Shown here piece by piece: positions 1-64,000 of a stretch of 64,000 nt of DNA. The DNA comes from Brevundimonas naejangsanensis (GTDB lineage: Bacteria > Pseudomonadota > Alphaproteobacteria > Caulobacterales > Caulobacteraceae), in the NCBI RefSeq assembly GCF_003627995.1, contig NZ_CP032707.1:2222501-2286500 (forward strand), in the 5' to 3' direction. The notes beneath the pieces were generated by a model, which worked only from the letters and a program-made list of their open reading frames with translations, searched no databases and had not been told where the DNA came from. The stretch's first letter is position 1; each line of letters opens with the position of its first letter. A program made the position numbers and the translations under genes.

Positions 1-49
1 CGCGGCGGCGACGGCGACCATCCTGTCCATCGTCGCCGGCCTGCTCTGA
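1..49 (+). CDS. 3' end of an upstream gene (partial)
   Basis: Frame 2 is open from the window edge to a TGA at 47-49 and encodes a hydrophobic tail ending SIVAGLL, as expected for the last transmembrane segment of a membrane protein. Too little is present to name the gene. It converges on the minus-strand DUF2147 gene with only one base between the stop codons. Confidence 0.4.
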   Translation, partial: AAATATILSIVAGLL

Positions 50-50
50 C

Positions 51-473
51 CTAGCGCACTCGCGTCCAGGTCTGGGTCTTGCACAGGGGGGCGACGATGC
101 AGCCGCGCAGGCGCAGGGTGTCGGCGTCCGTCAGGGTGATGGTCCCGCGATAGGTCCCGCCGTCGGCTGGATTATAGACCGAGCCGCCGCGCCATTCGGT
201 CGGGCCGCCGGTGAAGCCGCTGAGCATCGGCAGGTTGCGCAGGGTGCGCCCGCGCAGGGACTGGTCCTTGTTCCGCTCATCATGGGCATTGGGATCGCGG
301 CGGATGTGATCCGAGGTCACCAAGGTCCCGCACAGGGCCTGGCCGCAGCGCTCGATGCGCACCTGGCCGCCGTTGGTCGGGGTCTGCCACAGACCGGTCG
401 GGTCGCCGGCCAGGGCGGGAGAAGCAAGGGCGGCCAAGCTTGCCGCAAGGGCGAGAAACAGCGGGGGCTTCAT
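51..473 (-). CDS. DUF2147 family secreted protein
   Basis: 140 aa. The N-terminus (MKPPLFLALAASLAALASPALAG) is a clear Sec signal peptide with an AxA cleavage site near residue 22, so the mature protein is periplasmic. The body starts with GLWQTP, contains two Cys-containing turns (ERCGQALCG and GCIVAPLCKTQTW) and ends in a W-x-R motif, which is the DUF2147 pattern. DUF2147 proteins are small secreted beta-rich proteins of unknown function common in proteobacteria. The ATG start puts the signal peptide right at the N-terminus. No functional link to its neighbours is visible. Confidence 0.85.
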   Translation of the reverse strand: MKPPLFLALAASLAALASPALAGDPTGLWQTPTNGGQVRIERCGQALCGTLVTSDHIRRDPNAHDERNKDQSLRGRTLRNLPMLSGFTGGPTEWRGGSVYNPADGGTYRGTITLTDADTLRLRGCIVAPLCKTQTWTRVR

Positions 474-542
474 GGGCGTTTCCTCCGTTTGGCCTGACGC
501 TGATCCCGGCTGGCGACGGAAGCAAGACCTTTTGCGAGGGCG

Positions 543-1145
543 TCAGCGCGTCCGCTTCGGCCGAGCCGAGGAGCACGGGCTGTAGCCGACGGCGTTCAGG
601 CGGCCCAGGCTGATTCCCGCGGCCTCGGCCAGGGAGGCGACGCAGGTCGCCTGATGCAGTTGCAGCGCCGCCAGCGCCACGGAGGCGCAGGCGAAGGCGT
701 CCTCGGCCGCGTCGTGGTGGCGGAAGGCGACCCCCAGTTCGGCGCAGACGTTGTTCAGCTTGTGCGAGGTGAAGTCAGGCCAGCTGATCTGGGCCAGCTT
801 GACCGTGCACAGGTAGTCGAACTCGGGATAGGCCAGGCCGTAGTGGTCGCAGGTGTTGCGGATCACGCTGACGTCGAAGGCAGCGTTGTGGGCCAGGACC
901 GTCCGCCCTTCCAGACGCGGCGCGATGGCGGCCAGGACGGCGGGGAACTCCTCGGCGTCCTCCACTTGTTCGGGGCCGATGCCGTGGAAGGCGATGTTGA
1001 AGCCGGCGAAGCGCATCCCGGGCGGGCGGATGTAGTGGTGCTCAACGGACTCGATGACGCCGTCGTTGATCCAGGCCAGGCCGATGGAGCAGGGGCTGGC
1101 GCGCTGCTCGTTGGCGGTTTCGAAGTCGATGGCGACGGCGTGCAT
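543..1145 (-). CDS. 3'-5' exonuclease, DnaQ/epsilon-like (DEDDh)
   Basis: 200 aa. Exo I motif DFETAN is at residues 7-12, Exo II is in the HNAAFD segment near residue 94 and Exo III is HDAAEDA near residue 147, together the DEDDh signature. Such proteins are stand-alone proofreading-type exonucleases of the DNA polymerase III epsilon superfamily that release nucleotides from 3' ends with two metal ions. The polypeptide is short, with no polymerase-binding tail that I can recognise, so it may act in repair or RNA trimming rather than as the replicative epsilon subunit. It lies in the opposite orientation to the peptidase downstream and shares its strand with ligA, separated from it by a palindromic repeat block. 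Confidence 0.88.
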   Translation of the reverse strand: MHAVAIDFETANEQRASPCSIGLAWINDGVIESVEHHYIRPPGMRFAGFNIAFHGIGPEQVEDAEEFPAVLAAIAPRLEGRTVLAHNAAFDVSVIRNTCDHYGLAYPEFDYLCTVKLAQISWPDFTSHKLNNVCAELGVAFRHHDAAEDAFACASVALAALQLHQATCVASLAEAAGISLGRLNAVGYSPCSSARPKRTR

Positions 1146-1193
1146 CAGGCGAATCTAGCTTTGAATGATGTGAGCGTTGCTGAGTTCACAAAG

Positions 1194-1343
1194 CCCTCCC
1201 CCTCGATGGGGGAGGGTTGGGTGGGGGTGAAGGCAGGGCGTTTTCTTATCAAGAAACCAGACGGCGCCAGCGTCTCATGCGCCCGACTGGAGAGGTCTCG
1301 CCCGCACCCCCATCCCCGCCCTTCCCCCATCGAGGGGGAAGGG
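1194..1343. repeat. Inverted pair of GC-rich palindromic repeat units
   Basis: Two palindromes, 1194-1216 (CCCTCCCCC-TCGA-TGGGGGAGGG type) and 1319-1343, face each other. Each is flanked on its inner side by a GGGTGGGGGTGA-type arm in inverted order. The same unit recurs at 9938-9985 and 10050-10087. This is a REP-like dispersed element in a gap between minus-strand genes, and may act as a transcript end. Confidence 0.7.
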
Positions 1344-1361
1344 AGAAGAAGCGGCCGGTGC

Positions 1362-3794
<2,433 letters not shown>

Positions 3795-3835
3795 CTAGAG
3801 AGCAGGGTTGTGGCCGCTGGCCTCATTCCTCACTC

Positions 3836-3864
3836 GTCAGCCTCGGGACAAGCCCGAGGATGAC
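3836..3864. repeat. Intergenic hairpin repeat
   Basis: An inverted repeat GTCA(g)CCTCGGG-ACAAG-CCCGAGG(a)TGAC lies between the divergent ligA and peptidase genes. It could be a small dispersed repeat or a transcript-level hairpin. No T-run follows, so it is not a standard terminator. Confidence 0.5.
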
Positions 3865-3932
3865 GAAGCAATAGGGGCGATGGGAGAGGAAGCCTTTCGT
3901 CGTTTCGTCGTCCCATCTCGCCGGAGCCGTCT

Positions 3933-4895
3933 ATGCGTCCTGTCCTCGCCAGCCTGTCCGTGATCGCCGCCGCCCTGACGCTGGCGGCCTGCGAGACGAC
4001 GAGCGTCCCGGCCGCGCCGGAAACGCCCGTCGCCGCCGCCTCGGCCGACTACGCCCAGCTGATGGAGGACCTGCGCATCCTGTCGGCCGACGACATGCAG
4101 GGCCGCGACACCGGATCAGAGGGCGGCGCCAGGGCGCGCGAGTATATCGTCGGACGGCTCGAGGCTCTGGGCGTCCAGCCCTCGCCGATGGGACGACTGC
4201 AGCCGTGGGAGATGCAGGGCCGTACGCGCGAGGGCGCGAAAACCTTCAACGGGACCAATATCATCGGCGTCATTCCCGGCACGCGCGTGGCCGACAAATA
4301 CATCGTGGTGACGGCCCACTATGACCACGTCGGGGCCAACGACGGCCAGATCTACAACGGCGCCGACGACAACGCCTCGGGCGTGGCGACCATGCTGGAG
4401 CTGGCCAGGCGGCTGAAGGCGAGCCCGCCGGAGCACACCGTGCTGATCGTCGCCCTGGACGGCGAGGAGCGGGGGCTGCTGGGCGCCAAACGCTTCGTCG
4501 AGGCGCCCCCGATGCCGCTGTCGTCGATCTCGATGAATCTGAATTTCGACATGACGGCGCGGGCGGACAGCGACGGCAAGCTGTGGGTCACGGGAACTTA
4601 TCAACACCCGTATTTCCGCCCGGTGCTGGAGCGTCTGCCGGCGCGCGCGAACGTCGCCCTGGCCTTCGGCAAGGACACGCCCGAGGACAAGGGCGCCGAC
4701 AACTGGGTCGAGGCGTCAGACCACGGGGCCTTCCACCGGGCGGGCCTGCCGTTCCTCTATTTCGGCGTGAACTACCACCCCGACTATCACCGGCCGACCG
4801 ACGACTTCGAGAAGATCAATCCGGCCGTGTTCCAGGACTCGACCGAATTGGCCATCGCCGGGTTCCGCGCGCTGGACGCCTGGCTGGACCAGTAG
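3933..4895 (+). CDS. M28 family zinc aminopeptidase, lipoprotein
   Basis: 320 aa. A lipoprotein signal peptide ends in LTLAAC (lipobox, Cys about residue 19), so the enzyme should be anchored in an envelope membrane. The two-zinc M28 site is intact: H in AHYDHVG, bridging D in GADDNASG, E-E in DGEERGLLG, D in NLNFDM and H in HPDYHRPTDDF. M28 enzymes remove N-terminal amino acids from peptides. The gene is transcribed away from ligA. The DNA is typical core sequence. Confidence 0.92.
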   Translation: MRPVLASLSVIAAALTLAACETTSVPAAPETPVAAASADYAQLMEDLRILSADDMQGRDTGSEGGARAREYIVGRLEALGVQPSPMGRLQPWEMQGRTREGAKTFNGTNIIGVIPGTRVADKYIVVTAHYDHVGANDGQIYNGADDNASGVATMLELARRLKASPPEHTVLIVALDGEERGLLGAKRFVEAPPMPLSSISMNLNFDMTARADSDGKLWVTGTYQHPYFRPVLERLPARANVALAFGKDTPEDKGADNWVEASDHGAFHRAGLPFLYFGVNYHPDYHRPTDDFEKINPAVFQDSTELAIAGFRALDAWLDQ

Positions 4896-4992
4896 CGCGG
4901 GTTCGCGAGCGAAAGTCGCTCGCAAACAAAGAGCTTGCGCGGCGCGCCCAAGGGGCGTTTGGCTGGCCCCCTAACAGGGGGATACAAGCGTT

Positions 4993-5616
4993 ATGTCAGC
5001 AGTGCAGGGTTTTGATCTTCAGAAGGTCCAGAGGGTGCGCAAGATCGCTCTGGCGGCGGCGCTTGCGGTGATTTTGGGGCTGGCCTTCGTGACGCGACCC
5101 AACTGGGGCTCAGACGGGCTGCACGAGGGGCTGGAAGCCGTCGGCCTGTGCCTGATCGTTATCTGCATCGTCGGCCGGGCCTGGTGCTCCCTCTACATCG
5201 GGGGCCGCAAGAAGGCTGAGATCGTCGATCGCGGTCCCTATTCGATTAGCCGCAACCCGCTGTATATCTTCAGCTTCATGGGCGCCTTCGGCGTCGGCGC
5301 CCAGACCGGCAGCCTGACCATGGCGACGATGTTCCTGGTCCTGACCGTCGCCGTCTTCTACGCCACGGTGAAGCGCGAGGAGGCCTGGCTGAGCGGCGCC
5401 TTCGGCGAGGCCTACGCGGCCTATTGCGCCCGCACCCCGCGCTTCGGGCCGGATTTCTCCAAATGGCGGGACGTGGAAACGCTGGACGTTCGGCCGCGCT
5501 TCTTCCTGACCACCCTACGCGACGGCCTGGTCTTCCTGCTGGCCGTGCCGCTGTTCGAATCGGTCGAACGCTTGCAGGACCTCGGCTGGCTGTCGACCCT
5601 GATCCACCTGCCGTAA
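4993..5616 (+). CDS. Isoprenylcysteine carboxyl methyltransferase-like membrane enzyme
   Basis: 207 aa with several hydrophobic segments. The segment GPYSISRNPLYI...VKREEAWLSGAFGEAYAAYCARTPRF is the signature of the ICMT/phospholipid methyltransferase superfamily: R-N-P for SAM binding, then E-E-x-x-L and the Y-x-x-Y-x-x-R-x-x-R-F box. In bacteria these are integral membrane SAM-dependent methyltransferases of mostly unknown substrate. The stop codon directly abuts the next ATG, so the two genes form an operon. The substrate cannot be deduced. Confidence 0.8.
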   Translation: MSAVQGFDLQKVQRVRKIALAAALAVILGLAFVTRPNWGSDGLHEGLEAVGLCLIVICIVGRAWCSLYIGGRKKAEIVDRGPYSISRNPLYIFSFMGAFGVGAQTGSLTMATMFLVLTVAVFYATVKREEAWLSGAFGEAYAAYCARTPRFGPDFSKWRDVETLDVRPRFFLTTLRDGLVFLLAVPLFESVERLQDLGWLSTLIHLP

Positions 5617-6168
5617 ATGCGGACGGGGATCGCCTTGGCGGCGGGCCTGCTGCTCGCCGTGGCCGCCTGCGGCCGCTCGGACCGTGCGGCGGAAACGCCG
5701 CCGCCGACGCGCGCGGCGGCCTTCAGTCACGCCCTCCCCGAGGACATTTCGGGCTACTACCTTCCGACCCGGGAGGTGCGGGTCGACAACTGGCGGCTGC
5801 ACCACGTCTTCATGGGTCAGGTCCCCGACTTCATCGCCTGGGAGGCGGGCGGCCGCACGCCGGGGTTCGCGCCGGTGATGATCGAGTTCGAGGATATGAC
5901 GGGGCCGCCTCTGGCGACCGACGCGGGCGAGCGGCGACGCCGCCTGCGGCTGATTCCCGCCGCCTATGCCGTGACGGACCGGGAGGTTCGCTTCGCGGCG
6001 CTGTCGGGCGGGCTGGACGAGGTGTCGTTCGAGGGGCGGCTGGATCAGGACGCCCTGTCCCATGCGCGCCGCAACCTGGGCGACGAGGGCGCGGTCCTGA
6101 AGGGACGGCTGAAGGTCGGGAACCGGACCTTCGACGGGGTGTCGCTGCGCTGGTGGGCGGGGGACTGA
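5617..6168 (+). CDS. Hypothetical lipoprotein
   Basis: 183 aa. The N-terminus MRTGIALAAGLLLAVAACGR is a lipoprotein signal with lipobox AVAAC. The mature part has GYYLPTREVRVDNWRLHHVFMG near its start and the C-terminus reads FDGVSLRWWAGD. I do not recognise a named domain. It starts at the base after the stop codon of the ICMT-like gene, so the two are almost certainly cotranscribed and translationally coupled. A role at the envelope is inferred only from the lipobox. Confidence 0.75.
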   Translation: MRTGIALAAGLLLAVAACGRSDRAAETPPPTRAAAFSHALPEDISGYYLPTREVRVDNWRLHHVFMGQVPDFIAWEAGGRTPGFAPVMIEFEDMTGPPLATDAGERRRRLRLIPAAYAVTDREVRFAALSGGLDEVSFEGRLDQDALSHARRNLGDEGAVLKGRLKVGNRTFDGVSLRWWAGD

Positions 6169-6174
6169 GCTTCT

Positions 6175-6297
6175 CCTCCCCATGACATGGGGAGGTGGCG
6201 CAGCGCCGAAGGCGCCGTGACGGAGGGGCCGCTTGGTCTTGCCGCTGCAAGCCCCTCCACCACTACGTGGTCCTCCTCCCCACAGAGTGGGGAGGAG
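6175..6297. repeat. Composite palindromic repeat with two CCTCCCC hairpins
   Basis: A perfect 10-bp inverted repeat with a 1-nt loop (6175-6184 / 6186-6195, CCTCCCCATG arms) and a perfect 11-bp one (6273-6283 / 6287-6297, CTCCTCCCCAC arms) bracket a GC-rich centre with further small palindromes. The element sits between two convergent genes and may terminate both transcripts. It is a different repeat kind from the 1194-1343 unit. Confidence 0.65.
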
Positions 6298-6305
6298 AGT
6301 TATGT

Positions 6306-6770
6306 TCAGGCCACGGTGGCCTTGACGATCTTGCCCGGAGCGCGGGGCGGCTCGCCCTTCGGCAGGGCGTCGACGTGTTCCATGCCTTCGATCACTTCGC
6401 CCCAGACGGTGTACTGGCCGTCCAGGAAGCGGGCGTCGTCGAAGCAGATGAAGAACTGCGAGTTGGCGCTGTTCGGGTCCGAGGTGCGGGCCATGGAGCA
6501 GACGCCGCGCACGTGCGGCTCCTTCGAGAACTCCTGCTTCAGGTTCGGCTTGGACGAACCCGAGGTGCCGGTGCCCGTCGGGTCGCCGCCCTGGGCCATG
6601 AAGCCCGGAATCACGCGGTGGAAGACCACGCCGTCGTAGAAGCCTTCCTTGGCCAGGTCGGTGATCTGCTTGACGTGGTTCGGGGCCAAGTCGTCGCGCA
6701 GCTTGATCACCACATTGCGTTCGGCGCCGTCGCCGGTGTCCAGGGTGAAGGTCAGGGTTTGGTCGGCCAT
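6306..6770 (-). CDS. ppiB: Peptidyl-prolyl cis-trans isomerase, cyclophilin type
   Basis: 154 aa, the normal size of a cytoplasmic bacterial cyclophilin, with no signal peptide. The catalytic core is clear: GVVFHRVIPGFMAQGGDPTGTG carries the active-site Arg and the F-M-x-Q-G-G-D motif, followed by GVCSMARTSDPNSANSQFFI and FGEVIEGMEHVDAL-type segments. It catalyses cis-trans isomerisation of X-Pro bonds and assists protein folding. It is convergent with the upstream lipoprotein and divergent from rlmE, with about 80 bp between the two starts. Confidence 0.93.
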   Translation of the reverse strand: MADQTLTFTLDTGDGAERNVVIKLRDDLAPNHVKQITDLAKEGFYDGVVFHRVIPGFMAQGGDPTGTGTSGSSKPNLKQEFSKEPHVRGVCSMARTSDPNSANSQFFICFDDARFLDGQYTVWGEVIEGMEHVDALPKGEPPRAPGKIVKATVA

Positions 6771-6850
6771 CGAGCGCTCCTTGAGGTTATGCGAGCCGGA
6801 AATGTGCGCGGGTCATAGCGGCTGAACGTCGTCAGGGCTATGTGGGAAGC

Positions 6851-7573
6851 ATGAGTGAAGACGAAAAGCCCGCCGACAAGCCTCAGGAACGCCGCCGCAT
6901 GGTGCGCCTGCCTACGGGCGGCACAGCGGCCGGACGCAAGGTCGGCCAGAAGATCAAGACGGCGGACAAGAAGACCCTGTCGAGCCAGGCCTGGATCAAG
7001 CGACAGCTGTCGGACCAGTGGTCCGAGCGCGCCCGGGCCGAAGGCTGGCGCAGCCGCGCGGCCTTCAAGCTGATGGAGATCGACGACAAGTACCGGCTGA
7101 TCAGGCGCGGCTCGCGGGTCATCGACCTGGGCGCGGCGCCGGGCGGCTGGGTGCAGGTAGCGCTGGATCGGGGAGCGGCGGCGGTGGCGGGCGTGGACCT
7201 GCTGATGATCGAGCCGATTCCCGGCGCGACCCTGTTGCAGGCCGACTTCACCGACCCGGGCGTGGATCAGCAGATGCTGGACGCCATCGGCGGCCCGCCG
7301 GATCTGGTGCTGTCGGACATGGCGCACAATACGGTCGGCCATCGCCAGACGGACCACCTGAAGATCATCGCCCTGATCGAGATCGCGGCCGACTTCGCCA
7401 TCCGCACCCTGCGGCCGGGCGGGAATTTCGTGTCGAAGAACTTCCAGGGCGGCGACGCCGGCGGGGTGCTGACGCGCCTGCGCGAGGAGTTCGAGACGGT
7501 GAAATACGTGAAGCCGGAGTCGAGCCGCAAGGGCAGCGCCGAGGTCTTCCTGGTGGCGCTGAACAAGCGGTAG
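6851..7573 (+). CDS. rlmE: 23S rRNA (uridine-2'-O-)-methyltransferase RlmE
   Basis: 240 aa from ATG at 6851. A GTG at 6842 would add three residues. RlmE (FtsJ/RrmJ) methylates the 2'-O of U2552 in the A loop of 23S rRNA during late 50S assembly. The SAM loop VIDLGAAPGGWVQVA and the K-D-K-E catalytic tetrad are visible: K in FKLMEIDDKY, D in LVLSDMAHNTVGH, K in VSKNFQGG and E in GSAEVFLVAL. A basic N-terminal extension of about 50 residues precedes the Rossmann domain, as is usual in alphaproteobacteria. Confidence 0.95.
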   Translation: MSEDEKPADKPQERRRMVRLPTGGTAAGRKVGQKIKTADKKTLSSQAWIKRQLSDQWSERARAEGWRSRAAFKLMEIDDKYRLIRRGSRVIDLGAAPGGWVQVALDRGAAAVAGVDLLMIEPIPGATLLQADFTDPGVDQQMLDAIGGPPDLVLSDMAHNTVGHRQTDHLKIIALIEIAADFAIRTLRPGGNFVSKNFQGGDAGGVLTRLREEFETVKYVKPESSRKGSAEVFLVALNKR

Positions 7574-7585
7574 GGCCCCTCTACG

Positions 7586-7715
7586 CCGCTCATCCCGGCG
7601 GACGCCGGGATCCAGTCCTTTGGCCACGCACACGCCGACTTGCGGCCAGAACGATTCTTTTCAGTCGGAGCGTCTGAGGTTCTCACTGGATCCCGGCGTC
7701 CGCCGGGATGAGCGG
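7586..7715. repeat. 30-nt perfect inverted repeat between convergent genes
   Basis: Positions 7586-7615 and 7686-7715 are exact reverse complements over 30 nt, each itself containing the palindrome ATCCCGGCG...CGCCGGGAT. The pair lies between rlmE and the convergent DUF2061 gene, where a large stem could stop transcription from both sides. The unit resembles a dispersed repeat and is distinct from the other two kinds in this window. Confidence 0.75.
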
Positions 7716-7736
7716 TGGAGGGGTACAGGTTGCACC

Positions 7737-9884
<2,148 letters not shown>

Positions 9885-9890
9885 TCTGAT

Positions 9891-9926
9891 CCGCTCCCGG
9901 CCCCGGTCGGGAGCGGTTTTGTTTTG
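9891..9926 (+). terminator. Rho-independent terminator of guaB
   Basis: CCGCTCCCG (9891-9899) pairs perfectly with CGGGAGCGG (9908-9916) and is followed by TTTTGTTTTG. It starts six bases after the guaB stop codon. Confidence 0.88.
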
Positions 9927-9937
9927 AGAAGAGCAGT

Positions 9938-10087
9938 CCCTTCCCCCTCGATGGGGGAAGGGCAGGGATGGGGGTGAGGGCGCGACGGTCAAGGCGAGGC
10001 GTTGGAGACGTATCGGCGTCTCGGGCGACTTCGCTGGAAATGGTTTGCCGGCACCCCCACCCAACCCTCCCCCATCGAGGGGGAGGG
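9938..10087. repeat. Second copy of the GC-rich inverted repeat pair
   Basis: Palindromes at 9938-9962 and 10065-10087, with inner GGGATGGGGGTGA-type and CACCCCCACCC-type arms, form the same inverted pair as 1194-1343. The block lies between the guaB terminator and the MAPEG gene and reaches almost to that gene's ribosome-binding site. Confidence 0.7.
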
Positions 10088-10127
10088 CTTTCGGTTCGGG
10101 TTTCAGGGACGAGAAAGGAAGGCGGGC

Positions 10128-10526
10128 GTGACCAGTGAACTGTCCTATCTGGCGGCGACGCTGGTCCTCGCCCTGGTCCAGATTCTGTTGCCCGCCTTCG
10201 CCCGGACCCGCGAGTTCGGCCTGGACTGGAACGCCGGTCCTCGGGACGCGACGCCCGAAACCAAGAGCCGGCTGACCGGCCGTCTGCAGCGCGCCCAAGC
10301 CAATCTGTTCGAGACCCTGCCGCTGTTCATCGGCGCCGTGCTGATCGCCCATGCGGCGGACCGGACCGGCGCGCTGACGTCATTGGGCGCGGCCCTCTAC
10401 TTCTGGGCCCGCGTCGCCTATATCCCACTCTACGCCCTGGGCGTTCCCTATATCCGGTCGCTGGTGTGGCTGGTCTCGCTGGCGGGACTGGTGCTGTGCC
10501 TTCTGGCCCTTTTCATCCGAGTCTGA
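10128..10526 (+). CDS. MAPEG family membrane protein
   Basis: 132 aa from GTG at 10128, chosen because AAAGGAAGG (10114-10122) lies at good distance and because the upstream in-frame codons run through the palindromic repeat. Four hydrophobic helices and the segment RLQRAQANLFETLPLFIGAVLIAH are diagnostic of MAPEG (membrane-associated eicosanoid/glutathione metabolism) proteins, whose E-x-x-x-x-F motif is here NLFETLPLF. Bacterial members are membrane-bound and mostly uncharacterised, and some have glutathione transferase activity. The stop is one base before the methyltransferase start. Confidence 0.85.
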   Translation: MTSELSYLAATLVLALVQILLPAFARTREFGLDWNAGPRDATPETKSRLTGRLQRAQANLFETLPLFIGAVLIAHAADRTGALTSLGAALYFWARVAYIPLYALGVPYIRSLVWLVSLAGLVLCLLALFIRV

Positions 10527-10527
10527 T

Positions 10528-11823
10528 TTGACCCCAGCCGCCCGCCTGGCCGCCGCCGCCGCCATCCTCGACAGCATCGCCCAGGGCCGCCAGCCCGCAG
10601 ACGCCGTGCTCAAGGCCTGGAGCCAGCAGAACCGCTATGCCGGTTCGGGCGACCGCCGCGCCATCGCCGAGCGCGTCTATCAGGTGCTGCGTGCGCGCGG
10701 CCGCCTGTCGGCCTTCATGGGCGGGCGTCAGGACGGACGCGCCCTGATTGTCGGCGCCCTGTCGCTGCTGGACGGCGCGACGCTGGAGGAGATCGAAGGC
10801 CTCTACAACGGCGAAGGCTATGGCCCGCGCCCCCTGTCCAAGCATGAACGCGGCCGTCTGGCCGCGGGCGAGGACGCGGCCGACCTGGCCGAGGTCGCCC
10901 TGCCGGACTTCGTCACGGCGGACCTCAAGGCGGTCCACGGCGACCGTTGGCGCGAAGAGGTCGAGGCCCTGAGCGCCCGGGCGCCGGTCGACCTGCGGGT
11001 CAACGCCCTGCGCGCCACGATGGAGGAGGTCGAGGCCGAACTGCGCGACGCGGGCCTGTCGCCCCAGCGCACGGACCTGTCGGCCTGGGGCCTGCGGCTG
11101 GACGCCGAGCCCGCGCCGAACGTGCAGCCGCTGGAGGGCTTCCAGAACGGTCATTTCGAGATTCAGGACGAGGCCAGCCAGGTCGTCGGCTGGCTGGCCG
11201 GCGCCTTCCCCGGCGCGACGGTGGTGGATTACTGCGCGGGCGGCGGCGGCAAGACGCTGGGTCTGGTGCAGGCCATGCAGGGGCAGGGGGCGCTGGTCGC
11301 CTGCGACGTCTCGGCCAAGCGTCTGGACAATGTGAAGCCGCGCCTGGCGCGGGCGGGCGTCGAGGCGGACCTGCGCCTGCTGGGCACGAACGGCGGCGGG
11401 GTCAAGGACCTGAACGATCAGGCCGATGTGGTGCTGGTCGACGCGCCCTGCTCGGGCTCGGGCGCCTGGCGGCGCCGGCCGGAGGACATCTGGCGCCTGA
11501 CGCCCGAAGAGGTCGCGCGCCTGCACGCCCTTCAGGTCCGCATCCTGGGCCAGGCGACCAAGCTGGTGCGGCCGGGCGGGCGCCTGGCCTATGTCACCTG
11601 CTCGGTCCTGAGCGCCGAGAACGAGGCCAGCGCCGCCGCCTTCGAGGCCGCGCACCCGGATTTCCGCCCGGTCGCCATCGCCGATGCGGCGCACAGCGCG
11701 GACCTGACCGAGGCCGGGCGCGACCGCTTGACCGCCCTGGCCGACGGCCATCGCCTGCGCCTGTCGCCGGCCGCCAGCGGCACGGACGGCTTCTTCGTCG
11801 CCCTGTATGAGCGCGCCGCGTGA
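10528..11823 (+). CDS. RsmB/NOP2 family rRNA cytosine-C5 methyltransferase
   Basis: 431 aa. The N-terminal half is an RsmB-like NusB-type helical region. The C-terminal half is the SAM domain, with motif I VVDYCAGGGGKTLGL, motif IV LVDAPCSGSGAWRRRPE (Cys of the PC motif) and motif VI YVTCSVLSAENE (second Cys), the two-cysteine catalytic arrangement of the family. Its best-known member methylates C967 of 16S rRNA. The start is a TTG at 10528, one base after the MAPEG stop. The next gene overlaps its stop by 4 nt, so MAPEG, this gene, the nucleosidase and guaA look like one operon. Confidence 0.9.
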   Translation: MTPAARLAAAAAILDSIAQGRQPADAVLKAWSQQNRYAGSGDRRAIAERVYQVLRARGRLSAFMGGRQDGRALIVGALSLLDGATLEEIEGLYNGEGYGPRPLSKHERGRLAAGEDAADLAEVALPDFVTADLKAVHGDRWREEVEALSARAPVDLRVNALRATMEEVEAELRDAGLSPQRTDLSAWGLRLDAEPAPNVQPLEGFQNGHFEIQDEASQVVGWLAGAFPGATVVDYCAGGGGKTLGLVQAMQGQGALVACDVSAKRLDNVKPRLARAGVEADLRLLGTNGGGVKDLNDQADVVLVDAPCSGSGAWRRRPEDIWRLTPEEVARLHALQVRILGQATKLVRPGGRLAYVTCSVLSAENEASAAAFEAAHPDFRPVAIADAAHSADLTEAGRDRLTALADGHRLRLSPAASGTDGFFVALYERAA

Positions 11824-12511
11824 GGCTGGAGCGCTACGGCGCGGTGACGGTCCTGCCCGTCATGGCGGCTCCGGCCGAATACGGCGAACATCTGCGCGCC
11901 CGCATCGACCCGTTGATGACCGGCATCGGGCCGGTGGAGGGGGCGGTCGCCCTGACCAGCGCCCTGGCGCGGCTGGAGGCGAGGGGGGAGACGCCGGATC
12001 TGATCCTGTCGCTGGGTTCGTGCGGCTCGCGGGCGCTGGAGCATGCGGCGGTCTATCAGGCGTCGTCGGTGGCCTATCGCGACATGGACGCCAGTCCGCT
12101 GGGCTTTGCGAAGGGGGTGACGCCGCTTCTGGACCTGCCCGCCGTCCTGCCGCTGCCGTGCCCCATCCCCGGCGTGCCGACCGCGCGCCTGTCGACCGGC
12201 GGGAACGTCGTCTCGGGCGCCGCCTATGACGCCATCGACGCCGAGATGGTGGACATGGAGACCTGGGCCCTGGTGCGGGCGGCGCAGACCTTCGGCCTGC
12301 CGCTGGTCGCGCTGCGCGGGGTGTCGGACGGCAAGGCCGAGCTGACCGGCCTGCACGACTGGACCTCGACCCTGCATCTGGTGGACGAGAACCTGGCCCA
12401 GGCCGTCGACGGCCTGATCGAGGTGCTGACCAACTCAGGCCTGTCCGCCCTTGAAATTCCGGCCCTGCAGGGCCAAACCCTCGCGCAATCGCTCGCCCCG
12501 GATTCGACCTC

Positions 12512-12515
<4 letters not shown>
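11820..12515 (+). CDS. MTA/SAH nucleosidase-like phosphorylase superfamily protein
   Basis: 231 aa with a GTG start overlapping the preceding TGA. The fold markers are [14 protein letters not shown] near residue 65, then [15 protein letters not shown] (the M-E-x-E/T-W nucleoside-binding region) and [11 protein letters not shown], which carries the catalytic Asp of 5'-methylthioadenosine/S-adenosylhomocysteine nucleosidases. Such enzymes hydrolyse the N-glycosidic bond of MTA and SAH, recycling the by-product of SAM-dependent methylation. This fits a position right after a methyltransferase. The substrate is inferred from family only. Confidence 0.82.
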
Positions 12516-14074
<1,559 letters not shown>

Positions 14075-14149
14075 TTCAGGCCTTTCGGAGCCTTTCGAGA
14101 TCACTTGAGAAGCTGTCGATAAGTCACTGACGTAAAAGTGAATTCTGAC

Positions 14150-14185
14150 GAGACCCTTCGAAGCCTTTCGGAGGGTCTCTCTTTT
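14150..14185 (+). terminator. Terminator downstream of guaA
   Basis: GAGACCCTTCG (14150-14160) pairs with CGGAGGGTCTC (14169-14179) with one mismatch and is followed by TCTTTTG. It should end the guaA transcript just inside the island junction. Confidence 0.75.
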
Positions 14186-14264
14186 GTGATGACGGCTTGC
14201 CGGACGGTCTCGCAGCCGTTGCCTCCGCTGACTCTGCTCCATACCGTCACCGGGTCCAGGGCGT

Positions 14265-14349
14265 CCTGACGGTCTTTTTTCTCAACAAGCTTTTGAATTG
14301 TTTGGGAAAAACTACCGCTAGAGACCCCGAAAACGCCTGACGGTCTTTT
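14265..14349 (+). repeat. 14-bp direct repeat in front of the integrase
   Basis: CCTGACGGTCTTTT occurs at 14265-14278 and again at 14336-14349, the second copy ending at the ribosome-binding site of the integrase. Such repeats beside int are candidates for arm-type binding sites of the integrase or its excisionase. Confidence 0.6.
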
Positions 14350-14363
14350 GGAGGGGAAGTGGC

Positions 14364-15623
14364 ATGCTTACCGACGCAGAACTGAGGAATACGCGAGGAA
14401 AATCAAAAGCGTACAAAAAGACCGACAGGGATGGATTGTACGTGCTCGTAACACCGTCAGGAGGCATCGCGTTCAAGTACGACTACCGCTTCAACGGGCG
14501 GCGCGAGACGGTTACTTTCGGGTCCTACGGGCTGAACGGCCTGTCGCTTGCCAGGGCCCGGGAGAAGCTCATCGAAGCCAAGCGGATGATCGCCAAAGGC
14601 GTGTCTCCGGCTCTGGAAAAGCAGCGCGCCAAAAGACGGCTCAGGGAGGCCCGCGACTTCGCCCATGTGGCGCAGAAGTGGATGGACGACGCGCCCATGG
14701 CGGACAGCACGCGCAACATGCGGCGGTCCATCTTCAACCGGGAGGTCCTGCCGCAATGGCGCAACCGGCTGCTGACCGAGATCACGCCGGACGACCTTCG
14801 CGCTCACTGCAAGTCGATCGTGGATCGGGGCGCTCCCGCCACGGCCATCCACGTCCGGGACATCGTCAAACAGATCTACGCCTGGGCCATCCTCCACGGC
14901 GAGAAGATCGACAATCCGGCAGACGGGGTGGCGCCCGCGGCGATCGCGCGCTTCCGGCCTCGTGACCGTTCGCTGTCGCCGTCCGAGATCCGGATCATGC
15001 TCGGGCTGCTGGGGGAGGTCGCGACCCTTCCGACGATCCGTCTGGGTCTGAAGTTCATCCTGCTGAGCATGGTCCGCAAGAGCGAGCTGCAGGACGGGAC
15101 CTGGGACGAGGTGGATTTCGAGAACGCGGTCTGGTCCATCCCGAAGGAGCGGATGAAACGGTCACGCCCTCACAACGTCTATCTGTCGACCCAGATGCTC
15201 GACATCCTGGTCGCCCTGAAGACCTGCTCCGGGAACTCCCGCTACATCCTGCCGTCCCGCTATGACGCCGACGCGCCCATGTCGCGGGCGACCTTCAACC
15301 GGGTGACCATGGCCATCGCCGAGCGTGCTCGTGAACACGACCTGCCGCTCGAGCCGTTCACCGTTCACGACCTGCGGCGGACGGCATCAACCCTGCTGCA
15401 TGAGATGGGCTTCAACTCGGACTGGATCGAGAAATGCCTGGCCCATGAGGAGCGATCGTCACGCGGGGTCTACAACAAGGCTGAGTTCGAGATGCAGCGC
15501 CGCCATATGGCGCAGCAGTGGTCCGACGCGCTCGAGGCCTGGGAGGCGGGCCGGTCGTTCTCGCCCATACTGACGCCGTGCGAGACCAGCGCGCCGCGCT
15601 TCAGTTCAGCTTTCGAGCCATAA
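14364..15623 (+). CDS. Tyrosine-type site-specific integrase (P4-like, DUF4102)
   Basis: 419 aa starting at ATG after GGAGGGG. The N-terminal DUF4102 arm-binding domain (MLTDAELRNTRGKSKAYKKTDRDGLYVLV) is followed by a core-binding domain (about 100-190) and the catalytic domain. Catalytic Arg I lies in LLSMVRKSEL (near 240), the H-x-x-R box is VHDLRRTAST (near 335) and the nucleophile is Tyr in SRGVYNKAEF (near 370). The enzyme would insert and excise the island at the adjacent guaA end. Length matches the family and the gene is intact, so the element may still be mobile. Confidence 0.95.
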   Translation: MLTDAELRNTRGKSKAYKKTDRDGLYVLVTPSGGIAFKYDYRFNGRRETVTFGSYGLNGLSLARAREKLIEAKRMIAKGVSPALEKQRAKRRLREARDFAHVAQKWMDDAPMADSTRNMRRSIFNREVLPQWRNRLLTEITPDDLRAHCKSIVDRGAPATAIHVRDIVKQIYAWAILHGEKIDNPADGVAPAAIARFRPRDRSLSPSEIRIMLGLLGEVATLPTIRLGLKFILLSMVRKSELQDGTWDEVDFENAVWSIPKERMKRSRPHNVYLSTQMLDILVALKTCSGNSRYILPSRYDADAPMSRATFNRVTMAIAERAREHDLPLEPFTVHDLRRTASTLLHEMGFNSDWIEKCLAHEERSSRGVYNKAEFEMQRRHMAQQWSDALEAWEAGRSFSPILTPCETSAPRFSSAFEP

Positions 15624-15632
15624 CTTGAATGT

Positions 15633-15660
15633 GTCAGAAAATGAGCTATATTTCTGACAG
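15633..15660 (+). promoter_or_regulatory. Inverted-repeat operator of the AbiE pair
   Basis: TGTCAGAAA (15633-15641) and TTTCTGACA (15652-15660) are perfect inverted repeats 10 nt apart, ending next to the AGGAG ribosome site. AbiEi-type antitoxins carry a winged helix and repress their own promoters at inverted repeats, so this is the likely autoregulatory operator. Confidence 0.75.
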
Positions 15661-15670
15661 GAGCAAACTG

Positions 15671-16264
15671 ATGCAGACCCTCGCGGAACACATCCTCGCG
15701 CACGCCGCGACCTTGCCGGAAGGCCAGCCCCTGGCCGCGAAAGGCCTGCTGCACCTGGGCGAGCGCTCCGCCGTGGATCAAGCGCTGTCACGGCTCGTCA
15801 AGCGCGGACGCCTCTTGCGGGCCGGGCGGGGGCTCTATGTTTTGCCGGTCCAGGGCCGCTATGGCGAGCGCCCGCCGACCATCGAAAGCGTTGTCGAGCG
15901 CCTCTCGGCCCTGGGCGGCGAGACGGTCGTGCGCAGCGGCGCGGCCGCAGCCAATCAACTGGGCCTCACCACCCAGACGCCTGTTCGCCAGGTCTATCTG
16001 ACCAGCGGCCGAAGCCGCAGGCTGCAGCTCGGCAAGCAATCGGTTGAACTGCGGCATGCCCCGCCCTGGCAGCTCGTCCTGCCCCACAGCGCTGCCGGCG
16101 AGGCGGTCCGCGCCCTGGTGTGGCTTGGCCCGGAGCAGGCGGGAAGCGCCCTCAAGGCGCTTCGCCAGCGCTTGCCCCGGAGCGCGTTCGAGGAACTGGT
16201 CGGGGTGGGCGCACGCCTGCCGACCTGGCTCGCCCGCTCGGTGAGCCTGGCGGCGCATGGCTGA
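15671..16264 (+). CDS. abiEi: AbiEi-like antitoxin (DUF6088)
   Basis: 197 aa from ATG at 15671. The AGGAG at 15660-15664 sets this start; an upstream in-frame start at 15629 would lie inside the operator. The N-terminal part (SAVDQALSRLVKRGRLLRAGRGLYVLP) is a winged helix-turn-helix. The rest, with GETVVRSGAAAANQLGLTTQTP, is the DUF6088/AbiEi body. It is the antitoxin and transcriptional repressor of a type IV toxin-antitoxin module giving abortive infection. It overlaps the toxin gene by 8 nt. Confidence 0.88.
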   Translation: MQTLAEHILAHAATLPEGQPLAAKGLLHLGERSAVDQALSRLVKRGRLLRAGRGLYVLPVQGRYGERPPTIESVVERLSALGGETVVRSGAAAANQLGLTTQTPVRQVYLTSGRSRRLQLGKQSVELRHAPPWQLVLPHSAAGEAVRALVWLGPEQAGSALKALRQRLPRSAFEELVGVGARLPTWLARSVSLAAHG

Positions 16265-17267
16265 AGCCTTTCTCGACCTGGATGACGCCGACCGGCGCGA
16301 GGCGCTCCAGGTCGCCGCCGCGGCGACGGGACGGCCTGTTCATCTGCTGGAGAAGGATGTCTGGGTCGTCTGGCTTCTCGACGTCCTGTTCCGTGCGCCC
16401 TTTGGGGAACACCTGGTCTTCAAGGGTGGAACGTCCCTCTCGAAGGCTTACGGCCTGATCGACCGCTTCTCCGAAGACCTCGACCTGACGTATGACATCC
16501 GCACCCTCGCGCCGGACCTCGCGGATCCGCAGGGCGATGGGCTGCCGGCTGCCTTGGCCGAGGCAAGGCGGTGGAGCCGGATCGTGCGGGAGCGCCTGCC
16601 GTCCTGGGTGTCCAGCACTATGTGTCCCTACGTCAAGGCCGCGCTGGCGGGCGAAGGTCTGCAAGCTGATTTGATCGAGGACGGCGACAAGCTGACCGTC
16701 GCCTACGGACCTCTGGCCCAGGGAACGGGCTATGCGCCGCCCTCGGTGCTCCTGGAGTTCGGCGCACGCGCAACGGGAGAGCCAGCCGAAACGCGATACG
16801 TCATTTGCGACGCCGCAGCGGTCTTGCCCGGCCTTGTCTTCCCGACCGCGCGCCCCCGCGTCATGAAGGCCGAGCGGACCTTCTGGGAAAAGGCCACGGC
16901 CGCTCACGTCTACTGCGAACAGGGCCGGATGCGAGGCGAGCGATTTTCCCGCCACTGGTACGATCTCGCGAGGCTGGATGCTGCAGGGGTGGCCGATCTC
17001 GCGGCAGCCGACCGGGCGTTGGCGGACGCGGTCGCCCGGCACAAATCCCACTTTTTTCGCGAGAAGGCGAACGGCGCGGCGATCGATTATCATCGCGCGG
17101 TCGGCGGCGGCCTGCGGCTCGTGCCGGAAGCGGCCGTCCAGGCCGAGTTGGCGGACGACTACAGGCGCATGCTCGAGGACGGCCTCCTGGAGCGCGATGC
17201 ACCGACGTTCGAGGAGCTGATGGCGACTTGCGCCGAACTGGGCGAACGGATCAACGCTGCAGCCTAG
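16257..17267 (+). CDS. abiEii: AbiEii toxin, nucleotidyltransferase
   Basis: 336 aa. The minimal nucleotidyltransferase signature is intact: VFKGGTSLSKAYGLIDRFSEDLDLTY (G-G-T-S-x-S-K and S-E-D-x-D-L, residues about 57-82), with later conserved segments RTFWEKATAAH and RHWYDLARL. AbiEii toxins of this family add nucleotides to tRNA acceptor ends or bind GTP and arrest growth on phage infection. The ATG overlaps the antitoxin stop, so the pair is translationally coupled. The gene end overlaps the end of the convergent AlpA-like gene by 4 nt. Confidence 0.9.
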   Translation: MAEAFLDLDDADRREALQVAAAATGRPVHLLEKDVWVVWLLDVLFRAPFGEHLVFKGGTSLSKAYGLIDRFSEDLDLTYDIRTLAPDLADPQGDGLPAALAEARRWSRIVRERLPSWVSSTMCPYVKAALAGEGLQADLIEDGDKLTVAYGPLAQGTGYAPPSVLLEFGARATGEPAETRYVICDAAAVLPGLVFPTARPRVMKAERTFWEKATAAHVYCEQGRMRGERFSRHWYDLARLDAAGVADLAAADRALADAVARHKSHFFREKANGAAIDYHRAVGGGLRLVPEAAVQAELADDYRRMLEDGLLERDAPTFEELMATCAELGERINAAA

Positions 17268-17545
17268 AAAGGGCGTTGTTCGGATCGGCCGTGCGCCACA
17301 GGTCGCGAACGCCGAAGGCGCACGTCCGGCCCCTTGGCCGGCGTGATCGGATGCTTGCGCCGGAAGGCCAGCCAGGCTTCGACCTCCGCCAGATCCCAGA
17401 CGACGCATCGCGGGGTCAGGAGGAAGCGTTTCGGAAACTCGCCGCGCTGTTCCATTTCCCAGATGGTGCTGTCCGCCAGGGGCACCATCTGAAGCAACTG
17501 CGCCTTTCTGATCGACCGCATCAGCGGAGGGTCGGACCGGGTCAT
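17264..17545 (-). CDS. AlpA-family excisionase/regulator
   Basis: 93 aa. IRKAQLLQMVPLADSTIWEMEQRGEFPKRFLLTPRCVVWDLAEVEAWLAFRR is the small winged helix-turn-helix of AlpA/MerR-like phage regulators. AlpA-type proteins activate or assist P4-like integrases and act as excisionases. A P4-like integrase is present at the island edge, so this is its probable partner. ATG at 17545 is chosen because GGGAG lies seven bases upstream; a GTG at 17548 is also possible. Confidence 0.85.
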   Translation of the reverse strand: MTRSDPPLMRSIRKAQLLQMVPLADSTIWEMEQRGEFPKRFLLTPRCVVWDLAEVEAWLAFRRKHPITPAKGPDVRLRRSRPVAHGRSEQRPF

Positions 17546-17654
17546 CACCTTGCTCCCTTATAACTGCCGGGGAATCGAAGGCGAAGGCCCGCGTCCAGAC
17601 AAGCCGCCAGCTTGCGACCGCGATCCTGCGGGCGGCGGAGAAGGCGGGCCGGAG

Positions 17655-18008
17655 TCACCCGGCGGGAGCCCTTTGAACGACGCCGCTGGTCCATGCCATG
17701 CCGTGGACCTTGCCCCCGGGATTCCATCTGACGTTACGACCGGCAGTTGTCGAGCGCAGGGTGATGACGCAACGCCTCCTGGCGTCGCTCCCGGCGACGC
17801 TGTCATCGACGGGGCGAATGCCAAGAATTGATCCGCCGAAGTACGAGGGCTGCCCCTTGGTCTCGTGGAAGAAAACCTCGCCGTCTTCCAGAGCGCCGAT
17901 TTCCTCAGGCGCAAGAAGCCAGGCTTCGCTCTCATAGACGCCGGCCTTCGGGTCCAGGCAGCGGATCCCTGCACTTGCCCTGCAGATGAAGTGAATGCTG
18001 GAAGACAT
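17655..18008 (-). CDS. Conserved hypothetical protein
   Basis: 117 aa with a plausible ribosome site (AAAAAGGT) upstream of ATG at 18008. Segments include AWLLAPEEIGALEDGEVFFHETKGQPSYFGGSI, RRCVITLRSTTAGRNVRW and a C-terminal GKVHGMAWTSGVV. A compact beta-rich domain with a W near the end recalls PUA/EVE-like nucleotide-binding folds, but this is only an impression. It is divergent from the ankyrin-sigma gene and shares its upstream region, so it could be controlled by the same dyad. Confidence 0.6.
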   Translation of the reverse strand: MSSSIHFICRASAGIRCLDPKAGVYESEAWLLAPEEIGALEDGEVFFHETKGQPSYFGGSILGIRPVDDSVAGSDARRRCVITLRSTTAGRNVRWNPGGKVHGMAWTSGVVQRAPAG

Positions 18009-18118
18009 GCCGTTTGTGACCTTTTTGTCTTTTTCTTCCTGAGGATAACCGCGAGTCGATGGACGACGTCACCCCGCATGCGCTGTAGTGGCTGTCAGGG
18101 TCTGCAGGAAACGAAAGG

Positions 18119-18133
18119 CGACCGAAACTGTCG
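18119..18133 (+). promoter_or_regulatory. Candidate WYL operator upstream of the sigma-factor operon
   Basis: CGACCGAAACTGTCG is an imperfect dyad that matches the two copies around the WYL gene (35708-35722 and 36720-36734) at all dyad positions of CGAC(C/A)G-NNN-C(T/G)GTCG. It lies directly upstream of a possible -35 (TTGGCT, 18138-18143) and -10 (GATATT, 18162-18167). Confidence 0.6.
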
Positions 18134-18137
18134 TAAT

Positions 18138-18167
18138 TTGGCTTTATAGACCGTCGGTATCGATATT
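18138..18167 (+). promoter_or_regulatory. Possible promoter of the sigma-MORC-Z1 operon
   Basis: TTGGCT (18138-18143) and GATATT (18162-18167) are 18 nt apart in the AT-richest part of the divergent gap. The match to consensus is moderate. The spacer contains a second small palindrome, ACCG-T-CGGT (18150-18158). Confidence 0.35.
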
Positions 18168-18266
18168 TGCTGCACGTTAAAGGTGCGCGGCCTAATCGGG
18201 TCGTGTGGCTATGAGGTTGGGGTTGGGTTCTCTGCAGGAAGACTGCGCCGTGACGGCGGGGCGGCC

Positions 18267-20186
18267 GTGACGGACGTGCTGGAGCGAAAGGCGAGCTTGT
18301 CGCCGTTGTTCAGGATGGCTGTCCTGAAGGGCGTCGAGGCGTCGGTGTTGTTGCATATCCGGCGCGGGGCGCCAGTGAACGGCTGCGATGACCGGGGGCG
18401 TACGCCCCTCATGCTGGCTGCGGCGGCCGGCCGCCATGAGATCTGCCTGCTCCTTCTTTCCGAGGGAGCCGAGGCGGCCCTTTCGGGTCCTGACGGCAGG
18501 ACGGCGGCCGACATGGCTGAAGCGGAAGGCCATCTGGCCCTCGCAGCGGCCCTGCGGCCGGCCAGGGAACTGAAGATCGCCCCGGAGGCGGCCGCTCCGG
18601 TCAATGAGGAAGCGCCCGGAGAAGAAGAGGATACCGGCGGCTGGCTGGCCGAAGAGGACGTCTCGACGCCTGCTTCCGACCTGTCCCTGACAACGAGGGT
18701 GGCTGCCGTCCAGGACCGCATTTCGCGACACCGCGTGGCGCGGACTGAAGACGCCTGGGCTATGGCCGATATCTCCATTCCGCTCGGCAAACGCCCGGGA
18801 CGCCCGGACGCGGTTCTGCCGCGCGGCGTTGCGGCCCTGTTCACGACGGCCCTGGCGACCGGACGCATCTGCGAAACCTGGCTGGAGCGCATGCTTCCGG
18901 GAACCGGCGCCGAGCAGTTGCGCCTTGTCCGCAATGTCCTTGACGCCGCAGGCGTTGAGGTCGAGCCGGCCGGTTTCTGGAACAAGGCCGTGCCGCCGCC
19001 TGTACGGAGTGACAGGGCCGGGCCGGACGAGGTCCAGGATGCACTCGATCTTCTGGCGAACCTGATCGAGGACAATGTCGAGCCCTTCGACATCTACAGA
19101 ACGATGACCGACGGCATCGCGGCCTTCGGTCGCGATGAGGAGGAAAGGCTGTTCCGGACCCTCGGGGACGCCCGCCGGGCCCTGATGCAGGCGCTGAAGG
19201 CGGGCCGCGAAGTTCTTCTGGAATGGCTGGAGGCGCAGGAGGCCGGCGAAGGCCGCGCCGATGTCGATGAGGACGTTGACGACGAAGGCGAGGATGATCG
19301 GGAAACGACCGGCGCGGCCGACCAGACCGACCTTCGCCGGTTCCTGGATCAGTCCACCATGGAAGGAACCGAGGCTGTCGGTCCTCCCTACGCCGCTCTG
19401 GCCCGTCTGCTCGAGAGCGACACCGTCGGAAAGATCAGCGAGACCATCGGTCCCGTGCGCAAGGCTCTATTCCGTTATGGGCAGGCGCGTGATCGGATCG
19501 CCGGCGCCAGTCTGAAACTCGTGCCCTGGCAGGCATGGCGCTATCGTCGCCATGGCCTGCCGCTGATGGACCTCGTCCAGGAAGGCAACATCGGTTTGCT
19601 GAAGGCGATCGATCGTTTCGATCCGGCGCGAGGCAACCGCTTCTCCACCTATGCCGTCTGGTGGATCCGGCAGGCCATTTCGCGCGCGGCCGCCGACCAG
19701 GCGCGGATCATCCGGGTCCCGGTCCATATGGTGGACAACATCCGGCAGATCGAACGCGCCGTGATCGAGATGGAGGCTGACGGCCACCCCGGGGGCGTCA
19801 CAGCGGAAGATCTGGCGAGAAAGCTGCAGATGCAGCCGGACAAGGTCCGAAGGATCCTGAGGATCAAGTCCGACGCGGCATCCCTGGAGGATTGCCCGGA
19901 CGCGACCGCGATCGAGGATCCGGACGTGGTTTCGCCGTTCGAGGCGCAGGCCGTCGCCGACCTTCGGAAGACCATGGCCCGGCTTCTGTCCGGCCTCCAT
20001 CCGCGTGAAGAGCGGGTGCTCAGGATGCGCTTCGGGATCGGGCTGGCTTCCGATCACACACTGGAGGAGGTGGGCCAGAAGTTCGACGTCACCCGTGAGC
20101 GCATCCGCCAGATCGAGCTCAAGGCGCTTCGCCGACTTCAACATCCCAACCGCAGCCGCCTGCTCAGGAGCTTCCTTGATGCATGA
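18267..20186 (+). CDS. Ankyrin-repeat / sigma-70 fusion protein
   Basis: About 639 aa if started at GTG 18267; an in-frame GTG at 18183 would add 28 residues that look like non-coding sequence. The N-terminal part has ankyrin-like repeats (VEASVLLHIRRGAPVNGCDDRGRTPLMLAAAAGRHEICLLLL and a second copy starting SGPDGRTAADMAEAEGHL). A helical and acidic middle follows. The C-terminus is a complete sigma-70 core: region 2 (LPLMDLVQEGNIGLLKAIDRFDPARGNRFSTYAVWWIRQAI), region 3 and region 4 (TLEEVGQKFDVTRERIRQIELKALRRL). It should direct RNA polymerase to a private promoter set, with the ankyrin part as sensor or partner surface. The stop overlaps the MORC start by 8 nt. Confidence 0.85.
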   Translation: MTDVLERKASLSPLFRMAVLKGVEASVLLHIRRGAPVNGCDDRGRTPLMLAAAAGRHEICLLLLSEGAEAALSGPDGRTAADMAEAEGHLALAAALRPARELKIAPEAAAPVNEEAPGEEEDTGGWLAEEDVSTPASDLSLTTRVAAVQDRISRHRVARTEDAWAMADISIPLGKRPGRPDAVLPRGVAALFTTALATGRICETWLERMLPGTGAEQLRLVRNVLDAAGVEVEPAGFWNKAVPPPVRSDRAGPDEVQDALDLLANLIEDNVEPFDIYRTMTDGIAAFGRDEEERLFRTLGDARRALMQALKAGREVLLEWLEAQEAGEGRADVDEDVDDEGEDDRETTGAADQTDLRRFLDQSTMEGTEAVGPPYAALARLLESDTVGKISETIGPVRKALFRYGQARDRIAGASLKLVPWQAWRYRRHGLPLMDLVQEGNIGLLKAIDRFDPARGNRFSTYAVWWIRQAISRAAADQARIIRVPVHMVDNIRQIERAVIEMEADGHPGGVTAEDLARKLQMQPDKVRRILRIKSDAASLEDCPDATAIEDPDVVSPFEAQAVADLRKTMARLLSGLHPREERVLRMRFGIGLASDHTLEEVGQKFDVTRERIRQIELKALRRLQHPNRSRLLRSFLDA

Positions 20187-21690
20187 TGCTTTTCGACATG
20201 GCCGTCGCTCGCGAAGCGCCCCTCCGCGCGCCAGCGCCATGGTCGAGGCCCTGCGCGGGCTCGGATATTCGCCGGCCACCGCGATCGCGGATATCATCGA
20301 CAACAGCATCGCCGCCGGCGCCTCGGCGGTGGACCTCGACTTCGTCTGGAGCGGCGAGGACAGCTTCATCACCATCCTGGACAATGGTCGGGGCATGGAC
20401 GAGCAAGCCCTCGACAGGGCCATGCGGCTGGGCGAGCGCAGCCCGCTCGAGGATCGGAACGCGGAAGACCTCGGACGTTTCGGTCTCGGCCTGAAAACCG
20501 CTTCCTTCTCCCAGGCCCGGCGACTCACCGTGGCGTCACGCCAGGAGGGAGGCGAGGTGCTCGCCCTTCACTGGGATCTGGACGTCCTGCGCGACGATCC
20601 GGCGGGCGCATGGGCCCTTCTCGAAGGTGCGGCGGAGGGCTCGCAGGAGAGGCTCGCTGCGCTTGAGGCCTTGCCCTCGGGAACCCTGGTGCTTTGGGAA
20701 CTGATGGATCGCATCGTGCCGTCCGGCGTCCGTGAACAGGACTTCCTCGACCTTATCGACCGGATCGAGCAGCACCTCGCCATGGTCTTCCACCGCTTCA
20801 TCGAGAAGCGACGCCTGACGATCAGGATCAACGGGAGGGCGATCGCCGCCTGGAATCCCTTCCTCGAGCACCGCTCCGACACCTGGCGCTCGGGGACCGA
20901 CACCTTCCTCGTCAACGGCAGCCCGGTTAGCGTCGAGGGCTTCGTCCTGCCGCATCGCGACCGGCTGGATGCGAAGACGCGCGACAGCGCCGCCGGTCCG
21001 GACGGCTGGACGGCCCAGCAGGGCTTCTACGTCTATCGCAACGAGCGCCTGCTTGTGGCCGGCCACTGGCTGGGCCTCGGCAAGGGCCGCGGCTGGACCA
21101 AGGATGAGCCCTTCCGTCTCGCCCGCATCCGTCTGGACCTGCCCAACAGCGCGGACGCGGACTGGAAGATCGATATCCGCAAATCCACCGCCCGCCCTCC
21201 GGTTGAGGCGCGGATGCGGCTGTCCGTCTTCGCCGAGGACGTGCGCGACCGGGCCCGCAAGGTGTTCGCCTTCCGCGGCAAGCCCCAGGCGACCGGCGCC
21301 CGCAGTCCGGTCGTCCAGGCCTGGCGCGCGGATCGACTGACCGGGGGCGTTCGCTACCGGATCGACGCGGACCACCCGGCAGTCGCCGCCGTGCTTGAAC
21401 ACGCCGGACCGCTCAAGGCCGATATCGAGGCCATGCTGGCGGTCATCGAGGCGACCGTGCCGGTCCAGCAGATCTGGCTGGATACGGCCGAGGCGAAGGA
21501 CACGCCGAAGGCCGCGCCTGACGGCCCGCCGACCGAGGCCGAGCGCAGGATGCTGGAGACCGTCTTCAGGAACCTCGTCAGCCGCAAGGGCTACAGCATC
21601 GAACAGGCGCGCAACAAACTCCGGTCCAGCGAACCCTTTGACGCCTGGCCCGACCTTATCGACACCCTCGTCCCCACACCTTCGGAGTAG
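20179..21690 (+). CDS. MORC/MutL-like GHKL ATPase
   Basis: 503 aa from ATG at 20179 with AGGAG at 20166-20170. The Bergerat ATP site is complete: IADIIDNS (36-43), DNGRGMDE (68-75) and LGRFGLGLKTASFS (98-111). The rest resembles the S5-like and coiled parts of MORC/MutL-type ATPases. Such ATPases were described in restriction-modification-like operons next to Z1, DUF4420 and methylase genes (Iyer, Abhiman and Aravind 2008, from memory). They probably act as ATP-driven DNA clamps that coordinate recognition and cleavage. It overlaps the sigma gene by 8 nt and lies 5 bp before Z1. Confidence 0.88.
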   Translation: MHDAFRHGRRSRSAPPRASAMVEALRGLGYSPATAIADIIDNSIAAGASAVDLDFVWSGEDSFITILDNGRGMDEQALDRAMRLGERSPLEDRNAEDLGRFGLGLKTASFSQARRLTVASRQEGGEVLALHWDLDVLRDDPAGAWALLEGAAEGSQERLAALEALPSGTLVLWELMDRIVPSGVREQDFLDLIDRIEQHLAMVFHRFIEKRRLTIRINGRAIAAWNPFLEHRSDTWRSGTDTFLVNGSPVSVEGFVLPHRDRLDAKTRDSAAGPDGWTAQQGFYVYRNERLLVAGHWLGLGKGRGWTKDEPFRLARIRLDLPNSADADWKIDIRKSTARPPVEARMRLSVFAEDVRDRARKVFAFRGKPQATGARSPVVQAWRADRLTGGVRYRIDADHPAVAAVLEHAGPLKADIEAMLAVIEATVPVQQIWLDTAEAKDTPKAAPDGPPTEAERRMLETVFRNLVSRKGYSIEQARNKLRSSEPFDAWPDLIDTLVPTPSE

Positions 21691-21695
21691 ACGCC

Positions 21696-24533
21696 TTGCC
21701 CAACGCAAAAGTCGTCAAATTCACCCAGGAACTCCTCCTCGACCAGGAGCCGGGCGCCATCAGCCCGGGGCTGATCAGCGAGAAGATCGATGAGGTGCTC
21801 GCTTTCAAACCGGCCTGGCGCGAGGGGCTGGATCGTGACGCCGCGATCACCGAGCTCGTCCGGCGTTTCAGCGTGTGGATCAGCGCGGACACCTCCATCA
21901 GCAGCCTGGAGGGCCACAAGGCCTGGCTGGAGGCCGACAGGAAAGGCGACTGGCGCTACTGGCAGCGCTATCGCGAGTTCGTCGAGGGCAAGATGTCGGA
22001 CGCCGCGGTCGAGGCGCTCGACCGTTCGACCGACAATATCCTCGGCATGCTGGAGGATCCGGAACGGGACGGTCCCTGGGACCGGCGGGGCCTGGTCGTC
22101 GGCCATGTCCAGTCCGGCAAGACGGGCAACTATACAGGCCTGATCTGCAAGGCCGCCGACGCTGGTTACAAGATCATCATCGTCCTGGCGGGCCTGCATA
22201 ACAACCTGCGGGCCCAGACCCAGATGCGTCTCGACGAGGGCTTCCTCGGTTATGAGACGCATCCCATCGCCGAGGACCTGAGGGCGATCGGGGTGGGCCT
22301 GATCGACGGCGATCTCGCCATCAGGCCGAACTATGTGACCAACCGGACCGACAAGGGCGACTTCAGCACCGCGCGGGCCAAGACCCTGGGCATCACCCCG
22401 GAACAGCGCCCCTGGCTGTTTGTCATCAAGAAGAACAAGACGGTCCTTGAGCGCCTCCTGGGCTGGATCCGGAACCATGTCGCCGACGCCCAGGATACCG
22501 AGACGGGGCGCAAGCTGGTGACCAAGCTGCCTCTTCTGCTGATCGACGACGAGGCCGACCACGCCTCGGTCGATACCGGCGAGCAGGTCTATGACGACGA
22601 CGGCCTGCCGGACGCCGAGCACCAGCCCACGGCGATCAACAGCCTTACGCGCAGGATTCTCAACACCTTCACCCGCTCGGCCTATGTCGGCTACACGGCC
22701 ACGCCGTTCGCCAACATCTTCATCCATGAGCGCAACGAGACGAAGGAGGAAGGGCCGGATCTCTTCCCCTCGGCCTTCATCGTCAATCTGGGGGCTCCCT
22801 CAAGCTATGTCGGGCCGGCCCAAGTGTTCGGCCTCCAGGCGCCGGGGGGCCGGACGCCTGGACTGCCGCTGTTCCGGTCTGTTTCCGATCATGCCTCGGA
22901 GGACGGGAAGGCAGGCTGGATGCCCCATACCCACAAGAACGGGCATGTGCCGAAGATCGACCGGGACAGCGGTCTGCCGGAAAGCCTCGAGCAGGCGATC
23001 GACGCCTTCCTTTTGGCGTGCGCCGTCCGCCGCCTGAGAGGCCAGGCTGGCGAGCACTCGTCGATGCTGATCCACATCACCCGTTTCACATCGGTCCAGA
23101 AGGCCGTCCATCAGCAGGTGGCCGCCCATGTGTCGGCCCTCAACCAGCGTCTGTCCCGCCGCATCGGCCATGAGGAAGCGCTGGCCCGCATGGAGCGTCT
23201 CTGGGTTGATGACTTCCTGCCGACCAGCCGGCGGGCAGCCAGGGATTTTCCCGCCCTTGCGGATCATCACGATATGCCGGAATGGGCCGAGGTACTCGAA
23301 ATCCTGCCCGCCGTGGTCGCCGATACCGACGTGCGCATGATCAACGGCACGGCGAAGGATGCGCTGGACTACGCTGACCACAAGGACAAGGGACTTCAGA
23401 TCATCGCCGTAGGCGGCGACAAGCTCTCGCGCGGCCTGACCCTGGAGGGGCTGTGCACCAGCTACTTCCTGCGCACCTCCAAGATGTACGACACCCTGAT
23501 GCAGATGGGCCGCTGGTTCGGCTACCGGCCCGGCTATATCGACCTGTGCCGTCTCTATACGACTGATGAACTGGGCGACTGGTTCGGTCATATCGCAGAC
23601 GCCGCCGAGGAACTTCGGGACGAGTTCGACCTCATGGTGGCCTCGGGCGGCACGCCCCGTGACTATGGTCTCAAGGTGCAGTCCCATCCCGTGCTCATGG
23701 TGACGTCACGGCTCAAGATGCGCTCGGCGCGCAATCTGATGCTGTCGTTCAGCGGCCAGGTGTCGGAAACCGTGTCTCTCTTCACGGACCGGGCAGTGCT
23801 CCAGGGCAACCTCGACGCCACGGCCGCTCTGGTTTCCCGCCTCGGCGCAGGCGAGATCGATCCGGTCCGCAAGCGCGGGGACAGCGAGCAAAAGTGGAAG
23901 GGCCGGCTCTGGGAAGATGTGCCAGCGAACGAGATCATCGATTTCCTCGGCGCCTACAAGACCCACCCGGAAGCCTACAAGGTCAACAGCGTCCTGCTGG
24001 CCGAGTTCATCGCCAAGATGAACGCCGTCTCTGAACTCACGTCCTGGACCGTGGCGGTTATCGGCGGCGGGCAGGGCGAGGATCATGAGCTGACGCCGGG
24101 ATTCCGGGTGGACATGCTCAAGCGCAAATCGACCGGAAAGGCGGGGCGCTATGCTATCGGTCGTCTGCTCTCCCCGCGCGACGAGACCCTGGACCTCGAC
24201 GAGGCGGAGTGGAACGCCGCACTCGACCTGACGCGATCCGTCTGGCGCGAGGACCCTGCGCGTCTGAAGGACGGGGAGGAGCCTTCCGATCCGTCCGGCC
24301 CCGCCATCCGCCGCATACGTGGGGAAGGAACGCCCGACAGCCCGGGGCATCCCGAGCGCGGACTGCTGCTGATCTATCTGCTGGATCCGAAGGAGGCGGG
24401 CGATGGGGTGGCCCGGGATCTGCCGCCCGTCGTGGCGATAGGTCTCAGTTTCCCGTCGACCGAGAAGGGCGAGAAGGTCGAGTACAAGGTGAACAATGTC
24501 GCCTGGACGCAGGAGTATGGCGGTGCTGACTGA
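21696..24533 (+). CDS. Z1 domain superfamily II helicase-like ATPase
   Basis: 945 aa with a TTG start at 21696 preceded by GGAG, five bases after the MORC stop. Walker A is VVGHVQSGKTGNY (134-146), the DExD motif LLIDDEADHAS (281-291), motif III-like GYTATPFANIF (332-342), and the Z1 hallmark GGDKLSRGLTLEGLCTSYFLRTSKMYDTLMQMGRWFGYRPGY covers motifs V-VI. Z1 proteins are predicted DNA translocases or helicases of defence operons, likely the motor that moves DNA to the neighbouring nucleases. The C-terminal third is a family-specific extension. Confidence 0.92.
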   Translation: MPNAKVVKFTQELLLDQEPGAISPGLISEKIDEVLAFKPAWREGLDRDAAITELVRRFSVWISADTSISSLEGHKAWLEADRKGDWRYWQRYREFVEGKMSDAAVEALDRSTDNILGMLEDPERDGPWDRRGLVVGHVQSGKTGNYTGLICKAADAGYKIIIVLAGLHNNLRAQTQMRLDEGFLGYETHPIAEDLRAIGVGLIDGDLAIRPNYVTNRTDKGDFSTARAKTLGITPEQRPWLFVIKKNKTVLERLLGWIRNHVADAQDTETGRKLVTKLPLLLIDDEADHASVDTGEQVYDDDGLPDAEHQPTAINSLTRRILNTFTRSAYVGYTATPFANIFIHERNETKEEGPDLFPSAFIVNLGAPSSYVGPAQVFGLQAPGGRTPGLPLFRSVSDHASEDGKAGWMPHTHKNGHVPKIDRDSGLPESLEQAIDAFLLACAVRRLRGQAGEHSSMLIHITRFTSVQKAVHQQVAAHVSALNQRLSRRIGHEEALARMERLWVDDFLPTSRRAARDFPALADHHDMPEWAEVLEILPAVVADTDVRMINGTAKDALDYADHKDKGLQIIAVGGDKLSRGLTLEGLCTSYFLRTSKMYDTLMQMGRWFGYRPGYIDLCRLYTTDELGDWFGHIADAAEELRDEFDLMVASGGTPRDYGLKVQSHPVLMVTSRLKMRSARNLMLSFSGQVSETVSLFTDRAVLQGNLDATAALVSRLGAGEIDPVRKRGDSEQKWKGRLWEDVPANEIIDFLGAYKTHPEAYKVNSVLLAEFIAKMNAVSELTSWTVAVIGGGQGEDHELTPGFRVDMLKRKSTGKAGRYAIGRLLSPRDETLDLDEAEWNAALDLTRSVWREDPARLKDGEEPSDPSGPAIRRIRGEGTPDSPGHPERGLLLIYLLDPKEAGDGVARDLPPVVAIGLSFPSTEKGEKVEYKVNNVAWTQEYGGAD

Positions 24534-25533
24534 TACCGAGGAACTCGAACTCGCCTGGAACGCCCTGTCCGGTCAGGAACGCGCGGAGGGCTGGGCCACC
24601 GTCGCCCTGGGAACGGCGACGGCCCGCTTCCGGGCGGGCATCGTCTATCCCGGCGGAGAGGAGACCCTTCTCATCGGCTTCAACTCGGACGTCGTTCCGA
24701 AGAAGGCCGACCTGCCGGAGGGGGCGGGCTTCCGTGTCGAGGTCTCGTCCGAGGCCTTCGCGCCCGCCTTCGGGCGCTGGCTGTGCCTGACCCGGCAGAA
24801 CGGGGCGGGACGCGACCTCTTCGTCCAGATGGCGGCGGACGTGGTGGCGGCCGTCGCCACGGCGGGCGAACGGTCGGAGACCTCCCTGCTCGGCCTGACC
24901 CTGACCCGAATCCGGGCATGGCAGGATTTCATGCGTCGTCCCCGCAGCGGGGTTCTGCCGCCCGAGGAGGAGACCGGGCTGGCGGGAGAACTGACGGTGC
25001 TCTGCCGGCTCATCGAGGGCGGCGCCTCGCCCGCCGGCGTCGCCGGGGCATGGAACGGGCCCGCCGGGGGCCTCCAGGACTTTCAGACCGGGACCCTCGG
25101 GCTGGAGGTCAAGACGACCCTCTCGGTCACCGGCTTTCCGGCGCGGATCAGTTCGCTCGAGCAGCTCGATGAACTCGCCGGACGGCCCGTGCTGCTGGCG
25201 GCGGTGCGGCTGTGCCTGCAGGAAGACGGCCTGACCCTGCCGGGCCTTGTCGAGCGCGCCCGCGGCCTCATGGGGAGCGACAGCCGCGCCCTGGCCATGC
25301 TGGAGCGGGCTCTCCTGCTGGCGGGCTATCTTGATGACGTCGCCTCCGAATATGTGAGGCGCTTCCATTGCGTCGAGATCCGCGTCTTCGACGTGGACGA
25401 GACCTTCCCGCGCCTCGTGCGCAGCGCTGTGCGGCCCGAGATCCGGGCCGCCGCCTATGACATTGATATTGACCTGGTGACCGCCGCCCCCTTCAGCCTG
25501 GGCGACGCCCTGGTCCGTGCCGGAGCTTTCTGA
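24523..25533 (+). CDS. DUF4420 PD-(D/E)XK-motif nuclease
   Basis: 336 aa from GTG at 24523, best spaced from AGGAG (24511-24515); ATG at 24517 is an alternative. The nuclease core is LQDFQTGTLGLEVKTTL (D-x-E-V-K), preceded by EEETGLAGELTVLCRLI, which supplies the helical Glu. This is the Z1-associated DUF4420 family of predicted restriction nucleases. It overlaps the Z1 stop by 11 nt and ends 4 bp before AIPR, so the four genes are clearly one transcription unit. The target specificity is unknown. Confidence 0.85.
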   Translation: MLTDTEELELAWNALSGQERAEGWATVALGTATARFRAGIVYPGGEETLLIGFNSDVVPKKADLPEGAGFRVEVSSEAFAPAFGRWLCLTRQNGAGRDLFVQMAADVVAAVATAGERSETSLLGLTLTRIRAWQDFMRRPRSGVLPPEEETGLAGELTVLCRLIEGGASPAGVAGAWNGPAGGLQDFQTGTLGLEVKTTLSVTGFPARISSLEQLDELAGRPVLLAAVRLCLQEDGLTLPGLVERARGLMGSDSRALAMLERALLLAGYLDDVASEYVRRFHCVEIRVFDVDETFPRLVRSAVRPEIRAAAYDIDIDLVTAAPFSLGDALVRAGAF

Positions 25534-25537
25534 ACCC

Positions 25538-27316
25538 ATGACGCTTGAAGAATTTCTCGTCCAGACCCGTTCCGAGGTGGATGCCCTTGTCAGCGACCGG
25601 ATCGTCGCCGGGGCCTATCTCAGGGGCGAACAGGCCTTCACCGACATCGTCATGCAGCACATGGCCGAGGTCGGGATGACCAATGATCCCCAGGTGCTGC
25701 ATATCGAGCGCAAGCTGGGCAACGCCAATCTCAAGCTCAACGGCTACGCCGTCTCCGAGGAGGCGGACCGGCTGGACCTGTTCGTGACCCTCTATGAGGG
25801 CCATCAGACGGTGGAGCCCGTGGCGGACGCCGAGGTGACAAGGGCGGCCGAACAGTGCCTGAAGTTCCTGAACGGAGCGGCGGGCGGCAAGCTGCTCAAG
25901 GCGATCGATCCCGCCGACGAGGCCTATGAGTTCAGCCAGACCGTCAACGACTGCTACGACGGCCTGGACCAGATCTGCGTCTATATCCTGAGCGACCGCC
26001 AGGCGAAGACGCGGAACTACAAGCCGCGCGAGGTCGCGGGCAAATCGGTCCGGCTCGAGGTCATGGATATCGAGCGTCTCTTCCGTCACTGGTCGGAGGG
26101 CAAGCCGCGCGATGAACTCGTGGTCAATTTCGACGAGGTCTGCGGTTCGCCGCTGCCGTGCGTCTATGTGCCGGGCGAGAACGACGACTATGACTACGCC
26201 CTGACCGCCATCCCGGGCGCGGCCCTGCGCCAGTTGTACGAGAAGTTCGGCGCGCGCCTGCTCGAGGCCAATGTCCGCTCCTTCCTCAGCCAGACCGGCA
26301 AGGTGAACCAGGGCATCCGCGACACCCTGCGCGACGAGCCCGAGCGCTTCATGGCCTACAACAACGGCATCGTCCTGATCGCCGACGGCGCCGGCCTGTC
26401 CCGCACCCCCGACGGGTCCGCCGGTATCTCCTGGCTCAAGGGCATGCAGATCGTGAACGGCGGCCAGACCACGGCCTCGATCTACTTCACCAAGCGCAAG
26501 CACCCGGACGTTGATCTCGCGCGGGTGCGCGTTCCGGCCAAGGTCATCGTCCTGCACCAGCACGATCCGGACGCCGAGGAGCGGCTGGTCAGCGACATCT
26601 CCCGCTACGCCAACAGCCAGAATGTGGTGAAGATCTCCGACCTGTCGGCCAACAAGCCCTTCCATGTCGAGCTCGAGAAGCTGGCCCTGTCGACCTATTG
26701 TCCGGACGGCGTCGGGCGCTGGTTCTACGAACGGGCCGCCGGCAGCTACAATGTGCTGCTGGCCCGCGAGGGCACGACGCCGGCGCGCCTGCGCCAGCTG
26801 AAGGAGGCCATCCCGCCGGCCCGCAAGCTGACCAAGACCGACCTGGCCAAATATGTGAACGCCTGGGCCGGCAAGCCCCAGCTGGTGTCGCTCGGCTCCC
26901 AGAAGAACTTCCAGCGCTTCATGGCCGAGATGAGCGACGGCGAGGCCGCCCTGCCGGATGTCGCCGCCTACAAGGGCTTCATCGCCCAGGTCATCCTGTT
27001 CAAGGCCGTGCAGAAGATCGTCCGCAGCGGCGGCTACCAGTCTTACCAGGCCAATATCACGGCCTATACGGTGGCCTCGGTCGCCCGTCTGGCCGGGCCT
27101 GCCTTCTCCCTGGAGGCCGTCTGGCTGAAGCAGGGCCTGTCGCCGCAGCTGTCCGCCTGGATCGCGGAGGTGGCGGCGGACGTCGACCGGATCCTCCGGC
27201 AGAGCGCCGGCGCCCGGATGGTCTCCGAGTGGGCCAAGAAGGACGAATGCTGGGAAGCGGTGAAGGCGGGCAGGATCACGCCGCCGCCGTCCGGCGTGCC
27301 GGAACTCGTCCGGTGA
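25538..27316 (+). CDS. AIPR family protein (abortive infection phage resistance)
   Basis: 592 aa from ATG at 25538. The AIPR domain is centred on LLEANVRSFLSQTGKVNQGIRDTLRDEPERFMAYNNGIVLIA and MQIVNGGQTTASIYF (about residues 248-325). AIPR proteins were first met as a plasmid phage-resistance factor and recur in Z1/MORC and other restriction-like operons. Their biochemical role is not established. The gene starts 4 bp after the DUF4420 gene and its TGA overlaps the next GTG. Confidence 0.88.
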   Translation: MTLEEFLVQTRSEVDALVSDRIVAGAYLRGEQAFTDIVMQHMAEVGMTNDPQVLHIERKLGNANLKLNGYAVSEEADRLDLFVTLYEGHQTVEPVADAEVTRAAEQCLKFLNGAAGGKLLKAIDPADEAYEFSQTVNDCYDGLDQICVYILSDRQAKTRNYKPREVAGKSVRLEVMDIERLFRHWSEGKPRDELVVNFDEVCGSPLPCVYVPGENDDYDYALTAIPGAALRQLYEKFGARLLEANVRSFLSQTGKVNQGIRDTLRDEPERFMAYNNGIVLIADGAGLSRTPDGSAGISWLKGMQIVNGGQTTASIYFTKRKHPDVDLARVRVPAKVIVLHQHDPDAEERLVSDISRYANSQNVVKISDLSANKPFHVELEKLALSTYCPDGVGRWFYERAAGSYNVLLAREGTTPARLRQLKEAIPPARKLTKTDLAKYVNAWAGKPQLVSLGSQKNFQRFMAEMSDGEAALPDVAAYKGFIAQVILFKAVQKIVRSGGYQSYQANITAYTVASVARLAGPAFSLEAVWLKQGLSPQLSAWIAEVAADVDRILRQSAGARMVSEWAKKDECWEAVKAGRITPPPSGVPELVR

Positions 27317-27972
27317 AGGACTTCGCCAGACGTCGCGGCGCGCTTGCCGCGACCTTCAGCGCGATAGCCTTCAAGCGGCTGACCGCCGTCGAGACCGACG
27401 CAGCCCGCTCGAACCAGCACGAGTTCAACGGCGGCCGGGCCCTGATGAGGCTGTTCGGTCCCGAAAGCCCGCAGCGTGTGATCACCGACTTTGTCTGGAT
27501 GCCGGACGACGGGGAATTCGTCAGGGAGGAGGGGCTGCTCACCTGGTATGACGCCAGGGCTCGTCATCCGACACGCTCGGAGTACCGGCTCTATTACGTC
27601 GACAACAAGGTCACGAGCCGGGCGCGCGAGGGCGATCTGCTGGTGATCGCCCGCAAGCCCGACGGCGCCACCCTGATGCTGCTGGCCCCCGGGTCAGGCC
27701 TGGCGGCGACCCGCATCGCCTGGATGTTCGGTCTGGAAGCCGAGCCCGGCGCGGCTTTCGCCGCCTTCGGGCTGGACGCCGGCGACCGGTCGAGGATCCG
27801 GGAGGCCCTGTCGGGGACCGGGACGCCAGCCGATGAATGGGCAGGGGAGAGTTCGGGCGAGCTGGTCCAGGCCGATCCCTCGATCAGGGCCTCTCTCCTG
27901 CAGATGCAGAAGGCGATCGGCGAGGAACGCGAGGCGGTAGCGGACGAGGGCGGCTGGGTTCCCGCGCCTTAG
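27313..27972 (+). CDS. Stand-alone EcoRII N-terminal-domain protein
   Basis: 219 aa with a GTG start overlapping the AIPR stop (GTGA). It is homologous to the first 140 residues of the EcoRII gene downstream: FKRLTAVETDAARSNQHEFNGG versus YKRLAAVEVDRLRSNQHEFNGN, and LTWYDARARHPTRSEYRLYY versus LTWYDARAAHPTRTEHHLYY. The EcoRII N-domain is the effector-binding B3-like DNA-reading domain. The catalytic C-domain residues are absent here. It should therefore bind CCWGG-like DNA without cutting, perhaps as the target-recognition subunit of the MORC-Z1-DUF4420 complex. Confidence 0.85.
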   Translation: MKDFARRRGALAATFSAIAFKRLTAVETDAARSNQHEFNGGRALMRLFGPESPQRVITDFVWMPDDGEFVREEGLLTWYDARARHPTRSEYRLYYVDNKVTSRAREGDLLVIARKPDGATLMLLAPGSGLAATRIAWMFGLEAEPGAAFAAFGLDAGDRSRIREALSGTGTPADEWAGESSGELVQADPSIRASLLQMQKAIGEEREAVADEGGWVPAP

Positions 27973-28073
27973 GGACCGGGTCGAGCGCTCCGGGGGCAGT
28001 GCGGGAAAGATGTCCCCAGGTCTCTGTCTGCGGATCCTTTCCAGGGGCTGTTCACGGGTTGTTCTCCACGGGC

Positions 28074-28100
28074 CGATTTGCGACATTCTGTCGGAAATCG
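28074..28100 (+). promoter_or_regulatory. 27-nt palindromic operator in front of the dcm-like gene
   Basis: CGATTT-N-CGACA-NNN-TGTCG-N-AAATCG (28074-28100) is symmetric over all 22 arm positions except one flanking pair. It lies 15 nt upstream of the methylase GTG. The methylase carries an N-terminal helix-turn-helix, as M.EcoRII does, so autogenous repression at this site is likely. Its centre also resembles the WYL dyads. Confidence 0.7.
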
Positions 28101-28115
28101 ACCCAGAGGTGATTC

Positions 28116-29354
28116 GTGAGCGAGTTTTCGACGCTCCGGCAGCGCGCCGGACTGACCGTGGCCGAGGCGGCCCGTGCGGCCGGCTATGACGAGCGGACCG
28201 CCTACCGCTGGGAATCCGGGGAGGTGAAGCCGCGCGAGGCCGTGCTCAGGCTGTTACGCTCGATGCAGGAGCCTGTCGCCCGCCGGGAGCCCGGCGAACC
28301 GGCGTTCCGTTTCATCGACCTGTTCGCCGGGATCGGGGGCCTGCGCCGCGGATTCGAGGCCATCGGGGGCAAATGCGTCTTCACCAGCGAGTGGGACAAG
28401 TACGCCCAGCTGACCTATCGCGCCAACTTTCCGTATGATGACCATGAGGTAAACGGGGACATCCGCCAGGTCGCCGAGGCCGACATCCCGCAGTTCGACG
28501 TCCTTCTGGCCGGCTTCCCCTGCCAGCCCTTCTCCCTTGCGGGCGTGTCCAAGAAGAACTCCCTGAACCGGGCGCATGGTTTCGCGGACGAGACCCAGGG
28601 CACCCTCTTCTTCGACGTGGCGCGGATCCTGGCCCATCACCGGCCCGCCGCCTTCCTGCTCGAGAACGTCAAGAACCTGCTGAGCCACGACCGGGGCCGC
28701 ACCTTCGAGGTGATCAAGGACGTCCTGCAGGAGCAGCTCGGCTATCACATCAGCTACCGCGTGGTGGACGGCAAGCCCTGGACGCCCCAGCACCGGGAGC
28801 GAATCTTCATCGTCGGCTTCCGTGATCCGACCGCCTTCTCCATGAACGACATGCCCATCCCCGAGGGCGGGCCGGTCCTGGCCTCCATTCTTCATGGAGC
28901 TGCGGAGATCGAGGAGCCGGAGGCGCCGTACAGCGAGGGACCTGAAGGCAAGGCGGCGGCGAAATACACGCTCAGCCAGCACCTGTGGACCTATCTGCAG
29001 AACTACGCCGAGAAGCATCGGCAGAAGGGCAACGGCTTCGGTTTCGGCCTGGTCGGCCCCGGGGACACCGCCCGCACCCTGTCGGCGCGCTATCACAAGG
29101 ACGGCTCGGAAATCCTGATCGACCAGGGCAAGGGCCGCATTCCCCGACGGCTGACGCCGCGGGAATGCGCGCGACTGATGGGCTTCGACCGGCCGGGACA
29201 GCCGCCGGTCCGCATTCCGGTCTCGGACACCCAGGCCTATCGCCAGTTCGGCAACGCCGTGGTGGTGCCGGTGGTCGAGGCGATCGCCCGTCACATGGAG
29301 CCGCATCTCATGAAGGCCCTGGCGGCGCAGGAGCCCGAGCGCGACGTTGCCTGA
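28116..29354 (+). CDS. DNA cytosine-C5 methyltransferase, Dcm/M.EcoRII-like
   Basis: 412 aa with GTG start after AGAGGTGA. Residues 1-55 form a helix-turn-helix ([35 protein letters not shown]). The methylase follows with motif [16 protein letters not shown] (67-80), motif [10 protein letters not shown] with catalytic Cys136, motif [12 protein letters not shown], motif [17 protein letters not shown] and motif [12 protein letters not shown]. It methylates the internal C, probably of CCWGG given the EcoRII and Vsr genes beside it. The overlapping Vsr gene (8 nt) is the usual Dcm-Vsr arrangement. Confidence 0.92.
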
Positions 29355-29805
29355 CGTCGTGGACGCCGCGACGCGCAGCCGGATGATGTCCGGCATTCGC
29401 GGCAAGAACACGAAGCCGGAAATGCTCCTCAGGAGGGGCCTGCACGCCCGCGGGCTCCGTTATCGCCTGCATGCGAGGGACCTTCCGGGCAGTCCGGACA
29501 TGGTCTTCCCGGCAAGAAGGGCCGTCCTGTTCGTCCATGGCTGCTTCTGGCACGGCCATGACTGCCATCTGTTCCGCATGCCGGGCTCCAGGCCGGACTT
29601 CTGGCGCACGAAGATCGAACGGAATCGCGAGGTGGACCGGCGGGCCGTCGACGCCCTGCGGGAGGCCGGGTGGCGGGTCGCGGTGGTCTGGGAATGCGCG
29701 CTTAAGGGCCGGACGCGCCGGGACCCGGATGCCGTGCTTGACGCCTGCGCCCTGTGGGCGAGAGAGGGCGGGGACTGGCTCGAGATCAGGGGGAGGGATG
29801 AATGA
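29347..29805 (+). CDS. vsr: Very short patch repair endonuclease Vsr
   Basis: 152 aa. [38 protein letters not shown] and [26 protein letters not shown] are the Vsr signature; the Asp of PDMVF and the His residues of [10 protein letters not shown] are catalytic, and a Zn site follows. Vsr nicks T:G mismatches created when 5-methylcytosine deaminates, protecting Dcm sites from mutation. The TTG start lies inside the dcm-like gene. The stop overlaps the EcoRII ATG by 4 nt. Confidence 0.93.
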
Positions 29806-31040
29806 GCAGGGGGCTGCTGTCCGACTATTTCACCGGGGTGATGTACAAGCGCCTCGCGGCGGTGGAGGTCGATCGCCTCCGTTCCAACCAGCACGAGTTC
29901 AACGGCAATCCGGGCTTCAAACGACTGCTGGGCACGGCGCCGCGACGCGAACTCACCGCCACCTTCCTCTACCTGGACGACGAGCGCCGCGTCTCGGGGC
30001 CGGGGCGCCTGACCTGGTATGACGCCCGGGCCGCCCATCCGACGCGGACCGAGCACCATCTCTACTATACGCCCAATGAGGTCGTGCCCCTGGCCAGGGC
30101 CGGCGACGGCTTCTTCCTGGCCCTTCGCCCCGACGACGAGGTCCTGGTGATCATCGCGCCGGCGGGCAGTTCGGTGCTCGCCCAGCTGTTCTGGCTGTTC
30201 GACATGGACCGGACCGGCGCCCTGGAGCTGGAAACCCGGGACCTGTCGACCTCGCCGGTCGAGGCGGGATTCCTGGCCCGCATGGTGCTCGAGGAGCTCG
30301 GGATCGAGGCCGAGGGTCCGGGGGAGGAGCGTTTCGACACCCTGGTCGAACAGTTCGGTCTGGCCTTCCCGTCGACGCGCGTTTTCTCGGAGTTCGCACG
30401 CAAGAGCCTGGGGAACCTCGATCCCCGGGACGACCCGGACGCGGTCCTGATGGCCTGGATCGAGCGGGAGGAGCAACTTTTCCGTCGCCTCGAGCGCCGG
30501 ATCGTTTCGGAGCGGCTTTCCGAAGGCTTCCACGCTGACGGCAAGGTCGACGTGGACGGTTTCCTGGGCTTCTCCCTGGGCGTGCAGAACCGCCGCAAGT
30601 CACGCGCGGGTGCGGCCCTGGAGAACCATGTGGAAGTGGTCTTCCAGGCCTTCGGTCTGGACGTCGAGCGGGGGGCGAGGACCGAGAACAACAACCGGCC
30701 CGACTTTCTCTTCCCGGGCGCGGCCGCCTACCATGATCCCGCGGTTCCGGCGGAACGCCTGCTGATGCTCGGCTCCAAGACGACCTGCAAGGATCGCTGG
30801 CGCCAGGTCCTGTCCGAGGCGGCCCGGATCGAGCACAAGCACCTTTTGACGCTCGAGCCGGGCATTTCGGAGAGCCAGACGACGGAGATGAAGGACAAGC
30901 GCCTGCAACTGGTCTTGCCGGCCTCGATCCATGCCAGCTACCGGGCCTCTCAACGACCGGATCTGTCGTCCTTGCGTGATTTCATAGATCTGGCTTCGGA
31001 GCGCCAGGGACCGGGAGGCGGGACCCAGCCCCAGGCGTAA
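29802..31040 (+). CDS. Type IIE restriction endonuclease EcoRII-like
   Basis: 412 aa, against 404 for R.EcoRII. Residues 1-140 are the effector-binding N-domain and about 160-412 the PD-(D/E)XK catalytic domain. The active site is visible as D301 (NNRPDFLFP), Y310 and K326/K330 in LGSKTTCKDRWRQVL. This is the same spacing as the published EcoRII residues D299, Y308, K324 and K328 (from memory), shifted by two. It is expected to cut unmethylated CCWGG after binding a second copy as effector. It overlaps vsr, so methylase, repair and restriction genes are coupled. Confidence 0.93.
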   Translation: MSRGLLSDYFTGVMYKRLAAVEVDRLRSNQHEFNGNPGFKRLLGTAPRRELTATFLYLDDERRVSGPGRLTWYDARAAHPTRTEHHLYYTPNEVVPLARAGDGFFLALRPDDEVLVIIAPAGSSVLAQLFWLFDMDRTGALELETRDLSTSPVEAGFLARMVLEELGIEAEGPGEERFDTLVEQFGLAFPSTRVFSEFARKSLGNLDPRDDPDAVLMAWIEREEQLFRRLERRIVSERLSEGFHADGKVDVDGFLGFSLGVQNRRKSRAGAALENHVEVVFQAFGLDVERGARTENNNRPDFLFPGAAAYHDPAVPAERLLMLGSKTTCKDRWRQVLSEAARIEHKHLLTLEPGISESQTTEMKDKRLQLVLPASIHASYRASQRPDLSSLRDFIDLASERQGPGGGTQPQA

Positions 31041-31064
31041 CGGGATCATGCGGTAGGCAAATCA

Positions 31065-31280
31065 ATGGGGCGCAGGGTCGGCTATCGTCGCCGGGAAAGA
31101 GGCCCGGGGTTCTTCCCGGTGCTGGTCGCATTGATCGTGCTGTCGCTGACAGGGGCGGGGGCGGTTGTCTGGCCGCTCTTTCTTGTTCTGGTCGGCGCCG
31201 TCGCGCTGACCCTGGCCGTGTTCTTCTTGAAGCTTGTCGCTGAAATGGCGTGCCAGCTGGTGCGGGCCCTGACGTGTTGA
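31065..31280 (+). CDS. Small two-helix membrane protein
   Basis: 71 aa. A basic N-terminus (MGRRVGYRRRERG) is followed by two hydrophobic helices, about 15-34 and 36-57, then VAEMACQLVRALTC. No domain is recognised. It begins 24 bp after the EcoRII stop and ends 28 bp before the McrA-head nuclease gene, so it could be cotranscribed with either. Small membrane proteins in defence operons are often effectors, but nothing in the sequence shows this. Confidence 0.6.
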   Translation: MGRRVGYRRRERGPGFFPVLVALIVLSLTGAGAVVWPLFLVLVGAVALTLAVFFLKLVAEMACQLVRALTC

Positions 31281-31308
31281 ACCAGGGCCAGCCAGGAAGG
31301 GGGTGGAA

Positions 31309-33039
31309 ATGTCGTTTCGGGTAATAGCCGACAGCGGTGAGCCCATGGACGCCCATCTCGACATCGAGGGTGATGAATTCATCTTCCATAGTCGTGGGGG
31401 CGCCAAGGGCCGGGCAAGCGCGCGGAATATTGATTACGGTCCGGCGCTTCGTCTTCTCCTGACCCGGATCCAGGCTGCCGGCGCTCGCGTGGAAGGAGCC
31501 TGGCTGGATACCGAGGAGGTCCGCCACCTACCGCTTGAAGCGCGTGTAATTCTTGAGCGGGACGAATTCCAGGCAAGACCTGAAGAGCAGTTTCGGCTGA
31601 TGTCGGGACGTATGCAGATTTTCCAGAGGCCCCCCGGATCTCGACGAGGGGGAAGTCGCGTCAAGAAAGTCCGCATCCGGGTTGGCCAGAAGGCGAGGGG
31701 GGCGGACCTTGAAGGAATTCTCGGGGTGAGGTGGACAGCGGGGCGTGAACAGCGATTGCCCGCTCACGATCTGAACAAGGTTACGGCGACTCATATCCGG
31801 AACGCGGTCGAACGTCTGCGGCGCGACCCTGCCTCGGCGCCCGGCTTCGGTCCCGCGAGAGAATATGAAGTCGTCGTTGATGAGGAAACCCGGCTGCCGC
31901 CGAAGGCGGTGTTCGGCCTGGCCGCTTCCGACGCGCTCGGGTTCAGCGTCGAGCCGGCCGATTTTTCAGGCGGCGCGGCCAGTATATGTCACAGGCTGCT
32001 GGAAGCGGCCGGGTATCCGGTAGTGGCCGCGCGCAAGCCGCGCGTCCCTCTCATGCTGGAGGACGATCTGGCGATTGTCGATGAGGCCTGGGACGGGTGG
32101 ATTAACGCCCTGACGGGGGAGGCGCGGTCGCTCGGTTCCGGTCTTCTGTGGATGGACGCCCATTCGGTGATATTCTCGCCTCGTCCCTCGGACAAGCGCG
32201 CGGACCGCACGGACATACATCTGGGCGGGTTCCGGCATGACCTGAGCGTGACGATCAGTGCGCCGCTCAAGGGCGCGGACGCCAACGGGCTCTCCGCGAT
32301 CGCCCGGGATGCCTCTGGCAGACGGGTCCTGATCCGGCAGGGCTGGCTGAGAGGCAGACCGGAGGTGCGTGGGGAACAGTTCCGGCGACTGACCGGCCTG
32401 ACGCCGGTGGAAGTCACCGGCGGAACAGCCCCGACTGTGCGTGAGTGGTACATTGTCGCCGACCTCGACAAGGCGTCGGACGAGATCGCGGCGAGCACCG
32501 CCGACTTTGTACTGAGATGCATGGAGGCCCGTGCAGCGGCCAAGGCCGGGTCAGGCGTCCCGGCCCCGTCGTCCCCACCGCTGACAGCGGGAGAGGAGAC
32601 CGGCGGAACCTTCACCCGCAAGGCTGTCACACAGCCGGAGGCGGAAGTGCACCGGATTCACGGCGAGGTTTGGCTCCGGCTGCAGGATCTCCTCAAGTCT
32701 CCTGGACCCCGGCTCTCGAAGTTGCGACATCAGGCCGGTTACGAGGTTGATGGCGTGATCGCGGGGGCCGAAGGCCGCATTCTGCTCGAGATCAAGACAG
32801 GCCGATCCGCAGCGGACGTCTACGAAGGCGTCGGCCAGCTGATGCTCTATTCCAGCATGCTCGGTCTGCATGACCACAGGAAGGTGCTTTTGCTGGCGTT
32901 CGAACCGAGCGCGACCCTTGTCGAGGCGACCCGGAGTTGCGGCGTGGAGTTGTACAGCTACGCCTGGACGAAAACCGATGATGGGATCGAGGTCGATCTC
33001 CCTAACGGGTTTCTGGCGATCTGTGGAAGCGACCGGTAG
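31309..33039 (+). CDS. McrA-head / PD-(D/E)XK nuclease, predicted modification-dependent
   Basis: 576 aa from ATG at 31309 with GGAAGGGGG upstream. Residues about 140-235 (HDLNKVTATHIRNAVERLRRD...REYEVVVDEETRLPPKAVFGLAASDALGFSVEPADFSGG) match the N-terminal head domain of ScoMcrA-type Type IV enzymes (from memory). A central domain of about 200 residues, with a GWLRGRPEVRGEQFRRLTGLTPVEVTGG segment, is not recognised. The C-terminus is a nuclease: AGYEVDGVIAGAEGRILLEIKTGRSAADVYEGVGQLMLY (D-x-E-I-K-x-Q). This looks like a restriction enzyme reading modified DNA, with no methylase of its own. Confidence 0.7.
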   Translation: MSFRVIADSGEPMDAHLDIEGDEFIFHSRGGAKGRASARNIDYGPALRLLLTRIQAAGARVEGAWLDTEEVRHLPLEARVILERDEFQARPEEQFRLMSGRMQIFQRPPGSRRGGSRVKKVRIRVGQKARGADLEGILGVRWTAGREQRLPAHDLNKVTATHIRNAVERLRRDPASAPGFGPAREYEVVVDEETRLPPKAVFGLAASDALGFSVEPADFSGGAASICHRLLEAAGYPVVAARKPRVPLMLEDDLAIVDEAWDGWINALTGEARSLGSGLLWMDAHSVIFSPRPSDKRADRTDIHLGGFRHDLSVTISAPLKGADANGLSAIARDASGRRVLIRQGWLRGRPEVRGEQFRRLTGLTPVEVTGGTAPTVREWYIVADLDKASDEIAASTADFVLRCMEARAAAKAGSGVPAPSSPPLTAGEETGGTFTRKAVTQPEAEVHRIHGEVWLRLQDLLKSPGPRLSKLRHQAGYEVDGVIAGAEGRILLEIKTGRSAADVYEGVGQLMLYSSMLGLHDHRKVLLLAFEPSATLVEATRSCGVELYSYAWTKTDDGIEVDLPNGFLAICGSDR

Positions 33040-33215
33040 GGATGCTCCCGTTAGGGCCTTCAGCGACGAGGTGTTCGGCTGGCCGCCTCACGGTCCGGGG
33101 CCGGGTCTTGTCGAACCGGACGCGTCTATACCCCAGGTGATTGATCTATCTTGGAAAAGCGTCGGCTCCGGTCGTTTTTGAGGTTGGCGTCGGCTGGGAT
33201 ACCGGCGATAGAGAA

Positions 33216-34016
33216 ATGGCTGGCTCGGGGGGCATGATGAGAGGCGAGGATCGGGCGACACTTCTGCCGGGCATTGTTCCCGACCTGCGTCCGGATCTGC
33301 TCCTTCGCGCAGCTGTCCATCGGAGGTCGGATGTTCTGTGCGATGTCAGGCTCCTTGCGAACGCCGCTCTCACGCCGCCTGCGGAACCAGACCTGCTCTG
33401 GGCGGGCGGAGGCCTGTGGGGGCCTTTCTGGAAGGGCCATCCCTTCGGCGGTCCGTCGCTGTTCAACCACATTCGCCTGACTGAACCGCAGATCACGCGC
33501 GAACTTGCCTCGTGGCTTTCCCGATCACCCGGAAACGGGATTGATCGCTCCGGCTGTTTCCTGATCGCGCTCATGGGGGAGCCAGGCGCCTTCGAGGCTG
33601 ACTGGAGTGACTTTATCCGGTCCTCCCGCATCACCGTCGAGGCCGAGAAGGACCCGGCATCGATCGGTCGCAAGCGCCCCCGGAAGGAGTCGCGCAGAAA
33701 CGGCGCCCTCGACCTCTTCTTCACCCTTGCCGGGCCGGACGGCGAACGCCGTCATGTCGTCGTCGAGGCAAAGTGCGACGCCGCCGTGGGCAAGGGGCAG
33801 CTGTCGACCTACCGGAACCGGACGCGGCAGTTGCCGGGGACGAGATATGTATTCCTCGCTCCGGCGCGGGCGCCGGAACTGGGGCGCAACAAGGATTGGC
33901 GCTTCTGTACCTGGCGGGGCCTTCTCGCGCGCTGGGAAAGCCGCCTGGCGGCGTCCGGCGACGACGACCGGGTTTTCAGCCTCTTCAGATCAGAACTTTT
34001 CCGGAGATTTTCATGA
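33216..34016 (+). CDS. PD-(D/E)XK nuclease-family protein
   Basis: 266 aa if started at ATG 33216; in-frame GTG at 33141 and ATGs at 33234/33237 are alternatives. TEPQITRELASWLSRSPGNG supplies the helical Glu and GALDLFFTLAGPDGERRHVVVEAKCDAAVGKGQLSTYRN the D-x(n)-E-x-K and trailing Q. This is the pattern of the PDDEXK_4-like nuclease families of defence islands. The stop overlaps the next gene by 4 nt, which makes the two a likely functional pair. A degenerate copy of the WYL dyad (33160-33174) lies upstream. Confidence 0.72.
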   Translation: MAGSGGMMRGEDRATLLPGIVPDLRPDLLLRAAVHRRSDVLCDVRLLANAALTPPAEPDLLWAGGGLWGPFWKGHPFGGPSLFNHIRLTEPQITRELASWLSRSPGNGIDRSGCFLIALMGEPGAFEADWSDFIRSSRITVEAEKDPASIGRKRPRKESRRNGALDLFFTLAGPDGERRHVVVEAKCDAAVGKGQLSTYRNRTRQLPGTRYVFLAPARAPELGRNKDWRFCTWRGLLARWESRLAASGDDDRVFSLFRSELFRRFS

Positions 34017-34618
34017 CCGAACCGAACCTGGCCTGTCCGCCCGGCGTGCGCCTCTACGTCTCCGACATGGCTCATGCCCGTGCGGTGAGGGAGCTCTGGG
34101 ACACGGAAGCAAGGGTCCCGCGCGATCTGCCGGTCGAGGACTGGCCCGATTATGGACGCGCATGGCTGACGGCCCAGACGGTCAAGGTCGACCTGTTGCT
34201 GTTCCTGCATGACCTCTGGATGAAAACCTGGGGCGAGGCGTTCCAAGAGCATCTCCCCGGGCACCGTCTTCTGAGAGAAGGAGAACTCGCAGACAGGGGG
34301 GTGGATGACGGCTCTATAGTTGACGCTTTCGCCTGGGTGGTCGGGGGCGACAACCTCACGAATCGGGCCCTTTTTATCACAGTTCTGACGCCGCAGGGCG
34401 ATGTGATCCAAAGCTCGGTCAATCTGGACGACGCGCATGGCGTCATACTGTGGGCCGGCAGTAAGATGCTGGACTCGGGAACGCCATCTGACGCCTGGAC
34501 AGCGTCAGAACTGGGAGGTTGGGTGACCGCGCCTCTCGCTGTCATTAAATCCGACGGGGTACGCCTCGACAGGCTGTCCGAGGCTGCATCCGTCCTTGCC
34601 TCCCGATTGTCTTCCTAG
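34013..34618 (+). CDS. Hypothetical protein coupled to the nuclease
   Basis: 201 aa with GGAG eight bases before ATG at 34013, overlapping the preceding stop. Sequence features include an N-terminal ACPPGVRLYVSDMAHARAVRELWD and a central DAFAWVVGGDNLTNRALFITVLTPQGDVIQ. No domain or catalytic motif is recognised. The tight overlap with the PD-(D/E)XK gene suggests a partner or immunity protein. It ends 4 nt inside the convergent exonuclease gene. Confidence 0.65.
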   Translation: MTEPNLACPPGVRLYVSDMAHARAVRELWDTEARVPRDLPVEDWPDYGRAWLTAQTVKVDLLLFLHDLWMKTWGEAFQEHLPGHRLLREGELADRGVDDGSIVDAFAWVVGGDNLTNRALFITVLTPQGDVIQSSVNLDDAHGVILWAGSKMLDSGTPSDAWTASELGGWVTAPLAVIKSDGVRLDRLSEAASVLASRLSS

Positions 34619-35316
34619 CTGGCGACCGTCCGGCGCTCCAGCTCCCGTCTCGCGTTCCAGACCGTGTCGGGATCCATGTCACCCTGGCGGGCCATCCACT
34701 GGAGATAGTCGGCGGGGGCTTCCCCCCATGCCGAGCCGCGATGCTTGCCGAACGGGATGCGCGCCAGCAGGCGGGGCTCTCGCGTCCACTGGACCAGATC
34801 CTCGACGCTGGCCGCCGCGAGCAGGTCGTTCAGGATGTGGGCGGTCACCCAGGCGTCAGGGCCGGCGCGGTGGGGCGGCATGGCCAGGGCGGGGTCAAGC
34901 TCATGGCCGCGCCAGTAGCGCAGGACCTGGTTGGAGTGGCGCGGGGCCTCGGGCCAGACCCTGAGCGCGCCCTTGTAGGTGCAGACCCAGGGCAGGCCGC
35001 CGGTATGGGCGTCCTTGATGAAGCCGCGTTCGAAGTCGCAGTTGTGGGCCACCAGGACGTCGGGCGCACCGTCACGAACGAAGGCGGCGATCTCGTCCGG
35101 CGAGCAGACAGGCTCACGGGCGAGCTTCGCCGGCGTGAGGTGGTGGACGGCGATGATCTCGGGCGGAATGCCGCGTTCGGGCCGGTAAAGCCGGGCCTGC
35201 GGCGGGAGCAGGCGCGCCTGCTCGTCCTCAAGAAGAACGTCGACCAGGCCGATCTCGACGATCTCGGCGTCCGGGCCCGCGCCCGTGGTCTCGATATCTA
35301 TGACGCGAAGCTTCAA
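34615..35316 (-). CDS. ExoX-like 3'-5' exonuclease
   Basis: 233 aa. DEDDh motifs are VIDIETTGAGPDAEIVEIG (Exo I, 5-23), AHNCDFERGFI (Exo II, near 92) and HRAGPDAWVTAHI (Exo III, near 149). The C-terminal FGKHRGSAWGEAPADYLQWM is the DUF3820 box found at the end of ExoX-type enzymes. It degrades single-stranded DNA from 3' ends. It is the second DnaQ-superfamily gene in the window; the other at 543 is in the core chromosome. It is convergent with the preceding genes and may run with the DUF4258 gene 41 bp upstream. Confidence 0.87.
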   Translation of the reverse strand: MKLRVIDIETTGAGPDAEIVEIGLVDVLLEDEQARLLPPQARLYRPERGIPPEIIAVHHLTPAKLAREPVCSPDEIAAFVRDGAPDVLVAHNCDFERGFIKDAHTGGLPWVCTYKGALRVWPEAPRHSNQVLRYWRGHELDPALAMPPHRAGPDAWVTAHILNDLLAAASVEDLVQWTREPRLLARIPFGKHRGSAWGEAPADYLQWMARQGDMDPDTVWNARRELERRTVAS

Positions 35317-35357
35317 GGCGTATCCTTGTCAGGGCCAAGGGCTGGAGCGGGGCGATG

Positions 35358-35660
35358 CTAGTGCAGGCGACGGTAGCGCCGCCCCTCGGCGCCGCCGCGA
35401 TCATGGAGCACCGTGACCACATCGCCGGTGTCGTCGGCGCAGATGACCGCGATTCCTGCAAGACGGTCGAGCTGCGAGCCGAGCCGTTGGCGAAGCGCGG
35501 CGTCCTTCAGGCGACGTTTGCTGAGGCGCAGCGCCGTGCAACCGCCGCCGACCGGAACATCCATGTCGGCGTGATCGAGGATGGCCTCGATGATGTTGCG
35601 GGGCACGCCCCTCTGGTTGGCTCTCGCCTCCGCATGTCCCGTCAGCGTCATCCCGATCAT
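35358..35660 (-). CDS. DUF4258 protein (toxin-like fold)
   Basis: 100 aa. LTGHAEARANQRGVPRNIIEAILDHADMDVPVGGG...LSKRRL and a final VVTVLHDRG match DUF4258, a small RelE-like fold family often annotated as a putative toxin. No separate antitoxin gene is next to it. It is divergent from the WYL gene, with about 77 bp and the WYL dyad between the two starts, so it may be controlled from the same operator. Confidence 0.75.
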   Translation of the reverse strand: MIGMTLTGHAEARANQRGVPRNIIEAILDHADMDVPVGGGCTALRLSKRRLKDAALRQRLGSQLDRLAGIAVICADDTGDVVTVLHDRGGAEGRRYRRLH

Positions 35661-35706
35661 TTCCGGCCTCCCTTGCCAATCCTTATGGTCAGGCTAGGGT
35701 CGTAAT

Positions 35707-35722
35707 CCGACAGAAACGGTCG
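35707..35722 (+). promoter_or_regulatory. Candidate WYL operator, site 1 (autoregulatory)
   Basis: CCGACAGAAACGGTCG lies 15 nt upstream of the WYL start and is the exact 16-nt reverse complement of site 2 at 36720-36735. Its inner 15 nt form an imperfect dyad (CGAC-A/C-G...C-G/T-GTCG). Confidence 0.7.
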
Positions 35723-35737
35723 TGAGGCGGGGGCTTT

Positions 35738-36739
35738 ATGCGACATGAGAAGGCCGGGCTCCTGCTGGAGCTGGCGCGGAGCCTCGCGGCCAGCGCCGAG
35801 GGGCTGACGCTTGACGAGATGGCGGTGATCGCCGGGACCGGGCGGCGGACGGTCGAGCGGATGCGGGACGCCCTCGAACAGCTCTTCCCCCAGATGGAAA
35901 TGCTGCCTGAAGGCACGGTGAAGCGCTATCGCATACCCGGCGGCCTCGACGGCTTTTTCCAGGCGCCGACCACGGAAGAACTGGTCGAGCTCGGCCAGGC
36001 CGCAGCCGTCCTGCGGGCCGGAGGCTACGTCGCCCGGGCGGAGATCGTCGAGAGCCTCGACCGCAAGGTGCGCTCGGCGCTGAAGGGCCGGGCGCTGCGC
36101 CGTCTTTCTCCGGACGTGGAGGCTCTCGCGCGCGCCGAGATGAGCGTGGCCCGCGCCGGGCCGCGGCCGGTGGATGATCCGGCCGTCATGGCGGTCATCC
36201 GCGAGGCGGTCATGTCCATGTGCGCCGTTCGCTTCCGCTACCATGGGGGCTCGACGCCGGGGCGGCTGCGAACCATCGCGCCCTGGGGGCTGCTCTACGA
36301 GCGGATGAACTATCTGGTGGGGGCTGAAGCCGGAAAGCAGGAGCCGCGCAACTGGCGTCTCGACCGCATCTCGGACATTGAACTGACGGACATGCCGGCC
36401 GCTCCGCCGGACGATTTCAGCTTGGCTGACTATGCGGGCAGGTCCTTCGGCGTCTACCAGGATGAGGTGGAGGACGTGGTCCTGCGGGTCCTGCCGCACG
36501 GGGCAGAGGACGCCAGGGGCTGGCGCTTCCATGCGGACCAGACCCTGGAAACCCTGCCCGACGGCGCAGTCATCGTGCGGTTCCGTTCAGGGGGCATGCT
36601 CGAGCTGGCCTGGCACCTCTTCACCTGGGGCGACCGCATCGAGATCCTGGGGCCCGAACGGCTGAAGGCCACGATGCGCGAGGCGCTCGCCACCGCCATG
36701 GCGCGCCACGGTGGAACCCCGACCGTTTCTGTCGGGTAG
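35738..36739 (+). CDS. WYL-domain transcriptional regulator
   Basis: 333 aa. A winged helix N-terminus (LTLDEMAVIAGTGRRTVERMRDALEQLFPQ, about 26-60) is followed by the WYL domain (LRTIAPWGLLYERMNYLVGAEAGKQEPRNWRLDRISDIEL, about 175-215) and a WCX-type C-terminal extension. WYL proteins such as BrxR and CapW repress phage-defence operons and are thought to sense nucleic acid or nucleotide ligands released by infection. An operator candidate lies just before this gene and another at its 3' end before the nuclease-helicase gene, which starts 11 bp after the stop. Confidence 0.9.
   Translation: MRHEKAGLLLELARSLAASAEGLTLDEMAVIAGTGRRTVERMRDALEQLFPQMEMLPEGTVKRYRIPGGLDGFFQAPTTEELVELGQAAAVLRAGGYVARAEIVESLDRKVRSALKGRALRRLSPDVEALARAEMSVARAGPRPVDDPAVMAVIREAVMSMCAVRFRYHGGSTPGRLRTIAPWGLLYERMNYLVGAEAGKQEPRNWRLDRISDIELTDMPAAPPDDFSLADYAGRSFGVYQDEVEDVVLRVLPHGAEDARGWRFHADQTLETLPDGAVIVRFRSGGMLELAWHLFTWGDRIEILGPERLKATMREALATAMARHGGTPTVSVG
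36720..36735 (+). promoter_or_regulatory. Candidate WYL operator, site 2 (inside WYL 3' end)
   Basis: CGACCGTTTCTGTCGG lies in the last codons of the WYL gene, 14 nt before the nuclease-helicase ATG. It is a perfect 16-nt inverse of site 1 and shares the dyad with 18119-18133. Confidence 0.7.
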
Positions 36740-36749
36740 GGCGCCGATC

Positions 36750-39700
36750 ATGGAGCTCATGATAAAGGTTCTCTCGGCCTCGCGCCTGAATGACTTCCTC
36801 GGTTGCCGTCACCGGTCCGCCCTCTGGCTAGCCGGGGTGGAGCCGCCGCCCGAGGACAACCCCTCCCTGGAGCTTGTCCGCGAGAAGGGCTTCGAACACG
36901 AGGCCCGGGTCCTGGCGGATCTGGAGGCCCTGCACGGTCCGGCCGTTTCCATTCCGTCCGGCGGGCCGTTCGCGGAGCGTCTCTCCCTGACGGCCGAGGC
37001 CATGGCGGCCGGCGCGCCGCTCATCTACCAGGCCGCCTTCGCCAATGATCGCTGGGTCGGCTATCCGGATTTTCTCGTCCGGACCGGCGAGGACGCGGCC
37101 GGGCGCTTTGTCTATGAACCCGAGGACGCCAAGCTGGCGCACCGGGCGAAGGCCGAACATCTGATCCAGCTCAACGTCTACGCCCGGCTGATCGAGGAGG
37201 CCGGCGGAGGCGCGCCGGCCTCCGGCGCCATCCATGTCGGCGGCGGCGCGGCGCCCGAGCGGTTTGACCTGCGCCGGACGCACCATATCTCGTCTCGCCT
37301 TATGCGGGGTTTCGAGGCCTTCGCGGCCATGGATGCGCATGAGACGGCGCCGGTGCGGACCCGCGAATGCGGTCATTGCCCCTTCCTGCCGCGATGCGAG
37401 GCGGAGTGGCGGGCGGCGGACAGCCCGGTCTTCGTCGCCGGCATCCGCAACGACCAGGTCGTCAAGCTGGAACGCGCCGGCCTCGGAACCCTCTCGGCCC
37501 TGGCGACGGCCGATCCGGCCACGCCGCCGCCGGGCCTGGCCCGCGGCTCATGGGAGCGCCTGGTGCGGCAGGCCCGGCTGCAGAAGACCGGCGCGGAGGG
37601 CGGCGAGGGCGTGGTGGAGCTGCTTCCGGTCGAGCCGGGCCGCGGTTTCAGCCTCATGCCACTGCCGGCGGACGGCGACCTCTTCTTCGACATGGAGGGC
37701 GACCCCCTCTATCCGGAAGGGCTGGAATATCTGTTCGGCCTCTCGGGGCCCCTCGGACCCGACGGCGAGGACCGCTTCCTGCCGATCTGGGCGCATGACC
37801 ACGCCGAAGAGAAGATCGCCTTCGAGACCTTCATGCGGCTGCTGGTCGACCATTTTGGACGCTATCCGCAGGCGCGGGTCTATCACTACGCCCCCTATGA
37901 GACCGTGGCCCTGAAGCGCCTGGCGATGCGCTACGCCACTATGGAGGCCGAACTCGACCAGATGCTGCGCGACCAGAGGTTCGTGGACCTCTATCGCGTC
38001 GTGCGCCAAGGGCTCCAGGCCTCGACCGAAGGCTATTCGCTCAAGGATCTGGAGAAGATCTACTGGGGCGGCCGCGACGGCGAGGTGACCAACGCGGGCG
38101 ACAGCATCGTCGAATACGAGCGCTGGCGCGAGACGGGCGATCCGGCCATCCTCGACGCCATCTGCCGCTACAATGAGGACGACGTCCGGTCCACCGCCCG
38201 CATGCGGGACCGGCTGGAGGAACTCCGTCCTGCCGGAACGCCCTGCGAGGCTTCGGGGCCGGAGGCCTCCACACCCGTCGACGGGGAGCGGGCCGCCGCC
38301 CGCGAGGCTTTCGAACAGGAGCGCCGCGACCTGGCGGAGCGTATCCGGGCCTCGGGCGTGGCCGACGAACGGGTGCGCGATCTCCTGGCCGAGCTGCTCT
38401 GGTTCCACCAGAGGTCGCAGAAGCCGGCCTGGTGGGCCGTCTTCGAGCGTCAGGACTGGGCGACGGAGGAACTGGTCGAGGACGCCGAGAGCCTCGGCGA
38501 CCTGACCCTGGTCAGCCAGGTGGCGGACAAGAGGTCATGGGTGGCGACCTATCGTTTTCCGCCCCAGGACACCCGCCTCAAGGTCGGCGGCACGCCGAAG
38601 ATCGCCGAAAGCCTTGAGAACGCCGGGACCATCGTCGAGCTGGAGCCGGAGAACGGCCACGTCGTGCTCCGCCGGGGCATGCTGAAGGGGGACTTTCCGG
38701 ACAGTTGCTCGCTCTCGCCGGGCGCGCCCCTCGACCAGGGCAAGCTGGTCTCGGGCGTGATGGGGCTGGTCGAGCGGCTTTGCGCCGATCCCGCGAGCGA
38801 CCAGGCCATGGTCGACATGCTCATGCGACGGACGCCGCGCCTGGCTGGAAGGCCCGATGGGGCCCCGGTTGTCCAGGAAGGCCAGGATCTGGTGGAGGCG
38901 ACCGTGGCCGCCGTCCGCGACCTGGAGGACAGCACCCTGCTGATCCAGGGGCCGCCCGGGACCGGCAAGACCTATACCTCGGCGCGGGCCATCGTCGCCC
39001 TGCTGCAGGACGGCCGCCGGGTCGGGGTGTCGTCCAACTCCCACAAGGCGATCCACAACATCCTGGCCGCCGTCCAGGCCCATGCCGACGAGATCGGCTT
39101 CTCCTTCGACGGCGTGAAGAAGGGCAGCCGGGGCGACGACGAGACGGCGTTTGAATCGCGCTGCATCAGCACGGTCCACAACTCGGACGAGGTGTCGTCC
39201 GGCTATCAGCTGGTCGGGGCCACGGCCTGGCATTTTGCGACGGAGGACGACCGGGGCTTCGACGTCCTCTTCGTCGACGAGGCGGGGCAGGTGGCGCTCG
39301 GAAACCTCGCCGCCATGTCCGGCTGCGCCCGGAACCTCGTCCTGGTCGGTGACCAGATGCAGCTGCCCCAGCCTGTCCAGGGCGTCCATCCGGGGGAGTC
39401 AGGTCTTTCCTGTCTGGATTACGCCCTGCAGGACCATGCGACCACGCCGCCGGACCGGGGCATCCTGCTCGACGTCTCGCGGCGGATGCACCCCGGGGTC
39501 TGCGACTTCATTTCCTCGGCCGTCTATGATGGACGGCTGACCGCCCATGCCTCGACCCGCCTGCGGCGCCTCGAGGTTGCGCCCGGCCTTCATCCGGCGA
39601 TCCGGCCGGCCGGAGTCAGCGTGGTGGAGGTGGATCACCATGGCTGCACCCAGAGCAGCCGGGAAGAGGCCGAAGTCGTGGCGGGCCTCGTGAGCGAGCT

Positions 39701-40082
39701 GCTGGGTCAGCAGCTGGTCGAGGGAGACGGCGTCCGTCCCATGACGATCAACGACATCGTCGTCGTCAGCCCCTTCAACATGCAGGTCGCGACCCTGAAG
39801 CGGGTCCTGCCGCCCGGCGCCCGGGTCGGCACGGTGGACAAGTTCCAGGGGCAGGAGGCGGCGGTGGTCATCGTCTCCATGGCCACCTCCTGCGGCGCGG
39901 ATGCGCCGCGAGGAACGGAGTTCCTCTTCAACCGCAACCGGCTCAACGTCGCGATCAGCCGGGCGCAATGCCTCGCCATCCTCGTGCGGGGCTCGTGCCT
40001 GCTGGAGGTGCCGGGCGCCTCGAGGGAAGACCTGCCCCGGCTGGATCTTCTGGCCCGGCTGGATGCGGCTGCGAGGTCGTGA
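36750..40082 (+). CDS. TM0106-family RecB-like nuclease / SF1 helicase
   Basis: 1110 aa. The N-terminal third is a Cas4/RecB-like nuclease, with FVYEPEDAKLAHRAKAEHLIQLNVYARL and a Cys cluster TRECGHCPFLPRCEAEW that suggests an Fe-S site. A middle RNase H-like (DEDD) domain has LFFDMEGDP, YHYAPYET and AICRYNEDDVRSTARM. The C-terminal helicase has Walker A IQGPPGTGKTYTS (about 730), DEAG in LFVDEAGQVALGN (about 844), and motifs V-VI GTVDKFQGQEAAVVIVSMAT...NRLNVAISRAQ. It could unwind and degrade DNA alone. It lies 11 bp after the WYL gene and is probably repressed by it. Confidence 0.88.
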   Translation: MELMIKVLSASRLNDFLGCRHRSALWLAGVEPPPEDNPSLELVREKGFEHEARVLADLEALHGPAVSIPSGGPFAERLSLTAEAMAAGAPLIYQAAFANDRWVGYPDFLVRTGEDAAGRFVYEPEDAKLAHRAKAEHLIQLNVYARLIEEAGGGAPASGAIHVGGGAAPERFDLRRTHHISSRLMRGFEAFAAMDAHETAPVRTRECGHCPFLPRCEAEWRAADSPVFVAGIRNDQVVKLERAGLGTLSALATADPATPPPGLARGSWERLVRQARLQKTGAEGGEGVVELLPVEPGRGFSLMPLPADGDLFFDMEGDPLYPEGLEYLFGLSGPLGPDGEDRFLPIWAHDHAEEKIAFETFMRLLVDHFGRYPQARVYHYAPYETVALKRLAMRYATMEAELDQMLRDQRFVDLYRVVRQGLQASTEGYSLKDLEKIYWGGRDGEVTNAGDSIVEYERWRETGDPAILDAICRYNEDDVRSTARMRDRLEELRPAGTPCEASGPEASTPVDGERAAAREAFEQERRDLAERIRASGVADERVRDLLAELLWFHQRSQKPAWWAVFERQDWATEELVEDAESLGDLTLVSQVADKRSWVATYRFPPQDTRLKVGGTPKIAESLENAGTIVELEPENGHVVLRRGMLKGDFPDSCSLSPGAPLDQGKLVSGVMGLVERLCADPASDQAMVDMLMRRTPRLAGRPDGAPVVQEGQDLVEATVAAVRDLEDSTLLIQGPPGTGKTYTSARAIVALLQDGRRVGVSSNSHKAIHNILAAVQAHADEIGFSFDGVKKGSRGDDETAFESRCISTVHNSDEVSSGYQLVGATAWHFATEDDRGFDVLFVDEAGQVALGNLAAMSGCARNLVLVGDQMQLPQPVQGVHPGESGLSCLDYALQDHATTPPDRGILLDVSRRMHPGVCDFISSAVYDGRLTAHASTRLRRLEVAPGLHPAIRPAGVSVVEVDHHGCTQSSREEAEVVAGLVSELLGQQLVEGDGVRPMTINDIVVVSPFNMQVATLKRVLPPGARVGTVDKFQGQEAAVVIVSMATSCGADAPRGTEFLFNRNRLNVAISRAQCLAILVRGSCLLEVPGASREDLPRLDLLARLDAAARS

Positions 40083-40345
40083 TGATCAACGGGTGTTCAG
40101 CGAGTGGTCGCCGGCGTCGCCGGCCCCTCGATCCCCTTTTCCCCCCACGCCGGGCGTGACGGATGGGCTTGGCGGCAGGCTCAGGCTCGACCGGGTTGAC
40201 GGCCATCTTCCTCGATCCTCCGGAGTATACCGTACTTGTAGGTCAGGACGTGTCCGGCTAAGGTTCAACCATTCGCTGTCGCCTCCGTAGTGGGGCGGAC
40301 TGGCGAGGAACCTTGACTCTTGTGGTGAGAGTTTTTGTGGTGACT

Positions 40346-40378
40346 AGGGGCAGGGAGCAATCCTTGCCCCTATTTTTT
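40346..40378 (+). terminator. Rho-independent terminator
   Basis: AGGGGCAGGGA (40346-40356) pairs with TCCTTGCCCCT (40361-40371) with one G-T pair and is followed by ATTTTTTG. It lies 264 bp after the nuclease-helicase stop. The rest of the 512-bp gap 40083-40594 holds no gene I can support. Confidence 0.75.
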
Positions 40379-40594
40379 GCCCGAGAAGTCAATCGAACTA
40401 GAGCCCCGCCTGCGCCGTAGATGTCGGGCAGGCCCTCAGGTCACGCCCGCGACTGGAGTACTGACGGGCAGGCGGGGGGCGGCCGTCTGACCGCTGCGCC
40501 GCGCGAGGCAAGCTGGCCTCTTCACGGCATGTCTGTTGTCATCTAGACGCCCCTTTGGGCGTACAACGCAGTTTCTTGTTGGGGAGGCGGAGAC

Positions 40595-42124
40595 GTGGGG
40601 GAAATCAGGCTCGGAGATCATTTGCTCGTCACGACGCAAGGGCGTGACGCATTGGCTGATCTACGGAAAACATACGTCGGGCTGGCGGCCGGATTGAGTG
40701 GGGATTTCCGCGCCAGATTCGATACGCTGCAATCGGCGGATGAGCTTTTCAGCCGGTATCCGGAAGAGATCAACCTGGCGCTTGATCGAACAGTTGCGGC
40801 TGTCGCCCGCGATATCGCGCGCGAGCGGATCTATCACTGGGACGAGGCGGCGCTCCGGAAGGATCTGGAAGAGCGTTCGGAGGCGGCCGCGGAAAAGTAC
40901 GAGCGAATACGCGATCAGTACGTTTCGATCACCGCAAGCGCTGCAGAGCGCGAGGCTCTCCGCGCCGAGGCGGGGCAGAATACGCCGTCGGTGATGGGGG
41001 GCGGCTTTGGCGTGGAGGGCGCCGTGCGGGGTATGGCGGTGGCGACAGCCGCCAATGCGGCTATCGGGCTTGTCCATGGCGCCGCCAATGCCGCCGGCAA
41101 GGCGGTGGCCGCGAGTGGCGACAGGCGCAAGAAACAGGAACTGCTGAAGGATCCGCAGACGAGGGAAGTCCTTGCCGGGGTCCTTCGCGACATCGCCGTC
41201 GAAGGTTATCGGCTGGTCGCCGATATCGTGAACAGCGAACGCAATGAGCCAGGCTATGATGTCGTCACGGCGGAAGCCGGGCGGCGGGCCGCGGCGCTTG
41301 CGGAAAACGTGGGCGCGGGACGGGTGCCGGCAGAAGAGGTTCCCGCGGTGCTCGTCGAAGCCATCGGGCTGGATCCCTTTCTGGAAAAGCCCTGGCGTCT
41401 CTGGGTTGAAAAGATGGGCGACCGGGACGGCAGCCTGGTACGGGCCGCAGAGGACCTGGGTTTGCCGATCGTCGCCGTTCACAAACAGGATCTTTTTTCG
41501 CGCAGGCGCGCGGCCCTGTCATGGTCGACACCGGAGGAGTGTCAGCGCAACGCCGACCTCCTGGAGGAAGACGCCCGGTTTTACGGGCTGCCGTTTGACG
41601 ACATCCGTCGCGAGATCGAAAGTCGCGCGGAGGCGCTGGACCAGCAGAGGCGCACCTTCAACGGGATTGTCTATCCGACCGTTGAGGACGGTGCGAGAGC
41701 GCGCGCCGAGGCAGATGAGATTGCCCGCCGGACCTTTGACGGGGTGGTCTACGCTTCCGAAGCTGAAGCCGGCGAGCGTCGCGATATCGTTTCACGGACA
41801 TTCCGGAACAAGATTTATAGTACGCCGAATGATGCGGATAGAGCCAAGAACCGGTACTTCCTTTCGGTGAGCGTCTTCTACTGGATCTCGGTCCTTCTGG
41901 TTCCCTTTCCAGCCGCCCTTGTGTCGCTCCGTACCGGATTCAATCTGAAGAAGCGCCTGGTCGCGTTTGGCTGGCTGGTGGTTTGCGCCGGCTTCAACAT
42001 CTATTGGCAGGATATATTCGGTGTCGTGGCGATAGCCGTTGTCGGGACCCTTGTGTTCGCGGCTGCAATTTTGCTGATCTGGATCGAGATCTGGGTTCGC
42101 AAGAGCGCCTCGCGGCAGGGCTAA
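40595..42124 (+). CDS. Membrane protein with three short TF-x-G-x-x-Y repeats
   Basis: 509 aa from GTG at 40595 after GGGGAGGCGGAG. A long helical, partly glycine/alanine-rich N-terminal region (residues 1-340) is followed by three adjacent units of about 26 residues starting RRTFNGIVYPTVEDG, RRTFDGVVYASEAEA and SRTFRNKIYSTPNDA. Three hydrophobic helices are then predicted near 427-447, 453-470 and 475-497. No enzymatic motif is recognised. The topology suggests a membrane-anchored cytoplasmic sensor or scaffold. It is flanked by the terminator upstream and no gene on its strand for 640 bp downstream. Confidence 0.7.
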   Translation: MGEIRLGDHLLVTTQGRDALADLRKTYVGLAAGLSGDFRARFDTLQSADELFSRYPEEINLALDRTVAAVARDIARERIYHWDEAALRKDLEERSEAAAEKYERIRDQYVSITASAAEREALRAEAGQNTPSVMGGGFGVEGAVRGMAVATAANAAIGLVHGAANAAGKAVAASGDRRKKQELLKDPQTREVLAGVLRDIAVEGYRLVADIVNSERNEPGYDVVTAEAGRRAAALAENVGAGRVPAEEVPAVLVEAIGLDPFLEKPWRLWVEKMGDRDGSLVRAAEDLGLPIVAVHKQDLFSRRRAALSWSTPEECQRNADLLEEDARFYGLPFDDIRREIESRAEALDQQRRTFNGIVYPTVEDGARARAEADEIARRTFDGVVYASEAEAGERRDIVSRTFRNKIYSTPNDADRAKNRYFLSVSVFYWISVLLVPFPAALVSLRTGFNLKKRLVAFGWLVVCAGFNIYWQDIFGVVAIAVVGTLVFAAAILLIWIEIWVRKSASRQG

Positions 42125-42253
42125 TTCTGGCGGGAGCAGCCTGAGCCGGATGAATCCGCATGGCCGATCGGATCCGGTGGAAAGTTTCCGCCCTGCGGGA
42201 GCTCCAGCACTGCCGAAGCAGAATGACAAGGCCCGGGAAAGTAGCGGCCGGGT

Positions 42254-42490
42254 TCAGCTGCAATCTGATGTTTGCAGGAGCGTCCGTTCATCGGCGGCTT
42301 CGGCCTCGGCCTGGTTGAGCCAGGCCACCACCTCGAGCCAGTTGCTGACCAGAGAACCCATGGTCACCTCGACCCCATGTTCCGGTTCGATCTTCATGGC
42401 CAGCCTGCTCACGAGGTCGGCCATTTCACGAAGGGCCTGGCTGCGGCCGGCGAGCACGGCCGCACGATAGGACGGGCAGTCTGGATTCAT
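42254..42490 (-). CDS. Small conserved-looking hypothetical protein
   Basis: 78 aa, predicted mostly helical (SYRAAVLAGRSQALREMADLVSRLAMKI...SNWLEVVAWLNQAEAEAADERTLL). No known domain and only a weak ribosome site. Codon choice fits the neighbourhood. Similar short helical proteins are common beside ParB-like genes in integrative elements. Moderate confidence that it is a gene. Confidence 0.5.
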   Translation of the reverse strand: MNPDCPSYRAAVLAGRSQALREMADLVSRLAMKIEPEHGVEVTMGSLVSNWLEVVAWLNQAEAEAADERTLLQTSDCS

Positions 42491-42715
42491 GGGGCGACAG
42501 TGATCGACATGAGGCCTGACTGTCCAGAGGGCTAAGGGCTCCGCCCTCGCGCGGGCCAGGGTGAAGCGGCTGCGCCGCCGGATTGACCGGTCTCCCCGAC
42601 CTTCCGCGCCGCCATGACCGCGACAGACGCTATGGCTTCACGCTTGTGCAGGCCGGGCGATCCCCCTCCGGTCGCTCCGCCCTGGCCCTTGCTACCCCGG
42701 TCTCGCCGACGGGCA

Positions 42716-42750
42716 GGGTTGCAGGCGCGCCTTTCGCGTGCCTGCAACCC
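42716..42750 (+). promoter_or_regulatory. Strong hairpin in the ParB-like gene leader
   Basis: GGGTTGCAGGC (42716-42726) pairs perfectly with GCCTGCAACCC (42740-42750), extended inward by four more pairs around a CTTTC loop. It ends 19 nt before the ATG. There is no T-run, so it is a translational or mRNA-stability element rather than a terminator. The whole leader 42491-42769 is otherwise GC-rich non-coding sequence. Confidence 0.65.
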
Positions 42751-42769
42751 TTGCCTGGAGGAAGCAGAC

Positions 42770-44899
42770 ATGACCGCTCATGACATTCAGACCGCCCCGA
42801 CGCCGCAGGAGAAGGAGGCGGGGCCGGAGCCCGCGCACGGAGCGGAGATCGTGGTCTCGCTGAACCGGCTCAAGGCCTCGCCGAGGAACGCCAGGAAGGT
42901 GCGGCATCCGGAGGCGGCTATCGAGGCGCTGGCCGCCTCGATCCGGGCCAAGGGGGTGCTTCAGGCCCCCGTGGTGGAGATCGAGCGGGACAGGGAGGGC
43001 GTTGCGACGGGGAGTTATCTCGTCACCATCGGGGAGGGACGGCGGCAGGCCCTGCGGCTGCTGGTGAAGCGCAAGGCGATCAAACGGACCCACCCGGTCC
43101 GGGTGGTGGTCGACACCCTGAACGACGCCCATGAGATCAGCCTGGACGAGAACATCACCCGCGAGGCCATGCATCCCGCCGATCAGTTCGAGGCCTTCCG
43201 CAGGCTGGCGGAGGAGAAGGGCTACGGCCCGGAGGAGATAGCCGCGCGCTTCGGGGTGTCGGCCCAGGTGGTGCGGCAGCGTCTGCGGCTGGCGGCGGCG
43301 GCCCCCGAACTCATGTCCGCCTATCGCGACGGGACCATCACCCTCGACCTGCTGACGGCCTTCTGCGTCAGCGAGGATCAGGACCGGCAGCGTCAGGTGC
43401 TGGCGCAGATGGGGCCTTATCCCTCCGTCTTCGCCATTCGTCGCGCCATGACAGAGGCCAGGGTCCGCGCCGACGAGCGGCGCGCCGTCTTTGTCGGCCT
43501 TGAGGCCTATCAGGCGGCGGGCGGGGAGGTGGTGCGCGACCTCTTCACCGAGGACGGCGGCGGCTGGCTGCAGGACCCCGTCCTGCTGGACCGGCTGGTC
43601 ATGGACAAGCTGGAGGCTCTGGCCGGGGAGGTTCGCCAGCGGGAGGGCTGGAAGTGGACAGAGGCCTGTGCGGAGTTCGCCGAGGTCTCGGCGCTCGGGC
43701 GGGTCTATCCCGTTCCCGTGGAACGGTCGGAGGCGGACGCCGCCGAAATCGCGGCCCTCTCGGCGGAATATGACCGGCTGATCAGCGAGACGGATGCGGA
43801 GGAGGCATTTCCGCCGGAGGTCGACGCCCGGCTTGAGGCTATCGATAGGGCCTTGCAGGCCCATGGGCCGGACTATGACTACACGCCGGAAGCAAGGGCG
43901 CGGGCCGGGGTCATGGTCATGCTCGGCCATGACGGCCTGGCCCGGTTCGAGCGGGGGCTGGTCCGGGCGGAAGACGCGGCGCAGACGCCGCCGCCGTGGG
44001 AAGATGACGGAACGACTGACGGCGACGACCCCGGATACGCCCGGGTCGGGGACGCCGCGTCCGACGAAACAGGGGGCGAAGGCGACGCCGCCCGAACCGG
44101 GGATGCGCCGGCCCCCTTGTCCGACCGTCTGCTTGTCGATCTGACGGCCCGCAAGACCATGGGGTTGCGGGACGCGGTCCAGGCTGACGTCGGGGCCGCC
44201 CTCGCGACCGTGGTTCACGCCATGGCCCTGCAGGTCTTCTATCCGGGCTACGGCGACTTCTCGCCCCTGCAACTGCGTCTGTCGGTCAGCGAACTGGAAC
44301 GGCTGGCGCCGGGCGTGGCGGACAGCCCGGCCGGGCGACGGGTGGCCGACCGGCTCGAGGCATGGGGCGTCCGTCTGCCGGAAAGGGCGGAAGATCTGTG
44401 GGCGGTGGTGTCGGAGCTGCGCCGGTCCGACCTGCTGGACCTTCTGGCCTGCTGCGCGGGCGTCGGCCTCCACGCCGTGCGCGAACCGCATGACCGGCGC
44501 CCCGCCGCACGGGCGCAGGCCGAGACGCTGGCGACGGCGGTCGGGCTGGACATGACCGGAACCTGGACCGCCACCGCCGCCAGCTATTTCTCCCGCGTCC
44601 CGAAGGCGCGGATTCTGGAGGCGGTGAGCGAGGCGGTCGGCCCGCAGGAGGCCGGGCGGATCGCGGGGCTCAGGAAGGGCGACATGGGCGAGGCGGCGGA
44701 GCGCCTGCTCGAAGGCTCGGGCTGGCTGCCGACCGTGCTTCGCGTCGCCCCTCCGGAAGGCGGGGCAGGTGAGGAGGAGGGCGGAGCGACGGCGCAGGCG
44801 GTCATGGGGCCGGACGATGCCCCGGCCGGGAGTCGTGTTCAGGGCGGGCATGAGGCTCCGGCCGTGGTCGAGGAGGGTCAGGCCCTCGCGGCGGAGTAG
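42770..44899 (+). CDS. ParB/RepB/Spo0J-family protein, long form
   Basis: 709 aa from ATG at 42770 with GGAGGAAG before it. Residues about 28-130 are the ParB N-domain (LNRLKASPRNARKVRHPEAAIEALAASIRAKGVLQAPVV...GEGRRQALRLL), which in ParB proteins is a CTP-binding fold. An HTH follows (YGPEEIAARFGVSAQVVRQRLRLAAAAPELMSAYRDGTITLDLLTAF). The long C-terminal half has an acidic linker (about 395-455) and a helical domain of unknown role. Long ParB-like proteins of this type are markers of alphaproteobacterial integrative elements and plasmids. No ParA gene is next to it. Confidence 0.88.
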   Translation: MTAHDIQTAPTPQEKEAGPEPAHGAEIVVSLNRLKASPRNARKVRHPEAAIEALAASIRAKGVLQAPVVEIERDREGVATGSYLVTIGEGRRQALRLLVKRKAIKRTHPVRVVVDTLNDAHEISLDENITREAMHPADQFEAFRRLAEEKGYGPEEIAARFGVSAQVVRQRLRLAAAAPELMSAYRDGTITLDLLTAFCVSEDQDRQRQVLAQMGPYPSVFAIRRAMTEARVRADERRAVFVGLEAYQAAGGEVVRDLFTEDGGGWLQDPVLLDRLVMDKLEALAGEVRQREGWKWTEACAEFAEVSALGRVYPVPVERSEADAAEIAALSAEYDRLISETDAEEAFPPEVDARLEAIDRALQAHGPDYDYTPEARARAGVMVMLGHDGLARFERGLVRAEDAAQTPPPWEDDGTTDGDDPGYARVGDAASDETGGEGDAARTGDAPAPLSDRLLVDLTARKTMGLRDAVQADVGAALATVVHAMALQVFYPGYGDFSPLQLRLSVSELERLAPGVADSPAGRRVADRLEAWGVRLPERAEDLWAVVSELRRSDLLDLLACCAGVGLHAVREPHDRRPAARAQAETLATAVGLDMTGTWTATAASYFSRVPKARILEAVSEAVGPQEAGRIAGLRKGDMGEAAERLLEGSGWLPTVLRVAPPEGGAGEEEGGATAQAVMGPDDAPAGSRVQGGHEAPAVVEEGQALAAE

Positions 44900-44917
44900 G
44901 CCTGACAGGGCAGGGAA

Positions 44918-44944
44918 GGCCGCGCGTCCGCCAGGCGCGCGGCC
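44918..44944 (+). terminator. GC hairpin after the ParB-like gene
   Basis: GGCCGCGCG (44918-44926) pairs perfectly with CGCGCGGCC (44936-44944) 18 nt after the stop codon. No T-run follows, so it may only stabilise the 3' end. Confidence 0.4.
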
Positions 44945-45054
44945 GGTTCCTGCTGTCGGAAAAGGCGGGGCTGAGCCGGGCGCTCGCGTCCCTGCGGGCC
45001 GCTCGCGGGTGCATCCAGGCATTTCCTCAAGCTCCACGATATAAGGCTGACCAG

Positions 45055-45534
45055 ATGCGCATGTTGATTCCTCTCCTGATCCTGGTCGCCGCCTGCGCGC
45101 CCGCGCCCCCGACCATCATGGGGCGGGCCTCGGTGATCGACGGCGACACCCTGGAAATCCATGGGCAGCGGATCCGCCTCTGGGGCGTGGACGCGCCGGA
45201 AGGGCGTCAGTCCTGCAACGACGCCTCGGGCGCCGCCTGGGCCTGCGGGCGGATCGCCGCCAACCGGCTCGACCAGCGTCTGCAGAACAGGACCGTCTCC
45301 TGTTTCGAACAGGACCGGGACCGCTACGGCCGGATGGTCGCCCGGTGCGAGACGGACGGCGAGGACGTGGGCGCCTGGCTGGTGCGGCAGGGCCTGGCCG
45401 TTCGCTACGCCCGGTACGCCGGAGCCGCCTATCTGGTCGAGGAGGCCGCAGCCCGGCGGGAGAAGGCGGGCGTCTGGGCCGGAAACTTCACCAGGCCCGA
45501 GGACTGGCGCCGCGAGCGCAGGGGAGGGAAGTGA
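45055..45534 (+). CDS. Thermonuclease (SNase) family lipoprotein
   Basis: 159 aa. The signal ends in ILVAACAP (lipobox, Cys about 14), so the enzyme is exported and membrane-anchored. The staphylococcal nuclease fold shows ASVIDGDTLEIHGQRIRLWGVDAPEG (Asp pair and catalytic Arg), VSCFEQDRDRYGRMVARC (Glu/Arg/Asp) and a C-terminal AGNFTRPEDWRRERR. It would degrade DNA or RNA in the periplasm or outside. Such genes are common cargo of conjugative elements. It starts 155 bp after the ParB-like gene. Confidence 0.88.
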   Translation: MRMLIPLLILVAACAPAPPTIMGRASVIDGDTLEIHGQRIRLWGVDAPEGRQSCNDASGAAWACGRIAANRLDQRLQNRTVSCFEQDRDRYGRMVARCETDGEDVGAWLVRQGLAVRYARYAGAAYLVEEAAARREKAGVWAGNFTRPEDWRRERRGGK

Positions 45535-45598
45535 TGCGCGAGGCGGCAAGCTTGTCCGTGCTTGCGATTGCGCGCCCTGTCTGGGAGACTCCTTCCCG

Positions 45599-46507
45599 AT
45601 GAACAGGAGCCTCGATCATCTGCCGAGCCTGAAACGCGCCGAACTCCTGCGGGTGGTCGATGTGCTCAAGAGCTCGTTCTCGGAGGCCATGTCCACCAGA
45701 CGGGCCGACCGCCTGAAGAACGGACGCATCCTCAAGATCATCCTCTACGGATCATACGCCCGGGGCGACTGGGTGCATGATCCGGTGGGGCGCTACTTCT
45801 CGGATTTCGACATCCTGATCGTGGTCGATCATGAGGATCTGACCGACAGCGAGATCTGGGACGCGGCGCTGTGGCGGACGACGCCGGGGGTGTCGCGGCT
45901 CAGGACGCCGGTGAGCTTCATCGTCCATAGCCTGGACGACGTGAACCATCAGCTGGAGCGGGGACGGTCCTTCTTCGCGGACATCCTGCGCGAAGGGATC
46001 GTCCTGCATGACACTCCGGGCGTGAAGTTCGTGAAGCCAGGCGAGCTGTCGCCTAAGGTGGCGCTGGCCGAGGCAGAGGAGCATTTTGCGGAGTGGTTTT
46101 CGAGCGCTAGCGAGTTTGCTGAAGGTGCGCGCTTCTTTGAAGGGCGGAAGAACTACAAACTAGCGGCCTTCAATCTGCATCAGGCGACGGAGCACCTTTA
46201 CCATTGCGTGCTGCTTGTGCTGACGCTTTACAGCCCGAAGTCACACAACCTCGTCTTTCTCCGTCGTCGCTGCGAGCCGATGGACGCCCGTTTGCGAGAA
46301 GCATTTCCAAGCGAGACGAAGTTTGAGCGACGCTGCTTTGAGCTCTTGCGCGCCGCCTATGTGAAGGCGCGGTATTCAAAGCACTACAGGATCACCGCCC
46401 CGGAACTGGCCTGGCTGACCGAACGCGTCGGGGTCCTGTCCGGTCAGGTGAATGCGATCTGCGAAGAGCGGATAGCAGATATGAAGGTGCTGGCGGACGC
46501 GGCCTGA
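45599..46507 (+). CDS. Nucleotidyltransferase-HEPN fusion protein (MNT-HEPN)
   Basis: 302 aa from ATG at 45599. The N-terminal minimal nucleotidyltransferase has IILYGSYARGDW (about 47-58) and FSDFDILIVVD (about 65-75), with G-S and D-x-D intact. The C-terminal HEPN domain (about 165-300) has LAAFNLHQATEHLYHCVLLVLTLYSPKSHNL and a KARYSKHYR segment that may be the R-x(3-6)-H RNase motif. MNT and HEPN usually form a two-gene toxin-antitoxin pair in which the MNT AMPylates the HEPN toxin; here they are fused. The HEPN-coding DNA (from about 46060) is visibly less GC-rich than the MNT part. Confidence 0.82.
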   Translation: MNRSLDHLPSLKRAELLRVVDVLKSSFSEAMSTRRADRLKNGRILKIILYGSYARGDWVHDPVGRYFSDFDILIVVDHEDLTDSEIWDAALWRTTPGVSRLRTPVSFIVHSLDDVNHQLERGRSFFADILREGIVLHDTPGVKFVKPGELSPKVALAEAEEHFAEWFSSASEFAEGARFFEGRKNYKLAAFNLHQATEHLYHCVLLVLTLYSPKSHNLVFLRRRCEPMDARLREAFPSETKFERRCFELLRAAYVKARYSKHYRITAPELAWLTERVGVLSGQVNAICEERIADMKVLADAA

Positions 46508-46524
46508 ATTCTCAAGGGACGGCT

Positions 46525-46960
46525 GTGCGGGACTTGCCAGACGCTTGTGACCTCACCGTGGGGGTCCTCGCGGTCATCGCTCAGGCAGAGCGGGAGGCGA
46601 TCTCGCAGCGCACTAATGCGGCCCTAGGAACGGTGAAGGCTAGCTCGCCGCTGGGGAAGCGCACGTGTCTCGCCGCTCCGGCATGCCGGTAGCCCGGTTG
46701 AATAACCCCCCAGGGAGCTGAGCCCCTTCGTCGGGCTGCTGCTGGGAACGCCGCTGGATTGGCTGCAGCGAAGGCAAACGCGGATTCATACGCCTGCGAC
46801 CTTGCCCCGGCTGTGGAGCGGCTCCGCGCGCAGAGGTGCACCTCCCTCGCGTCTTTTGCGGCCGCCCTAAACTTGGCGGGAGAGCGTGCTCCTCGGGATG
46901 GCACTTGGCACCCGTCCTCGCAACCTCTTTGCGCGTCTCGGAAGAGCCCAAGTAGGGAGG
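46525..46960 (+). pseudogene. Decayed serine recombinase (C-terminal remnant)
   Basis: Reading from 46525 in one frame gives LPDACDLTVGVLAVIAQAEREAISQRTNAALGTVKA, the end of the resolvase catalytic domain. Two stop codons follow (46690 and 46699). The same frame then continues as GNAAGLAAAKANADSYACDLAPAVERLRAQRCTSLASFAAALNLAGERAPRDGTWHPSS, which is the typical C-terminal DNA-binding tail of small serine recombinases. The N-terminal half with the catalytic Ser is missing. It is the relic of a transposon or invertase and marks an old insertion beside the HEPN gene. Confidence 0.75.
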
Positions 46961-46962
46961 TC

Positions 46963-47196
46963 TTAGGACAGCAAGCCTGACAAATCGATCTGAGTGATGA
47001 TCCCTTCGCGGGTCATGAAACTGAGTCCGCGGGCTTCGAAAGCCGCCTGGATGGCGACCAAGTTATTACGGTGCGGAGTCCTTGCGCTCCGTTCGAAATC
47101 GACCACCGTCTGGGCGGATACGCCTGCGAGTGTCGCAAGCTCGCGCTGTGTTATCCCAAGTGCCGCTCTAGAAGCTCGACAAACCGCAGGAGTCAC
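46963..47196 (-). CDS. XRE-family HTH regulator, possible controller of the R-M set
   Basis: 77 aa with GTG start. SRAALGITQRELATLAGVSAQTVVDFERSARTPHRNNLVAIQAAFEARGLSFM is an XRE/Cro helix-turn-helix. It is divergent from the C5-methylase gene, with 86 bp between starts that contain the methylase promoter. This is the position of controller proteins in Type II restriction-modification systems, which delay endonuclease expression until the host is methylated. The final residues ITQIDLSGLLS have no known role. Confidence 0.8.
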   Translation of the reverse strand: MTPAVCRASRAALGITQRELATLAGVSAQTVVDFERSARTPHRNNLVAIQAAFEARGLSFMTREGIITQIDLSGLLS

Positions 47197-47224
47197 TTCA
47201 AATGCCTAATGTTTGATAATTTCA

Positions 47225-47253
47225 TTGACTTTGTGGTTTCTTCGACATAAAGA
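47225..47253 (+). promoter_or_regulatory. Probable promoter of the C5-methylase gene
   Basis: TTGACT (47225-47230), 17-nt spacer, TAAAGA (47248-47253). The region is AT-rich and located between divergent XRE and methylase starts. The -10 is only partly consensus. Confidence 0.4.
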
Positions 47254-47282
47254 CCGACGTGGAATCAGTGCAGGTTTAACGC

Positions 47283-48428
47283 ATGCTCACCAAATCAGCG
47301 ATGTCACAGCCCTCTGCAGCGGCGTTGACGGCTATCGAATCTTTCTGTGGCGCAGGAGGAATGTCCCTCGGCCTGATGGCGGCGGGATTCGACGTGAGGG
47401 CCGCGTTCGATAACAACCCTGTTGCCATACGAACTCACAATCTCAATATCGATGAGCGAGGGCACGTACGAGACGCGCGTCAAGTAACAGGGGAGGAGCT
47501 CACGGAGCTGAGCGGTCTCGGTCGCAACCGGTTGGATCTCTTCAGCGGTGGCCCGCCCTGCCAAGGCTTCTCGAAGCAGCGCCGTGGAGCGCACCTACTG
47601 AGCGACCCCCGCAACTCTCTTGTCCTAGAGTACGCGCGGCTTGTGGAGGAGCTTCGCCCTCGAGCGTTCCTGTTCGAAAACGTAGAGGTGTTTGGGCAGA
47701 AGCGGGGCGGCGATCTCGTCGATGAGGTTCGTGTTCGTCTCAAACAGTATCGTATATACACTTTCTTCGTCTGTAGTTCCGATTTCGGACTGGCTCAGCG
47801 TCGCGGTCGCTTCCTGATGATCGGGATCGATAAAACTGAAGACGGGGGCGCGCCGTTACTCGAAATGGTTTCCAGGCGAGCGACTGTGCGGGACGTGATC
47901 GGCCATCTCCCACCTCCTCCCGCAGACTACTCCGAGCACCCCACAATCCCCAACCACATCAAGTGCAAGATCTCTCAGGCGAACGAAGAACGTTTCTCGC
48001 ATGTACCGCCTGGGGGTGGGTGGCAGGATATCCCGTGGGAGCTCCGGCTTCCCTGCCACCAAGTCGCTGACGTAAAGTCAGGAGGCTGGCCTGACGTCTA
48101 TGGTAGGCTGGAGTGGGATGGGCAATGCCCGACCCTGACCGCAGGCTTCGATAGTTTCAGCCGTGGCCGTTACGGGCACCCAGATCAGAACCGCTCTTTG
48201 ACGCTACGCGAGGGCGCTCTCTTGCAGGGCTTTCCTCAGGACTTCCGCTTCTTGGGGACGCGTGGGGACGTGCGGCTTCAGATTGGCAACGCCGTGCCCC
48301 CGCCTGTGGCACAAGCAGCTGGGGAAGCCATTTCGCGTGTCCTTAAACGCGAAAGCGCCAGTCCTGCCCTGCGGATAAACCCTAATGAATTAGCGCCGGC
48401 TTCAGCCCAACTCGCCCTCGGTCTCTAG
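47283..48428 (+). CDS. DNA cytosine-C5 methyltransferase (second)
   Basis: 381 aa. Motif I SFCGAGGMSLGL (20-31), motif IV SGGPPCQGFSKQRRG with catalytic Cys93, motif VI LFENVEVFG, motif VIII DFGLAQRRGRFLMIG, the target-recognition region (about 190-290) and motifs IX-X REGALLQGFPQDF and LQIGNAVPPPVA are complete. It lacks the N-terminal HTH and is only distantly similar to the Dcm-like enzyme at 28 kb, so it modifies a different site. Its stop overlaps the convergent putative endonuclease by 4 nt. Confidence 0.92.
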   Translation: MLTKSAMSQPSAAALTAIESFCGAGGMSLGLMAAGFDVRAAFDNNPVAIRTHNLNIDERGHVRDARQVTGEELTELSGLGRNRLDLFSGGPPCQGFSKQRRGAHLLSDPRNSLVLEYARLVEELRPRAFLFENVEVFGQKRGGDLVDEVRVRLKQYRIYTFFVCSSDFGLAQRRGRFLMIGIDKTEDGGAPLLEMVSRRATVRDVIGHLPPPPADYSEHPTIPNHIKCKISQANEERFSHVPPGGGWQDIPWELRLPCHQVADVKSGGWPDVYGRLEWDGQCPTLTAGFDSFSRGRYGHPDQNRSLTLREGALLQGFPQDFRFLGTRGDVRLQIGNAVPPPVAQAAGEAISRVLKRESASPALRINPNELAPASAQLALGL

Positions 48429-49411
48429 CGGGCAAGAAGATCTGCGACGTCGCCGAACAGGTCGCCGAGCGACCTTACCGGGACCACCCTCTGCATGTCC
48501 GGTGCTGCATATCTCTGCGGCACATCGCAGTAATAGAGCCCGCCAAGCGGGGCGAGGTACTTCTGAAAGAGCTTGACGGTGCCAGGGACGCAGACTTGTT
48601 TGACCGTCTTCGTCTTGTCGTCGAGCTGGGTCTCGCTGATGCACACCAAGAGTGAAGAATATCGGTTAGGGCCGAAGGCTGAGTCGAGAATGCGCTGGTG
48701 GGCAAAGGGCTGAACGATACGCTCTCGAGTGGTGATTTTCAGCGGGAGCACAACACCTGTATTAGCGTCGTTAGTCCGTCTTATGACTAGGTCGGTAGAC
48801 ACACTCCCTGGCCCATCGCCGTCCTCAACTGGAGCAGGGTCAACCTCTTCCTCCGCCGCAGCGTCGACGTCGCCGTCGTGCAGCAGTTCGGTCAGGGCAA
48901 TGTGCTTTGAGAACACGGCGTCAGGCAGCATCTCCTGGAAAAGGGCTGCCATGATGATCTCGAACGTTGTGCCTGGGGTCTTGCGGCTCCCGCGTTGCCA
49001 AAGGTCGTAAGCACATGCCACGGCCATGACGGATGTATAAACCACGGCATTGGCCAACGACTTTTCAGCGTCTTCCCACGTTGCTGGTCCGAGGCGGAGA
49101 GCCTCGCGGAGGGTGCGGAACTTTGCTGCAAACTCGGCAGGTGCGGCGATGTACAAATCTCCCCGAACCGGCCGTGATGTCTCGCGTCCGACGAAAAAGG
49201 CCGAATAGGTGACTGCGGGTCGCCCCGCGTACTGCCCGTACTCCGTCAGTTCAGCTTCTCTAGCGAGTTTGCCGTGCGCGGAAACGAGGAGGGCGAGGGT
49301 GGAGTCCGCGTGTGGCCGGAGGCGATTATAGTCTGTGCTCGCCGCCTTAAAGAGCGCCTTAATCTCATCCATCACCCGACTCGCCTCAGTTCTGAAGCCG
49401 GATACCTTCAT
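48425..49411 (-). CDS. Probable Type II restriction endonuclease partner
   Basis: 328 aa from ATG at 49411; a TTG at 49423 would add four residues. The recognisable piece is PGSVSTDLVIRRTNDANTGVVLPLKITTRERI (about 205-235), which fits a D-x(n)-x-x-K endonuclease core, followed by FAHQRILDSAFGPNRYSSLLVCISETQ. I cannot assign a specificity family. Position is the main argument: it is 3'-overlapping with a C5-methylase gene and an XRE controller sits on the other side, the classical R-M layout. Lower GC than the island average. Confidence 0.65.
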   Translation of the reverse strand: MKVSGFRTEASRVMDEIKALFKAASTDYNRLRPHADSTLALLVSAHGKLAREAELTEYGQYAGRPAVTYSAFFVGRETSRPVRGDLYIAAPAEFAAKFRTLREALRLGPATWEDAEKSLANAVVYTSVMAVACAYDLWQRGSRKTPGTTFEIIMAALFQEMLPDAVFSKHIALTELLHDGDVDAAAEEEVDPAPVEDGDGPGSVSTDLVIRRTNDANTGVVLPLKITTRERIVQPFAHQRILDSAFGPNRYSSLLVCISETQLDDKTKTVKQVCVPGTVKLFQKYLAPLGGLYYCDVPQRYAAPDMQRVVPVRSLGDLFGDVADLLAR

Positions 49412-49703
49412 CTCGTGTCTCAAGAGTCAACGAGCCGGCCTCCTCCTCAGAAGCACTGGCACTGCCTAAGGCGGCATGGGTGTGCTTTCCAAACGGCCTT
49501 TTTGATCCGGCAGCTATCAGACGACGAGTCCCGGCCCCAGCCTTTTTCGAAACACCCGGCTAGTTGTGCGGTTTACGCCCGCACTGAGAGGCTCCGATAA
49601 CCTCGGGCGACTGCTACACAACCGCGTCTCAAAGTGCGACGCCTCGACAAGAGCGCGGCCTTGTAAACGGCTGTTTCTGCGGTATTTTCCCGCTAGGAAA
49701 AGG

Positions 49704-49752
49704 TGGTTCCGCTTAAGTGACTCGAACACCTGACCCCTCATTAGGAATGCGA
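49704..49752 (-). other. tRNA-Arg(CCT)-like 3' fragment, probable attachment-site scar
   Basis: Read on the minus strand, 49752-49704 gives half of a tRNA: anticodon loop TTCCTAA (CCT anticodon), 3' stem TGAGG, variable GGTC, T-stem AGGTG / CACTT closing a canonical TTCGAGT loop, acceptor 3' strand AAGCGGA, discriminator A and encoded CCA. No matching D arm or 5' acceptor strand is found upstream, so it is not a functional tRNA. Integrases that target tRNA genes leave exactly such 3' halves. The rest of the 49412-49905 gap shows nothing codable. Confidence 0.65.
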
Positions 49753-49905
49753 CGGGTCACTGGCCTTGAGGGGACCTCCCAAGATTCGCATTTTTCGCCA
49801 TGAGCGGACTTTGAGTTTGCTCCTATTTCCGGACATTAGGACATCGTTGAAAGCCCATCATGCTAGCTAGGCGAGTGGTGGCGTCGCTGCAATAAGGATT
49901 CTCCG

Positions 49906-50871
49906 ATGCCTGACCGGCAAGTCGAACGAGCTGTCCAACTCCTCGACGAACTCGAGCGTAACCGCGAGATGTCTGCGGTGGACGTCGAACACGCTGTCTA
50001 CGGCGTACTGACGGCAGCCGGCTATGCCGTCAGCACCCCGTCCCCGGGCAGACCCGATATCGGGATCGATATGGAGTTCCAGGGGCGGATCAACGGCGAG
50101 CCAGAACGGGTCGGGGTCGAAGTCAAATCACACAGAGGCAAGGTTAGCGGCCAAACCATCTACAAGGCGATGGACGCGATGCGCGCGACTGGCCTAGACC
50201 GCATTCTGATTGTTGCTTTGGGTGGCTACAGCAACTTGGCCCTCGAGCGCGCAGGCATTGAACGCCTTGGCAAGGTTGATTTGCTCGACATTCCAGACCT
50301 TCGGTCTTGGCTTCAGCGACACGAAACCTTCGACGAGCCTGAAACGAAGAGCGTCCGCCAAATCCTACGGCACGCGATGCGCGAGTTGGCATTACGCCTC
50401 GCTGTCGAGCCTACCGAAATCTACGATGTTGAATGGCGAGACATGGAACGTCTGCTGGGAGAGGTTTTTCAGCGTCTTGGCTTCACTACACACGTGACCC
50501 CATCTGCCAAGGACGGTGGCATCGACGTACATCTAGTAGATCCCGAAGGCCGTGCTTTCATCGTTGAGGTCAAACACTGGCTCAGCAAGGTGGGGACTGG
50601 GGCGGTCAAGCGCTTAGTCGAAGTGACCGCCCGTAAGGGAGCTAGGTCGGGCTTGCTCTTAGCTACCGGCGGCTTCGCTGACGTTATCTTCGATGGCCTC
50701 ATCGAAGTTAAGGCTCCAGTCCGTCTTGGAGATGCGAATAAGATCGTCTCCTTGTGTCAGGCGTTCTACCGAGCTGAGACCCAGCTCTGGCAGCCAGACA
50801 ACTCACTAGAAGACCTTTTGTTGGCCGAGACGCTGGCCCTGTCCGACCCGCCTATCGTTCCAACGATCTGA
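49906..50871 (+). CDS. Tandem PD-(D/E)XK nuclease, Mrr-like
   Basis: 321 aa. Two nuclease cores are visible. The first is PSPGRPDIGIDMEFQGRINGEPERVGVEVKSHRGKVSGQTIYKAMDAM (about 45-92, D-x(n)-E-V-K). The second is the Mrr_cat type: DMERLLGEVFQRLGFTTHVTPSAKDGGIDVHLVDPEGRAFIVEVKHWLSKVGTGAVKRLVEV (about 178-240, G-G-I-D and E-V-K) followed by SGLLLATGGF. Mrr-type enzymes restrict modified DNA. Having both domains with intact catalytic residues in one chain is unusual. AAGG precedes the ATG. It stands alone on its strand. Confidence 0.85.
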   Translation: MPDRQVERAVQLLDELERNREMSAVDVEHAVYGVLTAAGYAVSTPSPGRPDIGIDMEFQGRINGEPERVGVEVKSHRGKVSGQTIYKAMDAMRATGLDRILIVALGGYSNLALERAGIERLGKVDLLDIPDLRSWLQRHETFDEPETKSVRQILRHAMRELALRLAVEPTEIYDVEWRDMERLLGEVFQRLGFTTHVTPSAKDGGIDVHLVDPEGRAFIVEVKHWLSKVGTGAVKRLVEVTARKGARSGLLLATGGFADVIFDGLIEVKAPVRLGDANKIVSLCQAFYRAETQLWQPDNSLEDLLLAETLALSDPPIVPTI

Positions 50872-50998
50872 GGTTTGCTCAGCGCCAGAACCGGACGGTG
50901 GATTAGGCGCGGCCTGCGGACTGCGTGGCGGACAGCCCTGCCGGCTACAGCCCGCCGAACTGCTATGGTGAGGCCTAGTCGAGCGGCGGGAGCGCGGT

Positions 50999-51712
50999 GT
51001 GAGAAAGGGATTTCAGGGCAAGACCTGCGCCTATTGCGGCGAACTGGGGATCAGTTCCACAAGCGACCACGTGATCCCTCGCCAATTTGTCCCCAAGAAC
51101 CTTCGGGCGAACCTCCCTCAGGTTCCCGCCTGCGCTGCCTGTAATAACGCCAAGTCGGCCGACGAACACTATCTGGCGACCGTTCTGCCGCTCGGCGGCA
51201 ACCACTTGGCGTCCTCGGCCACGCTGGAGCTAGACGTCCCTCGCCGGCTGGCGAAGAACCGGCGCCTCCATCGCGAGCTAGCCGCCAGTCAGACTGATAT
51301 CTGGCTCAACCTTGGCGGAGGGATCGAGTCGACAATCGGGTTCAGCATCGAGGCCGACCGGGTCCTTCGCTACGCCCGCTGGATGATCCAAGGCCTCCAC
51401 GCCCACCATTGGGAGCCGGTGCCAAAAGGAACTTGGGTTGGAGCCGGCGTCCTCACTCCGGCCGGTCAGAAGTTCCATCTTGGATTCATGAACATGGGCG
51501 GGCTCCGGCTGCGCGGTGACATCGGCGACGGTCTCTTCAGCTACGCCGCCCGCCGATCTTTCGAGAAGCCCTACATCAGCGCCTGGTGGCTGCGCCTGTT
51601 CGGCGGGGTGATGTTGGGCGGCGATCCGAACGTCCCAGGCTTCGCCAGCCCCGACCTGTTCGGCCTGATAGGACCCCGGCCCATCCCCGAACTCTTCGCT
51701 GATGTCCGCTAG
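50999..51712 (+). CDS. HNH-like nuclease protein
   Basis: 237 aa from GTG at 50999. The N-terminus is an HNH/zinc-ribbon nuclease: KTCAYCGELGISSTSDHVIPRQFVP...QVPACAACNNAKSADEHYL, with C-x2-C, DH, C-x2-C-N and N-x3-S-x-x-E. The remaining 165 residues contain WLNLGGGIESTIGFSIEADRVLRYARWMIQGLHAHHW and no known domain. This layout, an HNH plus a long specific C-terminus, is common in phage-defence and Type IV restriction proteins. The lower-GC patch ends near here. Confidence 0.78.
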   Translation: MRKGFQGKTCAYCGELGISSTSDHVIPRQFVPKNLRANLPQVPACAACNNAKSADEHYLATVLPLGGNHLASSATLELDVPRRLAKNRRLHRELAASQTDIWLNLGGGIESTIGFSIEADRVLRYARWMIQGLHAHHWEPVPKGTWVGAGVLTPAGQKFHLGFMNMGGLRLRGDIGDGLFSYAARRSFEKPYISAWWLRLFGGVMLGGDPNVPGFASPDLFGLIGPRPIPELFADVR

Positions 51713-52010
51713 GTAGTGCAGTGGGGCAATCTTGTGCCTCCAATACTTTCGGGCGGGGAGCGCCAGGAGCGGACATTGGCCCGCTGCCCTGAATCCGACG
51801 CTCAACGGATTGGTCTGCGAAGGTCTTCAGCCCTAACCCTCAACCTCCTCGCCGCGAGGAACTCTGGGCCGGACATCTAAAGGCGCTGAAAGATCGGTTC
51901 GCGGCCCACTTTGGGCCGGCGTCACCGATCCGGCCGCTCACACACCGGACGAGCGAACGGGGCAATATGATCGTCGAACGCTGGCCGCCGCCGCTCCTTC
52001 TGTTCTGCGA
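51713..52010. other. Intergenic region without recognised features
   Basis: About 300 bp between two genes that end toward each other. I see no coding frame with family resemblance and no clear hairpin with a T-run. Confidence 0.5.
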
Positions 52011-55000
52011 CTAGGCCCGTCGAAGGCGCGCGCGCAGGGCGTGGGGATCTTCAGGAAATGGCGCGTCTAAGAAGTGGCCATCGGCCCAGTCCCGGAGATA
52101 GGCGCGGGCCTGCCGGCCGGCCACGGTGGTCGGCATCCTGCTGTCCAGATACAGCAGGACCTCGCGCCAGTCGGGGCGGTATTTGATCAGTTCGGTGAGC
52201 AGCTGACCGGACGCCGCCTCGCCCTTCCACGCCGGCAATCCGACTGTGTGGACGGCCTGCATGAAATCTCGGACCACAGAGGTGTGCGAGAGAATTTCAG
52301 CGTTACGGCACCCGATGTATTTAATGGCCGCGCCGAACAGGGCGTCGGCCTGCGGATCGTCCAGCGTGAGCAAGTCCAGCAGCATGGGGACGTCGAGCCA
52401 AATATGGTCATGTCGGCCTGCCGCCAGCCGCGCCACTGACCGGACGAAGTCCGCCCGCGAAAGACCGCCGGCCTCAGACAAGCGCGCGAGGGTGACCTGC
52501 AGCCAGGCGCCCGCCCCCCGCTCAGCTGACGCAGTCTGAGGTCATCGGACAGAAGCAGGGTCACCCGGCTCCGCGCCAAGTGGAGCGGGTCGACGATCTG
52601 CCCGCTCCTGAGCCAGCCGATTTTCTCGAGGTCCAGTTCTACGTCATCGGACCCGTCGTTGGGGGCGATCTCGCAGTGGGCGCGGATGTCCTCCACCGCC
52701 GCATCGATCAAGGCCATGACCTTGTCGCCGCGATCGGCCGGGTGAATCTCCCGGACAGCCTGGTCCCCGTCGAACGACAGGGTCATGCTTTCGCGGCCCC
52801 GGTTCATCTCCGACTTGCCTCGGACCTCCAGCAGCTCGTCCAGGCTTGATCGGGGCAGGATAAGCTGTCCGAACCACGCCTTCAGTGCGGGTAGGACGCC
52901 GAGATGGTGCGCCGTCCAAGCTGTGAAGGTATCGAGCACCGCGCCCCTTCCTTTCGCGGCATCGACGGCAGCCTCGGCCTCGCGCCGCTCGATCTCGGCG
53001 CCGGTGCAGGTCAGCAGGGCCACATCAATCACCGGCAGCCGTTCGACGAACTCGATCGTACTGACGTGACTCATGGCCGCGACCACAGAGACTGGCAGCT
53101 TCAGGTCCACATAGGCCTGGATCACCGCCCTGGTCTGGGTGTCGAGCTTGCGGACCATTTCCAGCATCGGCTCGATGTCCCCGTCCTTCATGGTCATCCC
53201 GACCAGGCTGTTGTCTTCGGGGAACCGAGTCGCGTGACTGCGCATCACGTCGTGCAGAAGCCAGACGTATTTGTGCTTGATCTCGCGCAGTGTGTAGGTG
53301 CGATCCGGCCCCAGGCCGGAAGAGGGCAGGACGACGGTGTCGCCCACGACCTTGCCTTCCATGGCACGCACGAGCGGATGATCCGGCGCATAGCGTCCCT
53401 CGCCTGGCGCCGCCTCGACGATGCCGCTCACATCGGGAACCCCGACGCCAGCCAGGTCGAACCAGACATCGGGTGCGACAGTGCTCACCGCGACGGCGTC
53501 CGGGAGCGCCTCACTCATGAAGAACAGGCTCGGATAGCTCGCGACCACATCCTCGCGGTCGCGGCCCTCAACCACCGCGCGGTAGCCGATGGCCAGGGCC
53601 TGGTCAGCCCGTCCGTCACGACGGAGCAGGTAGGCCATCCGCATCCTGTCGCGCAGTTCGCCCACGCCGTCATCGGGATGATCCTGGATCAGGCGCGCGG
53701 CCTCGCTGCGTTTCCCGTCACGCTCAAGCACGTTCTGCAGCGTCAGCCGCGACCGGAGATCCCTCGGCTCTGCCTTGAGCGCACGGCGCAGATGACGCTC
53801 CGCCAGACTCAGATCACCGCGCCGAGCTTCCGCCTCGCCGGCCAGCCGGGCGTAGTTGAAGGTCTCGAGCACCGGCGCGGCGAGTGAGGTGAAGAAGGCG
53901 TGGATCCGCGGTCGGGGCGACGCATTTGCGAAGGACCATGCGAGCCAGGTCAGAGGCTCTGACGGCGCATCCGTCGCAACCTTCCCATCCAGCGCGGCGA
54001 TGACGCCGTCGAAGTCCTGGTCGAACACCATCAACTGGGCGAGCATCAGCCGGTCCGGATAGGGGGTATCCGAACGCAGCATCGCCAGCGCCTCTTCCTT
54101 CAGTCGCTCGGCAGACGAGTCATCCGCATGCCGGGCGATATCCGCCGCCACCACCCTCGTGGTCAGGCGGTCCGGCCAGGCTTTCAGCAAGGCCGTCGTC
54201 GCCTCGCCGATCTCCGCCGGGTTGGAAGCGCAGCGGGCGCGGTAGAGCATGGTGTCGAACATCTGCCGCTGGTCTTCGTCCACGCGCTCGCGGCGGTCGG
54301 GGGTCGCGAAGGCGATGACCTCGGCCCAGTCGCTCCGATGGGACCAGGCGTTCAACATCATCAGGGTCCGGTACGACGACTCCGGCAGCGGCTCCATCAG
54401 GGAGAGGGTCGTCTCCAGGTCCCGTCGGTCGAGCGCCAGCTGTGCCGCATTAGCCCGCAGGTCCGGATCGTCCGGCGCGTGTTTGAGCGCATCGTCGATG
54501 ATGTCCTGGGCGCCGGCGCGATCGTTCAAGCCGCGCAGGGCCGTCGCCAGGTTACAGGCGACAGCAAGGGAGTTGGCCTGGTTCACGACCTCGGACTGAC
54601 GCAGCGTGTCCCAGAGCCCGGTCAGGATGTCCCTAACTTCGGTTAGCCTGGCCAAGTCGTCGTCCGCCAGGGCGATCGCGCGCGCGAAGGGCACAGTGCT
54701 CGCCACCTCTCCGAGGAGGGCGTCCGCATAGTGCTGCGCGATCGACTCGTCGTCTCCGAACCGCGCCCGCGCCGACCGCGCGAGGTCCCGCCAGGTTTCG
54801 TCGGCGGCGTCCACGCGCCGCAGCCAGCTGATGCGAGAGTTGACGACGTGCCGGTCGTCGAGAAGGTCCGCGGGGGTCAGCGCGACCGGATCGGGCGCAC
54901 CATCCACACGCCCGGCAAGCTCGTACAGGAAGGTGACGGCGCCCACATTGGCGGGGTCTTCTGCGACCACCGCCCGCGCGAACTCCACCGCCGCCGCGCC

Positions 55001-55888
55001 GTCTCCGGTCAGCAGCAATCCCAGAATCCGGTTCCCGCGAACCTTTGGGTCAGCGGGGTTGATATCGTAGGCCTCCAGAAGAAGTTTGCCGCCCTTGGCT
55101 TCCTCGCCGAGATGGAGATGGGCGATGCCCCTGTTCGCCCGGACACGCGCCCGCACCGCGACCCCGACATCTGCACCGAGATCGTCTTCCAGCGTCTTGA
55201 GCAGCCCCAAGGCCGTCCTGGGCTTTCCGGCGTGGATGAGGTCGCGCAGACCGTCGATCTGCTTGTCCAGATGAGCTTCGAGCGCCGTGCCGCGGGCCGT
55301 ATCCATCGGGGCGACCGTGGCGGTCAGATGGACGATCCGCTCGAGGATCAGGTCGCTCTTGTCCTTAACCTGCTGCCCGACACCCAGCGTCTCGGTGGCG
55401 ACGACCAGCAACGCGTCCATCGCGGGGCTGTGACCGGGATCAAAGGCGTCGCGCGCCTTCTGGTCGCCCCGGATCTTCTGCTGAAGCGTCTCCCAGCCGA
55501 AAACCTGGATGTCGATCGTCCGGCCCAGCTTCTGCTGCCCCTGCGACAGCTCCAGGGCCAGCCGGTCGAACGAGGGGTCGTCCGACGCCGTGGTGACGAT
55601 GTAGTATTCCGTGAGATGCGGCGTGACCGTCAGCGCCGCCGCCGTCTCCTCGCGGATTTCCTTTTCCGTCAGCCGGCCGCCCTTGGTCTTCAGCTTGCAC
55701 TGGACACCGACCGGCTGCATCGGATCGCGCGCCCGGCGGCCGATCAGGTCCAGACCGCTCTGACCCTGCCCCCTGGCCCCGTAGGTCTTGACGTTTGGGT
55801 CGCCGAGCAGGCCGGCGAACAAGACGACGCACTTCTCCTCGAAGTCCTTGTCGTTGGCGGGCATGGGAATGATGGTCGAGGAGAGCAT
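52011..55888 (-). pseudogene. REase-TPR-PIN-like protein, broken by a 1-nt frameshift
   Basis: The frame from ATG 55888 runs to the G6 tract at 52514-52519 and then leaves the family sequence. One extra G would continue it as AGAWLQVTLARLSEAGG... to the stop at 52011, giving about 1292 aa. Domains: N-terminal PD-(D/E)XK (KDFEEKCVVLFAGLLG...SGLDLIGRR...VGVQCKLKTKGG), many TPR-like helical repeats (about 230-750), then a PIN-like domain (AVLDTFTAWTAHHLG, ILPRSSLDELLE, TLLLSDDLRLRQL). A two-nuclease protein with TPR arms looks like a defence sensor-effector. Indel in a homopolymer may be sequencing error or phase variation. Confidence 0.75.
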
Positions 55889-56001
55889 GGGCCTTTGTTC
55901 CGTCGACAGGACGGTCAGGCGCCTCGGTCGTTTCACCGCTCAATATACGATCGACGCGCGGCCTGGGCCACCACGGTTTTGTCAATCGACCCGCCCGAAG
56001 A

Positions 56002-56967
56002 TCAGTCGGGCGTCGTCTCGTCATCCCCATCGTCACCACCGAGGCCGTTGGCCGCCCAGTTGGCGGCCAGGGTCTCCCCGATGCTGGTCACCCTCTCGTA
56101 GCCGAACCAGCTCCTGACGAACTCGCTCTCGTCGGCTGTGCTCGCGTAGACGTATTTCTGGGCTCGGACGGTCACGAACTTGCGGGCGAGGTCGATCGTG
56201 TGGTGAACGGGCGACCGGGTGACGTCACGGGCGAAGCCTCTGTCCCAGAAGGCCATGAACAGGTGCCTCGGCCCGATGGGCAGGAGAATCTGCCCGTTTT
56301 CCTTGCCGATCCCGTTGCTGGTGAAGATGGGCCGATCGCTGGTCAGGAACGGCTCACTGTCATCGTGACTGACCATGACGAACCATTCCATCTGCAGGAT
56401 GCGTTCCGCCAACCCACCGTGCATGACAAGGGAATGTAGAAGGCGGTGGCCGAGCTGCTGGCCGCCGCGTTCATTCGACCCGGCTTCGCTGATGAGCCAT
56501 TCCTCCATGGTCAGCGGGTCGTCGGGCCCTTTCCTTTTCTCGTACTCGGCCTGGGTTTTCGGATCGGGAGCTGCCCACATTTCGGTCGCGGCATCCTTCA
56601 GCGCTCTGGTGCTCTCTGGCCCGCGTATGATCATTCCGAGCAGGAAGTAGCTCCACCATTGCTTCTCATCGGGTTCCAACTCCTCGCCGCCCGTTTCGAT
56701 CATGCGCTGGACGATCTTCGCCGCCTCGGTGTCGAGCCTGCCGAACAGCCGGGTTTCGATGCTGGTGGCCGCCTCGCCCAAGGCCGGAAAGGTATAGAGC
56801 TTCGGCTCGAACCCGACGCTCTTGGGAACCTTCCAGTCGACGGTGACCTCGCCCGTCGGCAGCTTCTGGTACACGGCTAGCTTGCCCTCTTCGTTGCACC
56901 ACTGCTGGAGCAGGAATTTCGGCACATAGTGGTGCCGCCAAGGTTCATTGGGAGGCTTGGCAGTCAT
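56002..56967 (-). CDS. DUF4238 protein
   Basis: 321 aa. The N-terminal HHYVPKFLLQQWCNEEGKLAVYQK is the DUF4238 signature (H-Y-V-P-x-F-x-L-x-x-W), and a later FLTSDRPIF and LLPIGPRHLFMAFWDRG segment is typical of the same family. DUF4238 proteins are scattered in defence islands and their activity is unknown. It lies 113 bp upstream of the REase-TPR-PIN gene on the same strand, so the two may be one unit. The C-terminus is acidic (GGDDGDDETTPD). Confidence 0.85.
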   Translation of the reverse strand: MTAKPPNEPWRHHYVPKFLLQQWCNEEGKLAVYQKLPTGEVTVDWKVPKSVGFEPKLYTFPALGEAATSIETRLFGRLDTEAAKIVQRMIETGGEELEPDEKQWWSYFLLGMIIRGPESTRALKDAATEMWAAPDPKTQAEYEKRKGPDDPLTMEEWLISEAGSNERGGQQLGHRLLHSLVMHGGLAERILQMEWFVMVSHDDSEPFLTSDRPIFTSNGIGKENGQILLPIGPRHLFMAFWDRGFARDVTRSPVHHTIDLARKFVTVRAQKYVYASTADESEFVRSWFGYERVTSIGETLAANWAANGLGGDDGDDETTPD

Positions 56968-57450
56968 AGGTCAGCTCGGCGTCGGAAGTTCAATCCCGCC
57001 CGCATCAGGATGGGCGGCCAGTGTAGTACTCGCAGGGCCTCAACAATCACAGCTGCGACTTCTGGAACCGGCGCGACAGACCCTAGACCAGCGGGGCACG
57101 ATTACCCGAGACGCCGGACAGCCCAGCCGCGCGCTCATCCGGATCGACGCCGAGCACCACTTCCGCCTGCCGGCCGGCCTCGGTCTCCGTATGTGCACGA
57201 TCCGATCGACCGCGTGACTGATCGGGCGACGGAATACAGGGGTCGACACCTCCGCGCCACAAGGAGAAATCGGCCTTGAGCGTAAAACCAGACATTGGCG
57301 GCCAGAGATAAGCGCTGCAGACCTAGACCGTACACGATGACCACATAGAGGCGTCTGGCAAGCGTTGCCCGGATTCAAAAACCCGGATGTAAAACACGCA
57401 ACCACGCCGCAGATTGGCTCGATATCTGAGCGCTCGACATCCGACGGCGC
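56968..57450. other. Intergenic region without recognised features
   Basis: 480 bp between two minus-strand genes. Short open frames here lack start context and family resemblance. It probably contains the promoter of the DUF4238 gene, but I cannot point to convincing -35/-10 boxes. Confidence 0.5.
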
Positions 57451-59262
57451 TTAGGCGTCGACTACCGCGACCAGTTGCGCGCCACAGGCCATTGCGGAAA
57501 GGCGAGAGGCGAGGAGCAGCGTGTTTAGCTGCTGCATCCGCAGCAGCCGGTTATTACCCTTGGCGAGTGTTTCGCAGGCCGTCACCTCCGCCTGTGTCAA
57601 CCGGGGCTGCACGACCATCGCGACCTTCTTGTATCGGTCAGGGAGCTGTCCGATCGCCTTCAGAAAATCATCGCGGTTCTTCTGCCGGACGCCGTCTTTC
57701 CAGACAGCTGAACCGATCTTCTTGCCCTTGCCTTTAGTAAGCTCCGCTCCAAGAGGTCGGCGCTCGAGGTGGCGCAGGTTCTTTACGGCTTGGGAGACGA
57801 CGATCTCAAAATCGGAGACAGACGCTTGGCGGTCCGGCTTTGCACTGCCCGACGCTTTCACATGCACCAGGGTGACGATCTTGGTCGTAGGATCAAGATG
57901 AATGAAATCGGCCAGCTCCATCGATCCATCATCACATGCGAGCCAGCCCGTCGGCTTTCCAGCCGCGTCGACAAAGAGTTTCTCGAGGACGAACGCGAAG
58001 AGGGAGTTGTCACCGTTCGTACCGATGGCGCTTGAAAGCGACTGCGGCTTGGTGAAAGCGGGTTTTTCCTTCTCAAGGTCGTAGCCCTGGAACGATTGGA
58101 ACGTCCAGTCAAATGGTTGATCCGTATACTGACTGGAATAGCAGCGCCCCTGCGCGATGGCGTGGCCGCTTTCGTAGTGGATTTTGATTATATCCGGGTC
58201 GGTCAGCGCCCGCCGGCACTCGTGATGATCCTTGGTGCTCGATGTGGCGGCATCCTTCCACGTCAGGTCGAGGCCCACCATGCCATCGATGAAGGTCACT
58301 GCGAGGTCGGCTTGACCCAGGGAAACGCCCAGGAGAGTGCAGTCGACAACAAGGGAGAGGCCGGGCACGGCCCCTGGAGGTGGTGACGCCACCTCAAAAG
58401 AAGCGTCATAGGCCCACTTGCGAGCGAACTCGAAGTCGGCGGCGTCGACCGCATCTTCAGATAGGAGATCCTTTGGCGTCAGGATGATCTCATAGGCGCC
58501 TTGGACCGCAGAGACATCTGTGATCTGCTGCGCCAGCATCGCAAATCGTGGAGAGGTCGACGCCGTTTGCGCGTGAAGGAAAACACGCTCCATCGTGGCG
58601 ACAAAATCATCCAGCGATTTCTGACGACCGACCCAGATCCGACCGCCGCCGGGTGCAGCACCGATCGAGGCCGGGCGGTTCTTCGCATCGACAAGGCCAG
58701 GAACACCCGGACGGCTTCTGACCGCTGACAATACAAAAGTTTGGTCGCCCAGAGGATCCAAGGCATGCTCGAGCGCCGAGCCTGTCAGTGATTTGCTGTT
58801 CGGCTTGACCGCAGTCGGCGTATGCACGCCGCTTAGATGCAGTACCGAGGCGTCGTCTCCGACAAAGGGTTCGATGGCCGCGCGTGGCACCGGTCGGGCG
58901 GGCTTTAAGCGCTTGAGGATGCGGTCGCGCATGGCGCCATCTGAGGCGTTCAGAGCTGCCCGCGTCCCTTGAACGGCGATGATAAGCAACTGATGCGTCT
59001 TATCGCTCAGCGTGTCGGGCGCAGCCCAGGCCGGTGACCGTACCTCTTCGTAGATGATCGTCCGGAGATAGAACTCGCGGACCTGGTCATCGGTCTCGTT
59101 GATCACGCGTCGTGTGACGCCCTCAGACCCTCGGATTTTCGCTTTCGCCGCTTTTCCGATCTTATCGCGCAGGATGGCGTCGGCGGATTGGTCCGCGCTG
59201 TCCAACAAGGCAGGCGCGAGAAACGGAGTGAGGTCTCGAGTGGATATCGGTGCCCGTGCCAT
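57451..59262 (-). CDS. Large protein with C-terminal PD-(D/E)XK-like domain
   Basis: 603 aa. The N-terminal half is not recognised. Near residues 450-505, WLACDDGSMELADFIHLDPTTKIVTLVHVKASGS...SVSDFEIVVSQAVKNLRHLE has the order E-x-A-D-F ... H-V-K ... Q expected for a PD-(D/E)XK nuclease of the kind found at the end of defence helicases. The last 70 residues (RYKKVAMVVQPRLTQAEVTACETL...QQLNTLLLASRLSAMACGAQLVAVVDA) form a Rossmann-like tail. A GGGGGA lies upstream of the ATG. It stands alone with 480 bp on one side and 450 bp on the other. Confidence 0.7.
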   Translation of the reverse strand: MARAPISTRDLTPFLAPALLDSADQSADAILRDKIGKAAKAKIRGSEGVTRRVINETDDQVREFYLRTIIYEEVRSPAWAAPDTLSDKTHQLLIIAVQGTRAALNASDGAMRDRILKRLKPARPVPRAAIEPFVGDDASVLHLSGVHTPTAVKPNSKSLTGSALEHALDPLGDQTFVLSAVRSRPGVPGLVDAKNRPASIGAAPGGGRIWVGRQKSLDDFVATMERVFLHAQTASTSPRFAMLAQQITDVSAVQGAYEIILTPKDLLSEDAVDAADFEFARKWAYDASFEVASPPPGAVPGLSLVVDCTLLGVSLGQADLAVTFIDGMVGLDLTWKDAATSSTKDHHECRRALTDPDIIKIHYESGHAIAQGRCYSSQYTDQPFDWTFQSFQGYDLEKEKPAFTKPQSLSSAIGTNGDNSLFAFVLEKLFVDAAGKPTGWLACDDGSMELADFIHLDPTTKIVTLVHVKASGSAKPDRQASVSDFEIVVSQAVKNLRHLERRPLGAELTKGKGKKIGSAVWKDGVRQKNRDDFLKAIGQLPDRYKKVAMVVQPRLTQAEVTACETLAKGNNRLLRMQQLNTLLLASRLSAMACGAQLVAVVDA

Positions 59263-59712
59263 GGTCGTACATCATCCCCCGTGACGCGGCCTTGCATCCG
59301 CTTACTGCAAAGCCTGTAATCACGCCCTGGTTGAGTGTCCAGTTTTCTGCGCGTCGTAGCGCTGTCCCCAAATGCGAGTCGCCATCACAGGAGCAGAGGA
59401 TTGCCTAGCCGGTTCCAACAGAAGCATTACCTCGTGCTGCGCGACAGCCGAGACGCGCCCGCCATTCGGGATGGCCGCTCCTTGTAGGCTCTAAAGCGGC
59501 CTATGACCTGGGCGGCAGCGTACGCCCAAGCAATCGCCGCGTCGGCGCGGCAGGGCGAGCCGCCGCCTTGTCGCTTCGGCCTAGTAATCGAATTATTACG
59601 TCTCACGCACCCAAAGCAGACATCCACAACCGCCGTTTTGAGTCAGATCCAGACCTCTGGCGCAGCTTTAGGCGTACTGAGAGCCGGCTTTCGTGGCGCC
59701 GGAGCCTGGTTG
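59263..59712. other. Intergenic region without recognised features
   Basis: 450 bp between the stop of the HNH gene and the start of the large nuclease gene. Short frames on both strands lack support. No terminator-like hairpin with a T-run is seen. Confidence 0.45.
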
Positions 59713-60558
59713 TCAGTTCCTGGACACGCGGACTTGGGTGTTGTCGATGGTGAAGACGAACCCATCGGGAAGTTCGGCGACCGTGACGTTTCCATAGTGG
59801 ATCTGCCGGTGGTGACCGGCGCAGACGCTGATGACGTTCCGGGGCCCCAGTGAACCCGGGAGCAGCGCCGAGACGGGCATGACGTGGTGCGCCTCTACAT
59901 AGGGTTCGCCGGAACGTTTGAAGAAGCCGAGGCTTGGAAGGCCCAGGGCCTGGCATAGCTGGCAGTGAAAGCCGCGGGCGCGCTTGACGGCGGCGCCGAC
60001 GGCTCCTCTTTCAATGTGCATGGCCAGTCTGGCTTTCACGCGCGGGGAGGCGTCCTGATACTTCACGCGCAGCTGTTCCAGCGCCTCAGGCGGGCAGGGG
60101 GCGGCCAGAACTGCTTGATCCTCAGGATCCAGCGCGATGTCCGCCGCAGGATCGTCCTCGAGGGCAAGACCGGAGGCCAGCAGGACCTCGTCAATGATAG
60201 ATTGATGGGTCGAGGGGTTCTGGACCCTCGCCACATAGAGCTGTCCATTCCGGACGCCCATGAGCAGCTCGTCATCCACCTCCAGCCACTGGCTGATGAG
60301 TTTGCCGCCGAGTCGGCGCTCGCGCTGGGGATGTCCACTGGCCCTGTAATAGGATGCGTCCACCTGGCTTCGTGCCGGGTCTCCCAGCACGCGTATCGCA
60401 GACTGTGGAGCAGGGCCGCCGTCAGCCGGCGTCCGCCCGGCGGCTTCAAGCACTTCCGTCTGCTCCTGCGACGGGACGTAGGCGCGTTTGATCTTGTCGT
60501 TGTCCGACACAGCCTTGATTGCGTAGCGGTCAAATACATCGCCCCATCGGGTCGTCAC
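59713..60558 (-). CDS. McrA-like HNH endonuclease
   Basis: 281 aa from GTG at 60558 with GGAG eight bases upstream. The C-terminal HNH/ββα-metal domain is RARGFHCQLCQALGLPSLGFFKRSGEPYVEAHHVMPVSALLPGSLGPRNVISVCAGHHRQIHYG (about 194-256), with C-x2-C, E-x-H-H, N and H-x2-H. This matches McrA-type modified-cytosine-dependent enzymes. The N-terminal 190 residues would be the modified-base reader and include GGKLISQWLEVDDELLMGVRNGQLYVARV. It is the last gene of the minus-strand block. Confidence 0.82.
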   Translation of the reverse strand: MTTRWGDVFDRYAIKAVSDNDKIKRAYVPSQEQTEVLEAAGRTPADGGPAPQSAIRVLGDPARSQVDASYYRASGHPQRERRLGGKLISQWLEVDDELLMGVRNGQLYVARVQNPSTHQSIIDEVLLASGLALEDDPAADIALDPEDQAVLAAPCPPEALEQLRVKYQDASPRVKARLAMHIERGAVGAAVKRARGFHCQLCQALGLPSLGFFKRSGEPYVEAHHVMPVSALLPGSLGPRNVISVCAGHHRQIHYGNVTVAELPDGFVFTIDNTQVRVSRN

Positions 60559-60827
60559 TCAGGCTTCTCCGCTGTCCGGGATTTCCGGAAGGCGCCTCAG
60601 TCGCTTTCCGGGGGCGCCAGTCAGCGACGCCCGGGCGAATACTGCTTTGATTCCGGCCTTTTCAATCCGGCGTTCTCGCGCGCTGCGCCAGGCGTCTCCT
60701 TGGAAAGCCGCTGGGGCGTGTGCAATCCACAGGTAAGCGGAACGTATAGGGAACATTTGGCTTGCGATCCCGGCCGGGGGCGTCGTAGAGGGCGCGACGG
60801 GTCGGTGCGGATCCATGGAGCTGCACC

Positions 60828-61058
60828 ATGCAGGGAAATCTGGGAACTATGTCGCCCGGCGCGGCGCGGAAGACGCGCGCCTGCGATCGGCTTGACCAGC
60901 TGGCGTTGATCTGTCGGCAGGGAGAGGCCGCGCAGGCCGATCCGGTGCTGCGGAATATGCAGGCGCGAATGCTGGCGGAACTGGCGAGCCTGTCCCCGGA
61001 GGCGGGGATCAGGGCAAGGGCGCTTGCCGCTGGCAGGCTCGGGAACGACCGCGACTGA
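60828..61058 (+). CDS. Small helical hypothetical protein
   Basis: 76 aa with GGAG seven bases before the ATG. The chain is rich in Ala, Arg and Leu and predicted helical (KTRACDRLDQLALICRQGEAAQADPVLRNMQARMLAELASL). The next gene begins 3 bp after the stop, which supports it being translated. No known domain. This and the next genes look like the conserved backbone of the integrative element. Confidence 0.6.
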   Translation: MQGNLGTMSPGAARKTRACDRLDQLALICRQGEAAQADPVLRNMQARMLAELASLSPEAGIRARALAAGRLGNDRD

Positions 61059-61061
61059 GAC

Positions 61062-61370
61062 ATGGGCTTCCGCAGGTATGAGAACAGGCCCCTGGCCTGG
61101 CATCTTGCGACGCCGGTTTCTGTATCGGAGATGCGGCGGAGAGGGTGGGTGGTGATGGCGCGCTGCCAGGCCTGTCAGCTCGACCTGCGCATCGACATGG
61201 ATCTGATGGCGCGGCTCAATGGACCGGACCTGGTCCTGTTTGGCAGGACCTGCCGATGCCGGCGCATGGGATGCGCGGGCCGGATGTTCTTTATGGGCAC
61301 GCCGCCGGGCCAGCAGGTCGGGCTGTTCTGGCGTCTGCGGAAGCCGGATGGCTCACGGCCAGCCCTGTGA
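61062..61370 (+). CDS. Small Cys-rich hypothetical protein
   Basis: 102 aa starting 3 bp after the preceding stop. A C-x2-C (MARCQACQLDLRID) and C-x-C-x3-C (RTCRCRRMGCAGRMFF) suggest a zinc ribbon. The final part is positively charged. No known family. It precedes the SRAP gene by 53 bp, so the three may be cotranscribed. Confidence 0.65.
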   Translation: MGFRRYENRPLAWHLATPVSVSEMRRRGWVVMARCQACQLDLRIDMDLMARLNGPDLVLFGRTCRCRRMGCAGRMFFMGTPPGQQVGLFWRLRKPDGSRPAL

Positions 61371-61423
61371 GGCGGGCAGGGCGGTGACTCCACAACCGGG
61401 GTTGTCCATGACAGGCTTGGTGC

Positions 61424-62143
61424 ATGTGCAACCTCTATTCGCTGACGAAGGGGCAGGCGGCGATCCGCGAGGCGGCCAGGGCCATGCGTGACCTCACGGG
61501 CAATCTGGCGCCCATGCCCGGCATCTATCCTGATCATGCGGCGCCGATCGTCCGTAGCGGCGCTGACGGCGTCCGGGAGCTTGCGCTGGCGCGCTGGGGA
61601 ATGCCGTCGCCATCCCGGACCATTTTCGAGGCGGCGGGGAAGCGCGCCAACAGGCTGCGGGCGCGGGGCCAGGAGGTCGATTTCGCCAGCTTGCTGCAGA
61701 TGGAGCCCGACAGGGGCGTGACCAACATCCGCAACACCTCCAGCCGCCACTGGGAGCCGCATCTGGGGCCGGCCAGCCGCTGTCTGGTTCCCTTCACCAG
61801 TTTCAGCGAATTCAGCCGCGATGCGGGCGGCAACATCTGGTTCGCCCTGGGCGGCGAAAGGCCTCTGGCCTTCCTTGCCGGTCTCTGGATGCCCGGCTGG
61901 ACCGGGGTGCGCAGGGCCGCCACAGGCCCGGAGACGATCGATGTGTTCGGCTTCCTGACCTGTGAGCCCAATCGGGAGGTCGCCGCTGTTCACCCGAAGG
62001 CCATGCCGGTCATCGTGACGGATCCGGAAGAGATGGATGTATGGATGACGGCCCCCTGGCGACAGGCTGCCCGGTTGCAGCGGCCCCTGGCTGACGGAAT
62101 GCTGCGCATCGTGGGGCGGGGAGGGAAGGAGGATGACGCCTGA
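61424..62143 (+). CDS. SOS response-associated peptidase (SRAP/YedK-HMCES family)
   Basis: 239 aa. The invariant MCNLYS start exposes catalytic Cys2, which forms a thiazolidine crosslink with abasic sites in single-stranded DNA. NIRNTSS, RCLVPFTSFSEF (with the catalytic Glu) and HPKAMPVIV (catalytic His) are all present. The family protects abasic sites until they can be repaired, and genes of this family are common in phages and integrative elements. The stop overlaps the next small gene by 11 nt. Confidence 0.92.
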   Translation: MCNLYSLTKGQAAIREAARAMRDLTGNLAPMPGIYPDHAAPIVRSGADGVRELALARWGMPSPSRTIFEAAGKRANRLRARGQEVDFASLLQMEPDRGVTNIRNTSSRHWEPHLGPASRCLVPFTSFSEFSRDAGGNIWFALGGERPLAFLAGLWMPGWTGVRRAATGPETIDVFGFLTCEPNREVAAVHPKAMPVIVTDPEEMDVWMTAPWRQAARLQRPLADGMLRIVGRGGKEDDA

Positions 62144-62300
62144 GCAGGAACGACAGCTTGCGCTGAAGCTGTCCCGCGAGGCCCTTTATCTGCATGAGCG
62201 TTCACGCACGGCTTCATCGCTGGGCGCCTCCGTCTGGCTGAGGTTCCGGGCGCTGTTCTGCGAGGAGGTCGCCGCGCGTCTGCGTCGTCGCGCCGGCTGA
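62133..62300 (+). CDS. Small hypothetical protein
   Basis: 55 aa, beginning inside the SRAP gene. AAGGAGG lies directly upstream of ATG at 62133. The chain is helical and basic: MTPEQERQLALKLSREALYL at the start and ARLRRRAG at the end. Overlap plus a strong ribosome site argue for translational coupling. No known domain. Confidence 0.6.
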   Translation: MTPEQERQLALKLSREALYLHERSRTASSLGASVWLRFRALFCEEVAARLRRRAG

Positions 62301-62874
62301 CTGATCAATCTGACGGTCTCCCCCGGGGATGTGCCGGAGCCGCTGACCTTGTGCGATTTCATCAGCCGGCCGGGCGTCCCTGCCTTTCAGGGTGCATGGA
62401 AGACGGGCAACGGCTGTGAACGCTTTCACGAAAGGCTCCCGGGCCTGGCCCGTCGCCCTCCACGGCGATTCGTCCGCCATGACCGGCGCTTCTGCATCTT
62501 CCCGGGCACCCTGGAGGCGCCTTCTGTTTCTCCGGCCGGCCTTGCGTTGAGGGAGGCGGGGGTTTCTGCGCCTCTATTCGCGTACGATGTACGCTGGAAT
62601 GACCATGCCGGCTTCGTCCCTTCCTCACCCGGGCCAGCCTCGCGCGGCTTCGAGGGGCTGATCTGACCGGAGGCCTGGCGGCTTCCGCAACCGGTCGTTT
62701 GACTTTCTTCCCCGGCCTTCCGGCCTTCCTCGCGAGGCAAGAAAGCCTCTCTCCCCGTCCTCCGCTGCGCTGCGGGAGCTCGTCCTGCTCGCCCTGCGGG
62801 CCGCCCGGTCTCCGGTCCGTCGATCGCCATCGCGGCCGCGGCAGGCGTGGCCCGACAGCAAAGGAGAGACTTCA
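62301..62874. other. GC-rich leader / intergenic region before DUF736
   Basis: 575 bp. No frame with family resemblance; a 111-codon frame at 62331 is not convincing. The last 190 bp resemble in style the leader of the ParB-like gene (short palindromes, GC-rich), ending in AAAGGAGAG before the DUF736 ATG. Probably a promoter/leader region of the element backbone. Confidence 0.45.
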
Positions 62875-63171
62875 ATGGCCACCATCGGTTCCTTCATCCT
62901 GCAATCGGACGGCAGCTACAGCGGTTCGATCAAGACGCTCACCCTCAATGTCCGGGCGGCTGTCCTGCGGCCCAACGAGAAGAGTGACGACAGGGCTCCC
63001 GACTATCGCATCCTCGCCGGCCAGACGGAGTTCGGCGCGGCCTGGAAAAGGACGAGCCAGCAGAACCGCGACTACCTCTCGGTCAAGCTGGACGATCCCA
63101 GCTTCCCGGCGCCCATCTACGCCTCCCTGGTCGAGGCCGAGGACGGGCACAGCCTGATCTGGTCCCGCTGA
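62875..63171 (+). CDS. DUF736 family protein
   Basis: 98 aa with AAAGGAGAG before the [50 protein letters not shown] and [15 protein letters not shown] segments and a final [17 protein letters not shown] are the DUF736 pattern. The family is small, beta-rich and found nearly only on plasmids and integrative elements of alphaproteobacteria, usually near the ParB and transfer genes. Function is unknown. Confidence 0.92.
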
Positions 63172-63280
63172 CGGGACCGCGGCGGCGCCCCGGGGCGCCG
63201 CCGCTCATCCCATGTCCGGTTTGGCGCCGAAGCGATTCCGCATAGTGTCGGTACCGGATCGCGATTCCGCCGGGGGCTCC

Positions 63281-63757
63281 ATGAAACGAAACTATACACG
63301 GGACGAGTTGTGGGAGCGGGCGAGCCTGAGGGCGGCCATGCATATCCGCGGGCTCTGGGAGGAGAAGGGCAACTCGGACACGCGGCTCCTGGATGCGCTC
63401 ATCCTGCCGGATGTCTTCACCCTCGTCGGGCGCTCGAGGGCCTGGAGCCCTCCCGGGCGCAGGGAGCATGTCATTCCGCGGGTGGTCGTGGTCAACGAAT
63501 GTCATCGCATGCTGGAGCGTGGCGAGGCGGACGACGTGATCGCCGCCTTTATCCGGAAGCATGTGCGGATCGTGCTGATCTCCACGGAAGAGTGCGAGCG
63601 GCTCGATAGCCGTGATCAGCTCGGGCTGCGGCAGACCATGCCCGCCGGCTGGTCCTTTGGCGATGACGTGTTCGCACGCCTGATGACCGCCGGCATTGAG
63701 TGGGATCCCATTGTCCCGGAAGCTTCCCGTGACGCCTTGGTCCTGCAAGCCGGATGA
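63281..63757 (+). CDS. Conserved hypothetical protein of the element backbone
   Basis: 158 aa from ATG at 63281; an in-frame ATG at 63212 would add 23 residues of uncertain meaning. Sequence features: YTRDELWERASLRAAMHIRGLWEEKGNS, ALILPDVFTLVGRS, REHVIPRVVVVNECHRML and FIRKHVRIVLISTEECERLDS. The last two segments look like a beta-alpha pattern, but no family is recognised. It follows DUF736 by 109 bp and codon use fits the region. Confidence 0.65.
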   Translation: MKRNYTRDELWERASLRAAMHIRGLWEEKGNSDTRLLDALILPDVFTLVGRSRAWSPPGRREHVIPRVVVVNECHRMLERGEADDVIAAFIRKHVRIVLISTEECERLDSRDQLGLRQTMPAGWSFGDDVFARLMTAGIEWDPIVPEASRDALVLQAG

Positions 63758-63945
63758 ACGCGCAGGGATGACCGGTCGCGGCGGCGAAGTCGAGGGCCGC
63801 GGATCGTCGGTCCTGCAGGCCTGCGCGGCCGGGCGAGGCTGAAGCGTCATAGCGGGCGCCGCACCGGAACCTTACGGGGGGAGACGGGCAGGGGGCCAGG
63901 GCAGGATAGGCTTTGCGCCGGCATTGTCTGACAGGGCCATCCTCC

Positions 63946-64000
63946 ATGGACCGCTTCACCATTCGTCTCTCCCCCGACCTGGCCCGCCGTTTTGACGCGG
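63946..64000 (+). CDS. Start of a ribbon-helix-helix protein (partial, runs off window)
   Basis: MDRFTIRLSPDLARRFDA is visible before the window ends. The pattern R-F-T-I-x-L-x-x-x-L-A-x-x-F-D is the first strand and helix of CopG/NikR-like ribbon-helix-helix DNA-binding proteins. In this context it may be a regulator or relaxosome component, but too little is present to choose. Confidence 0.45.
   Translation, partial: MDRFTIRLSPDLARRFDA

Follow-up and report, generated by a model that had tools for sequence, protein, structure and literature searches.

A divergent, putatively protective copy of the anti-phage MZA cluster in Brevundimonas naejangsanensis, headed by an ankyrin-sigma protein and joined by an EcoRII-like restriction set

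Gene content of the locus

The locus lies in a 64,000-nt stretch of the Brevundimonas naejangsanensis genome (GCF_003627995.1, contig NZ_CP032707.1, positions 2,222,501 to 2,286,500), referred to here as the window, and its genes are all read from the forward strand. The first gene, mzaA (18267..20186, with a possible longer start at 18183), was identified by Pfam, PADLOC (MzaA, 5.5e-66) and NCBIfam (MzaA, 458 bits against a cut-off of 800). Its product carries ankyrin repeats at aa 17-96 and sigma-70 regions 2 and 4 at aa 421-480 and 573-626 (Pfam), while the stretch corresponding to the sigma finger (region 3.2) and its linker was located at 19869..19994 by alignment with 20 RpoD and one RpoH. 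It overlaps by 8 nt with mzaB (20179..21690), encoding a MORC/GHKL ATPase (PADLOC MzaB 7.5e-176; NCBIfam 706.7 bits, cut-off 850). Genes encoding the DUF4420 PD-(D/E)XK nuclease-like protein MzaD (24496..25533; Pfam 6.8e-62, PADLOC 5.1e-45) and the AIPR protein MzaE (25517..27316; Pfam 1e-90, PADLOC 5.4e-211) occur further downstream. The end of mzaE overlaps by 4 nt with gene 6 (27313..27972), and a gap of 143 nt precedes the gene for a Dcm-type cytosine-5 methyltransferase with an N-terminal HTH (28116..29354; Pfam 7.2e-79, HTH_31 9.1e-09, NCBIfam dcm 300 bits). It is followed by a Vsr mismatch endonuclease (29347..29805; NCBIfam vsr 152.6 bits, cut-off 97.85) and an EcoRII-like restriction enzyme (29802..31040; Pfam EcoRII-C 5.3e-69).

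Genes 1 to 5 matched MzaA-E in PADLOC, with an E-value of 0 for MzaC, and the best NCBIfam match of each of the five proteins was the corresponding Mza equivalog. None of the five reached its NCBIfam equivalog cut-off, with MzaC, MzaD and MzaE scoring 1383, 319 and 911 bits against 1500, 420 and 1050, respectively, and the window is therefore a divergent member. A sigma-70 protein, MzaA, is encoded directly 5' of MzaB, as in the wide, five-gene sense of MZA. By sequence comparison, the cluster is thus a divergent, predicted copy of the known anti-phage system MZA (mzaABCDE) in this sense, together with an EcoRII-like restriction set. MZA was reportedly introduced as an anti-phage system by Gao et al. 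in 2020.

Relation to published systems

The window shares all five genes, including the sigma-70 gene, with MZA as defined by NCBIfam (NF041931-NF041935) and PADLOC (MzaA-E), and differs from it by the added EcoRII-Dcm-Vsr set and gene 6 as well as by the low scores. That an ankyrin-sigma gene heads a MORC-containing defence operon, as the earlier note had proposed, was confirmed by the Pfam, PADLOC and NCBIfam matches and by the 8-nt overlap. The same note knew of no dedicated sigma factor in such clusters. However, PMC9523054 already lists "mzaA (a sigma factor)" and calls mzaABCDE a validated system, and the MzaA entry of NCBIfam is also named as a sigma factor, so a sigma of this kind is already on record.

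Iyer, Abhiman and Aravind (2008; PMC2292703) provided the comparative groundwork on MORC/SFII-helicase/RE-fold operons that include Dcm and Vsr. In the part of that article available, the shared elements are a MORC ATPase, an SFII helicase with the DThhQXuRhFG motif, an RE-fold protein, Dcm and Vsr, with AIPR also present in a figure legend, whereas the words "sigma" and "ankyrin" do not occur in this text. The Type II candidate system of PMC9523054 contains MORC and AIPR genes and its core genes are described, in the text available, as reminiscent of mzaABCDE, but identity to mzaBCDE is only about 20% and mzaA is present in a few cases only. The sigma-less loci found in this study (L030-L038) may correspond to that system as far as it is described there. 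A sigma-HTH is named in the BREX component BrxL in the accessible text of PMC12839542, from which the words MORC, ankyrin and mza are absent. Among the open-licence papers listed, none was seen to explain the role of the MZA sigma component.

Linkage of MzaA to MORC

The earlier note suggested examining which gene follows homologues of the ankyrin-sigma gene. Among 398 genomes searched, full-length MzaA was encoded directly before MORC in 8 out of 8 cases, and the link between sigma and MORC is strong. In 48 of 72 pairs, MzaB has a candidate start 1-17 nt inside the end of MzaA, consistent with coupled translation. This is an upper figure because the start was picked nearest to such overlaps; in 36 of these 48 junctions the overlap was 4 nt. 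Identity of whole MzaA proteins to that of the window drops to 28%.

The ankyrin N-terminus is usual, as 64 out of 72 MzaA matched Pfam Ank_2 at E<=0.01. Three of the remaining proteins (L044, L048, L115) are encoded by an ORF that begins at a contig end, and the other five are those of L075, L078, L088, L098 and L100. GcrA-type domains are fused to three of the 72 MzaA, with three copies each in L094 (Pararhodobacter) and L102 (Sedimentimonas) and one C-terminal copy in L024, a duplicate of L084 and as such seemingly Paracoccus. GcrA is described in PMC7987155 as a sigma-70 partner working at methylated promoters. Pfam HTH matches occurred in a few further MzaA.

Conservation of the sigma regions

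In the window MzaA, Pfam regions 2 and 4 scored 67.5 and 55 bits, each above cut-off, while region 3 remained below it with 20.3 against 25.3 bits. The residues reading the -10 and -35 elements are kept in regions 2 and 4, where the roles of single residues are assumed to be those of the E. coli sigma factor. In contrast to RpoD, the window MzaA showed no intact region 3.2 finger motif when aligned with 20 RpoD and one RpoH, and the stretch of finger and linker comprises 42 aa compared to 49 in RpoD. The sigma part shares 54% identity with the closest RpoD row, and judged from these alignments the window MzaA is an RpoD-derived sigma-70 protein. The genome's own RpoD is encoded elsewhere (L001, named by eye from its sequence).

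The 72 MzaA were compared with 20 RpoD and divided by a crude residue rule into class I (n = 56, including the window) and class II (n = 16), although three class I members by this rule (L096, L097, L107) group with class II in the tree. Identity to the RpoD consensus in classes I and II was 0.76 and 0.70 for the -35 helix of region 4.2, 0.77 and 0.58 for region 2.3-2.4, and 0.66 and 0.27 for region 2.2, respectively. For finger 3.2 it fell to 0.18 and 0.04, compared to 0.93 within the RpoD set and 0.26 for the one RpoH. Of the six named residues of the -35 helix motif R-E-R-x-R-Q-x-E, five were present in every one of the 72 MzaA, and the sixth, an R, in 71. The region 2.2 residues D435, Q438 and G443, which presumably bind core polymerase, did not vary among the 36 class I MzaA in alignment A5. 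Conservation within class I is lowest in the finger, with a mean pairwise identity of 0.16 versus 0.67 for region 4.2, while class II has its own finger stretch, which is shorter and better conserved (0.57). A loose finger-like motif was found in 14/16 class II, 12/56 class I and 20/20 RpoD proteins. According to these counts, the predicted finger loss is therefore a trait of most class I MzaA and not of every MzaA.

Class I MzaA, including that of the window, thus combine predicted DNA-reading parts that are kept with a sigma finger that appears degenerate. According to PMC12445709, the sigma finger is implicated in organising the template as well as in abortive initiation, pausing and escape. 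With RpoD, MzaA shares the residues of regions 2.3-2.4 and 4.2, and some MzaA also contain the region 1.2 and non-essential-region domains. MzaA differs by its ankyrin N-terminus and by being encoded in a defence operon, and class I additionally by the degenerate finger and an often shorter linker. In a tree of the sigma part, MzaA did not form a single clade apart from RpoD and at least three changes were required, in a tree where long branches meet and the bootstrap is unsettled.

Upstream regions and the role of MzaA

The site searches addressed promoters of sigma-70-like form. Such sites were not in excess in window positions 17260-31600 (1 versus 1.1 in shuffles), and the best site 5' of the window mzaA was no better than those of shuffles (6.4 versus 6.5), while a weak excess was detected over 67 upstream regions. 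When upstream DNA was aligned within two subgroups, one proved to contain WYL coding sequence, and the other showed no clear promoter. In 17 out of 72 loci (including L024, L053, L060 and L083), the gene immediately 5' of MzaA is of WYL type and shares its strand, and in L078 and L101 a WYL-type gene lies farther off on the other strand. The WYL call was checked by Pfam for four of five query proteins, all of which were WYL. Regulation therefore need not be the task of MzaA in these loci.

Transcription of the system from promoters of its own, as the earlier note had suggested, found no support. The -35-reading residues are those of RpoD, and since MzaA would read what RpoD reads, a private promoter for the operon is unlikely; with the lack of site excess in the window and the WYL gene upstream in some loci, the idea was set aside. 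Of the earlier interpretation as a whole, the linkage of sigma to MORC stood, while the novelty and the private promoters did not.

These results bear on whether MzaA could be a working regulatory sigma driving transcription of the mza operon, possibly together with a small regulon, once infection relieves an ankyrin-mediated inhibition. In favour, regions 2 and 4 show good conservation, mzaA comes first among the five mza genes, the GcrA-type fusions and HTH matches fit promoter work, and the weak site excess across the 67 loci points the same way. However, RpoD-type DNA-reading residues could hardly single out private promoters, promoter-like sites are not in excess in the window and the best one upstream of its mzaA scores no better than shuffles, WYL-type genes occupy the 5' position in a share of loci, and MzaA is locked to MzaB and not set apart. 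A regulatory sigma is thus regarded as rather unlikely.

Sequence resemblance to RpoD could also suit a decoy or guard, in which an RpoD look-alike would sense phage seizure or modification of the housekeeping sigma and trigger MzaB-E. This would be consistent with regions 2 and 4 being highly RpoD-like and the finger far less so, and with a protein-binding ankyrin module in most MzaA, but a mere decoy would have no need of a near-invariant -35 helix unless this helix is itself a target of phage proteins, and such a guard is considered improbable.

A structural role, in which MzaA would dock at promoters or polymerase, is tentatively favoured over a regulatory one, with a likelihood put slightly under even. 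In the mechanism, each step of which we infer, class I MzaA would still find ordinary promoters and would perhaps start RNA poorly, and gene 6 would be the recognition part of a MORC machine. The pattern of kept DNA reading and relaxed class I finger yields a prediction by which a regulator could be told from a targeting part.

The restriction set and gene 6

The EcoRII-like enzyme consists of an N-domain and the EcoRII-C catalytic domain at aa 227-395, and its match to the solved structures PDB 3hqg and 1na6 is confined to about aa 175-395. It shares the C-terminal catalytic domain with the type IIE enzyme EcoRII, but by sequence comparison its N-domain has no match there: the N-terminal 175 aa matched solved EcoRII neither singly nor as a profile, and the enzyme matched only EcoRII-C in Pfam at E<=0.1, with no match to the EcoRII N-terminal effector domain. 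The site of EcoRII is CCWGG. Gene 6 encodes a stand-alone relative of this N-domain (alignment A7), with a common KRL..VE...SNQHEF core, and matched nothing in PDB by sequence or profile.

Among 89 loci, 75 of which have MzaE followed by 800 bp or more of sequence, the N-domain was confined to the window, L022, L040 and L117, and each of these four encodes it twice, once on its own and once fused to EcoRII. The N-domain was also present in the plasmid locus L145, while in the plasmid locus L146 MZA is accompanied by an annotated restriction enzyme of a different kind and the N-domain is absent. Gene 6 thus occurred in 5 out of 5 MZA loci with an EcoRII-like enzyme, always directly after mzaE, and in none of the other MZA loci scanned. 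These five loci are not independent, since they form one clade with MzaC 73-77% identical to that of the window. Relative to mza, the enzyme set is located downstream in the window, upstream on the same strand in L040, and upstream on the other strand in L022, L117 and L145.

This variation in position and strand, like the gap before Dcm, would be expected if EcoRII-Dcm-Vsr were an independent restriction-modification system merely beside MZA, with gene 6 as a leftover duplicate. Dcm and the fused enzyme, usually with Vsr, were also found in 13 viral contigs (L147-L159) whose fetched stretches lack any MZA gene, and the same set occurred in 3.5-kb stretches of G038 and G023 (L141, L142), two genomes outside the MzaC-bearing list. 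Against this independence, the stand-alone N-domain follows mzaE wherever MZA and the EcoRII-like enzyme meet but was absent from the fetched stretches of the 13 viral contigs, and a Vsr or Dcm-like match was obtained in 58 of 72 MzaA loci, cut contigs included. An independent system is a minority reading, to be taken seriously yet held in some doubt.

In a further viral contig (L160, 6646-13712), a stand-alone N-domain lies beside MORC, together with Dcm, an SNF2-like helicase, HNH and Vsr, which fits the proposed role of gene 6 as the recognition part of a MORC machine. The helicase and HNH were named by eye, an EcoRII-C match is absent, and a second small protein resembles the EcoRII N-domain by eye. 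A stand-alone N-domain points to a way in which self and non-self DNA could be distinguished by such systems.

Region 4 proteins in loci without MzaA

Three loci without MzaA (L029:12367-15084, L105:15914-19306, L112:15959-19312) encode a protein of 905-1130 aa with sigma region 4 and no region 2 match, located tail to tail with mzaE. With two further loci (L168:282-2984, L169:8426-11479), this arrangement was found in 4 out of 5. The first three proteins are 26-31% identical over 635-856 aligned positions, and that of L112 has a sub-cut-off RpoA-CTD match (E 0.0014). A profile built from them matched in at least 4 of 398 genomes, with the best two candidates per genome scored: G069 (equal to L029), G137, G259 and G002. 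In G137 the gene again lies tail to tail with MzaE, and no MzaB-E match was present in 19.9 kb of G259 or in 9 kb of G002, a fragment. These proteins are possible substitutes for MzaA in some loci, and their presence there suggests a recurrent transcription link.

Genomic surroundings

Upstream of the operon, window positions 14364-17267 contain an integrase directly after guaA, followed by a toxin-antitoxin pair of AbiEi/DUF6088 and AbiEii. From this arrangement, the operon resembles cargo carried by a guaA-site island; a search for the attachment repeat of the integrase gave one 13-bp match only, which was not taken as att. A weak PD-(D/E)XK match below the Pfam cut-off occurs at 33141-34016, and a WYL-WCX regulator is encoded at 35738-36739. 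A second MzaE-like gene follows mzaE in L043, L046, L047 and L050.
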